Assembly: GCA_022457155.1 (NCBI GenBank)
Contig: JAJGOT010000131.1
Location: forward strand, 124,001-188,000
Length of the DNA: 64,000 bases
From: Cladopsammia gracilis
Taxonomy: Eukaryota > Cnidaria > Anthozoa > Scleractinia > Dendrophylliidae
Direction: 5' to 3'
Part shown: piece by piece, positions 1 to 64,000 of the stretch
Layout of the letters: the number at the start of each line of letters is the position of its first letter
Numbering within the stretch: position 1 is the first letter of the stretch
The notes under the pieces: generated by a model
The model's database searches: none
What the model was told of the DNA's origin: nothing
The model's input: the letters and a program-made list of their open reading frames with translations, nothing else
Made by a program: the position numbers and the translations under genes

Positions 1-117
1 TTCCATTTTTTAGAACTAAGGTGATTCTTCTAAACGAAAGCGTACTACATGGGTAAATATATTAACTTTTAATTAGTCCATCATATCACTTTCGCGAGCA
101 TGAATTTGATCCATTTT

Positions 118-1613
118 TTTTACTGAAAAATCTTTGGGGATGACTTGATCCCATAGGGCAATTTTAAGTAAGAATATAGATCTTGGTGAGTGCTAATGGT
201 CAAGTATTATTCTTGACTTTCTTCATCGAAATCTAACTGAGCATAGGCATGTGACAGATCAAGCTTACTAAATACTTTAGAGCCAACTAGGGTAGTGTAT
301 AAATCCTGAGTGGTGGGCAGGTCATATTGCTAATCTTCGACCGACTAACTGATAGTCACCTTATAGTCTCCGCAAATTCTCACAGAGTTATCGCTTGGGC
401 TAGCCCATTTCGACATGTCAGTTTTCTTAATCACCCCATGCTTCTCAAGCTTCTCTAGCTCCTTCTCAACTTGTTCTTTTAATGCATACAGAACTCTACG
501 TGCTTTTACAAATATAGGCTTCGCATCACCTTGCAAGGTGATGTGTACCTTGAGCCCCTTCATGCCCTCATAACTCTCTGTAAATAATTTACTATGTCTG
601 GACAAAATATCATTCAGTTGACTCTCGGCACTGACTGGGTGTCCACTATAGACACGAAATATCTCTCCCCACTCTACCGTAATTTGGCGCAGCCAGTTTT
701 TACCAAGTAATGTGGGCCTGGCATCGTAATTAGCTACAACAATTGGTAAAGAATATTGTTTCCCCTTATAGACCACATCACACTGCATTTCGCCTGACAC
801 GTCAAGCACCTCGCCCATGTATGCTTTGAGTGTCACTTTTGAAGGAGTCAAGTGGCCTGTCTGCAAATCTCTCCAAATACTCACTTTTACTCATTATGGA
901 GTAACCTGCAGCAGTATCCAGCTCCATCTTACACGGCTTCCCGTTAATTAGCATTTCCACAGTGTAACTGCCGCGATTAGGCTTGTTTGTGTCAGGCGAA
1001 TACAGGGAATAAATTCCTAGTTCATCATCATTAGATTCGGCTGCCTGCACATTATGGACTGAGTCTGGACTCGACCCTTTTGTGTGTGTCATCTTTCCTA
1101 TGGCAAACAGATGCTAGATGACCAACTTTAGAACACTTATAGCATTTCGCTGACTTAAATTTACAAAATTGACCTGAATGATTACCCCCACCCTTAGGAC
1201 ATACCGATTGTTCAGTGTTCTTACTGTTTTGTTGTGTCAGCACTAGCTGATTCTCCAGATTTCCGATTTCGGGTACTAAAATGGAAGCTTTGGGCAATCT
1301 CGAGCGGTTTTGGATTATAGTGTTTCTCCAAGACCCGAACAATGTCAGTGAATGGCGTGTCCTTGGGTTTGGCGGGCGCCAACAAATTACTGAGGGTCGA
1401 GTACACCTCCGGTCCAACTTCGGTGAGGAAAATCGCACGTTTCCTTTCTGCTACCACTTGATTAGCTTGAACACTTCCCTCTCCGGTTGTTTCAACAATA
1501 TTATTGGCTGTAAAGAACATTTCCATCCTTTCCACGTATGAATTGAATGTTTCGCGGTCGACGTTGAACTCGCCTACCCGACCGAAAAGTCCACTCGCAC
1601 TAGCGCTGGCCAT
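118..1613 (-). pseudogene. Decayed Ty3/gypsy gag-pol
   Basis: Retrotransposon gag-pol read leftwards from 1613. In order: a gag N-terminal part (1221-1613), a CCHC zinc knuckle CYKCSKVGHLASVC (C-X2-C-X4-H-X4-C, within 1052-1438), an aspartic-protease start with DTA where DTG is usual (802-1092), the protease end, and the reverse-transcriptase N-terminus (345-884). Further frame-shifted RT, including motif A-like FSKLDLSHAYAQL, continues to about position 118, where homology stops. The pieces lie in different frames and gag is shortened, so this copy cannot encode a working polyprotein. The RT core, RNase H and integrase are absent. Order and motifs are seen directly; assignment to Ty3/gypsy follows from protease-before-RT order and the RT sequence. 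Confidence 0.88.
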
Positions 1614-1680
1614 CCTTTACGCCACAACACACACAGCGTTGCCCAAAAGCCTTGCACTGTCGATTTCCGTGGAGAAACGT

Positions 1681-1696
1681 CCGATCCTCGTCGCCA
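1681..1696 (-). other. Ty3/gypsy primer-binding-site-like leader
   Basis: On the minus strand TGGCGACGAGGATCGG starts three bases after the inferred LTR end. A TGGCGAC...GGAT leader directly after the 5' LTR is common in metazoan Ty3/gypsy elements. The cognate tRNA was not determined. Confidence 0.6.
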
Positions 1697-1699
1697 AAA

Positions 1700-1841
1700 T
1701 GTAATATTTTAAGGGTTGGACGCAAGAGTCAAGACACGAGGTGAGACTCAAATGGCGGTTCTCAACAACAACTTTATTTTACCTAAGCATTTTGGGTAAT
1801 TGCACAGTTCCCTATGTACTATGGGTACTTAATATATTACA
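1700..1841 (-). repeat. Short Ty3/gypsy 5' LTR (142 bp)
   Basis: The stretch has perfect 8-bp inverted termini, TGTAATAT at one end and ATATTACA at the other, and abuts the primer-binding-like leader of the decayed element. In the element's orientation it contains an AATAAA signal. It is short for an LTR. No second copy is in the window, so the length rests on the terminal inverted bases and the position of the leader. Confidence 0.65.
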
Positions 1842-2270
1842 GATGTTATGTTTGTAAACCTTCAAAGTTTTTTTTTTTTTGCATTTCGTCGTCTGTTATT
1901 AAATTTTAACTTGCCAGCTGTCATAACAGACGGCGAAATACGAGACCATTTAAAAAATGACAGACACGATCGTTTCGAAATCGTATCAACGGATTTAATC
2001 GGACCGTTGTGGCTGCTATAAATCCCGGCATAAGCTGATTTCAGTTATTCAACTGCACAAAAGCAACAGCAAATTTGGATTGAAACACAACATCACGTAA
2101 GTCCATTTGTAACTTTATTCTGTGATAATTCTAAATAAACGCGTGGGTTCCGTATGCCCTTTTCACTCTGTTTGGATTTTTTTAAAACATAATGTACAAT
2201 TTTAACTTGTATAAGGGATACGAGATCATAAACAGGTAACACAAAGAGATTAAAAGGAAGCCATACTTAC
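1842..2270. other. No gene; hairpin and possible promoter
   Basis: Nothing clearly coding. An inverted repeat (GTCGTCTGTTA / TAACAGACGGC) lies near 1887-1935. TATAAAT at 2017 on the plus strand is followed by a GTAAGT at about 2097. This could be a lone promoter with a first non-coding exon, but nothing downstream confirms it. Confidence 0.3.
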
Positions 2271-2342
2271 AAATACAACAACTTTGATACATTAGAAAAA
2301 ATTCCAGACGGCAGATCACGAATTACATTGCGAGATAAGGAT
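2271..2342 (-). CDS. LRR exon, family A copy 1 (72 nt)
   Basis: Minus-strand exon between a CAG acceptor and a GTAAGTATGG donor, exactly 72 nt. It reads one leucine-rich repeat, with core VIRDLPSGIFSNVSKLLYL, starting after the first base and ending after TT, so it is phase 2 on both sides. One LRR per roughly 72-nt phase-2 exon is the known gene structure of LGR, relaxin and glycoprotein-hormone receptor ectodomains and related LRR proteins. Seven more such exons follow to the right on the same strand. Seen: splice signals, length, frame. Inferred: membership of an LRR receptor-like gene. The rest of that gene was not found. Confidence 0.72.
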
Positions 2343-4346
2343 CTGAAAAAAAAATACAGCATTTAGTATATAAAACTCTGTAAATGCAAAACAATGAAAA
2401 CGTGGAAAGTGCTCGCGCTGACTTTTAACGTTTACCCAACGCCCACCAAACCTCGTGTCTTTTTCTGAAATTTATCTGGCAACATTCTGATGTGACAGAT
2501 GGACTTAATACAAAATTCCGGTATCATTTTGCGTCACCAAGTCACGTGACTTAACTTACCAAAGACATTTTTTCAACATGGTATAAACCCTCCAACCCGG
2601 TCTGAAATGGGTTAAAGTAGATTTCAAACTTTTATTACAATATCGACGCATTGAGTTATTTCACAAGAACCGCAAACCAATATTTGAAACAGTCATTTAA
2701 GAATAGTCAGTAGTAGTAAAAACAAAAACGAAGGAATCGGTGTCGGATAGTGTCTATTTATTTAATTTCAATAAGTCAGAGGTTTTGAGAGAAATCTCTC
2801 TTTAACTGCATCTACTCAAAACTTGGTATGAAACAAATAAGGGTCCTAGATAATAAGCGTAACTATACGTACAAGATCTTCAATTTCGATAGATTTAAAA
2901 ATATTCCAAGCGACAGAACATAAAGTTCATTTATTCCTAAATCTCTGCAACAAAATGAAAGCATTTGGTACATCTTAAAGGTTGGATACTGTCGAATTCA
3001 AACTGTAGATGCTGAGCACGATTTGCACTTAAGAAATTACTGGTTGGGCTGCTCATAGTGTGAAATACTTCATTGTCTTAAATAAGCGTTATGATTTTTT
3101 TTCCATTGGTTATATCTACGCGTGTGGCGATAAAATTATGACCGACAGTGAATGTTTATCGTATAAATTGAACCTAAGGAGATGTATCCCAGTGTTTTTA
3201 GTGAGAACATAATTATATAGCTGGACGAGGAGACTGGTTATGGTAGCCGGTAAACTTCAAAAGAACAAACAATAGCGCGGTCTAGGATGTCCAGTTTTCC
3301 CTTCACGTGACTCTGACTGGCACAGTATAAAAATAAATGGAGGACGATGCAAACCATCTCTTCGGTTTTGGAGACGATTTTGAAGCGATTTTGGAGAATC
3401 CTTGATTTCTTGAAGACTAAAAGATAGACCGTCTAAAACTAAATAATAAAGAGACAGTCTCCGTAAAAGCGGTCCGGCCGATCTGGTTTGAAAAATAGAT
3501 TTTTTCGCTCATTTCTTGTGTGTTGAAAGACTTTCATGTACTTAAACTAAAACCACAATTTCTATCTTTAAACAGCTTTAGGTATATTTTTAACATATAT
3601 AAGAGATATAACATTATCAAATCAACACATATTAACTCCATCTCAAAACGTGATGTTATACTACGACGCAACTTACTGTACGCACCCTACAAACTTTTTT
3701 AAAAGTTTCCACGATATCACCAACTAATTCTTATAATCATTTTCGTAACTGCGGATACCACATCTAAAGGGTAGCATTTAGTTGCTTTTCGTATCTTGAG
3801 TGGCATAACTTTTTGAACTTTTGAATTATAATGTATGCAGTGAAATGTAATTTTAAGAATAATCAAGAGAATAAACAGAATATGTTATTGGGATACACTG
3901 ACTCACTCATCCTAAATACACGATTTCACATTAAATATCTCGTGTTAGTGGAGTCAAAATAGTGAGCTGCGTCATAGAAAATTGCACATATTTTATATTG
4001 TGACATAATTTTTATGTTTTGTTCCACTGGGCTTGTTGATAGCTCATTATAATTAAAGTCACGTAAGTTAGTGTCACTTAAGAGGTGGGGGGGGGGGGGG
4101 GGGTGGGATATGGTAAGGGGATGGTCAAAGCATTGTATCCACTTTTGCCAAAGTACTTGCTTGGTATGCTTGGTATTCTCCCGAACATGGTCATACGTTT
4201 GCTCAGATTTTTCATCGAGTGAGGACGTTTGATTTGAATACCGAAAAGGTAGGGATTATTCTATTTCACTCTGTTTGGATGTTTATGGGATAAGTGATAC
4301 GAGATCATAAACAGGTAACACAAAGAGATAAGGAAACCATACTTAC
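2343..4346. repeat. A-unit spacer: repeat blocks D and E
   Basis: No gene seen. Two blocks recur elsewhere. Block D (about 2690-3470) recurs at 15172-15545, 28271-29060 and 42762-43430. Block E (about 3510-4060) recurs at 26390-26960. Together with the LRR exon they form a unit of about 2.1 kb, the distance between exon copies at 2271 and 4347. A poly-G tract lies at 4087-4103. Confidence 0.6.
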
Positions 4347-4418
4347 AAATACAACAACTGCGATAAATGAGAAAATATTCCAGGCGGCAGATCACGAATT
4401 TCATTGCGAGAAAAAAAT
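4347..4418 (-). CDS. LRR exon, family A copy 2 (72 nt)
   Basis: Minus-strand 72-nt exon with a long T-rich tract plus CAG acceptor and a GTAAGTATGG donor. It encodes one LRR (core EIRDLPPGIFSHLSQLLYL) in phase 2-2. The neighbouring non-coding DNA matches that of copy 1, so this is a tandem duplicate about 2.1 kb away. The reading frame is intact. Confidence 0.7.
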
Positions 4419-4426
4419 CTGAAAAA

Positions 4427-4433
<7 letters not shown>

Positions 4434-4474
<41 letters not shown>
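4434..4474. repeat. (AT)n microsatellite
   Basis: About 40 bp of uninterrupted AT dinucleotides beside the LRR exon, probably still length-variable. Confidence 0.95.
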
Positions 4475-4477
<3 letters not shown>

Positions 4478-4770
4478 TATATAAGCCCTGTTAATGCGAA
4501 AGCAAAGTTTCAACGATATCACCAGCTAATTCTTCTAATCATTTTTAACCCGTGAATACGCGCAAACGTAATGAAGTTGTTATCCGTAACGGGGGTGATG
4601 TCGCAGCTCTTAGAAGGTCTCACACCATTGGCTTGCCACCCTTAGATCTAACAATAGGACAAACAACACAACAATGGACCCTAACCCTAAAAACAATAGC
4701 AGCCTTGTTTTACAAGGCCAATGAAAATAGAAGCTTCTAAGATCTGCGACCCTACCGCGTAACGGTGGCT

Positions 4771-4950
4771 AATAGGCCCTTTGCATAACGTCATAATAAG
4801 ACTTGCATATAACAATAGTGCCATCCAGTCACGGTCCAGTGATTGGAATGTTCCATTGTCTATTCATTGTTTTCGAAATCCCACTGTTCTCCATGCCATC
4901 CAGTTACTCATTGTTTTGACACATTTGTGACGTTATGCAAAGGGCCTATT
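4771..4950. mobile_element. MITE with 23-bp inverted ends
   Basis: About 180 bp bounded by AATAGGCCCTTTGCATAACG at the left and its inverse at the right. There is no coding capacity. The target duplication is not clear, so the superfamily is unassigned. A CACTC/GCTC-rich simple stretch follows immediately. Confidence 0.7.
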
Positions 4951-6268
4951 CACTCACTCGCTCACTCACTCACTCGCTCGCTTACTCCTTCCATCAGCTG
5001 TAAACCTAGTGACGTAACGCTTTGTTAGGAATGCGTTTCGTAACAAGAATCCAACGATAACAAATCATTTGTTGTAAACGAATATAAACAAGACGCTGTG
5101 GGAGCGTTTACTTGGGCAGTCGTTGTATTAAGCATACTGGAAAATAAATGTCTTGAGAATCTGCATGCACGTTATTTCACGGTTTGATGATAGGGAGTAT
5201 CGGGATAGTGTGAGCAGTCTAACAAAGAAGCACGTAAACGTTTTAAAACAAGGAGACACAGCCCACGTATATGGATGAGTCAATTCCAGCAGTGCCCATC
5301 CCCCCGGGCCAACCCCCGGGCATTAACGTTTTTTTTTAAATGGTAAATTCCCCACGGTGGGGACAAGTAAGCCGTTCAAATTCCCCGCGGGCCAAAAAAA
5401 AAAAGGTAAATGCCCCACCCCCGGGTTGATACAGCTCAAGTTTAAATAATATTTGTCTTGTAGCTAGAGCCAGTGAACAGACTAGAGTACTGTAAGTTGA
5501 GAAAAAATTAGGTTTATTCAAATATATTCATCCGTTTTCGTCTATTAAATCATGAAGTACAAGTTTTAATGTTGTTTATAAAACTATAGTATTTGTATCG
5601 AAGGGAAACGGCTTTTGGTTCGAGTTATCCGGAAGTTCGAGAAACCGAGGGTTCAAGAAATCGAAATTCCACTGTAGTTCGAACGGCTATCCGCTTCAAG
5701 AAGCGGCTACAAACGTATGCATCTTCTTAAATTCTTTTGCCTTTGAAATGGAAACATTTACGATATATTAAAAAGAAACAAAACGGTCAAACATAAATTT
5801 GAAAATGTCTACAAGCTTTTCTAGCCCTTTCTGGACCAGCCATTCTCCCACAAACTCCTCGTTCTTTCCAATAAAAGTCCTTGAAGGATGCCATGTTTGA
5901 AGAGTTGTCAAACTGCGAGGCCGAAGCCACGTGGCTGTCAAATTCCCCGGGGTAAATGACGAGTGTGCTAATACCCGCCTCCCGGGCCAAGATAAATTCG
6001 ACGGTGTTGAAGACTCAAGCTCATTTCGATTTTTACCGTAATTTGTACTCGCAAGAGCCTGTTAACAGTCCAAACCGAATTTTTGAACAAACTTGAAAAC
6101 AGATTAAGTGATAGCGAAATTTTATCCTGCGAAAGATTTTTATCTTTGGCTGAAATTACCCACGCAATGCGTGGACTGTCTTCAGGGAAAACCCCAGTTC
6201 AGACGGATTACCTCAAGAATTTAATTTTATAGAAAAATTCATTGTCTGACGAGTGAATTCCACGTTAA
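4951..6268. other. No gene; CCCGGG-rich repeat remnants
   Basis: Contains a CACTC-type simple stretch and a G/C-rich block (5285-5425) with repeated CCCCCGGG motifs resembling a decayed MITE. A short minus-strand ORF at 5787-5990 has no recognisable domain. At 6226-6268 lies the left half of a small foldback, split by the TTAA element that follows; its other half is at 10901-10956. Confidence 0.4.
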
Positions 6269-6417
6269 GGCCCGTTTACACATGCGATTTTTGATGCGAT
6301 TTTTGTCGCGCTCTCCAATGCATTTTTTGTCGCATGTGTAAACGGGCGCCGATTTCAGTGCGACTCGGGTGCGATATTTGCTGCGATTTCTACGGTGGCC
6401 CATAGGTGCCATGCTCA

Positions 6418-7006
6418 ATTTTTTTTATCTCGAGATAATTTAGGCCGTGTTCAGTTTAGTTATCTCGAGATAAGTTTTTATACCGAGATAATTTTTTATC
6501 TCGAGATAATTTTATCTCGAGATAATTATCTCGAGATAATTATCTCGAGATAATTTTTCTCGAGATAATTTTTTTATCTCGAGATACTTTTTTATCTCGA
6601 GATAAATTTTTATCTCGAGATAAAAATTTATCTCGAGATAATTTTTTATCCCGAGATAATTTTTTATCTCGAGATAACTTTTTATCTCCAGATAAATTTT
6701 TGTCTCGAGATAATTTTTTATCTCGAGATAAACTTTTATCTCGAGATAATTTTTTATCTCAAGATAAAAATTTATCTCAAGATAAAAAATTATCTCGAGA
6801 TAAATTTTTTATCTCGAGATAATTTTTTATCTCGAGATAATTATTTTATCCCGAGATAATTTTTTATCTCGAGATAACATCTCGAGATAAAAGTTTATCT
6901 CGAGATAAAAATTTATCTCGAGATAATTTTTTATCTTGAGATAAATTTTTATCTCGAGATAAAAATTATCTCGAGATAATTTTTTATCTCGAGATAATTT
7001 TTTATC
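6418..7006. repeat. Palindromic TTATCTCGAGATAA array, left arm
   Basis: Several dozen close copies of the 14-bp palindrome, spaced by a few A or T bases, with scattered point variants. Every unit is self-complementary and contains CTCGAG. The open frames that cross it are composition artefacts. Confidence 0.95.
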
Positions 7007-7189
7007 TGAGGTAAATATCGCGATGAGTTTCGAACGAACGTAACCAAGATGGCGGCCAAGACGACACCTTACTGAAATGCTCCAATGACTTCTATAACAA
7101 CGCAAAGACCACTTGGACAAACAGTAGCAATGACACCTCTCTTAAACTTTCTGAACTTTTGCCGGTTTTACAAATCCATTTCATTACAG

Positions 7190-7594
7190 GCATCCCGGAA
7201 GGGCTGGCACAACTGAAGTCTCTTGTCCTCAGTCATAATAACCTTGAGACTGTATGTGGTTTAGACTCCACAACAGGACTCATTGAATTGAACATTGACA
7301 GTAATCAGATTCAAAACATCCACGAGATTTCCAAGTTTTGCTTGAACTCCCATTTGAAGTACCTGTCGGTAGCTGGGAACCCTTCTGCAAGAGTGAAACC
7401 TTACAGGGTGGTTGTACTGTCTCGGTACTTCAAAGGCAAAGAGCTGGTCCTTAGCTTGACAAGAGACGAGGAAAGAAAGGGTCAAACTAAAGTCCTACCC
7501 TACTAAGCTACGCAGCAGTAGCAGCCTTGATCACATGCTGGGTGACGATTTTGTTAGCGAACATGTGCTTCCTGATAGGTCCCATAGCTTCAAT
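7190..7594 (+). pseudogene. Captured LRR gene fragment, left-arm copy
   Basis: Begins at a TTTCATTACAG acceptor and encodes SDS22-like leucine-rich repeats (GIPEGLAQLKSLVLSHNNLE; later LIELNIDSNQIQNI and LKYLSVAGNPSARV) ending in an LRR-cap-like PYRVVVLSRYF. The frame runs into a stop after TKVLPY. Homology with the right-arm copy continues to 7594 and then ends abruptly. The LRR-plus-cap pattern resembles nischarin or STK11IP-type proteins, but the parent gene is not identified. It is an inverted duplicate of 9199-9610. Confidence 0.65.
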
Positions 7595-7635
7595 ACAAGG
7601 CTGATCAAACAGCTGAATTTGTTCGGTTTCTTTTA

Positions 7636-7680
7636 ATATTGCCCAATATTTCAGTAAGACAAAACTAACCTTCATCAGTG
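7636..7680 (-). ncRNA. Hammerhead-like motif, minus strand
   Basis: On the minus strand CTGATGA is followed by an imperfect 5-bp stem, GAAA, then a good stem (AUAUU-GGGC-AAUAU) and a U-U cleavage-type context. The core order matches a hammerhead ribozyme, but stem II has a mismatch and stem I was not established. Confidence 0.3.
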
Positions 7681-7955
7681 GCCAAGAAAGCTAGGTGAAG
7701 ATGGAAACAAAAGGTTGACAATATTTTAAAAGGGCTAAGATAAAATGCTGACACATGATAGGCTAATAAACAAGTAACGGTTGAAAACTAGAAACCCATT
7801 GTGTTATTTGTGAGAATCATGCGAATAAGATCGCACAGGAACAGGAAACAGGCACAGGAAATCACTGCAGGGCTTGGATACCGTATTTAATTGTGTGGTA
7901 TGTTGGTATAAAGGGAGGACACGTCCAGAGGTACAAGTAGAACCCCATAAGGAAG

Positions 7956-8237
7956 TTGACTGTTGTCATTAAGTTTGTTGAGAAAGTGTGTCGTGTCTTG
8001 TATGTAAGATGGAATATTCGAGACCAGTGGTTGAAGACCATTTATAACATAAATAGCTTGCACCCTACTATCAAGTTTACCAGCTCCTTTTCACACACTG
8101 AAATCCCCTTCTTACATTCACCAAATCTCTATGGAAAAACAACTGATTATTTAAATGTGTATTTCACAATAGAAATAGCTGTACAACTGATGAAGGTCAC
8201 AAGACCGAAACGTTTTTTATCAATTTTTACTTTTTAA
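7956..8237 (+). pseudogene. Penelope-like RT fragment
   Basis: A 93-codon frame containing NSLHPTIKFTSSFSHTEIPF, which matches the conserved late part of Penelope-like reverse transcriptases (the HPTIKFT...FLD region). It is too short for a working enzyme, and no neighbouring RT core was seen. It lies inside the spacer of the foldback element, so it was inserted into, or captured by, that element. Confidence 0.6.
8187..8212 (+). ncRNA. Hammerhead-like core in Penelope remnant
   Basis: CTGATGA, a 4-bp stem (GGTC-ACAA-GACC) and GAAAC occur in hammerhead order at the end of the Penelope fragment. Penelope-like elements are known to carry hammerhead ribozymes with very short stem III. Stem I was not established, so self-cleavage is uncertain. 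Confidence 0.45.
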
Positions 8238-8444
8238 ACTTCCAAGAAGTTGTCCGTCCCTAGCCTTTTTTACTTTTTTAAATTACACATGCTGAGGTTT
8301 GGACTAAGAATCTTTCACAGATCCTTCTTGGAAAAAGACATCTTCGTTGGCTCAGGTAGCCTTTTCAAACTATTTGGCCTTTTTTAATTATTGCACAAGT
8401 TCCTTTAATGGAAATTACAATATTATTTTCTAATTAAATGAAAT

Positions 8445-9610
8445 TACTCCCCTTGTGGATTATTTTCTCTGTTTTCATTATATATTTGTAAGGATTCCAC
8501 AAGATTTGGTAAAGTAGCAATTATAAATTCATTACTGTCACTGGTATATGCCAGTACCTCTTCTTTGCAAAACTGCTCAGCAGTATCACTAAGTTCAAGA
8601 CTATAATCTGCTTATTGCAGTTTGTTGATTCATTAATTTGTTGTGGTTCATTATGAAGACTTGCCAGTCTTGTCTGTTCACAGGTCTCAGTTCTGACCGG
8701 CATCCAAGGGTTTTCTTCATCAGCTGATTCAGACTTGTCACTGAAATTATGCTGTGATAGATGAACATTATCAGAAGACTGTCAAGTCGGTTGTGCAGAT
8801 AAGTTGACATCAGACAATGAAATAGTAGAGCCCCACTGTGTTGAGCTCTCACCTGGTTCCAGGATTGAAGTGAAACCCATCACAGTAGATTCGTCCTTGA
8901 CAGTGACAGCACTGTCAATGGAATCATCAACTTGCAAACACTCACTCACTTTCCCAACTGTCCTTGCATTGCTGGAAGCACCACTTAGTTCTGTTTGTTC
9001 CTCATGGCTGGCTTTGCATCGGAGGCAAGTAATGCTACGGCCTGACATTGCATCCCCTGCAATGTAGTATGATCAGTTGAAGGGCAGCTCTTTGTCTGAA
9101 ATACCACACTCCTCTGGATCAACAACGATGCTGTTGCTTGCTAGACTTAGTGCACCTTCAATACCTGAGTCATCGTCACTCTCTGGGGGACCAAATACAT
9201 TGAAGCTATGGGACCTATCAGGAAGCACATGTTCGCTAACAAAATCATCACCCAGCATGTGATCAAGGCTGCTACTGCTGCTTAGCTTAGTAGGGTAGGA
9301 CTTTAGTTTGACCCTTTCTTTCTTCGTGATAGGTCTCTTGTCAAGCTAAGGACCAGCTCTTTGCCTTTGAAGTACCGAGACAGTACAACCACCCTGTATG
9401 GTTTCACTCTTGCAGAAGGGTTCCCAGCTACCGACAGGTACTTCAAATGGGAGTTCAAGCAAAACTTGGAAATCTCGTGGATGTTTTGAATCTGATTACT
9501 GTCAATGTTCAATTCAATGAATCCTGTTGTGGAGTCTAAACCACATACAGTTTCAAGGTTATTATGACTGAGGACAAGAGACTTCAGTTGTGCCAGCCCT
9601 TCCGGGATGC
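8445..9610 (-). pseudogene. Captured LRR host gene fragment, right copy
   Basis: Read leftwards from a CAG acceptor at 9611-9613. The LRR and LRR-cap part matches the left-arm copy almost exactly. A one-base shift then leads into SYPTKLSSSSSLDHMLGDD, an acidic stretch ESDDDSGIEG, an in-frame TGA, SITCLRCKASHEEQTELSG, a second TGA, and another shift into SNEFIIATLPNLVESLQIYN ending about 8445. Long exon-like coding with two stops and two shifts indicates a dead piece of a host gene. The parent is unidentified; nischarin or STK11IP-like proteins are candidates only because of the LRR cap. Confidence 0.65.
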
Positions 9611-9792
9611 CTGTAATGAAATGGATTTGTAAAACCGGCAAAAGTTCAGAAAGTTTAAGAGAGGTGTCATTGCTACTGTTTGTCCAAGTGGTCTTTGCGT
9701 TGTTATAGAAGTCATTGGAGCATTTCAGTAAGGTGTCGTCTTGGCCGCCATCTTGGTTACGTTCGTTCGAAACTCATCGCGATATTTACCTC

Positions 9793-10640
9793 AGATAAAA
9801 AATTATCTCGAGATAAAAATTTATCTCGAGATAAAAATTTATCTCAAGATAAAAAGTTATCTCGAGATAAAAAATTATCTCGGGATAAAAAATTATCTCG
9901 AGATAAAAAATTATCTCGAGATAAAAAATTATCTCGAGATTTATCTCGAGATAAAAATTTATCTCGAGATAAACTTTTATCTCGAGATAAAAAATTATCT
10001 CGAGATAAAAGTCTATCTCGAGATAAAAAATTATCTCGAGATAAAAATTTATCTGGAGATAAAAAGTTATCTCGAGATAAAAAATTATCTCGGGATAAAA
10101 AATTATCTCGAGATAAAAATTTATCTCGAGATAAAAATTTATCTCGAGATAAAAAAGTATCTCGAGATAAAAAATTATCTCGAGAAAAATTATCTCGAGA
10201 TAATTATCTCGAGATAAAATTATCTCGAGATAAAAAATTATCTCGAGATAAAAATTTATCTGGAGATAAAAAGTTATCTCGAGATAAAAAATTATCTCGG
10301 GATAAAAAATTATCTCGAGATAAAAATTTATCTCGAGATAAAAATTTATCTCGAGATAAAAAAGTATCTCGAGATAAAAAATTATCTCGAGAAAAATTAT
10401 CTCGAGATAATTATCTCTAGATAAAATTATCTCGAGATAAAAAATTATCTCGGTATAGGTGGTTTTCATGTTACGTCATCGCCGCCATGCTGGTGGACAT
10501 AAACAATAGTTCTCTCATTAGCTCCTTTTGTTCGTCCACCAGCATTTGTTCGTTTCACTATTGTTATCTATGTCTCTAGAGATTGATTGAAAACCACCTA
10601 TAAAAACTTATCTCGAGATAACTAAACTGAACACGGGCTA
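9793..10640. repeat. Palindromic TTATCTCGAGATAA array, right arm
   Basis: Inverse counterpart of the array at 6418-7006, but longer. A block of about 175 bp at 10048-10222 is repeated at 10260-10434, and a small MITE is inserted at 10458-10598. Open frames crossing it (repeats like SRDKKL) are artefacts of the repeat. Confidence 0.95.
10458..10598. mobile_element. 141-bp MITE inside right array
   Basis: Inverted ends GGTGGTTTTCA / TGAAAACCACC flanked by TATA on both sides. The left arm of the foldback has the empty site (one TATA), which confirms the insertion and shows it is younger than the inverted duplication. The target could be TA or TATA. Confidence 0.8.
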
Positions 10641-10896
10641 AATTATCTCGAGATAAAAAAAATTGAGCATGGCACCTATGGGCCACCGTAGATTTCCCAA
10701 AAATCGCCGCCAAGTTGCAGCAGGTTTCGAACATGTTCGAAACCTCTGCGACATCGCGCGACAAATCGCGCCCAAATCGCACTGAAATCGCCGCCCGTTT
10801 ACACATGCGATTTGAAGATGCAACTTGCGCGCGAAAAAATTTGCATCGACAAGTGCGACAAAAATTGCACGAAAAATCGCCTGTGTAAACGGGCCT

Positions 10897-11389
10897 TTAA
10901 ATTTCACGCGAAAAATCTTTCAAGTGAAATTTAACGTGGCAATGAATTTTTCTTAAATTGCATATGTCAAAGAAAACAACGTTTCCAGCGAGAAAGCCAT
11001 TTCAAAGCCAACTGTCAAAGGCTAGCGAATAGAAATCAAGACTAATTCAAAATCACGAATTTGAATCACGCGCGTTCAGAAGAAAATAGCTTAGTACAGT
11101 ATGCTTGTTTTCATAAACTTCTTTGTTTGATTTAGACATGTTTTCTTTTTTCTGAGCATGAAATATCGGTTTTTGCCAGTAGCTCGCTCTCTTCTTGTAG
11201 GACTGCAGTGTGAATGGCTTCTCCACTCTCTATATATAAGTCTTAAAGTTCACATTTTGGTTATAAAATTGAAAAGAACAGGAATTCACTCTAGATAAAT
11301 TTATCATCTGTGAATAACACGTCTGTCTTTTTCGCTTCAAATCAAAGCTCACTATTTTAAAAGGAAGTGAAGAAAGTACACAAACATCG
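10897..11389. other. No gene seen
   Basis: Contains the right half of the small foldback split by the TTAA element (10901-10956), then anonymous AT-rich DNA. Confidence 0.4.
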
Positions 11390-12180
11390 TCCTTCGAAGA
11401 TGCGATGCAATATCACTTCTCAGGTATGCAATTCCACGCTAATTTGTTCAAAAGTCTTACAAACAGACTTTCTAAAGTGTTACCCTCGATTATTCAAGAA
11501 GATCAAACTTGTTCCGTCCCAGGTAGGACGATTTTTGAGAAATAAATAATACCAATGAAACTGGTATCTTGCTGAATATTGATCAAGAGAAAGCCTTTGA
11601 CAGGGTAAATTGAAGGTTTTTTTTTTACCAATGTTTAGAGGCCTTTTTGGATTTGGCCCTGATTTCCAGCGGTGGATTTCTGCATTATACTGTCAAGCAA
11701 ATATGAAAATTATAGTTAATGGTTTTTTGACCAAAGAAATTCCACTCGAGTGGGGAGTTAGGCAGAGAGATCCCCCGTCTCCACTTTTGTACATTTTATG
11801 CGCTGAAGTTTTGGCTACCAGCATAAGAAAGGATGATACTATTGAAGGTTTTCTCCTTCCAGGAACCCGAGGAAAGCGTTTAATTTTAATATTCGCCAAT
11901 ATGCGGATGACTCCACATGTTTTGTGAAGTACATTTTTTTCTTTAGACAAATTGTTTACCTTACTTCACAAATACGAGACAGGTACAGGGACTAAATTAA
12001 ATGTGTCAAAGAGTACAGAAGCCACGAGGTTAGGAGCTTGGTGCTCACGTCCGCACACTCCTTATGGCCTGACATGGGTGTCAAGAATGCAAATCTTGGG
12101 TGTTTGGTTTAGCAATGGTACTGCAAATGTGGAACCCGGATAACTGGTTTATACCATGCCTTTCCAAGCTAGATTAAAAT
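11390..12180 (+). pseudogene. LINE reverse-transcriptase remnant (L1/Tx1-like)
   Basis: Successive pieces in different frames: a pre-RT stretch like KVL...LKCYPRLFKKIKLVPSQ, then TGILLNIDQEKAFDRVN (RT motif region), then EWGVRQRDPPSPLLYILCAE (the R-Q-G/R-D-P-x-S-P signature), a decayed active-site region, and GTKLNVSKSTEA further on. Stops and shifts separate them. Endonuclease and 3' end are missing. The wording of the RT motifs fits the L1/Tx1 side of LINEs. Confidence 0.75.
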
Positions 12181-12695
12181 TTGAACCTACTGAATTTGAA
12201 CCTACTGCTACCTGCGTTCTACTGTGCAGAAGGTCGCGTAATAAGCTTACTGTTTTTGAGAATTGCTAAAATTTAAAAAAATGGCCTGGTCGTCAATCTT
12301 AATTCTATTTTTTCTTGTGCTTCCGACCTTTCACCTAAGTTAAGCTTATCATCATCGTTTCTGTTCAGAGAGCTTCGCTGTTAGGCTGTGCCAATCCATA
12401 TATATTAGTCACGTAAGTAAATAAGTGTCACGTATGGGGGGAGGGGATGGTCAAATTGTATCCGCTTTTGACAAAGTCCTTAACTGGTATTCTCCCAAAT
12501 GTGGTCATTCATTCACTCAGATTTTTCATCGAGTGAGGACGTTTGATTTGAATACCGAAACGGTAGGAATTATTCTATTATTTATCCCCCTTTTTACTCT
12601 GGATTTTTATAACATAAAGTACATTTTTAACTTGTATAAGGGATACGAGATCATAAACAGGTAAAACAAAGAGATTTAAAGGAAACCATACTTAC
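12181..12695. other. No gene; start of A-unit repeat
   Basis: After anonymous DNA, the non-coding flank of the family-A LRR unit begins near 12400 and runs up to the exon at 12696. It matches 4040-4346 and 27430-27668. Confidence 0.5.
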
Positions 12696-12767
12696 AAATA
12701 CTCCAACTTCAATAAATTAGAAAATATTCCAGGCGGCAGATCACGAATTTTATTTACAGATAAATGT
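12696..12767 (-). CDS. LRR exon, family A copy 3 (72 nt)
   Basis: Intact 72-nt minus-strand exon with CAG acceptor and GTAAGTATGG donor, phase 2-2. It encodes HLSVNKIRDLPPGIFSNLLK and so on, one LRR. Its downstream block D is displaced to 15172 by later insertions, so this unit was hit by transposons after duplication. Confidence 0.72.
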
Positions 12768-13670
12768 CTGAAAAAAATAACAGCATAAAGAATTAAAATC
12801 CTGTAAATGCCAAACAAAGTAAACGTGGAAATTGCTCGCGCTGACTTTTAACACCCACCAAACCTCGCGACTTTTTCTAATATTTATCTGGGAACATTTT
12901 GCTGTGACAGATGGATGTAATACACATTTCCGGTGTTATTTTAAGTCACCATGTCACGCGACTTAACTTACCTAATACATATTTCAACATACTATAAATT
13001 GGATGACATTTGCCTCTAATTTTTTAACTCGTCCCCAGACCCCCAATTGGACACTTAAAATCACAGCGAAAACGCTATTTCTTGGGAGGGAAAATCAAAA
13101 TTTCGCCCATTTACGAATTACTTTTCGGCAAACCACACTCGGATTCCAGTAGTATGGCTATTATTCTATCTGCAAACGTTAAAATATTTTAATAACTGAA
13201 CGTTATTCAGCCTGGGCTTTTTTGAGTTTCTGAGCCTGGGGGGGAACAAGAACATTAAGGCTATGACAATGAAACCTAGAGGGTAAATTGTACGTCCAAA
13301 ACTATCTCCTTTGCGGTCCGCACAATGGAACGATGACGTCATATGACGTAGTTATTAGGTAATTAGTTATGCGGCCGCTATCTTGGATCCGCCATCTTGG
13401 ATCCGCCATCTTGGATTTCTGAATTTTTTAAAACCTCTTAAAAACCGTCCAAATTCACCCAAAATTAATGAAAAACAATAAATAAACGCTAAATGACGCA
13501 AAAATACAAACGTTATACCAATAAACATTGTTTTTCTACGTTCAAAGGTATAAATATGCAAATTTCAAAAACATGGCTGTCAAAATCTTGTTGCCATGGA
13601 AACATCAAGTCACGTGATCAAAAAATTGTCATATGAAATTGTTGCCAGATAAATTTTAGGAAAAGTCACA

Positions 13671-14613
13671 TTGGTACATCACAACAGTTGAAAAAGTTGG
13701 ATAATATCAGTATACGTGTGGGTGATTCAGATATCCATCCTGTGCCACTCGCGAGAAATCTTGGTAGTTGGTTTGATTCTAGGTTGTCTATGGCGTCACA
13801 TATCACAAAAATCTGTGCCTCTTCATTTTACTATATTTATAATATTCGTCGGATTAGAAAGTATCTTTCACGGCATTCATCTGAGACACTTGTTCATGCT
13901 TTTATAACAAGTCGCCTAGACTATTGCAATGGACTTTTATATGGACTACCAGACTGCTTGCTAAATAAACTGCAACGAGTACAGAATGCTTGCGCCAGAC
14001 TGATTTTTAGAGAACAGAAATTTTGTCATGTAACGCCTCTTATTTATGAATTACATTGGTTAACGGTTAGATACAGAATTGAGTTTAAAATACTGTTAAT
14101 TACTTTTAAGATTCTTAATTTTTTAGCGCCTATTTATTTATCGTCTCTTATCTCCCTTAGGCTCCCATCTAAATATAATCTAAGGAATTCAAGTGATAAA
14201 CTTTTACTTAGTTATCCGCGTTTTAAATCAAAAGCTACACTAGGTGACCGTTCTTTTACCTCTGCTGCACCGAAACTGTGGAATGCTTTACCATTTGACA
14301 TAAGAAGCGCCAGCACAGTTAGTATTTTTAAATCCAAGCTAAAAACTCACCTTTTCCGTCGTGCATTTTTATCATAGTGTTTTTATTATTGTGAGTTTAC
14401 TTTTAATTGTAATTTTAGCTTTTAAATTATTGTAAGTTTATTTTATTATTTTTTTTATTATTATTTTAGCTTTTTAAATCATTGTAAGTTTACTCCTAAT
14501 TGGAATTTTAGCTTTTTAGCCTTTTCTGTTTTTAATCTTGTTATGCGCATTTGAACATTTTATGGAATTTGCGCACTATAAATGATATTATTATTATTAT
14601 TATTATTATTATT
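13671..14613 (+). mobile_element. 5'-truncated CR1/L2-type LINE
   Basis: Only the 3' end of a LINE, inserted in the MITE: MITE sequence stops after GTCACA at 13670 and resumes with AAGTTTGATGG at 14614. The element ends in a (ATT)n tail at 14586-14613, typical of CR1/L2-group LINEs rather than a poly-A tail. A target duplication is absent or only a base or two. Confidence 0.85.
13688..14377 (+). pseudogene. LINE RT C-terminal part (CR1/L2-like)
   Basis: A 229-codon open frame covering the end of a LINE ORF2: RNLGSWFDSRLSMASHI (post-RT thumb), SRLDYCNGLLYGLP, KLQRVQNACARLIF and the terminal FKSKLKTHLFRRAF. These motifs are characteristic of CR1/L2/Rex-type enzymes. Coding homology is already in frame at the truncation point (from 13670). 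Endonuclease and catalytic RT are missing, so it is inert, although the frame is undamaged, suggesting recent insertion. Confidence 0.85.
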
Positions 14614-14701
14614 AAGTTTGATGGCGTTTGGATACATATTAAGGAAGTTATGAATGTTGAAAGTTAGCGCGGGCACTTTGTGCCCCCCAGGCCGAATAGG
14701 G

Positions 14702-15599
14702 TTAAAAAAAATCCCGTCATTTTGACCGTGAAGTGACTAATGTCACGTAAAGGCTTGTATGGAGTTCAACCGCGCGGTCATCGCTTTTAGCAGTATAACT
14801 AATTTTAATAGGCGTAATGTCAACATCCACACTCGGTTTTGAAGGGACTGGGATCTAGTGAACATTTTGGCGGGAAATATGATTTAGTTGGAGCGAAAAA
14901 AATCCCGTCATTTTGCCATTTTTTCAGTGCAATATGCTTCGACTGAGCCCATTTTGGCTTCTATTGGTGACTTGCGCGGACTAGCGCCCAGGCCGTTCGA
15001 GCTCAACTGCATATGGGCAATAGTTCATTTTTAGTTTCAAAAGCGCTTAAACATATTCATTTCATACGATTGGCGCTACACAGTTCATATCTATTATAAG
15101 TTCATTTTAGTAACGCGCACGCCCGGAGCAAATGTCTCCCTTCAGGGGGCAATTTTTTGGTATGCTTCAATCCGGTCTGAAAAGGGTTATAATAGAATTT
15201 AAAGGTTTGTTAGAACATCGAGGCATTGGGTTTTTTCACAAAACCATCGAAACAATATTAAGCAGTCATTTTTGAATAGTCAGTAGTAAAAAAGAAAACG
15301 ATGGAATCAGTGTCGGATAGTGTGTATTGATCTAATTTTAAATTTCAGCGGTCATGAGAAATCACCCTAACTGCATCTACTAAAAACTTAGTATCAAACA
15401 AATAAGAGTAATAGTCAGAAATTAATGGTTGGGCTGCTCACAGTTTGAATTACTTCATTGTTTTAACATTGGTTATCTCTACGCGTGTGACGTCATAAAA
15501 TGATAACCGGCGGTGAATGTATGTCGTATATTAATGGGGTTAGTTTCTAGGGAAACTGTGGTGCTGCGTCGGTGGGAAGTGAAGCACAAGAATTTGGTT
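14702..15599. other. No gene; unknown repeat and block D
   Basis: 14702-15170 holds unassigned sequence, with AAAAATCCCGTCATTTTG repeated at about 14707 and 14899. Block D of the A unit resumes at about 15172-15545. The start of the Penelope fragment's terminal region is near 15590, with a small palindrome TTATCGACTGAGTCGATAA. Confidence 0.4.
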
Positions 15600-15651
15600 T
15601 TATCGACTGAGTCGATAAGGTAAATTAGCCACCGTAAAAAGATTCGAGAAA

Positions 15652-15686
15652 GCTGACGTTTCGAGCGCTAGCCCTTCGTTGGAGCG
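15652..15686 (-). ncRNA. Degenerate hammerhead-like core
   Basis: On the minus strand, CCAACGA (two changes from CTGANGA), a stem GGGC-TAGC-GCTC and GAAACGTC follow the Penelope GIY-YIG stop codon by about 90 bp. Position and order fit the ribozyme at the end of a Penelope-like element, but the core is mutated. Confidence 0.4.
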
Positions 15687-15777
15687 AATCAAGGGATTGT
15701 GGGTAGTGTGTGGTTTTATATAGTAGGTGGAGTTTCGCTATTGGTGGAAATTTGGTGACGTGAAAAACAAATGTAAA

Positions 15778-16811
15778 TTAGTTGAATGAAAAGCGTTCGT
15801 TGATTCTGTCGGGTTTGAGCGTGCCGATTTGAAAGATGATATTTAGTTCTAAGTTTTTACGGCTTTCAGTGTTACCCTGGTGTAGGGAAAGGCCGCAGAT
15901 TGTCATGTGTTGTTTAGAATGGTTAGTAAGATTGAAATGACGCGGGACTGGTTTGGATGCGTCTTTGTCATTGTTTTCAACGTCTCGGAGATGTTCACAA
16001 GTACGGTCGCCCAGTCTCCTCCCTGTTTCGCCAATGTATATCTTTTTGCAAAAAGTACATGTTATGCAGTAGATAACATTTACGGAGGTGCATGTGAAAC
16101 GATCAGTGATTTTAACCCTATTCGGCCTGGGGGGGGGGGGGGGGGGGCACAAAGTGCCCGCGCTAACTTTGAACGTTCATAACTTCTTTAATATGTATTC
16201 AAACGCCATCAAACTTTGTGACTTTTCCTAAAATTTATCTGGCAACAATTTTATGTAACAATTTTTTGATCACGTGACTTGATGTTTCCATGGAAACAAG
16301 ATTTTGACAGCCATGTTTTTCGAAATTTGCATATTTGTATCTTTGAATGAAGAAAAACAATGTTTATTGGTATAACTCTTATATTTTTACGTCATTTAGC
16401 GTTTATTTATTGGTTTTGAGTAATTTTGAGTCAATTTGGATGGTTTTTAAGAGGTTTTAAAAAATTTCAGAAATCCAAGATGGCGGATCCAAGATGGCGG
16501 CCGTATAACTAATTACCTAATAACTACGTCATATGACGTCATTGTTCCATTGTGCGGACCGCAAAGGAGACAGTTAAGGACGTACTATGTACCCTCTAGG
16601 TTTCATTGTTGTAGCCTTAATGTTCTTGAAGTTACGAAGGGGGGGGGCACAATGTGCCCCCCCCCCCAGGCTCAGGAACTCAAAAAAAGCCCAGGCCGAA
16701 TAGGGTTAATAGATCGTTTGGGTCCCGTTATTTTGTCCGCGTTGTGAATGAAAGGACAAGTGTTGCATCGTGTGCGTGCACATTTAAAAGTTCCCGGTTC
16801 ATCGTCAGATT
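15778..16811 (-). pseudogene. Penelope-like GIY-YIG endonuclease, split by MITE
   Basis: Minus-strand C-terminal part of a Penelope-like element. The frame at 15778-16111 reads FTCTSVNVIYCITC (the Cys-rich lead-in), KIYIGETGRRLGDRTCEHL (GIY-YIG core with the conserved Arg), and ends INERFSFN followed by a stop, the usual end of such proteins. A 590-bp MITE interrupts it at a TTAA. Beyond the MITE (16710-16811) the same reading frame continues upstream (DKITGPKRS), so removal of MITE plus one TTAA leaves an open frame. The RT domain is missing because the copy is 5'-truncated near 16812. GIY-YIG nuclease cleaves target DNA in these elements. Confidence 0.85.
16116..16705. mobile_element. TTAA MITE family 1, copy 2 (590 bp)
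   Basis: Bounded by CCCTATTCGGCCTGG and its inverse with TTAA on each side (16112-16115, 16706-16709). Lies in the opposite orientation to copies 1 and 3. No ORF. Long G and C tracts lie just inside both ends. Target choice and ends point to a piggyBac- or Kolobok-type mobiliser. Confidence 0.88.
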
Positions 16812-16926
16812 TCAGACTTCGACTGGTCTGACAGCTAAACATAGCTCAGTTGACGAAAAATAATAAACATTATCACTAATACTTGTCGAAAGAAAATAAT
16901 CTAAATCAAACATCTAGCAACATACA

Positions 16927-17261
16927 AGACAAGAAGACAAGAAGAGCTGGAGTTGGAAATTGCTGAAGATATCGAATTCCAAAGAGCGCATCGTCTTGGA
17001 AAGAAGAAGGTAGGGGAAACAAGGCCTATAATTGTTCGATTTTTAAGATTTCCTGAACGGGAGATGATTTTCAGAAAAGCGCGTGAAGTGCAGGAAGAAA
17101 CGAATGTAAAGGTTTATGCAGATTACCCGAAGGAAATCAGCGAAAGAAGAAAGAAGCAATGGCCAAGAATGAAGAAGGCGCGAGAAGAAGGGAAAACAGC
17201 TATCTTCCTGAAACCTGAACCAGACAAATTATTTATTAACGGACAATTTGTTCCTATGTAG
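16927..17261 (+). pseudogene. LINE ORF1, C-terminal part
   Basis: The C-terminal domain of an L1-like ORF1 RNA-binding protein. IEFQRAHRLGKKK (RRM end), RPIIVRFLRFPEREMIF and the basic KEISERRKKQWPRMKKAREE match the conserved C-terminal domain of L1 ORF1p. It stops at 17261. The N-terminal coiled coil is missing because the insertion is 5'-truncated. In a full element ORF1p coats the LINE RNA. The remaining frame is open throughout. Confidence 0.78.
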
Positions 17262-17589
17262 ACTGATTATTTTTGTACTCGGACATTACCAGTAAATTTA
17301 TTCATTCGATGAACTTATTTCTTTCATTGTTTAATACGGGAGTGCATGTGCAGATTTAGTCAAGAGCCTCACACTCATAGACAGCTTTCTGTACAAATTA
17401 CATAGCTGTCATTTATCCCTTTTGTGTTAAATTGTATGTCTCTTAGGTATTGTCTCTTTTTGTTTATCATATGTTTTGAGATTAATTTAAGTTTGTGTGT
17501 GTGTAAAAGCCCCTCGTTAATATATGTACAGTTTGCGGTACAAGATATTTATCAGCTTATGTATTTTTTTTTTTTCAATTCTATTGTCC

Positions 17590-18960
17590 CATTCGAAAGG
17601 GAACATGTAAATTTTAAATTAGTTTCTCTTAATGTTCGAGGGATTCGTTCATCCACAAAGAGAAAAGCTCTGTTCACCTGGCTAAATGAGCGAAAATACG
17701 ACATAATTTTCCTTCAAGAGACCTATAGTACTGCGGATGTGGAACACATTTGGAAAACACAATGGAAAGGTAGGCTTCATTTTTCACACGGCTCTAATCA
17801 TAGTTGTGGGGTGATGGTTTTAGTTAGAAGCGACCTTGATTTCAATCTAATATCAATAAATTCTGACGACGAAGGCCGTTCAATTATAATGGAAGCTGAA
17901 GTACAGGACGCGCTTTTTTTGTTCGTTAATATTTACGCTCCCAATAAGACTCAAGACCAATGCCGTTTCTTTGATAAATTAAATAAAAACATTGAAGATT
18001 GTGTTGTCGGCAAAGAGCATAGGATAATTCTCGGGGGAGATTTCAATGTCACACTTGACTCTGACCTTGATTGTTCTGGCGGCAGACCATTCAAAAAAGA
18101 TTCAGTCAAAAATATAGAAGATCTATGCTTGGATTTTGACTTAGTAGATATTTGGCGGATACGAAACCCGGAAAGAAGGCGTTTTACATGGAGACAAAAA
18201 AACCCTTTTATTCAGAGAAGACTTGATTATTGGTTAATCAGCGACGTTTGCCAAGATGAGATCGAAAAGTCTGACATTATTCCGTCGATCAATTCCGATC
18301 ATTCAGCAATTCTACTTCAATTTAATAGCATAGACAAATCAGAACATGGTCCCTCCTTTTGGAAGTTCAACGCTAGCCTGGCGGATGACGAAACCTTCGT
18401 CACACTGATAAACGAAAGAGTACCTGAATGGTTGAATGAATTTAATAATGTTACAGATAAAAGATTGTTGTGGGATTTAATTAAGTACAGGATTAGGCAA
18501 ATCGCAATAAAATACAGTAAAGAAAGAGCACGTGAAAGGAGAAAAAAGATTTCTGATATTGAGGCTTCACTAAGGATATGCGAGGAAAGATGCAATGAAT
18601 CACCAACCGCTGGGAATCAGGAGGAGCTTGAAATGCTGAAAATGGAATACGACTCAATTTATGAACAAATAGCAAAAGGCGCCATAATTCGATCAAAAGC
18701 CACTTGGTACGAGAAAGGTGAAAAAAGTAATAAATATTTTTTAAACCTTGAAACGCATAAGAAAGCTAAAAGCTCTGTCCACAAAGTTTTCAATAAAGAA
18801 GGAGTTCTTATTACAGATCCTAAGAAGATTTTACAGGAAACTCATGTTTTTTATTCTAATCTCTGCAAACAGGATCCCCTCAGTCCATCTGAGGATATAT
18901 TAAAATCGTTCTTAAATAATCCTAAAATACCTAAACTTTCTGATAATGACACCCGAATTT
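17590..18960 (+). pseudogene. LINE ORF2 endonuclease and linker
   Basis: Open frame with an apurinic-type endonuclease: LVSLNVRGIRSS, DIIFLQETYS (catalytic Glu), NIYAPN, LGGDFN, RRLDYWLIS and SDHSAILLQF (SDH motif), followed by the linker FWKFNASLADDE and an RT lead-in ending near LSDNDTRICD. The frame is open upstream to 17424, but the start codon is uncertain; endonuclease homology begins near 17612. The RT catalytic domain that should follow is deleted. The open frame suggests the copy inserted recently. Confidence 0.85.
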
Positions 18961-20307
18961 GCGATGTTCATTATTCCTATCTTCTTATATCGGGTAAGCT
19001 TGATACCAATGAGTAAAGATTTTGTGAAACAAGTGAATACAATTATCTTCGATTTCATATGGAAGGGAAAGGATAAAGTTAAGCGCTCTGCTCTTGTTAG
19101 TGAAATCGAAGATGGAGGACTTAAAGCGCCACATTTAGAGTCTATTATTGAAGCGCAAAGAATACTCTGTTGCAAGAAATTGGCTAATGATCAGCCAAGC
19201 AGTTGGAAAACAATTTTTCTGCATTATCTCAAACCTGTTGGAGGAAAATTGATCTTATGTTGCAACTTTGAATTGCAGAAATTGTCGATAAAGCTGCCGA
19301 AATTTTATGAAGAATGCTTTAAAAGTTTTGCAAAATGCTCCGCGGCAAGTTGGGGCAGTGTACAGGATTTAAATGGGAACGATCTTACAAATATGGTGCT
19401 TTGGAATAACAAATTTATTTGTATTGGAGGCAAGTCTGTGTATTTTAAAAACCTTGCAGAGAAAGGAATAATTAGAATTAAGCATTTAATATCCGATAAC
19501 AATGAGCTTCTTATTAAAAACAATCGCAGGTTGAGGGAGCTGAATATTTCGCCAGTAGACGCCTTTAGTCTTATGACTTTAATTGATGCTCTACCAGCTG
19601 AATGGCGCGAGGCTCTAAGGGCAAGTTCCTATAGGGAAGATGAACCTTTTAATATACATGATGAGATCAAATTAAAATTAAATAATCAAACTGCGCCAAT
19701 CAAAACAGCGGTTTCCAAGACTATCTATAGGGAGCTTCGAAATAAAATCATTACTCCACCAACTGCTCAGCAGAACTTTAATGCAAAATTTGTTGACGAT
19801 GCCTTAGAATGGGAAGAGATTTACAGTTTGCCTTTTCGTGTCACCTTAGATACAAAGTCGCGTGAATTTCAGTATAAATTGCTCAACAGATGTCTTGTAA
19901 CAAATGCTTTTTTATTTAAAGTTGGAGTTGCACCATCTCCGGCATGCTCTTTTTGTGGAGAAATAGACGAGTCCCTTGAGCACCTAATTACATCTTGTCA
20001 TTACACTAAGAATTTCTGGGCTGAAGTTATAAAATGGCTTACCAAACAAGGAATTAAAATTGCTAATTTCTCTGACAGGGATATAATGTTTGGTATTATA
20101 AGGTGCGACGATGAATTGTTCGTAAATCATGTTCTGTTAGTTGCTAAACAATACTTATATTATTGTAGGCAAAAAAGATCTGTGCCTTCAATTAGAGTTT
20201 TTAATTTAAAAATTAAAATGATCTATCAACTTGAAACAATAATTGCCAAATCTAATAATAAAATTTCAGCTCATAACAAAAAGTGGGGCAAATATATAAC
20301 ACAATAA
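18961..20307 (+). pseudogene. LINE ORF2 C-terminal half after deletion
   Basis: In a different frame from the preceding part, homology resumes at IIPIFLYRVSLIPMSK, which lies beyond the RT active site, then NTIIFDFIWKGKDKVKRSAL, GGLKAPHLESIIEAQRI, and a zinc-binding zf-RVT-like CSFCGEIDESLEHLITSC near the end. It stops at 20307. The missing block would hold RT motifs up to the catalytic YADD. The junction near 18945-18965 and the frame change make a working ORF2 protein impossible. Confidence 0.85.
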
Positions 20308-20767
20308 ATGTACAATCTTGTGCCGCAGCTGTACTTATACCTAAAATATTACAATAGATTATTATTATTATGAAGGGGTGTGTGTATATGTATGTGTGTG
20401 AGTGAATTAATTAACTTTTAAATTTAATTTTTTTTTTTTTAATTTAATGTTTAATGTTTAATGTAATGTTTAAATGTTTTATTGTTTAATTTAATGTTTA
20501 GATGTTTAAGTGTGTAATAAAATTGAAAACCAATAAATATCAGTAAAATACAAAAAAAAAAAAAAAAACATACAGCACTCTCAACACATTCACGATATTC
20601 CAGAGACCATCTTAGATTTTGCTTGTGTACGGTCATGATTGCATGACCAAAGGAAAACCATAACAAAGTAGAATTTTATCAGCTTTCATAACCAGTCGTT
20701 GGTTTATCCATTCATGCGTACATTATTTTTTATTTCTAAAATGATCACAATTGCTTAAGAAACTTAC

Positions 20768-20839
20768 AATTGTTTCAACGTCGATAGCTTTTGGAAAACC
20801 TGTTCAGGTAGCCGTTGAATTTTATTATCGTAAATGTAC
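20768..20839 (-). CDS. LRR exon, family B copy 1 (72 nt)
   Basis: Minus-strand 72-nt exon, TTATTTACAG acceptor and GTAAGTTTC donor, phase 2-2. It encodes one LRR, YIYDNKIQRLPEQVFQKLST and so on. Differs from the other B copies at several residues (D, E and Q substitutions) but remains open. The downstream non-coding DNA matches the other B units. Confidence 0.72.
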
Positions 20840-21182
20840 CTGTAAATAAAAGAAAAGTTTAGTTGATGCATGCGGAGCAACGAATAGTTTCCCTTTTTAT
20901 CTCGTCAATGCGTATGCACGCAAACGAGATATAGATATCAGTATGAAAAAGGGACAAAAGTTGTTAACAAAGATTCGTTGTTACCTTTGTTAACTTTTGT
21001 CTGGGGGGTAAGTTCTTTCTTCTTTATAAAAGCTATATTAGGGCATTGAGGATATGGTTGGTTAAAACGGTTAGAATTTCAAGAAGGTCGTCACATAGCG
21101 CCACTAAAATGTTTCGGGAGCACCCCCGGGCCTATTGTTAATTTCCCTAGGGTATTGGGATGTCATGAACTTGTCATAATTA

Positions 21183-21464
21183 GGGATGGACCATTAGAAA
21201 AGTGATGGGGGGGGGGGGTGGGGCAAAAGCAAAAAAAAAAATTTCCCCGGTAAATTATTAAGAAAAAAAAAATATTCCCACGCATTATCGCAAAAAAAAA
21301 AAATCTGCCCAAGGACAATTACAAAATAAACTATTAAAAAAAAAAATATTCCAGCCATCGAGTGAAAAAAAAAAAAAAATTTCCACCTTAGGTGGACAAA
21401 AAAAAAAATTTCTTGCCTCTCCCAAAGTTCCCACCCCCCCATCACTTTTCTAATGGTCCATCCC
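21183..21464. mobile_element. PIF/Harbinger-like MITE (282 bp)
   Basis: Inverted ends GGGATGGACCATTAGAAAAG and inverse, flanked by TTA at 21180-21182 and 21465-21467. The neighbouring unit copy has the empty site. A TWA 3-bp duplication is the PIF/Harbinger pattern. The interior holds alternating poly-A and G-rich tracts. A partial copy of the end lies near 50512. Confidence 0.78.
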
Positions 21465-22297
21465 TTATCTCACGCTACATCACCACAAAGGCATTAAAGT
21501 TCTTATTTAGTTTCGATATCTCACGTTACCTACGGTATCAATCTTTCAAATTTGTTTTTAAGTGGATGTGACCAAGACGTTCTACGCTCTTTGCGTTTTA
21601 TGCTTTTTTATCATTTTGGGAAGAGAAATTTTTCACTTCATATACACTTTAAGTGTTATCGTTATATTTTATCTAAGCAATGAATGTTATAATCTGTAGA
21701 AAAAGAGCTTTTTTTAAAAAAAAATACTGCAATGTATATTTTCTCGATAATGCGATCATCTTAAAATCAAGAATTGATCTTTCCTTACCAAAACCTTTCA
21801 CTGTATATTCCAGACTGTCTTCGATCATAATTTTTACCGCCGGGGATAGAAAATGTTCCAAAATCTTTCAACCAACAGAGTTGTAAAAACCGATCGCTCA
21901 ACCAAATTTTGACTCCATTTCTTCTTAGCTTCGTCCTTCGCTTCGCTTCGGAAATTTATATCTACCGATTTCTTTCGATCTTCGACTGGTCTCACAGCTA
22001 AACATAGCTCCGTTAACGAAAATAATAAACATTATTACTTATACTTGTCGAATGAAAATAATCTAAATAAAAAATCTAGCAACATACAGCACTCTCAATA
22101 CATTCACGATATTCCAGAGACCATCTTATAGTTTGCGTGTGTACGGTCATGATTTCATGACCAAAGGTAAACCATAACAAAGTAGAATTTTATCAGCTTT
22201 CATAACCAGTCGTTGGTTTATCCATTCATGCGTATATTATTTCTTGTTTTTCTAAAGCTGATAACGAGAAATGATCACAATTGCTTAAGAAACTTAC

Positions 22298-22369
22298 AAT
22301 ACTTTCAACGTCGATAGCTTTTGGAAAACCTGTGCAGGTAGCCGTTGAATTTTATTATTGTTAATGTAC
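22298..22369 (-). CDS. LRR exon, family B copy 2 (72 nt)
   Basis: Intact minus-strand 72-nt phase 2-2 exon with CAG acceptor and GTAAGTTT donor, encoding YINNNKIQRLPAQVFQKLST and so on, one LRR. It belongs to the first full tandem B unit. Confidence 0.73.
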
Positions 22370-23544
22370 CTGTAAATGAAAGAAACGATTAGTTGATGCA
22401 TGCGGAGCATCGAATACTTTTCCCTTTCTATCTCGTTAATGCGCATGCGCGCAAACGAGATACAGGTATCAGTATAAAAAGGGACAAAAGTTGTTAACAA
22501 AGGTTCGTTCTTAATTTAACTTTGTTAACTTTTGTCCCGGGGGGAGTTAATTCTTTCTTCTTCAAAGAAGCTATATTAGGGCATTGAGGATACGGTTGGT
22601 TAAACCGGTTAGGATTTCAAGAAGGCCGTCACATACCGCCACTAAAATTCTTTGGGAGCACCTTCGGACCTATTGTTAATTTCCCTAGGGTATTGGGATG
22701 CCATGAACTTGTCATAATTATCTCACGCTACGTCACCACAAAGGCATTAAAGTTCTTATTTAGTTTCGATATCTCACGTTACCTACGGTATCAATCTTTC
22801 AAATTTGTTTTTAAGTGGATGTGACCAAAACGTTCTACGCTCTTTGCGTTTTATGCTTTTTTATCATTTTGGGAAGAGAAATTTTTCACTTCATATACAC
22901 TTTAAGTGTTATCGTTATATTTTATCTAAGCAATGAATGTTATAATCTGTAGAAAAAGAGCTTTTTTTAAAAAAAAATACTGCAATGTATATTTTCTCGA
23001 TAATGCGATCATCTTAAAATCAAGAATTGATCTTTCCTTACCAAAACCTTTCACTGTATATTCCAGACTGTCTTCGATCATAATTTTTACCGCCGGGGAT
23101 AGAAAATGTTCCAAAATCTTTCAACCAACAGAGTTGTAAAAACCGATCGCTCAACCAAATTTTGACTCCATTTCTTCTTAGCTTCGTCCTTTGTTTCGCT
23201 TCGAAAATTTATTTCTACCGATTTCTTTCGATCTTCGACTGGTCTCACAGCTAAACATAGCTCAGTTAACGAAAATAATAAACATTATCACTAATACTTG
23301 TCGAATGAAAATAATCTAAATCAAACATCTAGCAACATACAGCACTCTCAACACATTCACGATATTCCAGAGACCATCTTAGATTTTGCGTGTGTACGGG
23401 GGCATGACCAAAGGTAAACCATAACAAAGTAGAATTTTATCAGCTTTCATAACCAGTCGTTGGTTTATCCATTCATGCGTTCATTATTTATTATGTTTCT
23501 AAAGCTGATAACGAGAAATGATCACAATTGCTTAAGAAACTTAC

Positions 23545-23616
23545 AATTCTTTCAACGTCGATAGCTTTTGGAAAACCTGTGCAGGTAGCCGTTGAATTTT
23601 ATTATTGTAAATGTAC
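23545..23616 (-). CDS. LRR exon, family B copy 3 (72 nt)
   Basis: Intact minus-strand 72-nt phase 2-2 exon, TTTTCAG acceptor and GTAAGTTT donor, encoding YIYNNKIQRLPAQVFQKLST and so on. Lies 1247 bp from copy 2, within the second tandem unit. Confidence 0.73.
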
Positions 23617-24465
23617 CTGAAAATGAAAGAAACGATTAGTTGATGCATGCGGAGCATCGAATAGTTTTCCCTTTTTATCCCATCAATGCGCATGCTCGCA
23701 AACGAGATATAGGTATCAGTATGAAAAAGGAACAAAAGTTGTTAACAAACGTGCGTTGTTAACTTTGTTAACTTTTGTCCGGGGGGGGGGGGGGGTAGTT
23801 CGTTCTTCTTTATAGAAGCTATATTAGAACTTTGTGGATATGGTTGGTTAAACCGGTTAGGATTTCGAGAAGGCGCCGTCACATAGCGCCACTAAAATTT
23901 TTTGGAAGCACTCCTATAGTTAATTTCCCTAGGGTATTGGGATGTCATGAACTTGTCATAATTATCTCACGCTATGTCGCCACAAAGGTATTAAAGTTAT
24001 TATTTAGTTTTCAAATTTGTTTTTAAGTGGATGTGTCCGAGACGTTCTACGCTCTTTGCGTCTTATGCTTTTTTTATCATTTTGGGAAGAGAAATATTTC
24101 ACTTCATATACACTTTAAGTGGTATCGTTATATTTTATCTGAGCAAAGAATGTTATAATCTGTAGAAAAAGAGATTTAAAAAAATACTGCAATGTATATG
24201 TTCTCGATAAAGCGATCATCTTAAAATCATGAATTGATCTTTCCTTACTATACCAAAACCTTTCACTGTATATTCCAGACTGTCTTCGCTCATAATTTCT
24301 ACCGCCGGGGATAGAAAATTTTCCAAAATCTTTCAACCAACATCGCTCAACCAAATTTTTTCTCCATTTCTTCTTAGCTTCGTCCATTGCTTCGCTTCGG
24401 AAATTTATATCTACCGATTTCTTTCGATCTTCGACTGGTCTCACAGCTAAACATAGCTCAGTTTA

Positions 24466-25038
24466 CCCTATTCAGCCTGGCTTTTTTTTGAGTTGCTGAG
24501 CCCCTGGGCGGGGGTGGGGGGTTCGTAAGTTCAAGAACATTAAGGTTATGACAATGAAACCTGGAGGGTACATAGTACGTCCAAAACTGTCTCCTTTGTT
24601 GTCCGCACAATGGTGCGATGACATCATATGACGTAGTTATTAGGTAATTAGTTATACGGCCGCCATCTTGGATCCGCCATCTTGAATTTCTGAAATTTTT
24701 TAAAACCTCTTAAAAACCGTCCAAATGGACGCAAAATTAAACAAAACCAATAAATAAACGCTAAATGACGTAAAAAAACAAAAGTGATACCATTAAACTT
24801 TGTTTTTCTTCATTCAAAGGTATAAATATGCAAATTTAAAGAAAACATCGCTGTCAAAATCTTGTTGTCATGGAAACATCAAGTCACGTGATCAAAAAAT
24901 TGTCATATGAAATTGTTGCCAGATAAATTTTAGGAAAAGTCACAAAGTTTGATGGCGTTTGAATACATATTAAAGAAGTTATGAATGTTAAAAGTTAGCC
25001 CGGACACTTTGTGCCCCGCCCCCCCACGCCGAATAGGG
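24466..25038. mobile_element. TTAA MITE family 1, copy 3 (573 bp)
   Basis: CCCTATTCAGCCTGG to the inverse, TTAA at 25039-25042 and TTTA (one mutation) at 24462-24465. Inserted in the third tandem B unit at CAGTTAACG, a site intact in the other units, which confirms the TTAA target. Confidence 0.88.
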
Positions 25039-25419
25039 TTAACGAAAAATAATAAACATTATCACTAATACTTGTCGAATGAAAATAATCTAAATCAAAC
25101 ATCTAGCAACATACAGCACTCTAAACACGTTCACGATTTTCCAGAGACCATCCTAGATTTTGCCTGTGTACAGTCATGATTGCATGACCAAAGGAAAACC
25201 ATAACAAAGTAGAATTTTACTAGCTTTCATAACCAGTCTCCCCTGACCTATTGTTAATTTCCCTAGGGTATTGGGATGTCATGAACTTGTCATAATTATC
25301 TCACGCTACGTCACCACAAAGGTATTAAAGTTCTTATTTAGTTTCGATATCTCACGTTACCTACGGTAGCAATCTTTCAAATTTGTTTTTAAGTGGATGT
25401 GTCCGAGACGTTCTACGCT

Positions 25420-25700
25420 CCTTGCGTCTTATGCTTTTTGTTTCCTGTCGAGTTGCACTTGGGTCTCTTTTATTGTTTCAATCTTGTTCGTCATGACTGT
25501 TGTAACATCTTTGTCTGCTTTTTTGAGGTTTATAGCAGAGTTGCTCTTTAACTCTTTTAGTGCTATGACCTCACCGCCTGACAGAATGTTTCTTATCTAG
25601 GATTTTTTGTTTCTGTGGCTTCAAGCACTGATTTCAGACTTAAAAACCGTTCATAAGCCTCCACTACTTCTGACCACTTCTGCAGTTCATAAATGAATTT
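25420..25700 (-). pseudogene. Penelope-like N-terminal fragment
   Basis: Minus-strand pieces KWSEVVEAYERFLSLKSVLE and, after a stop and frame change, EVIALKELKSNSAINLKKAD followed by KGTT, matching the 'ALKEL...KKADKG' segment that precedes the RT core in Penelope-like proteins. Degraded, with RT missing. Homologous DNA continues to about 26030 and is repeated at 30775-33700. Confidence 0.55.
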
Positions 25701-27668
25701 TAAAGCCTTTATACCTTACCTTTTACTTTAGCAAGACTCCAGTTTCTGTTCTAAAGTGAACCTCATCAGTTGCTCCCATAACTCAATGTCTCGCGGAATA
25801 ATATGACATTATTGCGTTGTACACAAAATCTTTGCCGCGTATGTACCCTTCGGAAAGATTGAATGTTCGATTTACCCCCACCCAAGCCCCACCCCCCTCA
25901 CCCCGGACACTAAAGCAGCGGTGTCTCTATTGGAATCAAGTCACTCTAGGCTCTCGACTCTTCACAATTACCCAAACTGAACTTCACGAAGACAAACATA
26001 TACACTGACATGACAACAAATACCTTTCATGAACCCATAACCAGCCAACAATACCTACTACCTTTCACTATCAGGATTCTTCATTTTTTATTAAGCTCAC
26101 GTTCTAACGCGTTAACGAGATGGCTTTAAGAGCCCTTTGATTAATAAATACAGTTCCCGCGCAGATTTCTAGCTTGGACTAACTTAATGTACAATTCATT
26201 CATAAGTAACACCATTAACAACCATCTACTCAAAACTTTAACATTTGAATTAAATGTATGACGTAAGTTCCTGGACAATGAAGTGTCTCAAAACTTACAG
26301 CAGGAGTCAAATGGAACACAATTCCCGATTGGGTCAAAAAAAAAGGAAACAAGCTCAGTTTTTTTAAAGCCAGTGAATAAAAAACAATCAAAACGTGAAT
26401 TGCCTCGTAAAATAAAATAAACATTATTTTTAGCTTTAATTATAAAGAGCTTTAAGTATATTTTTAACGTATCTAAGAAATATAACATCATCAACACATA
26501 TTAACTCCATCTAATCAAAACTTAATGTCATAATATTACAGTACGACGCGCCTTACCGTGAGCACTTAACAAACTTTCTTAAAGCTTTCCACGATATCAC
26601 CAACTAATTCTTATAATCATTTTCGTAACTGCGGATACCACATCTAGAGGGTGGTATTTAGTGGTTTTTCGTAGCTGGCGTGGCACAATTTTCTGAACTT
26701 TTGAAATATAATGTAAGTGAAATTAATTAAAAAGGATCAAGGGAATAGTTAGAATATGTTATTAGGATACACTGACTAACTCGTCCTAAATAAACTATTT
26801 CACATTGAATGTCTCGTGTTAGTAGAGTCAAAATAGTCAGCTGCATCATAAGAAATTGCACATATTCTGGCTTGAAACAACTTAAGTAATGAATTATTTG
26901 CTTGTGAATATAATTTTTTTTTATGTTTTGAACCACTGGACTTATTCAAACCCCATGAATATTCATTAACCTCCCTGATGACGTAATAAGGATTATATCA
27001 GACTCAAGTAATTATGCATGGGTGTCATTTGCGCTAAGTCCTAAACTGACAAGTCACGGCGAGATGACGACTCCAGCGCGCCCTGCCAACCTCTCTGGCC
27101 TCTCTGCTGAAGAAGTTGCAGTCTTGCAACGACCATTTAGTCCCTTCAACCGACTGCAGAAGCGGAGCAACAAACTCTACAAGTTGCGAATGAAGCTGGA
27201 GCTCGAGCGTCTACGGCTTTGGCAAGTGAAACTGAAATTGTACCCACTGGCACTTTACAGAAGGATTCGACAGAATGGGAGAGTTCTGGCGGCGTGGATA
27301 ATCTAGAGAAATTTACTCTTCTATTTTTTTCTTTTTTTAGTGCTTAAATTTGGTGCGGTGTGGTTTTGTAAAGGTTGGCTGTTTTCTGTTCGAGTTCAAT
27401 TTTGGTGGATGTTAGTTCGCTGTCCAGGTGTTCATTAATATTCAAGTATTTTCTGGTGTTCTCCCAAATATGGTCATTCATTCACTCAGATTTTTTATCG
27501 AGTGAGGACGTTTGATTTGAATACCGAAATGGAAGGAATTATTCTATTATTTATCCCCCTTTTTACTCTGTTTGGATTTTTATAACATAAAGTACATTTT
27601 TAACTTGTATAAGGGATACGAGATCATAAACAGGCAACACAAAGAGATTAAAAGGAAACCATACTTAC
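25701..27668. other. No clear gene; block E and spacer
   Basis: 25701-26030 continues the Penelope-associated repeat. 26390-26960 is block E of the A unit. A 94-codon plus frame at 27022-27306 (Arg/Leu-rich, no recognised domain) is probably not a gene. The A-unit flank begins near 27430. Confidence 0.4.
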
Positions 27669-27740
27669 AAATACTCCAACTTCGATAAATTAGAAAGTAT
27701 TCCAGGCGGCAGATCACGAATTTCATTTACAGATAAATGT
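27669..27740 (-). CDS. LRR exon, family A copy 4 (72 nt)
   Basis: Intact 72-nt minus-strand exon, phase 2-2, CAG acceptor and GTAAGTATGG donor. It encodes HLSVNEIRDLPPGILSNLSK and so on, one LRR. The unit retains block E to one side and block D (28271-29060) to the other, as at 2-4 kb. Confidence 0.72.
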
Positions 27741-29590
27741 CTGAAAAAAATAACAGCATTAAGAATTTAAAAGCCTGTAAATGCGAAACAAAGTAAACGT
27801 GGAAATTGCTCGCGCTTACTTTTAACACCCACCAAACCTCGTGACTTTTTCTGATATTTATCTGGGAACATTTTGCTGTGAGAGATGGATGTAATACACA
27901 TTTCCAATGTAATTTTAAGTCACCATGTCACGCTACTTAACTTACCTAATACATATTTCAACATACTTTGTAAACATCATTAATAATTCATAAGGGTACA
28001 AACAAATAGAAATGAGCCATTCCAATCACATGATTACCCTGTATACCTGATACAATCTTGATACAACTCACTAGTGGTTGTATCTAATTTGCAGTTCCAG
28101 ATACAACTCACGAGTGGTTGTATCTAATTTACATGTGAATGTGAATTTCACAAGTTGTTTACTACATTCGCGTTCGTGTTGTATCGGCACTATACATTCA
28201 CTCGCCTTCGGCTCGTGATTGTATAGGCCGGATACAACACTCCCGCTCATGTAGTAAACATTACATAAACCGCTCCAATCCGGTCTGAAAAGGGTTATAT
28301 AATAGATTTTAAACGTTTGTTAGAACATCGACGCATTGAGTTTTTTCACAAAACCCGCGAAACAATATTAAGCAGTCATTTTTGAATAGTCAGTAGTAAA
28401 AAAGAAAACGATGGAATCAGTGTCGGATAGTGTGTATTGATCTAATTTTAAATGTGAAGGGTCACGACAAATCACCCTAACAGCATCTACTCAAAACTTA
28501 GTATCAAACAAGTAAGAGCAATAGTCAGAAGTTAAAGTGCTCGGGCTGCTCACAGTTTGAATTACTTCATTGTTTGAAATGAGTGCCATGAGCATTTTCT
28601 AACATTGGTTATATCTACGCGTGTGGGGACGTCATAAAATGATAAACGGCAGTGAATGTATTGATTGCACCTAAGAGGATGCATCCCAGTGCTTATAATT
28701 GTGAGAATATATATAGTTGGTAGAGGGGGCTGGTTATGAAAGCCAGTAAACTTCAAAGGAACAAACAATAGCGCAGTCTCGGATGTTGAGTTAGCCCGTC
28801 ACATGACTCTGGCTGTGCACAGCTTAGTAAATGAGTACGATGCGAACCATCTTTTTAGATTTTGAGACAATTTTGAAGCGATTTTGGAGAATTCTTGATG
28901 TCTTGAAGACTAAACCTTATTTTAGGCTGTTATCTTCTACAGCTGGTTTGTAAGGATGCACCGTCTGATAAAAATAATTAAAATTGTTGCCATGTTTTGG
29001 AGTTAAAATGATTCCTTGGTATTGCATTACGACTCACTATTGCACATAATGTCCTGCGTCATTAGCGCGCACACAGTCCGAACCAAGGAGGTTTCCTTTG
29101 CGGATAAGTTGGCCAAATGAATAAGAAATCGTTTTCTCCTAAACGGGCGCTCTGACCTATCTTTTTCTATTGCTTAGTTGATTTCATTTTGTCAGGAAGA
29201 AAAGGTATCGCTAAAAACAGGTACACACCCATTTCTCATGGGAATAAATTATGACCTTCAGATTATCCACGCAATGAGCGCTTTGAATCATTGTTGTTTA
29301 AGGCTGTGTGCATTTACCGTGAATTTATGTTATAAATTGTTCCTTACGGTCAGTGCATTATATCTATAGCAGGTTTTCGATCATTGCATTTTAACTATCA
29401 TTCACGCGCGTGAGAAGCATGGATATAATAGATTAAATTAACCTTTGCGAGCATGGTGTCCTATGTTTTTATTGCATTTTTTGAAGCAATACTTGGCAGG
29501 GACCAATCAGTATCACTAATGGTAAGTTCAAAGAATGTCGTTCGTTGACCATTATTTCTGAGCAATCCCCATAATTGTACACCAAACGCC
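27741..29590. other. No gene; inserted hairpin repeat and block D
   Basis: 27964-28266 is an insertion between blocks A and D with two hairpins of the form GATACAACTCAC...GTGGTTGTATC. 28271-29060 is block D. 29060-29590 is anonymous. Confidence 0.45.
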
Positions 29591-29599
29591 CTTGCCAGA

Positions 29600-30760
29600 A
29601 TATTTTACGTGTTATCGTTATATTTTATCTAAGCAATGAATGTTATAATCTGTAGAAAAAGAGCTTTTTTTAAAAAAAATACTGCAATGTATATGTTCTC
29701 GATAATGCGATCTTAAAAACAAGAATTGATCTTTCCTTACCAAAACCTTTCACTGTATATTCCAGACTGTCTTCAATCATAATTTCTACCGCTGGGGATA
29801 GAAAAATTTCCAAAATCTTTCAACCAAGGGAGTTGTAACAACCGATCGCTCAACCAAATTTTGTCTCCATTTCTTCTTAGCTTCGTCCTTCTCTTCGCAT
29901 CGGAAATTTATGTCTACCGATTTCTTTCGATCTTCGACTGGTCTCACAGCTAAACATAGCTCAGTTAACGAAAAATAATAAACATTATCACTAATACTTG
30001 TCGAATGAAAACAATCTAAATCAAACATCTAGGAACATACAGCACTCTCAACACATTCACGATATTCCAGAGACCATCTTAGATTTTGCGTGTGTATGGT
30101 CATGATTGCATGACCAAAGGAAAACCATAACAAAGTAGAATTTTACCAGCTTTCATAACCAGGTCGTTGGTTTATCAATTCATGCGTACATTATTTCTTA
30201 TTTTTCTAAAGCTGATAACGAGAAATGATCACAATTGCTTAAGAAACTTACAATTCTTTCAACGTCGATAGCTTTTGGAAAGCCTGTGCAGGTAGCCGTT
30301 GAATTTTATTATTGTAAATGTACCTGTAAATGAAAGAAACGTTTAGTTGATGCATGCGGAGCATCGAATACTTTTCCCTTTCTATCTCGTTAATGCGCAT
30401 GCGCACAAACGAGATATAGGTATCAGTATAAAAAAGGGACAAAAGTTGTTAACAAAGGTTCGTTCTTAACTTAACTTTGTTAACTTTTGTCCCGGGGGTT
30501 AGTTCTTTCTTCTTCAAAGAAGCTATATTAGGGCATCGAGGATATGGTTGGTTAAACCGGTTAGGATTTCAAGAAGGTCGTCACATACCGCCACTAAAAT
30601 TCTTTGGGAGCACCTTCGGACCTATTGTTAATTTCCCTAGGGTATTGGGATGCCATGAACTTGTCATAATTACCTCACGCTAAGTCACCACAAAGGTATT
30701 AAAGTTCTTATTTAGTTTCGATATCTCACGTTACCTACGGTATCAATCTTTCAAATTTGT
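29600..30760 (-). repeat. Detached B unit
   Basis: A further copy of the 1.25-kb B unit, separated from the array at 21.5-25.3 kb. Carries the LCLAVRPVEDRKKS-type open stretch near 29960 and the LRR exon at 30252. Confidence 0.75.
30252..30323 (-). CDS. LRR exon, family B copy 4 (72 nt)
   Basis: Intact minus-strand 72-nt phase 2-2 exon with CAG acceptor and GTAAGTTT donor, encoding YIYNNKIQRLPAQAFQKLST and so on. The rightmost LRR exon recognised; if transcribed leftwards, it would be the first of the eight. Confidence 0.73.
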
Positions 30761-30774
30761 TTTTAAGTGGATGT

Positions 30775-30996
30775 GTCCGAGACGTTCTACGCTCTTTGTG
30801 TCTTATGCTTTTTGTTTCCTGTCCAGTTACACTCGGGCCTCTTTTATTGTTTCTATCTTATTCATCATGACTGTTGTAGTATCTTTGTCTGCTTTTTTGA
30901 GGTTTATAGCAGAGTTGTTTTTCAACTCTTTTAGAGCTATGACCTCATCGCCTGACAGAATGTTTCTCATCTAGGATTTTTTGTTTCTGTGGTTTC
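30775..30996 (-). pseudogene. Penelope-like N-terminal fragment, copy 2
   Basis: Second copy of the fragment at 25420-25640, with the same KEL...NLKKAD stretch and stops. Its continuation (KWSEVVEAHQRFLSLKSVL) is displaced to 33227-33310 by the insertion at 30997-33226. Confidence 0.55.
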
Positions 30997-33226
30997 AACA
31001 AATAAAATATACACATGTTAAATAAGAAAACACGCAACTTCATTCGTAACGGACAATACACTCCTACACCAAAAAATATGAACAGTTTTTCCAAGAATTA
31101 ACTTCAAATAGCAATCAAATACAAACCACTTGATTTCTTAAACTCAAAAACATCCATTTAATCCCTGATAGTTACCAAACACATGATACCACAAATAGAA
31201 AACTCTCGACTTTCAAATAACAAAAGTCAGAACTACTATATATTCGCAAATAACCCATTTATAACATTAACTTATGCAACCTTTTCATTTTGAACTCTCC
31301 ACATAAGAAAAAAATCAATGTCTGCTTCACTTTCCAAAAAAATTCACATCGATATCGATAACAAGATACAACTGCGTTAAATCTTTCCTTTATCAAGCAT
31401 TGACAACTAGTTAATTAGCCCATTTAACACTAACAGACGTACCGCTAATCGAAAACCGGAAAACATAGATATTTCAGCCCACCCACAACTGAAAATGTTA
31501 CAAAAAATATTAAACATCAAACAACATTTAACAGACCAATCTTAAACAATTTTTCAATATCGCAAACCCTTACATTTAAACGCTATTTCCGACAACCAAT
31601 CTCTTTAAATGCTAATTCATCTTTTTTTGATTTGATTTTAATTTGATTTTTTTTAATTTCTTTTCTTTTTTTTTGTTTTGTTTTTTGTTTTTATTTTTTA
31701 TTTTTTTATTTTTTTTTTTAATTTCATTTTTTCATCTTCATTTTGTTTCAACCTACTAACTTAACGTTATCCTCATAAAAACAGAGACCTAGGGATTGTC
31801 TTATCAAACACGTCAATCAAGACATAAATTAAAGTATCTCAGCAAAAAATAAAAAGAAGCTATCAGTCGCCTGCAAAACACAATGATTTCCCTCAACACA
31901 AAATAGCCCAGAGTACAGTGCTCTTACTTAAAACGATTTAGTGAATACACCTTTTCAGTTGAAAAACAAAAGAGAGTAATCACTTCCTTTTCGGTGCAAG
32001 CTGTAAATCTAATTATTAGACAAATTCATCGACAATCGCACGAAACAGTGCTCTTCAAACACCATAAAGAATGTCTCTCTCTTAGATACCAAAAACAAAA
32101 TAATAAAGTAAAACCTTAAATCTTTTAACAATATATGGATTCGGCACTTTCTCACGAGAAAAAAAAACTGAAAACGTTATTATAGTAACCGCAATGACTA
32201 ACTATAAGATGCCATATGTGTAATCTAACGCTTTATCTTTCACGCAATCGGCACAGCGTTTTATCGCCCAAACAGACATACGTTTTTCTCACGACCAAGC
32301 AACACTACATCTACTCTTAGACAACAAACAAAATCCAACACACCCAAATCTATTTCGCTGCATCTAAAACTTTCTTAAGTCTAACATTTTGAAACTTATA
32401 ACTATTACTAATCACGGATTAAAGGAGTGCGTTCGACCTTTTTGATACACTTTTTTTCCAGTGGCCGGTAAAATACGACTCGTCAACTTATATTTCAAAG
32501 CCTGAATTGGATCGCGTGCGCAACAATGCGGTATTTCACTCAATGGATGTAGTGTAGACTTAGTGTAATGACCGCCCGTCAAGGCATTTTGACAGGTACC
32601 ACGCCGGAAGTGGGAAATTTCGATTTTTCATGGCTGAGAACACAGGCATGCCACTTGACACAGGAGATCCACGACGGGATTAGAAAGCGTTCTCCTTTCA
32701 GTCGAACGCAATGATGCTTGTAGCTCAAAGGCCTTTTCAATTTTATTGGAATGGTCTGTTGAAAAAGAACTAGTGCTAAAGAGGCTACACGTATAAACTC
32801 AATGAAACTTCAGGAGGCTTCGAAATCTTATCACAACTTAGAAGACACGCACTATTTAGCGCTTCTAAATATAGTCACGCTTAGGGCAGTTTTCAATTCA
32901 GTGTCGAAAGTAATTTCGCAATTGCTTTGGTTTTGTATTGCTACGGTTTGTGATTGGCTAAAAATCCAGCACCACTTTCTCGACCAATCAGAAGTAAAAC
33001 CATAACCAATCGTGTCTTGCTCGCACGCGTTTTCCCGCGCTTGGCGCCGGCTACATGTATTTGCTTCGAGTTCCGATTGGTTCATTGGATTGCTTACGAC
33101 TGTTGTGATTGGTCAGAGTAATTACTTTGGTTTTGGTTTTACGACACTCAAATGAAAACTGTTTACCGCTCTATTTTAAAGAACATTGTAATTTCGGTAA
33201 TGCCTCAACTGAAAAAAAAAGTCACT
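30997..33226. mobile_element. 2.2-kb insertion of unknown type
   Basis: Recognised only by comparison: the copy at 25.6 kb is continuous where this one is interrupted. A possible 3-bp duplication (CAA) flanks it. No inverted ends, RT or transposase were seen. The left part is AT-rich with a T-rich tract at 31620-31730. The right part (32900-33120) has several CCAAT/ATTGG motifs. On the minus strand the right border reads GTAAGT, so an intron-like explanation was considered, but the other end lacks AG at the matching point. Confidence 0.45.
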
Positions 33227-35210
33227 TACAAGCACTGATTTCAGACTTAAAAACCGTTGATGAGCCTCCACTACTTCTGACCACTTCTGCAGTTCACAAA
33301 TGAATTTATAAGCCTTTATACCTTACCCTTTACGTTAGCAAGACTCCAGTTTCTGTTCTAAAGTGAACCTCATCAGTTGCTCCCATAACTCAATGTCTCG
33401 CGGAATAATATGACATTATTGCGTTGCACATAAAATCTTTGCCGCGTATGATGTACTCTTCGGAAAGATTGAATGTTCGATTTACCTCCACCCAACACCC
33501 CCCCCCCCCCCCCCCCAACCCCCTCACCCCGGCCACTGAATCTGCGGTGTCTCTATTGGAATCAAGGCACTCTAGACTCTCGACTCTTCACAATTACCCA
33601 AACTCAACCTCACGAAGACAAACATATACACTAACATGACAACAAATACCTTTCACAAAGCCATAACCAGCCAACAATACAAATTATCTACACTCTAACA
33701 GAAATACACAAACCAAAACAACTCGTGTTAACGATACAACTTTTGTCCCCTTCCGTTTGCCATCTAACATAAATCCATCCTAACCGCAAAACAACATAAC
33801 GGAGTCTCTACAGGCCTGTCATGAACCTTTCGATCGTAGAAAGAATAAAAAGTTCACCACCGCAATGCCACACGTGACTGACAAAATGACCATTTTTCAC
33901 GTCCAAATATATAAAACGACAGACTGAATTTGTTTTTAAGTGGATGTGTCCAAGACCGCGTAACTGATGTACTATATTCTTCTTTTTGCGTTTGTCAAAA
34001 ATCCTTAAGTTTAGTTTTTAAAAAAAATATTGAACCGTGTCAGTGTGAAAACATAAGCTTACCGCAATATTGCGTTGCTCGTTAGCATTTCTTATTCACG
34101 AGTTGGCTATGACCTAATACAATCAAATTGAAGTTACCCCTCAGTCAAATACATGAAAATTGTTTACAGTCACACTCGAGACTCTTTCGTTTCTCACGAC
34201 TTTTATTGATTTGCTGGCTGCTAAAAGAGCTCTTGTCCTTACGCCGGCTATAATAAACACAAGCAACAAGTACTTCGGTCTAAAACGTAATAGTAAGATT
34301 TCCACTTTATTTCTCTTATCGCAAGTGTCGAAAACTGACGCTTTGTCATTGCATGATGTTCACTGGCATTCAATCACCCATGTGCTGTGTCAAAATTACT
34401 ACCTATTCCATTAAAAACCATTTAGTGATTGTGACTACCAGCAGAAATAACGCGCCATTTGATTTATCTTCGTGTTTTTTGCTGTGTATTGTTTACATTT
34501 TTCACGTCGCTGCCGTTTACGCAGGCACCAAGTGTAGATTATTACAAAATCACTCTCGGACACTTTGCTCTACCCCTTCGGTGTCCGTATTAGAGAGATT
34601 AAAACGGGGAATCTTTAAAATGGGGAATCTTTAAAATTCAGCTCACTGAAGATCACAAAGTACTGATTATTTGTGGGATATTTTCTCCGTATTAGAGAGG
34701 TTAAAACCGGGAATCTTTAAAATGGGGAATCTTTAAAATTCAGCTCACTGAAGTTCAGAAACAACTGATTATTCGTGGAAAGTTTTTGTTATAAAAGATG
34801 ACAGCCCTAACACAAATCATGCTCGTCGCTAAAAACATTTTAGCCCAGATTTAGAATATTCACTAAGTCTACCCCAAGTACGTGCCTGATAGACTTTTCT
34901 GTTGTTCTAAATGTTGTCGTTTATTTAATCTTAGGAGTAAAACCAAAAGCCATTCAATGACTACTTTTTTTTACCTTTTTAACCTTTTTTCTCTCGCTCT
35001 CGCTCCCTTTCCCTCTTCTCTGCGATTTTCGGGCTGATAGGGATCATAAAAACCCTCGTTCGGGCTTGTTGTAATGAAATTGCTGTAATTTTCGTTGACC
35101 ACCTTTACAAAAATGTTTCAAAAATTCAGCTATATAATAAATAAGTATATATATATATATAAAAGTAAACAAATCAAATTCAAGTTAAATTTGATTCTTT
35201 GCATTTATAG
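33227..35210. other. No gene; repeat tail and 102-bp tandem pair
   Basis: 33227-33700 matches 25627-26060 (Penelope-associated). A C-rich tract lies at 33497-33516. Two near-identical 102-bp units begin at TCCGTATTAGAGAG (34584 and 34686). An upstream exon of the gene at 35211 should lie here or further left but was not identified. Confidence 0.45.
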
Positions 35211-35892
35211 GCAACACAAGAACCTCAAGAGCAAAGTGAGAACATCGAGCCACCTCCAAAGAGGCTGCGTTCTGACACTTCAATGCGCATCATTGTTGTT
35301 GTCCCAAACGGAATTAGACATGTTGTGGACATTGACAAGTCAAGCACATTACAGGTGAAATTAAAATAAACTTTTGTTATTATTGTTGTGCACAAATTTG
35401 CTTGATTTACTTTATTGGAGAAATTACTGCTGTGAATTTTCAGCCAGGGTGAGTGTGGTCCTGTTAAAAAAGCTGGGCTTGTGCACATTTCAAATGGCCG
35501 ATTTTAGTTCAATATATATCTTTGATAAATTTATGTCATTTTTATTATGTTATTCTGGCAACCTTTTACTAGCTGAAAAAAATCCATACCCACACCATGA
35601 AAGGTCAGTGAAAATTTTTAGAGGCAGGGGGGTCTTAAGTATGAAGCTAAACTAGAATTTCCTGGGGGATTGGGGTGCTAAACAACAAACCTTCTGTGGG
35701 GGCAGTTTAGATATTTTCTGGAACTGCACATTAAAATGAAGTTATTCACATAATTAATCATTGGCAAGTCTTTACAAAAAGATATACCTAACATTGATGC
35801 TGTACTGGCACCCCAAACAATATTATTTCCTAATTTAAATTGACACTGTAACTGTAACTTGACATTTCAACTGAATGCTAATTGATTGATTA

Positions 35893-35943
<51 letters not shown>

Positions 35944-36180
35944 ACTCATTTTGTATTCAGTTCACTTATTTTCTTATCAGAATGTGTGGTGCACTCTATT
36001 TTTTAGGATGTCTACACACAGGTAGCAACTTTGATGCCTGGTGGAAATACAGAGGGAGTAAGCCTCAGTTACCTGGTGGATGCAAATGTCTCAAGGAGCA
36101 TCCCAAATGATGCATCAATCACTGTCCTGGAGTTTGCAATCCCTGAAAACTGTGTCATAAGGGCAAGTCATGCTGATTGA
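35211..36180 (+). CDS. Unknown nuclear-type protein, last two exons
   Basis: Two exons in phase 0: 35211-35354 (after TTTATAG, before GTGAAA) and 36007-36180 (after TTTTTTAG, ending TGA). Joined they give 105 residues: an acidic start with PPPKRLRSD (possible nuclear signal), then MRIIVVVPNGIRHVVDID, DVYTQVATLMPGG, SLSYLVDANVSRSIPND and VLEFAIPENCVIRAS. The second part looks like a small beta-rich, ubiquitin-like or PB1-like fold, but I do not recognise the family. The N-terminus is missing. The integrase gene lies 3 kb away on the opposite strand; whether they form one mobile element is open. Confidence 0.55.
35881..35943. repeat. (ATTG)n microsatellite
   Basis: About 15 tandem ATTG units in the intron of the gene at 35211-36180. 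Confidence 0.95.
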
Positions 36181-37615
36181 CATTCAGGGATTTAAACTCT
36201 GCTGAGAATGTAACAGTTGGTGAAGAGTGGTAAAGGGAGTTTCTTGATCACACGTTACAAAAATGAAATGGTCCTTTACACTTCACGGAAAATTAAATAA
36301 TGTTTTTTGTATTTCACATCAAAATGTGAAATATTTTTAAGCAAGGAAGTGGAATACAGGATTTCTTGTGAATCAGGACTTCTTATTAGTATCTGTAATA
36401 AAAAGGAGGTCACAATGGTGAAATCAATGCTTAGTTCTCATTTCATGGATAATTATTTTGGAAAATCACAGCTCATGGCTACCCACAAGTTACAGTTTAG
36501 GATTAAAAAAATGTCATTTCACATCTCATGGGAGGAAATAATGGCCACTTGTGCTTCATGAAAAAAAACCCTTTATTACTATAGTGATAGTATTGGTTCA
36601 AGTTAAAATTTATATATGCTGAGACTTCAAAGGCAGTTTTGCTCTTGTGCTGTTTATCCTCCACTCAGTCCCCATGTTTTTATTTATTTTAATCAATATT
36701 TCTATGAAAAAGCTTAAAGCCAAGACTGCAATGTAGTATGGGATTTTTATGGATAAATTCACCAAAATCAACAATAGGGAGCTTAAACAATGACAGTTGT
36801 TCCAATTTGTTTAGTCTGTCTATTGCGGTATAATATGGATTGTCCAAGAGCTGAATTAGTAGGATGGCTTTCGAGTTCAAATAGAGAAAGGAAAATTAAC
36901 TATCGTGTGTTCATGTTTTACACAAAACCTATAATTTTGATCATTTGACGTTGCTGTTTTGCAGGGGATGACAAATAAATGTACCAAAATATAAAATGCA
37001 CTTGCAAAAGCATGTTTTCACTCATAAAACCTAGTGTTGTTTTATGCTATTCTCAAAGCTGCTTTTAAAAGCTCCCTAATGCTTTAATTCTTTCACACTG
37101 TCACAGTTCACACTGATTAAAGCAAGAAGATTAGTGTCTGTTTTTGTTTCCCTTTTTTAGAACATGGAGTCAAAGGGGGTCCTACATTAGGACCCCCCTA
37201 ATGTAGATGTCTATAGTACTATCGCTCTTTTTTTCTCGTAGTGTCTGCACTAATAATTGGAAACTAGAATTGCTATTTACAACAACCCGTTATAGTACCT
37301 TGTGGTCTTGGCTTGTAGGCTTTGAGCTTTCATACAACAACATTGATTCAAATAGCTTTATTCAACCCGAAAAGGTTGACTAAATAAGTTATTTAATGGG
37401 CTTGTATTTTCCAGGGGGGTAAACCTGCTTGTGTTTGGTGCGGCGTCTTCATTTTTCCCTTCTATAAACATGTACTTAGTACCAGTGCCTGTCTGGACTT
37501 TAGTCTCAATAAATACATTCCCATTCCCAGGGCTTTTCTTTAATAAGTTAAGGCTGGTTAGGTTGAATAATCCAAGAGCCTATTTCAAATATCAGGCTGA
37601 AAATATTATTCTTAA
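36181..37615. other. No gene seen
   Basis: AT-rich anonymous DNA. A small perfect hairpin GGGGGTCCTACATTAGGACCCCC lies at about 37157-37195, reminiscent of a MITE end. Short ORFs here have no recognisable content. Confidence 0.4.
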
Positions 37616-38194
37616 GGAGGCTCATAAGGGTTTCTTGCTTTCAAAAGTGTCTAAATGATAAAATATTAAAAATAACACAATCGGTGATATGGACAACTCT
37701 TGGATATCTATAGGATGCTATTATCAGGCAATACTTTAAGGGTGCTTTTGATGTCATAGCCATTACCATGGCAATAGTACAGCTATCTGAAAAGTGGCTC
37801 TAAAACCCAGTTTTCGCTAATTATCTTTAAAACTAATTTGGTGACCTATTAGTGTTCTCAATTTGGAAAGCACAACTTATTTTTTAGTGCTATAACAAAA
37901 ATCTATCTAGTGTAATTCAAGTTATTTCCAAAAAGGTTGTTGTCAGATAAGAAAAAAATTCCACTAAATAGTTTTTTTTTCTCAAACTTTTGTTTAATAG
38001 GAAATACAGAATACTGCTTGCATGCAGAAAATGAGGATAGGTCACCAAACAAACTTTTGAGATAAATACGAATATTTTATGCAAGATTTTCACTTCCAGT
38101 AAGCTGCGCACACTATTTTTTTTATAGGAAAATCAGCTGACATATGCGCCAATGCATGACGCGTGCATGCAGCTGAAAACCCTTTCTAGCCTCC
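37616..38194. mobile_element. TTAA MITE family 2 (579 bp)
   Basis: Inverted ends GGAGGCT...AAGGGTTT with TTAA at 37612-37615 and 38195-38198. No coding capacity. A second, unrelated TTAA-target family. Confidence 0.75.
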
Positions 38195-38369
38195 TTAAGT
38201 AGCAAGGCTTCAATGCAAAATTTTAGCATGTAGGTTAATATATGCAGGAGTTTTATTTCAATGTGCAGTGAACTCTCTCTCTCTAAGCTGGATACCCTTG
38301 GGACTAAGGTTCATACAACCTCCACAAGAAAACTCCCTCAAAAGGTGGACAGCTTGTCCACCTGGGGAG

Positions 38370-38685
38370 GTATATGTTGCAGGTAAAATCCATTCTCAGG
38401 TTGAATCAGTATTCAATATTGTTTTAATGTTTACCCAGTATTCAATCTAGGTCAGCTAACCCTAACCCAAGCACAAAGTCAAAGCTACAGTAACTGTCCT
38501 ATCACAAAGATAGATACATAGATGTAGCCAATAGTGTGATGGTTAGCTTTGTGCTAGAGTTAGCTGGGTTTCTAAGCTTTGTGCTAGGGTTAGGGTTAGC
38601 TGACCTAGATTGAATACTGGGTACATATTTAACCTGGATTGAATACCGATCTAACCTGGGAACGGATTTTACCTGCAACATATAC
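38370..38685. mobile_element. Foldback MITE with telomere-like core
   Basis: Nearly palindromic over about 316 bp: GTATATGTTGCAGGTAAAAT at the left and its inverse at the right. Arms continue through ATTCAATCTAGGTCAGCTAA followed by CCCTAACCC. The TTAGGG-type motif is part of the arm, not a telomere. Confidence 0.75.
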
Positions 38686-39224
38686 ACCTTATTGTAGTTC
38701 ATGTAATGGTTAAATGTTGATAATTGTTTAATAATTGTTAAAACACTTGACTTTAATCGCCATTTTTGCTGATATATTTTGTTTTATTATTTGAAAATAA
38801 ATCGTTGTTGTTGTTACAGAGTACAGCAAAATACAGGGAAATTATTTTAACTTCTTGTATGCATTATTATATAGCTCAGTTTTGTTTAGTTCACAAAAGA
38901 CATTTTGGCCAATAAACAGTGCCTGTTCTTGAAAAGTATGACCAGACTGTAATTATTGGTGACATGCTTTAATAGTCAGTGTACTATCTCAACTATAATA
39001 CATTGATTTATGCCTAATTAATTGTCAGTGTTAGTGCCAGCCTAAAAACCCGTGTATAAGGATCTACAGCCTGAAATTTGCAATTTCTTTAATTTGCCAG
39101 TCACTACTGGTTAAAAAAAATATATGCAGACTGACCTGGAAAACTTATATGCGGGATTTTACTGTACTACTAACAGCCTAGCCTAGCACTTTTTTAAATA
39201 TAACGGAGATTAAAATATAATATT

Positions 39225-41716
39225 TCAAGTAGTTGTGGATTGGTGATACAGTAATAAAAATTGTCTGACTTGCATATAAATGTTTATTCCTTGATTTTCG
39301 TCTTGCTCCATGGGATTGAATGTTTCTTGCATAACCGTCAAAACATGCGCTGGAAAATCAACACTAATGGGATCAACATTTACCCCTGTTGAATTATTCG
39401 ATGGGTCATGGGCTGGAGCAGCAGGGTCATCACCGTACATGACAAGCTCCTCGGGCATTGTATTATTTATAATACCCCTGACACCAACATAACTGGACGA
39501 ATGTTGCCGAAGAATACCAGAGATCCATAACTGATGTGGACTCATGTTGTGTTCTGTTGAAAGACCATGGTTATTGTAGGTTGACACAAACTGTCCAAGG
39601 GCATGATTGATTCTTGGTAAATAAACATAATGCAACGAGAAAAGATCAATGTCACTGGTACGGTTCAGCACTCCAATATTTTCCAAGTGGAAAAAAATGT
39701 TGCGAAAAATAAATAGAATACAGTGGACAACTTCCCGCCATAATCTTTCAATTCTGGTGTTGTGAACACTTGGTCCTTTCAGAAAGCTACCACGGTCAGC
39801 CCCTCGGTGGTGTACCATAAGTTCACCAACTGCAATATTCTCTCCACCGTCATCAGCACGTACTCGAGAAGGCAAACCCCACCTGTTGATTGCCTCACGG
39901 AATAGAGCAAGAACAGTTGAAGCTCTGTTATTGTTGTTGCACTGCAGGTAAACAATAACTCGTGAGTAGCCATCAATTGCACCATGAACAACAAATCTCC
40001 AGTGACGCAACTTCAAGTTACTGTCTATGTGCCATAAGAAATTAGGGTGTGGCACTCTGTAAGGTCTTCTAGGAATTTGCTGTGCCCAGCGACAAGCTCT
40101 ACTAATTGGATCAATGGCAATCAATGCATCACGTACTCTCCATCGTTGAACAAATATTCCACGCTGTCTCAGGGCCCCTTGCATGTAACGCTCTCCACAG
40201 CGAGGCATCCTCAATAACTCCTGCTGCACCTGATTCTGCAAGTCTGAGTCAGGAATTGGAGAATAGGACAAAAAAGCTTCAGGTATCTGCAGAGCATTTA
40301 CACGTCTATGAATTGTCCATCTTGACACACCCATAATGTTTGCAATGGCAGTCCAAGAGAAATAGTATGAACGCAAAAGCATTAACTGTTCACTGGAAAT
40401 GTCATATGATGGCCGTCCAACTGAACCTGTATGTAAGACAGGAGCCCTATAGGAACTGGGAGTGAACACAGGCAACTCCCTGAATAAATTTTCAATAGCC
40501 TGAAGTTCTGCCACAAGATCCTGAAGCTGACTCACTTCACTTCTTGTAAATTGAGGTAACCTCTGAACAAATACCAATACTTGATGTGTGTGCCGGATAG
40601 CACCAGATAACCTGACAAGAAGGAAGTCAGCAGTCTCTCGACTAAGAGGAGAATGACGGCAGTTGTCTACTTCACGAAGTAATGATATAATGCTTGCTAC
40701 AAATTGCTGCAAGTTCTGGTTGGCTTCAATTCTGTATAAATTTGACAGAAAAAATATGTTATTGAAGGTCAATATGAATGCAACATCGAGCAGAAAGCAC
40801 TTTGATGGTGTCAATTACATGTACCATTGCTCAAAAGTAGACTTACAACTAAAACTTAAACATTTTGGAGTTCAAAGATCTCAACAAAATTAAGGTACAT
40901 ACTAATTAACAAGAATAATTATTAACCAGTCAATATAGTTCTGGTGCCCACTCAATGGGGGTAAAAACAATAGGAAAACCCATACCAGGGCCGCCAAAAA
41001 GGGGCCATGACCGCTCAATAGGTGTAGAAGAATAGAAGTTTTGTTTACAGTATTATAGTGACAATAAATTTAGAATTTAATAACTGGCCGCTTAAAATGG
41101 GGTAGCTGCTTAATAGGGGTGACTGTATACAGAAAGCAATTGATCACATTAAATTTACACATTAACCATTCTTATGAAAAGTCAGTTCTAGTCAGAATAA
41201 AGCTTACACAGTTAGGTAAGCTTAAATATCTTTTGGCCTTTAAACTAGGATCAATAGATTTTTAAAAACTACCTAAGATGAAAAGAAAAAAATATCAGTA
41301 GGGTTGCAGCTCTTCGAAACCTCTATTTTCAAAAATATAATTGATAATATCAAAAACCTTGTTTCTTCATTGATGAAATCTTAGTTTTGTATGTGAACAT
41401 GACTATAAAACAGAGTATAAAATTTAGCTTTCGAAACCGTCAATGTTCTCAACTTTGTGCTCATTGATACGACGTTTATGCTACATGTATATATGTAAAC
41501 TTCTTATTCTTAACCAAATAGAAGATGGTTTTACCATGTTCTCTACGAAAATAATACACCAGTTTTTTATCAAACATCAGGCATGCATTATTTTCTTAAA
41601 GAACATGGAAAACCATCTTTTCTATTTATTAAATAGAAATACATAAGACAACCTTACCTTTGATTCACATGGATGAAAAGGGACAAACTTAAAAACAACA
41701 TCTTCACTGTACCCAT
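39225..41716 (-). CDS. DDE integrase-core protein (transposon-derived)
   Basis: Two exons: 41658-41716 (ATG to a GTAAGG donor) and 39225-40731 (after TTTATACAG), joining in frame for 521 aa. Exon 1 gives a hydrophobic MGTVKMLFLSLSLFIHVNQ. A helix-turn-helix follows at about residues 143-166 (WTAIANIMGVSRWTIHRR), then an integrase core: LWHIDSNLKL (D256), RVRADDGGEN (D313) and RIERLWREV (E348), with about 34 residues between the last two, plus the HHRGADRGSFL loop. This matches a group of integrase-core proteins abundant in corals and fish, related to IS3/IS481-type transposases. Flanking TIRs were not found, so it may be a transposon remnant or a domesticated gene. The frame is intact. Confidence 0.82.
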
Positions 41717-42186
41717 GATCTCTATTACCAGAAATTTAGAAAATGGCGTAGAATATTTAAAGGACTACGAATAAACCGCTCCGCGTTTGATATGCCTTGT
41801 GCGTTATCGAAGTGAGCGACGTAAAAACGCAAATTCACGAAAGGTTTGGAAAATCAATGAAAAATATCCCAGAAAGATGTCGAAAACGGCAACGTTTATG
41901 GATACAATAGATACAACGCGTGTGTAATGGGTCTCGGAAGACTGAGCATGCCCAGTAGATATGACGCCAGCGATCCAACAGCGGTATCATATCTCCATGG
42001 AAACCAAACACAACATTGCCAAACCATAGCAACCGGGTGTTACGAGTGTCTAATTTCATGTTAGCTTATATATTATGAGTTTCTAATTTCATGTTGACTG
42101 ATCACATTACATGGTTCATGACATGATCACATTACATGATATGTCATACTTTCGAAACGTAATTTTGCTACAGATGGCGCGCCATA
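41717..42186. promoter_or_regulatory. Upstream region of integrase gene
   Basis: No coding seen. More GC-rich than its surroundings, with CpG-containing stretches (41780-42040), as expected of a promoter for the minus-strand gene. No clear TATA box. Confidence 0.3.
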
Positions 42187-42752
42187 GTCAGACACGAGGG
42201 GTCATGTAGCAGGGACATGTCGCAGCGACATGTAGCAGCGAGAAAAAAATGTGTAGTACACACTGAGGGACATGTAGCAGGGACGTGCAGCGGGGACATG
42301 TAGCAGGGACAAAATCATAGCGTTGCACACACATGAAAATGTTGCGGGGACATGTCTCAGGGACATGTTGCAGCGACACGTCCCCTCGTGTGAACTGATA
42401 CTTTCACAATTGTGCAACGCCAATTTTGGGGACATTTTGTCCCCGCGACGTGTCCAATGAAGTTCAACAAGTTGAACTCCGTGCGACATGTCGCGGGGAC
42501 AAAATGACCCCAAAATTGGTGTTGCACAATTATGAAAGTATCAGTTCACACGAGGGTAAGTGTCGCTGCAACATGTCCCTGAGACATGTCCCCGCAACAT
42601 TTTCATGTGTGTGCAACGCTATGATTTTGTCCCTGCTACATGTCCCCGCCACATGTCCCTGCTACATGCCCCTTAGTGTGTACTACACAAATTTTTGTCG
42701 CTGCTACATGTCGCTGCGACATGTCCCTGCTACATGACCCCTCGTGTCTGAC
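42187..42752. mobile_element. Foldback MITE rich in ACATGT palindromes
   Basis: 566 bp, almost a perfect palindrome: GTCAGACACGAGGGGTCATG at the left, inverse at the right. The arms carry repeated ACATGT motifs alternating with GCAGCGA and GCAGGGA. Two 103-codon frames, one per strand, are mirror images of the same palindrome and not genes. Confidence 0.85.
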
Positions 42753-42761
42753 CACCTTTAA

Positions 42762-43430
42762 GCAGTCATTTTTGAATAGTCAGTAGTAAAGAAGAAAACG
42801 ATAAAATCTGTGTCGGATAGTGTGTATTGATCTAATTTTAAATGTCAAGGGTCACGACAAACACCCTAACAGCAACTACTCAAAACTTAGTATCAAACAA
42901 ATAAGAGCAATAGTCAGAAGTTAATGCTTGGGCTGCTCACAGTTTAAATTACTTCATTGTTTTAAATGAGTGCCATGAGCATTTTCTAACATTGGTTATA
43001 TCTATGCGTGTGACGTCATAAAATGATAACCGGCAGTGAATGTATTGGATGTATCCCAGTGCTTATAATTGTGAGAACATATATAGTTGGTAGAGGGGAC
43101 TGGTTATGATAGCCAGTAACTTCAAAGGAACAAACAATAGCGCGGTCTTGAATGTTGAGTTAGCCCGTCACGTGACTCTGACTATGCACAGCTTAGTAAA
43201 TGAGTACGATGCGAACCATCTTTTTAGATTTGGAGACAATTTTGAAGCGATTTTGGAGAATTCTTGATGTCTTGAAGACTGAACCTTATTTTAGGCTGTT
43301 ATCTTCTGAAGCTGGCTTGTAAAAATGCACCGTCTGATAAAAATAATTAAAATTGTTTCCATTTTTTGGAGTTAAAGTGATTCCTTGGTATTGCGTTACG
43401 ACTCACTATTGCACAGTATCACGATACTTG
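42762..43430. repeat. Block D copy without LRR exon
   Basis: Matches 28371-29060 and 2690-3470. Starts abruptly beside the foldback element. No A-type exon is nearby. After it, 43431-43945 contains nothing recognisable. Confidence 0.6.
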
Positions 43431-44280
43431 TCTGCTTTTGAGACGTCAATATAAAGTCGTATTGTCGTCTCAAAAACCAGCCTGTGATTGGTTAAAAATT
43501 TCCCGCGGCAATTTAATGGGTTCCTTGCGTAGAAAACCAAAATTTAAAATTATCTTCAAAGAAAGGCAAAAAGTGTTGATTATTTTGTCAAGTTTGGCAG
43601 ATAAACAACGCTGTATTCAATGCAACGACCCTTTCTATCGAAAGTTAACGATAAGATGAGTTTAAAAGCTGCTTTTGTTCGTTTGAGCGGTTTGTTTACA
43701 TTGAGTTATGCTGTGCGCACGCTGTCACGCCATCAAAACTTGAAAAAAGGTTTGGGCTAAAACCTCGACAGGTTTGCGTTATTTACTCATTTTTTCGACG
43801 TTTGTAACTTTGAAAAACTTCGAAAAGATGTTCTATCAAATTTGTTCGATTTCAATGAGCAATTTATAGCGTGAAAAGTCCGTGTTTTTAAAACTTTTTT
43901 GCTAAACAAAAACATGATAACGCGTACAAAACATCGTGTACGTCGAGGTTTAAAAGCTTAAAGTGAGAAATATACATAAATAAAGCCTTTAAAGAAACAC
44001 AGCCAAGCTTCAAAAAAAAGCGGATCCAAAATGCTTCCAGATGATTGGTTACTTTCTATAAATATGGGACCAATGAAAATACATTATTTTCGATCCCCAT
44101 CAATCACCCGTATACATATATAAAGGTCACCCGTCACAAATTCTACAGGAACGGAATTGAGAATTTACTCTACCTTCCTGCCACATATTACTGTTGTCAG
44201 TAAATAGCAACTGAAGAGATTCGTACAGAATCGAAACCGCCGGTCTTGCTGGAGACCATACAGTCAATTATCAAACACCA

Positions 44281-44496
44281 TTGATAATGTCAACAGACAA
44301 CAAAGAACTACAAGAACTAGAAAAATACCTCACGCCGTCCGCGGGAGAGGGAGACTCAGATATATTCGAGGTGCCAAAAACACCAGAAGGAATACCAGAT
44401 AAAGACGAGCTGGAACTTAATACAAAATCAGCCTCTGCTGAGGAACATTTTCAAAAATCCGCCAATTATATCCTACAAAAGAGGAAAATCTCTTAA
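44281..44496 (+). CDS. Small acidic ORF, copy 1 (71 aa)
   Basis: Starts M-I-M-S-T-D-N-K-E and is acidic and hydrophilic (ELEKYLTPSAGEGDSDIF; TPEGIPDKDELELN), ending at a stop. It sits about 160 bp downstream of TATATAAAGG, so transcription is plausible. No family recognised. It could be the truncated start of a larger gene, since the hydrophilic sequence ends in a basic KRKIS. Confidence 0.35.
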   Translation: MIMSTDNKELQELEKYLTPSAGEGDSDIFEVPKTPEGIPDKDELELNTKSASAEEHFQKSANYILQKRKIS

Positions 44497-45123
44497 AGAC
44501 AAGCTCGTAAGGGCAAAAATATAAGGCAGCGTTCATAAAAAATGTAAACAACATCACGCAGTGAGTCGCGCAGGCCTGTCATTTTATTATTATCACTGTT
44601 GAACTTATCCAGACAGGCCCCGTCACTGACGTGAAATCACACAGTTAAAAACATGAACTTTACAAGGTTCTAACATGCAACGCAACATAATTTCGACATC
44701 GCACGCTACACAAGCAAATCGAAACCCTTTTTTTCAAAAAGGCAAAGGAAGAATAACACAGCGTGTAAATATCACCGTATATTACCACAGGTTTAAAAGC
44801 TTAAAGTGAGAAATATACATAAATAAAGCCTTTAAAGAAACACAGCCAAGCTTCAAAAAAAAGCGGATCCAAAATGCTTCCAGATGATTGGTTACTTTCT
44901 ATAAATATGGGACCAATGAAAATACATTATTTTCGATCCCCATCAATCACCCGTATACATATATAAAGGTCACCCGTCACAAATTCTACAGGAACGGAAT
45001 TGAGAATTTACTCTACCTTCCTGCCACATATTACTGTTGTCAGTAAATAGCAACTGAAGAGATTCGTACAGAATCGAAACCGCCGGTCTTGCTGGAGACC
45101 ATACAGTCAATTATCAAACACCA

Positions 45124-45339
45124 TTGATAATGTCAACAGACAACAAAGAACTACAAGAACTAGAAAAATACCTCACGCCGTCCGCGGGAGAGGGAGACTC
45201 AGATATATTCGAGGTGCCAAAAACACCAGAAGGAATACCAGATAAAGACGAGCTGGAACTTAATACAAAATCAGCCTCTGCTGAGGAACATTTTCAAAAA
45301 TCCGCCAATTATATCCTACAAAAGAGGAAAATCTCTTAA
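45124..45339 (+). CDS. Small acidic ORF, copy 2 (71 aa)
   Basis: Identical in translation to the ORF at 44281-44496, 843 bp away, with the same upstream TATA box. No family recognised. Confidence 0.35.
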   Translation: MIMSTDNKELQELEKYLTPSAGEGDSDIFEVPKTPEGIPDKDELELNTKSASAEEHFQKSANYILQKRKIS

Positions 45340-45439
45340 AGACAAGCTCGTAAGGGCAAAAATATAAGGCAGCGTTCATAAAAAATGTAAACAACATCAC
45401 GCAGTGAGTCGCGCAGGCCTGTCATTTTATTATTATCAC

Positions 45440-46933
45440 AGTTCATTTTGGTTTTGCAAACCATTGGGGGCTGGTTTACTTATATTCCAGTTTGACTCCC
45501 ACACCCTTGGTCGCATTTTTTTGACTCGCCTCAGTTCGCAGAAAAACTCAGTGATCGTTCGCCCCCAAAAATATGCCTGCAGCCTAAAATGACCATAATG
45601 TAATAATTTCTAATGGTATGTGGAGCAACTAAATTCAAAACGAGCGGACCTACATGATTAGTACAAAACGTTATTAAATAGGATTTTTCATTTACTTTAC
45701 AACAAAGTCTACATATTAAAGTTCTTGTTTAAATGTCTATGGCTCTGAAAAGCATGTTATGCATTAAGAAGCACAATATATACATAAAAATTGATCAAAA
45801 GCTTATTTAAAATAGTTACATGTAAGATATCAATAATTGATATCTTGATCAAAGATGATCATGGTAGTTATTTTCTATTCTAAACTGTAAAATGCCAGCA
45901 TATTGTAAAATAGTATGGAAATGATAGCACCTTTAGTTAAAATGGCAAAATGAATGCCAGACACATTTGCCCTGCAAAAGACATAGTGGGAATCTGATGC
46001 CACCAATTTTTAATGACACTCCAATATAAAAAAAGAACAGTTTGTCTTCCTTTTCCTTTGTCATTTTTTCCATTAAACAAATAGGGCTAAGACTGACTTT
46101 TGAACTTAATACTAGACTTAAATGGCTATATTGAACTCCACTTTAGCTGAAATAACTATTTTAAAAGTTATTATTTAAATAATTTGATTTCACTAAAAAA
46201 AAAATTTCATTTCACAACTATTCATTCCATCAGGTTGGTACTATTTGGGACATACAACCTTATTCACATTTTGATCACAGTATCCAGTAATCCACAGACT
46301 GTGACTACTGACTGTTTCTAGGACTGACAAAGGCAAAGAAGACATCAACATGGCCTCTTTAAAGGTCCATCTTGACCCAAAATGCTGTGCGTGCCGTGAT
46401 CACTTTCTGTGCTGAATTTTGTGAAACCCGAAATTGATGCTTGAATGTGTGCAACCAATCAGATCACGGGAATGAACAATGGAGCATTTCAAAACAAAAA
46501 CAAACGACCGCAACATCTTTTGGGTGCAGGTGGGCTTTTAATAAGAGTACAAAAGAGTCTATAAAAACAAATTTTATGTATCACTAATAATGACAGCAAA
46601 ATACTGTATGGCATGACATCCTTGCATAAGTTTAATTTAGCAAATGGGCAAACTTCTGCCTTCTCTCTAGACGATCTCTGTCTTTTTTTGGTGATTTGCA
46701 ACAACAACAAAAAAACAAACAAAAAAAATTTCTTAATTTACTAGAACTGTTACCAAATAAAATAACAATTGTAGCAGAAACTGGTCCTTCAGGTTGGGGG
46801 TTTTCGAGTGGGGGCTTATCACTTCACATTGTAAAAAAAATCAGAATCAAATCAGAATCGAACCCTATTCCCAAACATAGGAAAACAGAACTGACGATGA
46901 TGATGAGTAAGGTTTAACTTAAGATTAACTTTA
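45440..46933. other. No gene seen
   Basis: AT-rich DNA with short meaningless frames on both strands. No repeat family recognised. Confidence 0.4.
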
Positions 46934-47942
46934 GGTACTTGCCCAGGTTATATTTGCCCTCTCAGAATATCTCCCAAAAATGTCTCAGTAACATGATGTC
47001 TGATTTCAAAATCCAAAATTTCGGTACTTTCTCGGTGTTGTGGATGGTGTGATCACCAAATGACATAAAACAAAAGATTCAAAAGACACTGAACAATACC
47101 CACACCACAACACAAAAGCTAACCAACAATGGCTTCGGCAACACCAAGAAACACCCAAAATTTCAGGCCAATATCTTAAATCGTTCAGAAGATATGGACA
47201 TTCAAAATTTGGCCTTTTGATCTCCTTTGAGCATTCTGATTGGTTGAATTAGGTCACATGACCCTTTGGCGGGTAATTCAAAATACAGTATTTTCAAGTG
47301 TTTCTGTAGAAGAACAGAGTTGTGTTAGCAAATTCAAATCACAGGGAATTACCAAATAAGGAAATCACAAAAACACATTTTTCTCTTTCGGATTTTAACA
47401 TTTTTCTATTCTGTTTTCAGCAATGCATTTCAACAGCCAATTGGCACAATTGTGTGGGAGGGAACTTGAGTTGCAAAATTAACCGAGAAAAATGTCGATT
47501 TATATTTTTTAACAAATTATCCTGCACCTTTATATACAACAATGCAACTCACGTTCCCTCCCACACGATTGTGCCAATTGGAAACAGAATCGATAAATGT
47601 TAAAATCTGAATGAGAAAAACGTGTTTTTGTGATTTCTTTATTTGGTAATTCCCTGATTGACAGCTGTCAAACTCCCTCAACTATTGACTTAACATCAAA
47701 ATTATATTAAAAGAATGTTTCCAATACTCAAAATACTATATTTTAAATGTCCTGCCAAAGGGTCATGTGACCTAATTCAACCAATCAGAATGCTTAAAAT
47801 AAGTCAAATGGCCAAATTTTCAAATATCTTCTGGACGATTTAAGATATTTACCTGAAATTTTATGAAATTAGACATCAGGATGCTTACTGAGACATTTTT
47901 GGGTGATATTCTGAGAGGGCAAATATACCCTGGGCAAGTACC
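46934..47942. mobile_element. 1-kb foldback, TTAA-type
   Basis: Two long inverted arms meet near 47490: GGTACTTGCCCAGG at the left, inverse at the right, then shared stretches including ATTCTGATTGGTTGAATTAG and GGCACAATTGTGTGGGAGGG. TTAA follows at 47943-47946; the left edge has TTTA (one change). No coding. Confidence 0.78.
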
Positions 47943-48400
47943 TTAATTTAGTCTCAAGTTACGTGACGTCATACCTAACTGTAGTTAGTGTTTTTGGTCA
48001 ACTTTGCGGTCACACCATGTAGTTAAACTACATATAGCTCTAATTAGCGTACGGATGACTTCAGAATTAAAAGAGGTTCGTGACGGCCCTTATTGTTGAT
48101 CTGTGAAATGTCAACATGGTTGACCAACGTAAAGTGTGTCTAGTTTTTCTTCTTATTTATTTTTTTTGTGCGGCAAACCATCAGAGAAAAATGAGAAATA
48201 AGCTGAGAATTTTAATAGATGCTTGATAGTTGCATGTAATTTTTTGTTTGTTGTTTTTGGTTTCCCCTTCGCTTCACGCTTGGTTTCTTATTTGGCATAT
48301 TTATATATGTTCATCTCGCACGTACATAAAGAATTGTCACATTCTGATTGGTTGTTTGTTTGTAAACTTAAGACTAACCCATGAACCCTGCTTGGGCATA
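47943..48400. other. Insertion-site flank, left of CACTA element
   Basis: No gene. Contains AACTGTAGTTAG and GCGGTCACA motifs that recur on the far side of the CACTA element (63611-63760), suggesting that the element landed in a pre-existing repeat. The last three bases, ATA, are the target duplication. Confidence 0.45.
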
Positions 48401-48710
48401 CACTACCAGAGTGAACAATGTGAAAAATATGTGAAGATCATGTGAAATACATGTGAAAATTTTTACCCTGTGAAAAATGCAGTGAAAGAAAATATGTGAA
48501 ATTTTAGACTGTGAAAAAACATGTGAAAACCTTATGTAAATTTCACATGCTGTTTCACAGGTATGGACTATGTGAAATGTCATGTGAAAACCTTTATCCA
48601 TCTCACATTGAGTTTCACATGTATGTGAAGTAAAAAGACCCTGTGAAATATTATGTGAATTGAAAGTTGGGTGACAATACTGACATGTGAAAAATGAAGT
48701 TAACTAAACT
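48401..48710 (+). repeat. Left TIR and subterminal TGTGAAA cluster
   Basis: A terminal repeat of about 38 bp merges into some 17 copies of TGTGAA or its inverse (TTCACA) within 310 bp, in both orientations. In plant En/Spm, similar subterminal motifs are bound by TnpA; the same role here is inferred. Confidence 0.88.
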
Positions 48711-49787
48711 TTTTGATCATGATCAAGCTTTTATATAACCTTATTAGTTATGTACACTGCATGCTTATAATTAATATGTATAAATGCTATATTTAATACT
48801 GAATGTTCACTACTTGCACTTTGACCTTTTTTTGTAATGTGCATGCATGGGCATTTTCTTTTCTAGCATGCACACCACTGCTATACATGCATGTATATAC
48901 CATTATATATTTACATTGCTAGTGTTTATTTTACAGTACGTTTAATTCAGTTTACCCATGTGAATAAATTGTGGAGGCACCTCCACACACATACTATTAC
49001 ATTTTTCAGGCTTTCTTTTCAACTGCTAATTATTTTAAGTTGCTATATAACTTAGATCCCTTTCAATCTTTCCACCACTGCCTTCAGCCTATATGACAAG
49101 AAAACATTTGATCATGATCATGATGAGCAGTTCTGATTATTTTAAAGAAATTCAAAAGTTGCACTGAATAATGTACACTTCTCCATTTCTATATCCTTTG
49201 CTGAACTTTAAGAAAAATCCATCATTTCTGTATTTTAATTAACTCTGTACATTTAAACTTAACCATTATTCACTGCTCACCTGTCAAGCGAATGCGGTCA
49301 TATGTTAGAAAGTGCATGCATGAAACTGAAACACTTAAATATTATAGAAAACTATGTATAATCTGATTTCACTGAAAATCTCTAACAGAAGTCTGGAAGT
49401 TCTCTGGGTCATCTGGAGATACTTCATCTACATTATATCAGTTTCCTCTTAAGGTAATTGACTTTTCTGTGAACCATGCCAGAGTATGGTGAGAGATATA
49501 AACCTGTAGATTAACTGTTGGTCAACTTGTGTCAAGGGGGTCACCTACCCATTCCCCAAGCTAAGGGTGACTATGTTAATATGGCATGGGTTTGACTAAA
49601 TTGATCATGAGAGGAAGTTAATTAAGTTGAATGAATAAAATTATATGTTTTGATTTTCATTATTTAGTTCAACAATTATATATAATGTGAATAAAATGAT
49701 GATTTGTAAACAAGATACAACATTTCAAAAGGCAATTGAGGCCTGTATAAAACATGTGGCATAATTCCATGGCCACTAGCCATTTGC
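48711..49787. other. 3' side of transposase gene, no other gene
   Basis: AT-rich non-coding DNA within the CACTA element between the subterminal repeats and the transposase stop codon. Includes small ATGCATG and TGATCATGATCA palindromes. The 3' UTR of the transposase should lie here. Confidence 0.45.
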
Positions 49788-52700
49788 TTAAATGTTCAAA
49801 ATCCATAAAAGCGACTCATTCTCATCATCCACAGCTGTCACAAGTGGGAAAGAAAGGCAATTAAGTGCAACAGTCTTCATTTCAAATAATGTTGTGTCAA
49901 CATAGTACAGAAGGCTCTCAAGGTCTTGTTTGCATGATGTGTAAAGTTTCATGGTCACAAATTCACTCTCCTTGCCAGAAAGCTGATCATGCAATGTAAT
50001 GAAATGAATTATCCTTCCAATTTGTGCCTTGTCTCCACAATTGATATTCACTACCGAAGAGACAACAGCTCCAGAATCCAGTGTGAAGGATTTCAACACT
50101 GATGTCTTTCCATGCAGTTGCTTCTCCATGGAAAATGTTCGCTTAACATGTTGCTCGCTGTCGGTAGCCAAAGAAAAGGCACCACAGCCCACCAGGTCCT
50201 CTGTTTCTTGTTTAGTTAGTTGATACTGATTGGAAGGGGTTTCCTTGGTGTCTTTTTCAGTATCCAAATCCAAAGGCAAAAGGCGTCCTGAAAGTTTCAT
50301 GTACTGTACCCAATCAAATAGCTGATAAAAAAAAAAATAACATGATTAAATCATCTTAAAATTATCCACATTTGGTGCCTAATAACAAAAGAAAACTCTT
50401 AAAATATAAAACTTTGCTGGCTAAATATTGTAACATTAAGTTATTCTGCAACCAATATTTTAAACTAGTTAAATGAATTGAAACCATCATTTATTCGTCT
50501 CTTTTAGCTAGGGATGGACCATTATTTGTTTCTTCCATCCCTTTCCTTTTGTGAATTTTTATTAATAAATCAGGGCTGTCACTAAGATTTCAAGTTACCG
50601 GGTATATGCAATTAGTAAGCGGGGAATTCAACAGCTAGGAAGTTCTTTTGTTTTTTTTTTCTTTTGTTACCTATGCCAAAGTAGCCGGGCTCATGCTCAT
50701 AGAAGCCGGGGGAAATCCCTGGCCCTTGATGACAGCCCTGATAAATACATTACATGTGTGTATTTATTTGCAGCTTTAATTTGACTGTGTTTACAAACAT
50801 GAAGAAACCCTAAAAGCTTGTTTTTTAGAAGGAAGTGTTAATTAATGGAAAGGGGCACTCAGTCAAGGGAGGGGTCCGTTATGAACAAAATACAGTAAGC
50901 AATCTCACACGTATGTTATCCAAACTTATACATATATACTGAGTAAGCAGTTCTTTTGGACTCACTCTGTATGTTTCCATAACAGTAGCTTCTGGAAAAC
51001 GGCGATTTTTGACCCTCTGACAGATCCAACTGTTGAATCGTTCATAGCAATACATCCACCAACTGTGGACTGGGCCTTGTTGCTGAATCCCATTTACAGA
51101 ATGGCGCAAGATGTGAAGACTTATGGTCTAGACAAAGAATCATCATGTAATGTACAGTGTAAGTAACATGTGGTCTGAACATGCTCAGAGAAACATAGTT
51201 TCTGATATATAATATATAATCCACTGGCAACAGTACAGTGCCACATTGCAATATTCTCTGTTTAGTTTATTTTTCATGCACACCCGTTTGTAATTTAAAG
51301 CTTTTCTGGAGGACATGCATCTTATTCTTTATTACAAAAGGTACAGTAAACACCCACATAAAAGAACAAGTGGATTAAGAACCCTCAGGCTGACATTTGG
51401 TCAATAAACCACCATACGTATATAATATAAAACAGTTGGGCTGATCTAAGTATGTGTGCTGGACCATTACAAACACATGTTACAGTATTTCACAGAAGGG
51501 ATTGGAGTTGCTCGAGTACAGGCTGATTTTCTGGTTTCCTGTTATAAAACAGTGATTGCATAATATTTAACCTCTCAGTAATCTTGATCACTGTACCTCC
51601 ATTTCCAGAAACAATTTTAAGAACCTTTCAATAACATCTTTAGCCTGATTTCTCACTAAGCACCCAATATATTATAAGAAACGCATCAGCCTGCTGTACC
51701 CCCAAATCACTTGTTTTTTATGCAGGTGTTTACTGTATTAGAGAAACCAATAGCCATTAGTACAGTGTAAGTATTTCTCAAAAAAGTGGAAAGAGAGTAA
51801 TGTTGACTTTTGATTATGTAATGATTACTACTAAAGTACCTGAATACTGATAGGGAAGTCACGTTCTAACTGTGCACAGACTTCATTTACTTCCTTTTCC
51901 AAGGCAGGCAAGTCATGCAAGTCCTGAGTGTCACTACAAATCTTCTCAAGAACATCCAAGAGGCGGAAGAGTGAAATCCTTTGGTTTCGTCCAAGAAGGC
52001 CTCTTAAGCAGAACTTTAAGATCCCATCTGTGGCAAGCTATCACAATATGTTATAAAGAATAACAGTCAAACCCCACTTTTCAGCCTACTCTGTAGCTAC
52101 ATGTAGTAAGTAACCACCTTACTTTTCTAGTCAGAAAAGTTTTGTCACAACCTTTCTACCTCTTTTAAGCTGCCACAACCAGTTCTTAGGACTGGTGGTT
52201 TAAAAATTTATATAAAAAAACATTTTTCATCTCTGGAAGGAGATCAATGAACATAATTTCACACACACATGTATATTCAATATACATGTTCACAAACAGC
52301 TAACACACGTTAACAATATATATCATAAGTCAAAAGATGTAACTTATGTTTCATTCACTACATGTACAGTAGACAATCAAAACCTAAAAAAAACTGCAGC
52401 TCAGGACTGTGTAAATGTACACACAATGGCCACCTTCTATTTGGTAGATACTCAACATTACTTAGCACATATATACAGTACATATACATAATTATACAGT
52501 ACAAATTTTTTTGTACCTGTTTCCAGTCATGTGATTTGAGGTATGGTTTCTTACAGAAGAAAGCACATGGCTTCCAGCCATAACCTGAGGGCACGCACAC
52601 ATTTAGTGCACGCTTATCAGCCAGTTTGAGGTCAGCACTAGATAGACGGAATGGGGCAGCAGGTAGCATGATTTTCTCGCTCTTTGATTTGCCTCTTTTT

Positions 52701-55700
52701 CTCGCTGTTTGTTCTGTTTTGGTTTTGTCATCTAGAAAACAATAAAATAATGATAAAACAGATCAGACCATTAGAAAAACCTTAATGTTTTTTACTTTGC
52801 AGATGGATTTAAACATTCTGAATTGAGCCGTTTTGCTTTGTAAACTTCAGTGCAATACAAGAAAGCAAATACAGAAAGCAAATTTGTTGTGTGAATGTTT
52901 TCATGACTAAGTTGAAACCGAAAAAGGAAGTTGCCCACCCAAATACTGTTGTTCAATTGGAAACAACATCAGAGGTTTTTAAAGGTTTTTTGACTGGAAA
53001 GTCACCTTCAAATAATGTTAAACTGCAGTAGATCTTTGGATAAAGCAAAAATTTATTGTGTACTTTGTTCATTTCATGAATAAATTTGCAAGTTTTGATT
53101 AATGCGATCAGATGCAATTTGAGGTTCGTGATTATGAAAAATCACACCACTGGCTAGCCACTTTTGTGAGGTACATGTAACTGTATAAAAAATAATAATA
53201 ATGACTTAATTAAACCTAAATTGCAAAAAGGTACTGTTATAATAATGAGGTGGCTATATAAATGTGGCCACTGCAATAAAATGTAGAAACCTACTTTGTG
53301 TGGCCTTTCCAGCTGCTTCAGGCTCATCAACTTGCTTTTCCTGTAGCCAGCATCCTTGAAAACGACCCAACTCCTTTTCTGCCTTTCTAACTTTTATGCT
53401 ATCACCTTTACCAGTAATTAAGTCAAAAAATGTGCAGACAATATTTTTGAGGTCATGCATCAGGTCAGGAAAAGCTTGATTTGGCCTGTCATGGTTGGGC
53501 AACAACATGAAACAGTTGACACCTCGTGATCCAGTAGCTTTAGCGACATTACTGGCTTGAGCTTTGTTTTTTGCTCTGTTGTGGGCAACTGAATTCCAGA
53601 GAATATCATTGATATTGGCTTCTTCTGGTTTGGACCTTTTTTCTGGTTTGGAATCTGGAAAGGACTTTTTCTTTTTACGCAACGGGTGATCCTCACTAAG
53701 ATAGCGTCTGTTTTCCAGATAGACTACCTTGTCCAAAGAAGACACATATTGGCCTAGAAACAAACAAACAAAGGAACCTTTGTACACTGCATGCATTTAA
53801 TGACATTTTGGCCACAATATTCAATATTCATTTCATTCATTGGTTAGCTTTATATTAAGTACTGGGCTTGTCAGATCAAATTATGACTTACATTTGAGGA
53901 CTGAAAAAAATAATTACTCACCCCATAAAATTCCAAAAAACTGAGATGCAAAACTCCTTCCTCCCCTTTAATGAACTTAGCTATTCACTTCTGACATCCA
54001 TTTGAACACTAGAAATTGATTTGTGTTTCATATTGGCATGGTATATGTTATGTAGTTTGAATTTTACCAGTAACCTGATGTTCTGACAACACATAAAACC
54101 CAAATATCAGTCAAATGTAAAACTCTGTCCAAGAATTACCTTCCCCTAAAATTAATAAGTCCACCCAACATCTTCTCAACAGAAATAACCCAGAGCTGGT
54201 ATAGAATAATGTACCGGTCAAATCGAAGCATCAACTCCACCCCCGCCCCGCCCCACCCTCCCTTACGGCATACCTCGGGAAGGAAATTTGATAATCTAAG
54301 TTTTCCAGGGGACGGGGAATTTAATTGATTTCCTGTGACATGTCTCCCCTGCACGAGGCATGCTGGAAATCATGGCAGAGGTGGACATGGTGAAGTGCTG
54401 TATAGAAGATTTTAAAGGAAAAAATTGTGTGTACGTGGCTGAATGGCTGAAAAGCCAAAGCTTGCATAAGCTTTGCGCTGTATTTAAAGGCATTTGAAAT
54501 GTTTTTTTTATCATGCTTTGAATATGAATGTATTGTTGTGTTTACAATATTAAATAACAAAGGTCAATTACTTTAACCAGCTGCATGTATTTATGCATAT
54601 TTTAATACATGATTTCAGTGAAAAGGCATGAATGTCTTCAAATGTAGTAATTTAAGTAGGTGGAGTGATTTAATAGGAAGCTTTAGATGTTGCATGATTT
54701 GCGGTATAAAAGCTGTGCATTCAGAGTGTTGTATATGTTGTGGGTCAAAATTTTCCTTGGTTCAAATTTCATTTTCCTTTGTTTTTGGCTATGGTAATGT
54801 GTGATAATGAGTTTTAAACAAGTTTAAAGGAAAATGAAATTTGAACCAAGGAAAATTTTGACCCACAACACATACAACACACTGAATGCACAGCTTTTAT
54901 ACCGCAAATCATGCAACATCTACAGCTTCCTATTAAATCACTCCACCTACTTAAATTACTACATTTCATACATTCATGCAATGATTAAAAGCTTATAGAA
55001 TAATAAGTACAAAATTAAAAAATTATGATGTCTATTGAAACCTGTCTGCAGACTCGGCATCAGGAGCACTGGAAAGCTACATGGTTAAAGGAGTAATATG
55101 GTCACATATTACATGTACTTTCCCAGGGGTGGCGGCATTTGATCATCTAGATTGGAGCGTTTGAATGCCTTTTTGGATTGGGGAGGGTGGAATTTGAACA
55201 CTAATTTTCTACAAATTCAAATGCCCAAAGGGGTTGCCTGGGGAAGGGGGGGGGGGGGGGGCGTTGGGGGGGATGTTGAAGCTTTGATTTGACCGCTTCA
55301 CAAGTTTGCAATAGTATCATCCAGCTGTTATCATTTTGTCGAGGTATTCAGGGTTCTCCCTAAATTTTAGCTCAGCAGGTAAGGGATTTTTGCTAAGCGG
55401 TAAAGGGTAAACTGTGTGTCTTAAAAATTTTCCGGGGGCAAGTGGTTACGGGCGGTAATAAGTGCTGCTTCTTCAAACGGTAAATTTTACCGGTTACCGC
55501 CTGATAAGGAGAACCCTGGGTATTTAAAAAGTTAACCATTGATAAGATAATGAGTAATGATGGCAACATGGTTCACTTTTTAGTTTTATATTGATCAGGT
55601 TGCCTTACCTCTAATCTCACACCACATGCAACCTTGTAAGGCAGCCTGGGCTGCTGCTGTAAAAACCTTTCCCAGACCAGGATAGTCAAGAACATAACTC

Positions 55701-57106
55701 ATCAGGGCAACTCTGAATGTAAATGAAGCATTTCTGAAGGCATCAAAAAATGTAGCACCAGAAAGTTCCAGAAATTCATCTACAACTATTTCCAGGTATG
55801 GATCAAGGTGTTTTGGCTCTTGGCCATCTGTTTGAGCTGGAACTATACCAGCTAGCATGATATTCTCAAACAGATTGCGTACGTTCCTAGGTAGGTTAAG
55901 GAGAGTAAGCATAATTGGCCACATGGAGTAAGTGACCTTGTTGCTGCTAAACGGATTGACGCCATCAGTGGAAAGTTGTAACAGCATTCCTCGGAGATCG
56001 CCATTGCAGACTCCTTCCTCAGAGAAAGCTTGTTTCCAGGAAGGGGAATCATGAATGTCACGCATAATGGAAGGGTCTTCACACGCATCACGATCATCAG
56101 CATGGCTCTGAATGACTTCTGAAATACTTGCGCTTCCAAACATTCTTCTCCAACGAGGTCCAAGAGGAAAATAAAGGAACCTTCTTCTAGCACTCTTGTT
56201 GGCCCAATATCGATTGGATCCGCAAACAGGACACTTTTGCAGCTTTGAATAATCGTATCTACCAGTCTTGCGAAAGATGACACAGTCATTCGGACAAACA
56301 TGGTAACATATTGTCGGAAGCAGAAATGGCTTGACAAAGTTGTACGCTGCATCATACGACCCAGGAAGGTTATTTGGCTGTGGCAACAAACGCTTCTTCA
56401 ATCGCAAAAGATCTGATAAGGCACTTTTGCTTGTTGATGGGTGTTCAGTAAACCACATAAAATAACTCGCTAATGCTTGAAGAACAGTGACATCACTATT
56501 TTCAAAAAGAGGAATCTTGGCATTTTCGCTGTCATAAATGTCGTGTTCCATTTCAAGGTCACAGTCTTTGTAAGAGCTACTATCAGAAGGTAAAGATTCA
56601 TTACTCCCACTATCGTCGCTTAACGTGGCTAAATCATGTTCTATCGAGACTTCATTGTCACTTGATGACTGTGAACTCGTAATGTCGATTTCGTTTTGAA
56701 TTATTTCGCTATCACTTTGCTCACTGATACTTGTCGAATCTATCCGACGTCGTTTGAAATCTTTACCGCTGTTTTCCTCACATGAATCTGATAGTTCCGC
56801 AAATGAATCATGTCTGTAATCGTTCGACTTGGCCAACAATTCATCCTCGCTCCCGCTTTCAGATAACTGATTATCATGATCACCTGCATACTGGCCAAAC
56901 ACTTCTAGATGCCTCTTCACGATCTTACTTGATTGGGTGCATTCGGATTTGCAATTTTTACAAGGACAAAGATTGCCTTTGCTCCTAGTTCTCTTTGCCG
57001 TACTTGCTTTCTCGATTATGTGCTGCTCAGCGTATGGCATCTTCCTCGCTCGTCGTCGTTGAAAGTCGTCCGCGTTGCAACCTCGAATGCACGGTTGCAT
57101 GGTCAC
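49788..57106 (-). CDS. CACTA/EnSpm tnp2-type transposase, six exons
   Basis: Exons 57106-55609, 53753-53295, 52731-52517, 52037-51840, 51127-50966 and 50321-49788 have GT/AG borders and compatible phases (1,1,0,0,0), giving 1021 aa. Residues 47-75 form a Cys/His transposase-associated motif (CPCKNC...RHLEVFGQY). 80-195 is acidic and Ser-rich. 271-295 is a Cys cluster (CPNDC...CPVC). The tnp2 (Transposase_21) core follows: LQLSTDGVNPF (D381), MWPIMLTLLNLP, LDYPGLGK (D474), CMWC, then ENRRYLSEDHPLRKK in exon 2. Exons 4-5 match DUF4218: ILKFCLRGLLG, QGPVHSWWMYCYERFNSWIC. D381 and D474 are likely catalytic acids; the third was not fixed. It should bind and cut the CACTA ends. Lying in a complete element, it is probably the active enzyme. 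Confidence 0.9.
54625..54980. mobile_element. Foldback MITE in transposase intron 1
   Basis: About 356 bp, nearly perfectly palindromic, arms from GCATGAATGT through AATTTAAGTAGGTGGAGTG to a central TTTGGCTATGGTAATG loop. Its inner 138 bp (TGTTGTGGGTCAAAATTTTC to inverse) matches the separate element at 60419-60545. It lies wholly in the intron, so the transposase frame is unaffected. Confidence 0.85.
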
Positions 57107-57590
57107 TAGTTACATATTGACCTTTCGTTTACCATATACGGTGCGTACACAGGAAACCCGAGCGCTTTTTAATATGGTTGCGTATGTGCGAGTCTCGGGT
57201 TTCAAAACTTTTGGCGCATACATACATATCAAAACCGCACAGTCAAACCGACTTCATTCTGATGCTGATCCCTTGCAAAACGACGAAAGAAAGACACGAC
57301 CACAAAGGTATTTCGTTTTTAATTTTTTATTTCAAAATACATAAGTTTTTATAGCGATATTTAAAGCTTTAAAGCTCTGATCTAGCTATAAAGCGGTCGG
57401 GTTCCCTGAGGTGCATGGAATCGAGTCGGTGATCAGTTGTCGGTAAATTGACCCCACCTTTACCATATATGTAATACAATCAGAGCTTCAAAACGAACGG
57501 CGCCAAAAGTGTAGTGTTCGTGGTTCCTATCACTGATCTCTATATACTTCGATCTAAAAGAATCGTTTTCGTGGCTTTTTTCATTTTAAA
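57107..57590. promoter_or_regulatory. Divergent promoter between the two CACTA genes
   Basis: 484 bp separate the two start codons. Contains repeats of the form CCATATACGGTGCG / CCATATATG, and CCCGAGCG / CTCGGGTTTC, with more CpG than the introns around it. A shared bidirectional promoter is inferred from the layout. No TATA box was certain. Confidence 0.55.
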
Positions 57591-60386
57591 ATGGCAGATC
57601 ACGAGCAAGCCGTAATTTCCGAATTTCTCGCTTTGTTGAAAAGAAACCCAAATGCGTTGTCCAGCGTTTTGCAAACGACACAGGCAGCGATTACCTCCAA
57701 CGAGCAAACGGATGCGTCGAACCCATCAGCAAGCACGAGCTCTAGATCTAGTTTACCCACTTCTGACGAAGAGTCTCCACAGGACAGGGCAGTCGACATC
57801 GTTTCCACCGCTTATAGCGCAGAAGATCTGCTGGCAAAACGAGGGGCAAAGGGCAAAGGATCGAAAGCCCAACAAACATTTAGGGTAAGTCGAATCTTAT
57901 ATTTAGCCATTTTATAACAACTTGCATTGAGACAACCGAATAATTATCTCGAAAGATCTTGAAATGCATATATTTTTCTCGTGTTCTTTTACTCGTACAC
58001 ACCAGCTACACGTATTCTTTACACATAAATTATGTAATTAACTTACTCTCAGCTCTAGCGCGGATCAATCGATGACATGCATGCACTCCGATCGAATCGA
58101 TCTGCAAAATAACACTTTTTGGTCATGAATATGCATTCAATGTAATGGAGAAAATTGCTATTGTGGCTATTGTTGACTTAAAATTAAAGTGTGAGTGATT
58201 TGGCGGTGATACAGAGGTGCATGAAGCCAAATGACGCTTTTCTTCGTTCAACACACTAATCTCGATCGGTTGGCAGTTGCCTTCATGCGATCAGTATAAA
58301 CTTCCAACGATCCCACGCGCGCAAACTGATGCTCATTCATCAAATCTTCGGGTAAACACGCTCAAATGCATGGGAAGAAACGTCCAGCGTATTTAATGGC
58401 TTTTCCTTTTCTTTTCCCAACTTGGAATTAAAGCTGTTTGTTTCATTATTTAAGCTTATACGCTAAAATGTCGATCTGCTGCACGTTCGTTGGATTCGCG
58501 TTTTAAAAAGCGCGGGAATATTGAGTTAATAAGTACGCGTGCGTAGTAGAACTCGATCTAGAAAGCCTGTAAGCCTGCAGTACAGTGTGGGACAAGGTTT
58601 TGAGAAATAACATTTCGGGGGTAAGATTGTGCATGTGCATTGTGTGGCAGTTAGCAGCTAGGCTTCACAGGAAAAAAAGAAATCAAATTTTAACACTTTT
58701 AATGATATGGCTTCCCACTACCCGCTGAGTTCATCTTTGTCTACAATTGTTTACAGTTTGTGTTGAGGGAATCTGCAAAGAAATGTGGTCTATGGGAAAA
58801 ACCTCCTCTCATTCGAGAGATCAGCTGCAAAACCCTTGAAGTTTTTACTAAAAAGGTAAAGACAGGATTTCATGATAATCTTCACTTACATGTACCATAC
58901 TTAAAGGAACTGTGTCGTCACGGATTTTAGCAAAATTTTTAGAGACACGAAATACACAAGAAGGTACGGAATTTAAACTATAACGCTTGGGAGATTAGCT
59001 TATATTTGTTTATAATGATCGAAGCTATGCGTCACTTAGATCCACATAAGTAAGCTTATTTCTTCGCTATTATTAAGTTTCATAGCGAGTATTTTGCAAT
59101 TATAAACTCAGCCGTGACACAGTCCCTTTAATTATTTTAAACTATTCCTGTCATTTATGGTTTTATTATATTCCACCTTTAATTCTGAACCGATTGCTTA
59201 ACAGTTAACTTAATCTACATTCTAGTGTCGCAAAAAAACATAAAAGAAAAACGAGGCAATAGCTTTTATTGTTGCAATATGTACTTGTACTTTCTGGCTG
59301 TGGTCAACGTGCATACATTGTACAAGTTAAAATAATTAAAAAAAAAACTTTCAATATTTTCTACAAATTATAAGATAATTAGATAACAATGACTTTCATG
59401 TTTAAAGGTGATCAGTGCACTTCCCCAACTGGAAGGCCATGCCCACAACATCAGGAGGAGGCTTTCTGAAAGTTTGATTTACAGAAGAAATCAATTAAAA
59501 AATACAAAATTTTGGAAGCGTGCTTTAAAGGTAATATTTTAATTGTCATTTTATCCATGGAAAGATTAATCTGTACTTATTAGATGGAATGAAAAACAGT
59601 CTATTTATATAAGCTACATGTAGTACAGTACATACATCTAGTTATTGACACCCTTAATAATTCATCTGTTGACTCACAGTTGGTAGAATGTCACATGGTC
59701 AGTTAGACAATACTTGTGGATTTAAAAAGGGGTAAAGTCTGCATTCGGGCCTACTGGCCTATCAGTCTAGAGTTTATGACTTAGTTTCTGTTTCAGCATT
59801 AAATTCGCCATTACCCATTGATACACCCAAGTGGAGGTGAAGACAGAAACTATGAGAGTTATGTGGGTTGCCAGAGAATGCAATGGACACTCTCCTGTGC
59901 TCGAACCTGGACTGCTTGATCCGGAGTCCAGCATGCCAACAATTATGCCCCCTCCCCCTCCCCCCCCAGTGGATTAAACCTTTACCTTAATATTCTACTT
60001 AATAAGTGCGGTCTGGCTTCAAAAGAACTGTTATTTTTTTTTTAGATTGCAATCTCATAAAACCAGTTGGAAAATTAAATAATACACTACATACAGTGCA
60101 TGTAGGTTTAAATTAAATGTTAATATTATATTATTGGCTGTTCATGTCCAGGAGCAATGCAACCAATTGATCACCTTATATAATGTATTTGTAAGTGTAT
60201 TATGTATATTTGTTTGTGTTTGTATATACCTAATTCAATAAAGGTTGCTTTGGTCATTGGTAATTGGGCATTGGGAAGCTATTGTTTGGCGGTCACTCAA
60301 GCGAAGCATTGCATTGTGTTCTGTATGCTAAATGCTAATTCCCAATTACCAATGACCAACTGCCAAAGCAACCTTTATTGAATTAG

Positions 60387-60423
<37 letters not shown>

Positions 60424-62722
60424 GGTTCAATTTTATCCTTGGTTCAAATTTTATTTTCCTTTGTTTTTGGCTATGGTAATGTATAATAATGAGTTTTAAA
60501 CAAAGGAAAATAAAATTTGAACCAAGGATAAAATTGAACCACAACATATATATATATACATGTATATAAATAATGGAGTCGTCTTTTGTGACTTCCTTTT
60601 AGTTTTCCCTTTCATATTAGTGATTATGTCATTTTTCTTGTAGATGGATAAATATAAAGGTGAGGCCTGCCAGAGGCCTTTAGTTCCTGAAAAAAGCCAG
60701 GAAGTAAACACAACACTTCTCCTGGTGGAGAAGTCTCTGCAGGCTGTTAATGAAGATGTAGATCTAGATGAGGAGACAGGATTCTCCTTTTCTTCATCGT
60801 AAGTAAAAAAACAAATAAGTTAATATACAATGATCAGCTTTTTTTCATTGAATATCTCCATCCCAAATGTATAGCCTTTATCAGGGGCAGATCCAGTGGG
60901 GGATTGGGTGGCTGGCCACCACCCCCCCCCCCCCCCCCTTTAGATCATCTGCAGGGGTTTCATTAAGGGTGTGCCCCACCCCTTTCTGCCCTTCCAATCA
61001 TGTGCTCACTTGCTCAAACTCATTGCCCTATTGTTTAAAATCTTAATGGACCTTAATGAAATCCATGCATTGATTTTAACAGGTTTTTTTTAGTTGCAAC
61101 AATTTAAAAAAACAATTACTGACTTAGGCATATACCCGTAGCCACGCCATATAAAAAAATCCTGGATCTACCCCTGCTTTATGCATGTACATGTATGACC
61201 TCTTGGTTTCATGTTAAGTGTACAAATCATTATGCATGAGAGGGTAACAACTGAAAGCCACAAGTTAAATCCTGCCTAATATTTTCTTGTTACAGGGAGG
61301 AGCTGTTCGTAATGGATGGGACAAGAAAAATTGCACGAGCAACTTTTCTACGCACATCAAAAAAAGACAGTAAGTACAGCAGAAATGTAAACCTGCCTTA
61401 AGGCCATTTCATTAAAAATATCCAATGTACATGTATAACTTAAGTATTATAAATATTTTATAGCCAAAGATCTGTCCAGTATTTCTCCTAGTCACTGCCA
61501 CCTGTCTTGTGCACAGCAATTCCTTAATTAATGCATCATCAAAGGATTTCCTGTTATTGACAGTCCATATTTTAAGTTAAAAACATAGTCTTAAGAGTAG
61601 CTGTGTCTTGTGATGACCTTATCTACAATCATTGTAAGCCTGTTAAACTCCCTTGATCAGTTACCTACTCGCCAAAAGGTAAAACCACCTACTTAAAAAG
61701 TTTTATCATCCCAAGGCTTATAACCATGTTTTTATGATATATGTGTATGTACTAATCTCTGTTTTTTAATTGAAGGTGACTTTGCAAAGCTTGTTATGCA
61801 GTCAAACTTTCTGAAGACTAATGAGGAAAAAGACAAAATAAAGTTAACTGGACCTAACTCGGAACAATTTCTCCACAACATCAAGGTAACCACAGTTAGG
61901 TGTACTTAAAATCGAAATTAAAATAGCTAAAATTCCTTGAAAGAAACTAGTAGTGTCTAATTTTTTGTGCTATTTATTTAATTTAATTAGGTTGGTGAAA
62001 AATTTTATTGGCCTGAAAACCAGTTGGTTAGCAAGTCCAGTGCGCCCAAAGAGGGTAGGGGTCGAGAGGTGACAACGGTACAAGTGCCAGCAAAGTCTAC
62101 CTCTAGTTGCAACAAGAAAAGCAATCATGAAGGGGTGGAACTGGGCCATAGAAAGGCAAATTCTGCACCCAAGGAAAAATCTGTGCCCAATGAAAAATCT
62201 GTGCGCAAGGAAAAATCTGTGCCTAAGCAAACATCCGTGCCCAAGGGAAAATCCGTGCCCAAGGGAAAATCCGTGCCCAAGGAAAAATCTGTGCGCAAGG
62301 AAACATCTGTGAACAAGGAAACATCTGTGCCTATTGAAAAATCTGTGTGCAAGGAAAAATCTCTGCCTAAGCAAACATCTGTGCCCAAGAGAAAATCCAT
62401 ACCCAAGGAAAAATCCGTACCCAAGGAAACATCTGTGCACAAGGAAACATCTGTGAACAAGGAAACATCTGTGCCCATTGAAAAAAACGTGCCCAAAGAA
62501 CTGGAAACACCTGATCGGGATGTGCCCAAGGAAACAAATGTACCTAATTGCATGGAGAAAGGGGATGATCATGGGGTGTTGCATGTGCCAGAAAAACGCA
62601 AGTACAAGGGTTATGTATATGTACCTGTAGGCAATGATGACAAGAGCACCTGTACTCCTGAGCCAATACCAAACAAAAGGCGCAGGCTGCCAAAAGTCAG
62701 CTTGGACTTTGATTATATGTAA
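57591..62722 (+). CDS. CACTA accessory protein, seven exons, unknown family
   Basis: Exons 57591-57884, 58757-58855, 59408-59530, 60644-60798, 61296-61369, 61776-61885 and 61991-62722 have GT/AG borders and matching phases (0,0,0,2,1,0), giving 528 aa. Residues 1-98: helical MADHEQAVISEFLALLKRN, then Ser/Thr-rich. 99-172: basic, Trp-containing VLRESAKKCGLWEKPPLIRE and HNIRRRLSESLIYRRNQ...FWKRALK, a candidate DNA-binding region. 173-285: acidic then mixed. About 340-465: tandem basic hexapeptides of type K-E-K-S-V-P. C-terminus: NKRRRLPKVSLDFDYM. No known domain recognised. Its place opposite the transposase suggests a TnpA-like role in binding the TGTGAAA subterminal motifs; that is inference. 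Confidence 0.82.
58901..59131. mobile_element. TTAA MITE family 3, in accessory intron 2
   Basis: 231 bp bounded by TTAAAGGAACTGTGTC(GT)CACGG and the inverse CCGTGACACAGTCCCTTTAA. Ends and TTAA edges again suggest a piggyBac/Kolobok-type mobiliser. The intron's splice sites lie outside it. Confidence 0.8.
60228..60388. mobile_element. Foldback MITE in accessory intron 3
   Basis: 161 bp with inverted ends ACCTAATTCAATAAAGGTTG and inverse, arms continuing through CATTGGTAATTGGG. It lies next to an (AT)n tract at about 60391-60418. Confidence 0.78.
60419..60545. mobile_element. 127-bp foldback MITE in (TA)n
   Basis: TGTTGTGGTTCAATTTTATC to inverse, with the same TTTGGCTATGGTAATG loop as the inner part of 54625-54980, inserted in a TA-repeat tract. 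Two copies of one family therefore sit in the same transposon. Confidence 0.85.
62170..62520 (+). repeat. 18-nt coding minisatellite (K-E-K-S-V-P)
   Basis: About 20 tandem 18-bp units of the type AAGGAAAAATCTGTGCCC in the last exon, coding for six residues with Lys at position 1 and Ser-Val at 4-5. Larger sub-blocks (QTSVP...KETSVNKETSVPIEK) occur twice. The reading frame is kept throughout. Confidence 0.92.
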
Positions 62723-63324
62723 CTTAAAATTTATATCATTTTATCAATGACATTTTATAGCTAGCTACAAATATGTATGGAAAACTACTGATCAAAAATT
62801 TCAATAATTTTAAACAGATATAGATTTTGTAAATAAATAATTTTTTTACACATTGACGACATTTGCATTACATGTACTTTTATTATATTATATTTATCAT
62901 GATCATACATAATTATATATATATATATATATATGCTTGAATCAAATGTTGAACATTTTAATTTATGATCGGAAAACATTATTGACTTATATAAAAATGA
63001 TGCTTAAATTGTCAGGATTATTAATTAATTTATTCTTCAATTGCCCATTTCATCAAGATAAAAATTAAATATTTGCCATGGTTTCCTAAATCAATATTTA
63101 TGTTAATGATTTATTTTTTCTTTAGTGTATTTGTTTTAATTTGACTAGGCTGGCTTGAAGCTAAAAATAAATTGTTGTTTCAAAGGTTTCAAATTACCTG
63201 TTTTTGCTTTTAAAACGTTATGATATGCTGTGCATGCATGTATTTGAGATCAAGACAATAACTCATGATATGGCATGCTATACATTATAATGGAACAAAT
63301 TAACACATTTTGAAAAAGTCTGAA
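62723..63324. other. 3' UTR and spacer of accessory gene
   Basis: No further coding. AATAAA motifs near 62833 could serve as the polyadenylation signal. An (AT)n tract lies at 62917-62932. Confidence 0.5.
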
Positions 63325-63610
63325 TTTCACATACTTTTTCACAGTAAATTGGGTTATTGGGAGATTTCACATACTTTTTCACATCATGTCATTTAGCCTA
63401 GTCCCATGCAATGCATGATGTGAATTTGTTATTTCACATGACTATTTCACATCATCCCATGATGTGAAAAGGAGGACCCCATTTCACTTGGTTTTCACAT
63501 GGCTATTTCACATTATTTTTCACACATGTGGATGTGAAAAAGCAGATGAAATTTTCACACCTTTTTCACATTATCTTCACATGTTTTTCACATGGTTTAC
63601 TCCAGTAGTG
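63325..63610 (-). repeat. Right TIR and subterminal TTTCACA cluster
   Basis: Some 19 copies of TTTCACA or TGTGAA within about 285 bp, ending in the inverted terminal repeat CATGGTTTACTCCAGTAGTG. Mirrors the left end in density and content. Confidence 0.88.
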
Positions 63611-63613
63611 ATA

Positions 63614-64000
63614 ACTATAGTTAGTCTGTATTTTTCTGGATCACCGAGGCATAAATTTCCTAATTATAGTTAGGGCGAACAGAGAAGCGGTCACATTACC
63701 GAAATAGCTAACTATAGTTATCCCTGTCTTAACTATAGTTAGTAGCCCAGATGTGACTGCATCCATTGAGTGTAGTTATATGGTACAAAGTTTAAAACTA
63801 CTTTGTAAAAGCTAGGGGAAAAAAACTTAGCAAAAAAAAGTCTGCCATACAGTGCCTAAAGGAAACTAAACAATCACCTGTAATAAAAAGTCAAAAAAAA
63901 GAACATTATTTGAAGTCAGTAACTTGTTAAACTTAGTGAGGGCAATAGAGTCAATGATTTCCAATGTTGCCATCTTTGAATCTAATGGAACACTGGGACT
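63614..64000. other. Insertion-site flank, right of CACTA element
   Basis: No gene seen. Several copies of the palindrome AACTATAGTT lie at 63611-63740 together with GCGGTCACA, related to the left flank at 47966-48050. Confidence 0.45.

Follow-up and report, generated by a model that had tools for sequence, protein, structure and literature searches.

The window, i.e., the whole stretch of 64,000 nucleotides analysed here, holds what we regard with high confidence as a complete, probably autonomous and recently mobile CACTA/EnSpm DNA transposon in an animal that is most likely an anthozoan, probably a sea anemone or coral. The element spans 15,210 bp (window positions 48401–63610), with ends that read CACTAC...GTAGTG in the sequence itself. 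CACTA ends, a 3-bp duplication, subterminal arrays, a tnp2 transposase with its D-D-E residues, a second open reading frame, and dispersed as well as shortened copies were all found, in agreement with the CACTA/EnSpm identity proposed in the initial annotation. The class is already known, and the element is a well-documented addition to it rather than a new class.

Table 1. Positions of the features of the element in the window.
Feature	Position	Strand	Remark
Target-site duplication, left copy, ATA	48398..48400		Direct reading
Target-site duplication, right copy, ATA	63611..63613		Direct reading
Left terminal inverted repeat, CACTAC...	48401..48438	+	33/38 vs. right end; border of second-copy alignment
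Right terminal inverted repeat	63573..63610	-	Inverted counterpart of CACTAC; last base 63610
Left subterminal TGTGAAA array	48401..48692	+	Mostly inward; 11 forward and 3 reverse copies
Right subterminal TGTGAAA array	63325..63610	-	Mostly inward; 12 inward and 2 outward copies
tnp2 exon 6 (last)	49788..50321	-	Acceptor set by homology; matching AG in related family
tnp2 exon 5	50966..51127	-	HxxxH, last E, end of DUF4218
tnp2 exon 4	51840..52037	-	Start of DUF4218
tnp2 exon 3	52517..52731	-	
tnp2 exon 2	53295..53753	-	End of Transposase_21
Inverted-repeat (snapback) insert, long, in tnp2 intron	54626..54979		Arms 89% identical; also in second copy
tnp2 exon 1	55609..57100	-	Weak Transpos_assoc, most of Transposase_21, D379, D472, CxxC
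Gap separating the divergent start codons	57101..57590		490 bp; from gene coordinates
Gene 2 exon 1	57591..57884	+	Start Met agrees with Montipora relatives
Gene 2 exon 2	58757..58855	+	99 nt, in-frame cassette; missing in partial Acropora model
Gene 2 exon 3	59408..59530	+	123 nt, in-frame cassette
Second inverted-repeat insert, in gene 2 intron	60392..60572		Related to insert at 54626; also in second copy
Gene 2 exon 4	60644..60798	+	
Gene 2 exon 5	61296..61369	+	
Gene 2 exon 6	61776..61885	+	
Gene 2 exon 7	61991..62722	+	Lys-rich tail, conserved C-terminus
18-bp tandem repeat within gene 2 exon 7	62153..62500	+	Codes KSVPKE-like repeats

The matching CACTA termini of about 38 bp that had been annotated agree at 33 of their first 38 bases, and the inverted match extends over 62 bp at 85% identity. 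A 26-base degenerate end pattern (allowing at most 3 mismatches) was found at two places in the window, which are the two ends of the element only, and at none in 100 shuffles. The annotated ATA duplication could be read directly on each side. Moreover, the supposed mirror-image subterminal clusters proved to consist of TGTGAAA motifs that mostly point inward: each terminal 400 bp contains 14 copies (28 in total), vs. 2 in the 14,410-bp interior of the element and 23 in the 48,790 bp of flanking sequence in the window. A ATGTGAAA cluster near 36.3 kb was considered as a short derivative, but was rejected since the end pattern is absent there.

Both the further copies sharing these ends and the internally deleted derivatives that the initial annotation had suggested looking for were present in the 878 Mb of genome searched, where, with all counts being lower bounds, the family comprises at least two full copies, at least one right-end fragment and at least one short derivative. 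The second full copy (C247) has the same CACTA ends and differs by 16 substitutions over 15,201 aligned bases (99.9% identical), and both genes are open in it as they are in the window copy, which bears out the earlier description of the element as complete. On the left its alignment ends at position 48401, and on the right it continues for 6 bases beyond the element; blastn at 1e-3 gave no match between the adjoining flanks, which measure 5.0 and 4.4 kb in one copy and 4.5 and 5.2 kb in the other. The short derivative measures 467 bp and retains both ends, flanked by a TTA/TTA duplication. C247 is also matched by a 190-bp repeat that lies in another part of the window.

These borders bear on the question of whether the copies arose via segmental duplication or recombination, with the element being an intact but immobile relic. 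Such an origin would fit the C247 copy, where the flanks read ...AGC on the left and TTT... on the right instead of forming a 3-bp duplication, the small number of copies found for the window family (again a lower bound), and the decayed state of the right-end fragment on C228. Nevertheless, homology stops at the element ends and the flanks are unrelated, both genes are still open in both full copies, and the TTA/TTA derivative as well as three full copies of a related family (see below) carry exact 3-bp duplications of differing sequence, making an immobile relic very unlikely. The C228 fragment diverges by 1.9–3.1% in gene 2 exons 5, 6 and the non-repeat part of exon 7, by 2.9–3.9% in introns, by 2.3–2.6% in 3′ noncoding and subterminal sequence, and by 14% in the repeat, with no clear difference between its exons and introns. 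Outside the repeat, 11 of its codon changes relative to the window copy are replacements and 3 are silent, so that it bears no sign of selection.

The related family was found in the same genome, where four of the five neighbourhoods of distant gene 2 matches contain a 61%-identical tnp2 lying head-to-head with the gene 2 relative. In three of these four copies both ends are in view, and all three show exact 3-bp duplications (TAA, ACA and TAC) and harbour the gene pair between CACTA ends. Two of these three are separated by 10 mismatches over 12.6 kb and have unrelated flanks. The ends of this family match each other at 25 of 38 bases only, and of its TGTGAAA motifs on the gene 2 side, most (14 of 19 on C434) are directed outward, unlike in the window element. 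TGTGAAA arrays are kept in both families, whereas the other end sequence differs. The head-to-head pairing also bears on the idea that gene 2 is a host gene that was trapped by the element and stands outside its machinery. The database relatives of gene 2 are annotated as uncharacterised or hypothetical, and around the fifth distant match (on C159) the 20 kb examined contain no tnp2, both of which would suit a trapped gene. However, gene 2 lies inside the ends of both full copies of the window family, and the recurrence of the head-to-head pair in the related family strongly disfavours trapping, which we consider extremely improbable.

The predicted tnp2 protein (1019 aa) is encoded by six exons on the minus strand, and the predicted gene 2 protein (528 aa) by seven exons on the plus strand, divergent from tnp2. 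All introns have GT–AG borders and compatible phases, and the numbers of genes (two) and exons (13) agree with those initially annotated. The 490-bp gap between them is presumably a promoter region shared by tnp2 and gene 2. As to the earlier remark that nothing looked broken, this holds for the genes, but two of the introns carry long inverted-repeat inserts, both of which are also present in the second full copy, with small indels.

In a Pfam scan of the joined tnp2 model, made before its exon 6 acceptor was shifted, Transposase_21 (E 5e-34, 117.8 bits vs. a cut-off of 28.6, covering profile positions 3–207 of 213) and DUF4218 (E 4.9e-10, 39.7 bits vs. a cut-off of 27) were matched, while Transpos_assoc stayed under its cut-off (22.4 vs. 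27.7 bits) and DUF4216 was absent from the matches. One part of Transposase_21 lies in the frame of exon 1 and one in that of exon 2, and the two domains span the exon junctions at residues 497 and 788, respectively. The start of exon 6 was placed at 50321 instead of 50303 (an 18-nt move) because relatives read ETYxxxDWxxxM there, and the related family has an AG at the matching place. That one acceptor needed such a move could speak for the 13 exons being chance open frames with GT/AG borders. Against this, exon joining completes Transposase_21, the joined products align along their relatives, and the matches to the tnp2 of the related family, which is 61% identical, break at the same five exon junctions, leaving chance with next to no probability.

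According to the excerpted text of PMC12730594, CACTA/EnSpm transposases have a catalytic D-D-E triad whose second D and E flank C(2)C and H(3-4)H. In tnp2, D379, D472, C491 and C494 were kept in 14 of 14 aligned rows, and H793, H797 and E817 in all 12 rows that reach them. By our own residue assignment, D379, D472, C491xxC494, H793xxxH797 and E817 represent the D-D-CxxC-HxxxH-E motifs with the catalytic and zinc-ligand residues of the superfamily. Among 8000 scored proteins, 202 relatives of tnp2 were found at E<=1e-3 (120 of which were listed). In the tree, tnp2 groups with Exaiptasia P0020 and P0027 (support 100/100), outside the plant clade and among bivalve and cnidarian tnp2-like proteins that are known here only as protein models. 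Like tnp2, Mizuhopecten P0006, Solemya P0007, Exaiptasia P0020 and Montipora P0016 all carry Transposase_21, and DUF4218 is listed for the first two as well. Together with the anthozoan relatives of gene 2, this tree backs the annotation of the element as an animal one. Its supposed rarity in animals should be toned down: tnp2 has numerous animal relatives, and at least one related family is present in this genome.

For gene 2, six database relatives were retrieved (five named, all Anthozoa), and no plant protein was named among the five matches of each gene 2 search. No Pfam model matched gene 2 or its relatives above the cut-off, and weak matches below it (Drf_FH1, WDCP and KIAA1328, for gene 2 or P0001) were rejected. 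Neither the gene 2 nor the tnp2 profile matched PDB sequences, and searches of viral contigs with tnp2, gene 2 and the element ends gave no match. The gene 2 protein is basic, with a charge of +27 overall, +12 in residues 99–172 and +20 in the tail. Three Montipora models lack exon 3, as does the partial Acropora model, while P0001 and P0005 have it, and 17 residues of exon 5 are missing from P0004. Because the models of these relatives miss parts corresponding to exons 2, 3 or 5, the main product may be a form other than the one with seven exons.

By analogy, the gene 2 product is most likely a TNPA-like protein that binds the end motifs, although no homology to TNPA showed in the Pfam and database searches above. 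The tnp2 transposase would cut at the CACTA ends and insert the element with a 3-bp stagger, and the basic, spliced gene 2 protein may, like TNPA in maize Spm/En, bind the TGTGAAA arrays and help to assemble the complex or to regulate it. Conservation of the arrays in both families amid differing end sequence would call for such a dedicated binder, following the TNPA analogy in the excerpted text of PMC2613891. Alternatively, gene 2 might be an accessory of the element (an anti-silencing or splicing regulator), a reading that is less probable yet has to be taken seriously, given that no DNA-binding domain was recognised and that exon 3, which forms part of the basic stretch, is missing in four of the six database relatives. 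The basic charge of the protein, the good preservation (62% over 42 residues) of exon 3 in the related family and the arrays themselves nevertheless argue for an end-binding protein. Two recently copied families with head-to-head gene pairs in a single animal genome would provide a non-plant test bed for studying how such large transposons combine a conserved transposase and a partner protein that changes fast, and candidate insertion markers for cnidarian genomes.

CACTA-type transposons are best known from plants. As far as described in the excerpted text of PMC2613891, plant elements such as Spm/En and Tgmt* have CACTA ends (13-bp in Tgmt*), a 3-bp duplication, subterminal repeats and tnp2, and their second gene product varies in sequence between elements. 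Maize Spm/En and soybean Tgmt* thus share ends, duplication, repeats, tnp2 and a second gene product with the window element, and the combination of Transposase_21 and DUF4218 recurs in Chenopodium elements (PMC8978399, in excerpt). In contrast to plant CACTA elements, the window genes are separate and divergent instead of one alternatively spliced unit, gene 2 has no Pfam match above the cut-off, DUF4216 is not among the matches, and the transposase falls outside the plant clade.

Animal members of the superfamily include SmTRC1 of Schistosoma (PMC1636069) and Spongebob/EnSpm-4N1_HM of Hydra (PMC4298943). As described there, the TRC elements of Schistosoma, Tribolium, Aedes and Hydra have CCC ends and 2-bp duplications, at lengths of 4.5 kb (SmTRC1), ~5.2 kb (Tribolium), 9.2 kb (Aedes) and 5.8 kb (Spongebob). 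The CCC ends and 2-bp duplication of this subgroup were not found in the window element, which has CACTA ends, 3-bp duplications, a length of 15.2 kb and its own second gene family; animal CACTA relatives are therefore not exclusively of the CCC-ended type. There is about an even chance that it represents an animal CACTA lineage distinct from TRC, marked by CACTA ends, 3-bp duplications and TGTGAAA, with two or more families in a single genome and a cassette-spliced anthozoan equivalent of TNPA that binds the ends, and still transposing. Fungal EnSpm families, likened here by description only, resemble the window element in end type (CAC..GTG) and 3-bp duplication, and carry TET/JBP genes according to the excerpted PMC12730594.

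The window element starts at 48401 with CACTACCAGAGTGAAC and stops at 63610 with its inverted counterpart GTTTACTCCAGTAGTG; 33 of the 38 outermost bases are identical between both ends, the inverted match reaches 62 bp (85% identity), and ATA flanks the element at either side. Of the TGTGAAA motif, 28 copies (23 facing inward) lay no farther than 400 bp from an end, versus two in the 14,410-bp interior. The matching CACTA termini of about 38 bp, the ATA duplication and the mirror-image motif clusters claimed by the initial annotation were thus all borne out.

The tnp2 transposase gene comprises six minus-strand exons, encoding a protein of 1019 residues. A Pfam scan of the joined exons (in a 1013-residue version with a different last acceptor) revealed Transposase_21 (E 5e-34, residues 345–549) and DUF4218 (E 4.9e-10, residues 756–841), while Transpos_assoc stayed below threshold. 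When scanned singly, the exon 1 and exon 2 frames each held one portion of Transposase_21. Residues D379, D472, C491 and C494 were conserved in all 14 alignment rows, and H793, H797 and E817 in all 12 rows extending that far. These residues fit the EnSpm motif series D, D, C(2)C, H(3-4)H, E (excerpt of PMC12730594), the assignment of residues to motifs being our own.

Database searching with tnp2 yielded 202 proteins at E<=1e-3 among 8000 scored, the best 120 of which were listed. Among these listed matches, the nearest full-length named relatives were bivalve; an Exaiptasia relative (P0020) showed 54% identity across 62% of the 661-residue query region. In a tree of the window protein and 28 of the 120 listed matches (29 rows, midpoint-rooted for drawing), eight plant rows split from the 21 others (the window, 11 named as animals and nine unnamed), and the window protein grouped with P0020 and the unnamed P0027 (support 100/100). 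The Clytia row sat on a long branch. This kinship makes it probable that the host belongs to Anthozoa.

The second gene (gene 2) consists of seven plus-strand exons encoding a basic protein of 528 residues (net charge +27), for which no Pfam family exceeded the cut-off and no PDB relative was found at E<=1 (or at E<=10 for the core of the protein). Two database searches (five matches among 744 scored, and five among 8000 scored, one of them new) gave six relatives, i.e., three from Montipora, one each from Acropora and Actinostola, and one unnamed. By taxonomy look-up, Montipora foliosa, Actinostola and Acropora cervicornis all belong to Anthozoa; gene 2 is of interest as a second protein family of which every named relative is anthozoan. 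The Actinostola match spans 118 columns of a protein whose N-terminal part differs. The Montipora proteins share the start methionine, and two of the three the C-terminal end. Exon 2 (99 nt) and exon 3 (123 nt) each contain an integral number of codons and are bounded by phase-0 introns; exon 3 is absent from all three Montipora models and both exons from the partial Acropora model, while exon 3 is present in the relatives P0001 and P0005. These gaps may hint at cassette splicing, or else at annotation gaps. P0001 covers exons 2–7 within a 1470-base contig; since the same exons span 3.97 kb in the window, its introns must be absent or shorter, and this contig may be a transcript.

Further copies were sought in the whole 878-Mb assembly (1469 contigs). 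Allowing up to three mismatches, the 47-base left end occurred at two sites and the right end at three (window copy counted). A 26-base degenerate end matched eight sites; reversed-pattern controls gave zero every time. Another copy with the same ends and an internally deleted derivative, proposed as checks at the outset, were both found. Contig C247 carries a full copy of 15,250 bp between both ends, with both genes open, differing from the window copy by 11 indels and, over 15,201 aligned bases, 16 substitutions. On the left, homology between the two copies breaks off at the first element base, on the right 6 bases beyond the last one, and the adjoining flanks show no blastn match at 1e-3; no 3-bp duplication was found at the C247 copy. 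Two mutually related long inverted-repeat inserts within introns are common to both full copies and are therefore older than the last move. A 467-bp derivative on C1269 has both ends, keeps parts of both subterminal regions (80–91% identity) and is flanked by TTA at either side. C228 holds the rightmost 2.7 kb (~93% identity, adjoining sequence partly N), its gene 2 frame broken within its repeat, and C1281 a lone end-like stretch (75% identity across 131 bp).

The 22 assembly matches to gene 2 were distributed over the window copy (seven), C247 (seven), C228 (three) and five single ones (C27, C1137, C434, C716 and C159; 49–53% identity), round each of which 20 kb was fetched. The first four revealed a related family, with a tnp2 ~61% identical to that of the window (residues 185–499) head-to-head with the gene 2 relative. 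No tnp2 lay inside the 20 kb fetched for C159, whose match may belong to a truncated element or else be an independent gene. The related tnp2 matches are interrupted near residues 497, 650, 722, 788 and 842, i.e., at the window's five tnp2 junctions, and in C434 GT or AG stands at the corresponding edges of four introns (1, 3, 4 and 5), only the donor of intron 2 being in view; the homology-placed last acceptor is among the matched borders. The three copies with both ends in view (12,596, 12,570 and 13,314 bp; the fourth extends beyond the fetched stretch) all have CACTAC...GTAGTG ends, flanked by TAA/TAA, ACA/ACA and TAC/TAC. Over 12.6 kb, 10 mismatches separate the C434 copy from that on C716, with no match between their flanks at 1e-5. 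In C434, TGTGAAA occurs 29 times in the terminal 800 bp versus once in the interior, and 14 of 19 copies on the gene 2 side face outward.

An origin of the copies by segmental duplication, or of gene 2 as a host gene, could also be considered, but the unrelated flanks, the C1269 derivative and the related family make both alternatives less likely and raise our confidence. They also raise, to about even odds, the likelihood of a distinct animal CACTA lineage that is still transposing and carries its own anthozoan end-binding protein. We are highly confident that the element is real and correctly read as CACTA; given its ends, arrays, intact genes and second full copy, the complete animal transposon with two spliced genes originally proposed was right. 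Recent mobility is supported by two families.

Mechanistically, tnp2 would use a 3-bp stagger to cleave and join at the CACTA ends, and the basic gene 2 protein may bind the TGTGAAA arrays. Repeat databases contain many animal EnSpm families. According to excerpts of the respective papers, CACTA elements have a two-ORF structure with 3-bp duplications (PMC4158355) and subterminal repeats (PMC8978399), the latter bound in maize by TNPA, which is required together with TNPD (PMC2613891); second proteins may function similarly without sequence similarity (PMC2613891). An EnSpm family is reported from zebrafish (excerpt of PMC3485254). SmTRC1 and the Tribolium and Aedes elements (excerpt of PMC1636069), like Hydra Spongebob/EnSpm-4N1_HM (excerpt of PMC4298943), have CCC ends and 2-bp duplications, whereas the present lineage resembles plant and some fungal families in its CACTA ends and 3-bp duplications, a combination of interest in an animal. 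No complete cnidarian element of this type was recognised in excerpts of the open-licence literature, which is no claim of its being unpublished.

Other features are collected in the table. Two of the gag/pol-like frames, when scanned, gave no Pfam match. The 655-bp direct repeats could have arisen by tandem duplication in the very recent past, or could be the two LTRs of a small element.

Coordinates of the element and of neighbouring or related features (window positions unless a contig is named)
Feature	Position	Strand	Observation
Last tnp2 acceptor (start of exon 6)	50321	-	chosen by homology over 50303
Intronic inverted-repeat inserts	54626-54979; 60392-60572		
Gag/pol-like frames	345-1616	-	LTR-type retroelement, by eye
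Inverted block pair	6460-7594; 9199-10452		~92% alike; both with open frame for same LRR-like protein (one scanned), adjoined by 18-bp satellite TTATCTCGAGATAATTTT
Fragment	15778-16176	-	faint GIY-YIG similarity that misses the cut-off (E 0.0047)
LINE-type retroelement remains	17406-20307	+	endonuclease and reverse-transcriptase zinc-binding domains, frames overlapping
Integrase core domain (rva_4)	39225-40814	-	E 6e-79, 529-codon open frame; another mobile-element gene
Direct repeats	43946-44600; 44789-45443		655 bp, 99.8% identity, spacing 188 bp
Single gene 2 relative	C159:1231164-1231298		53% across 45 residues
Long ~47-bp repeat array	L044 (fetched C434 stretch) 1-5937		abuts gene 2 side end of related-family copy
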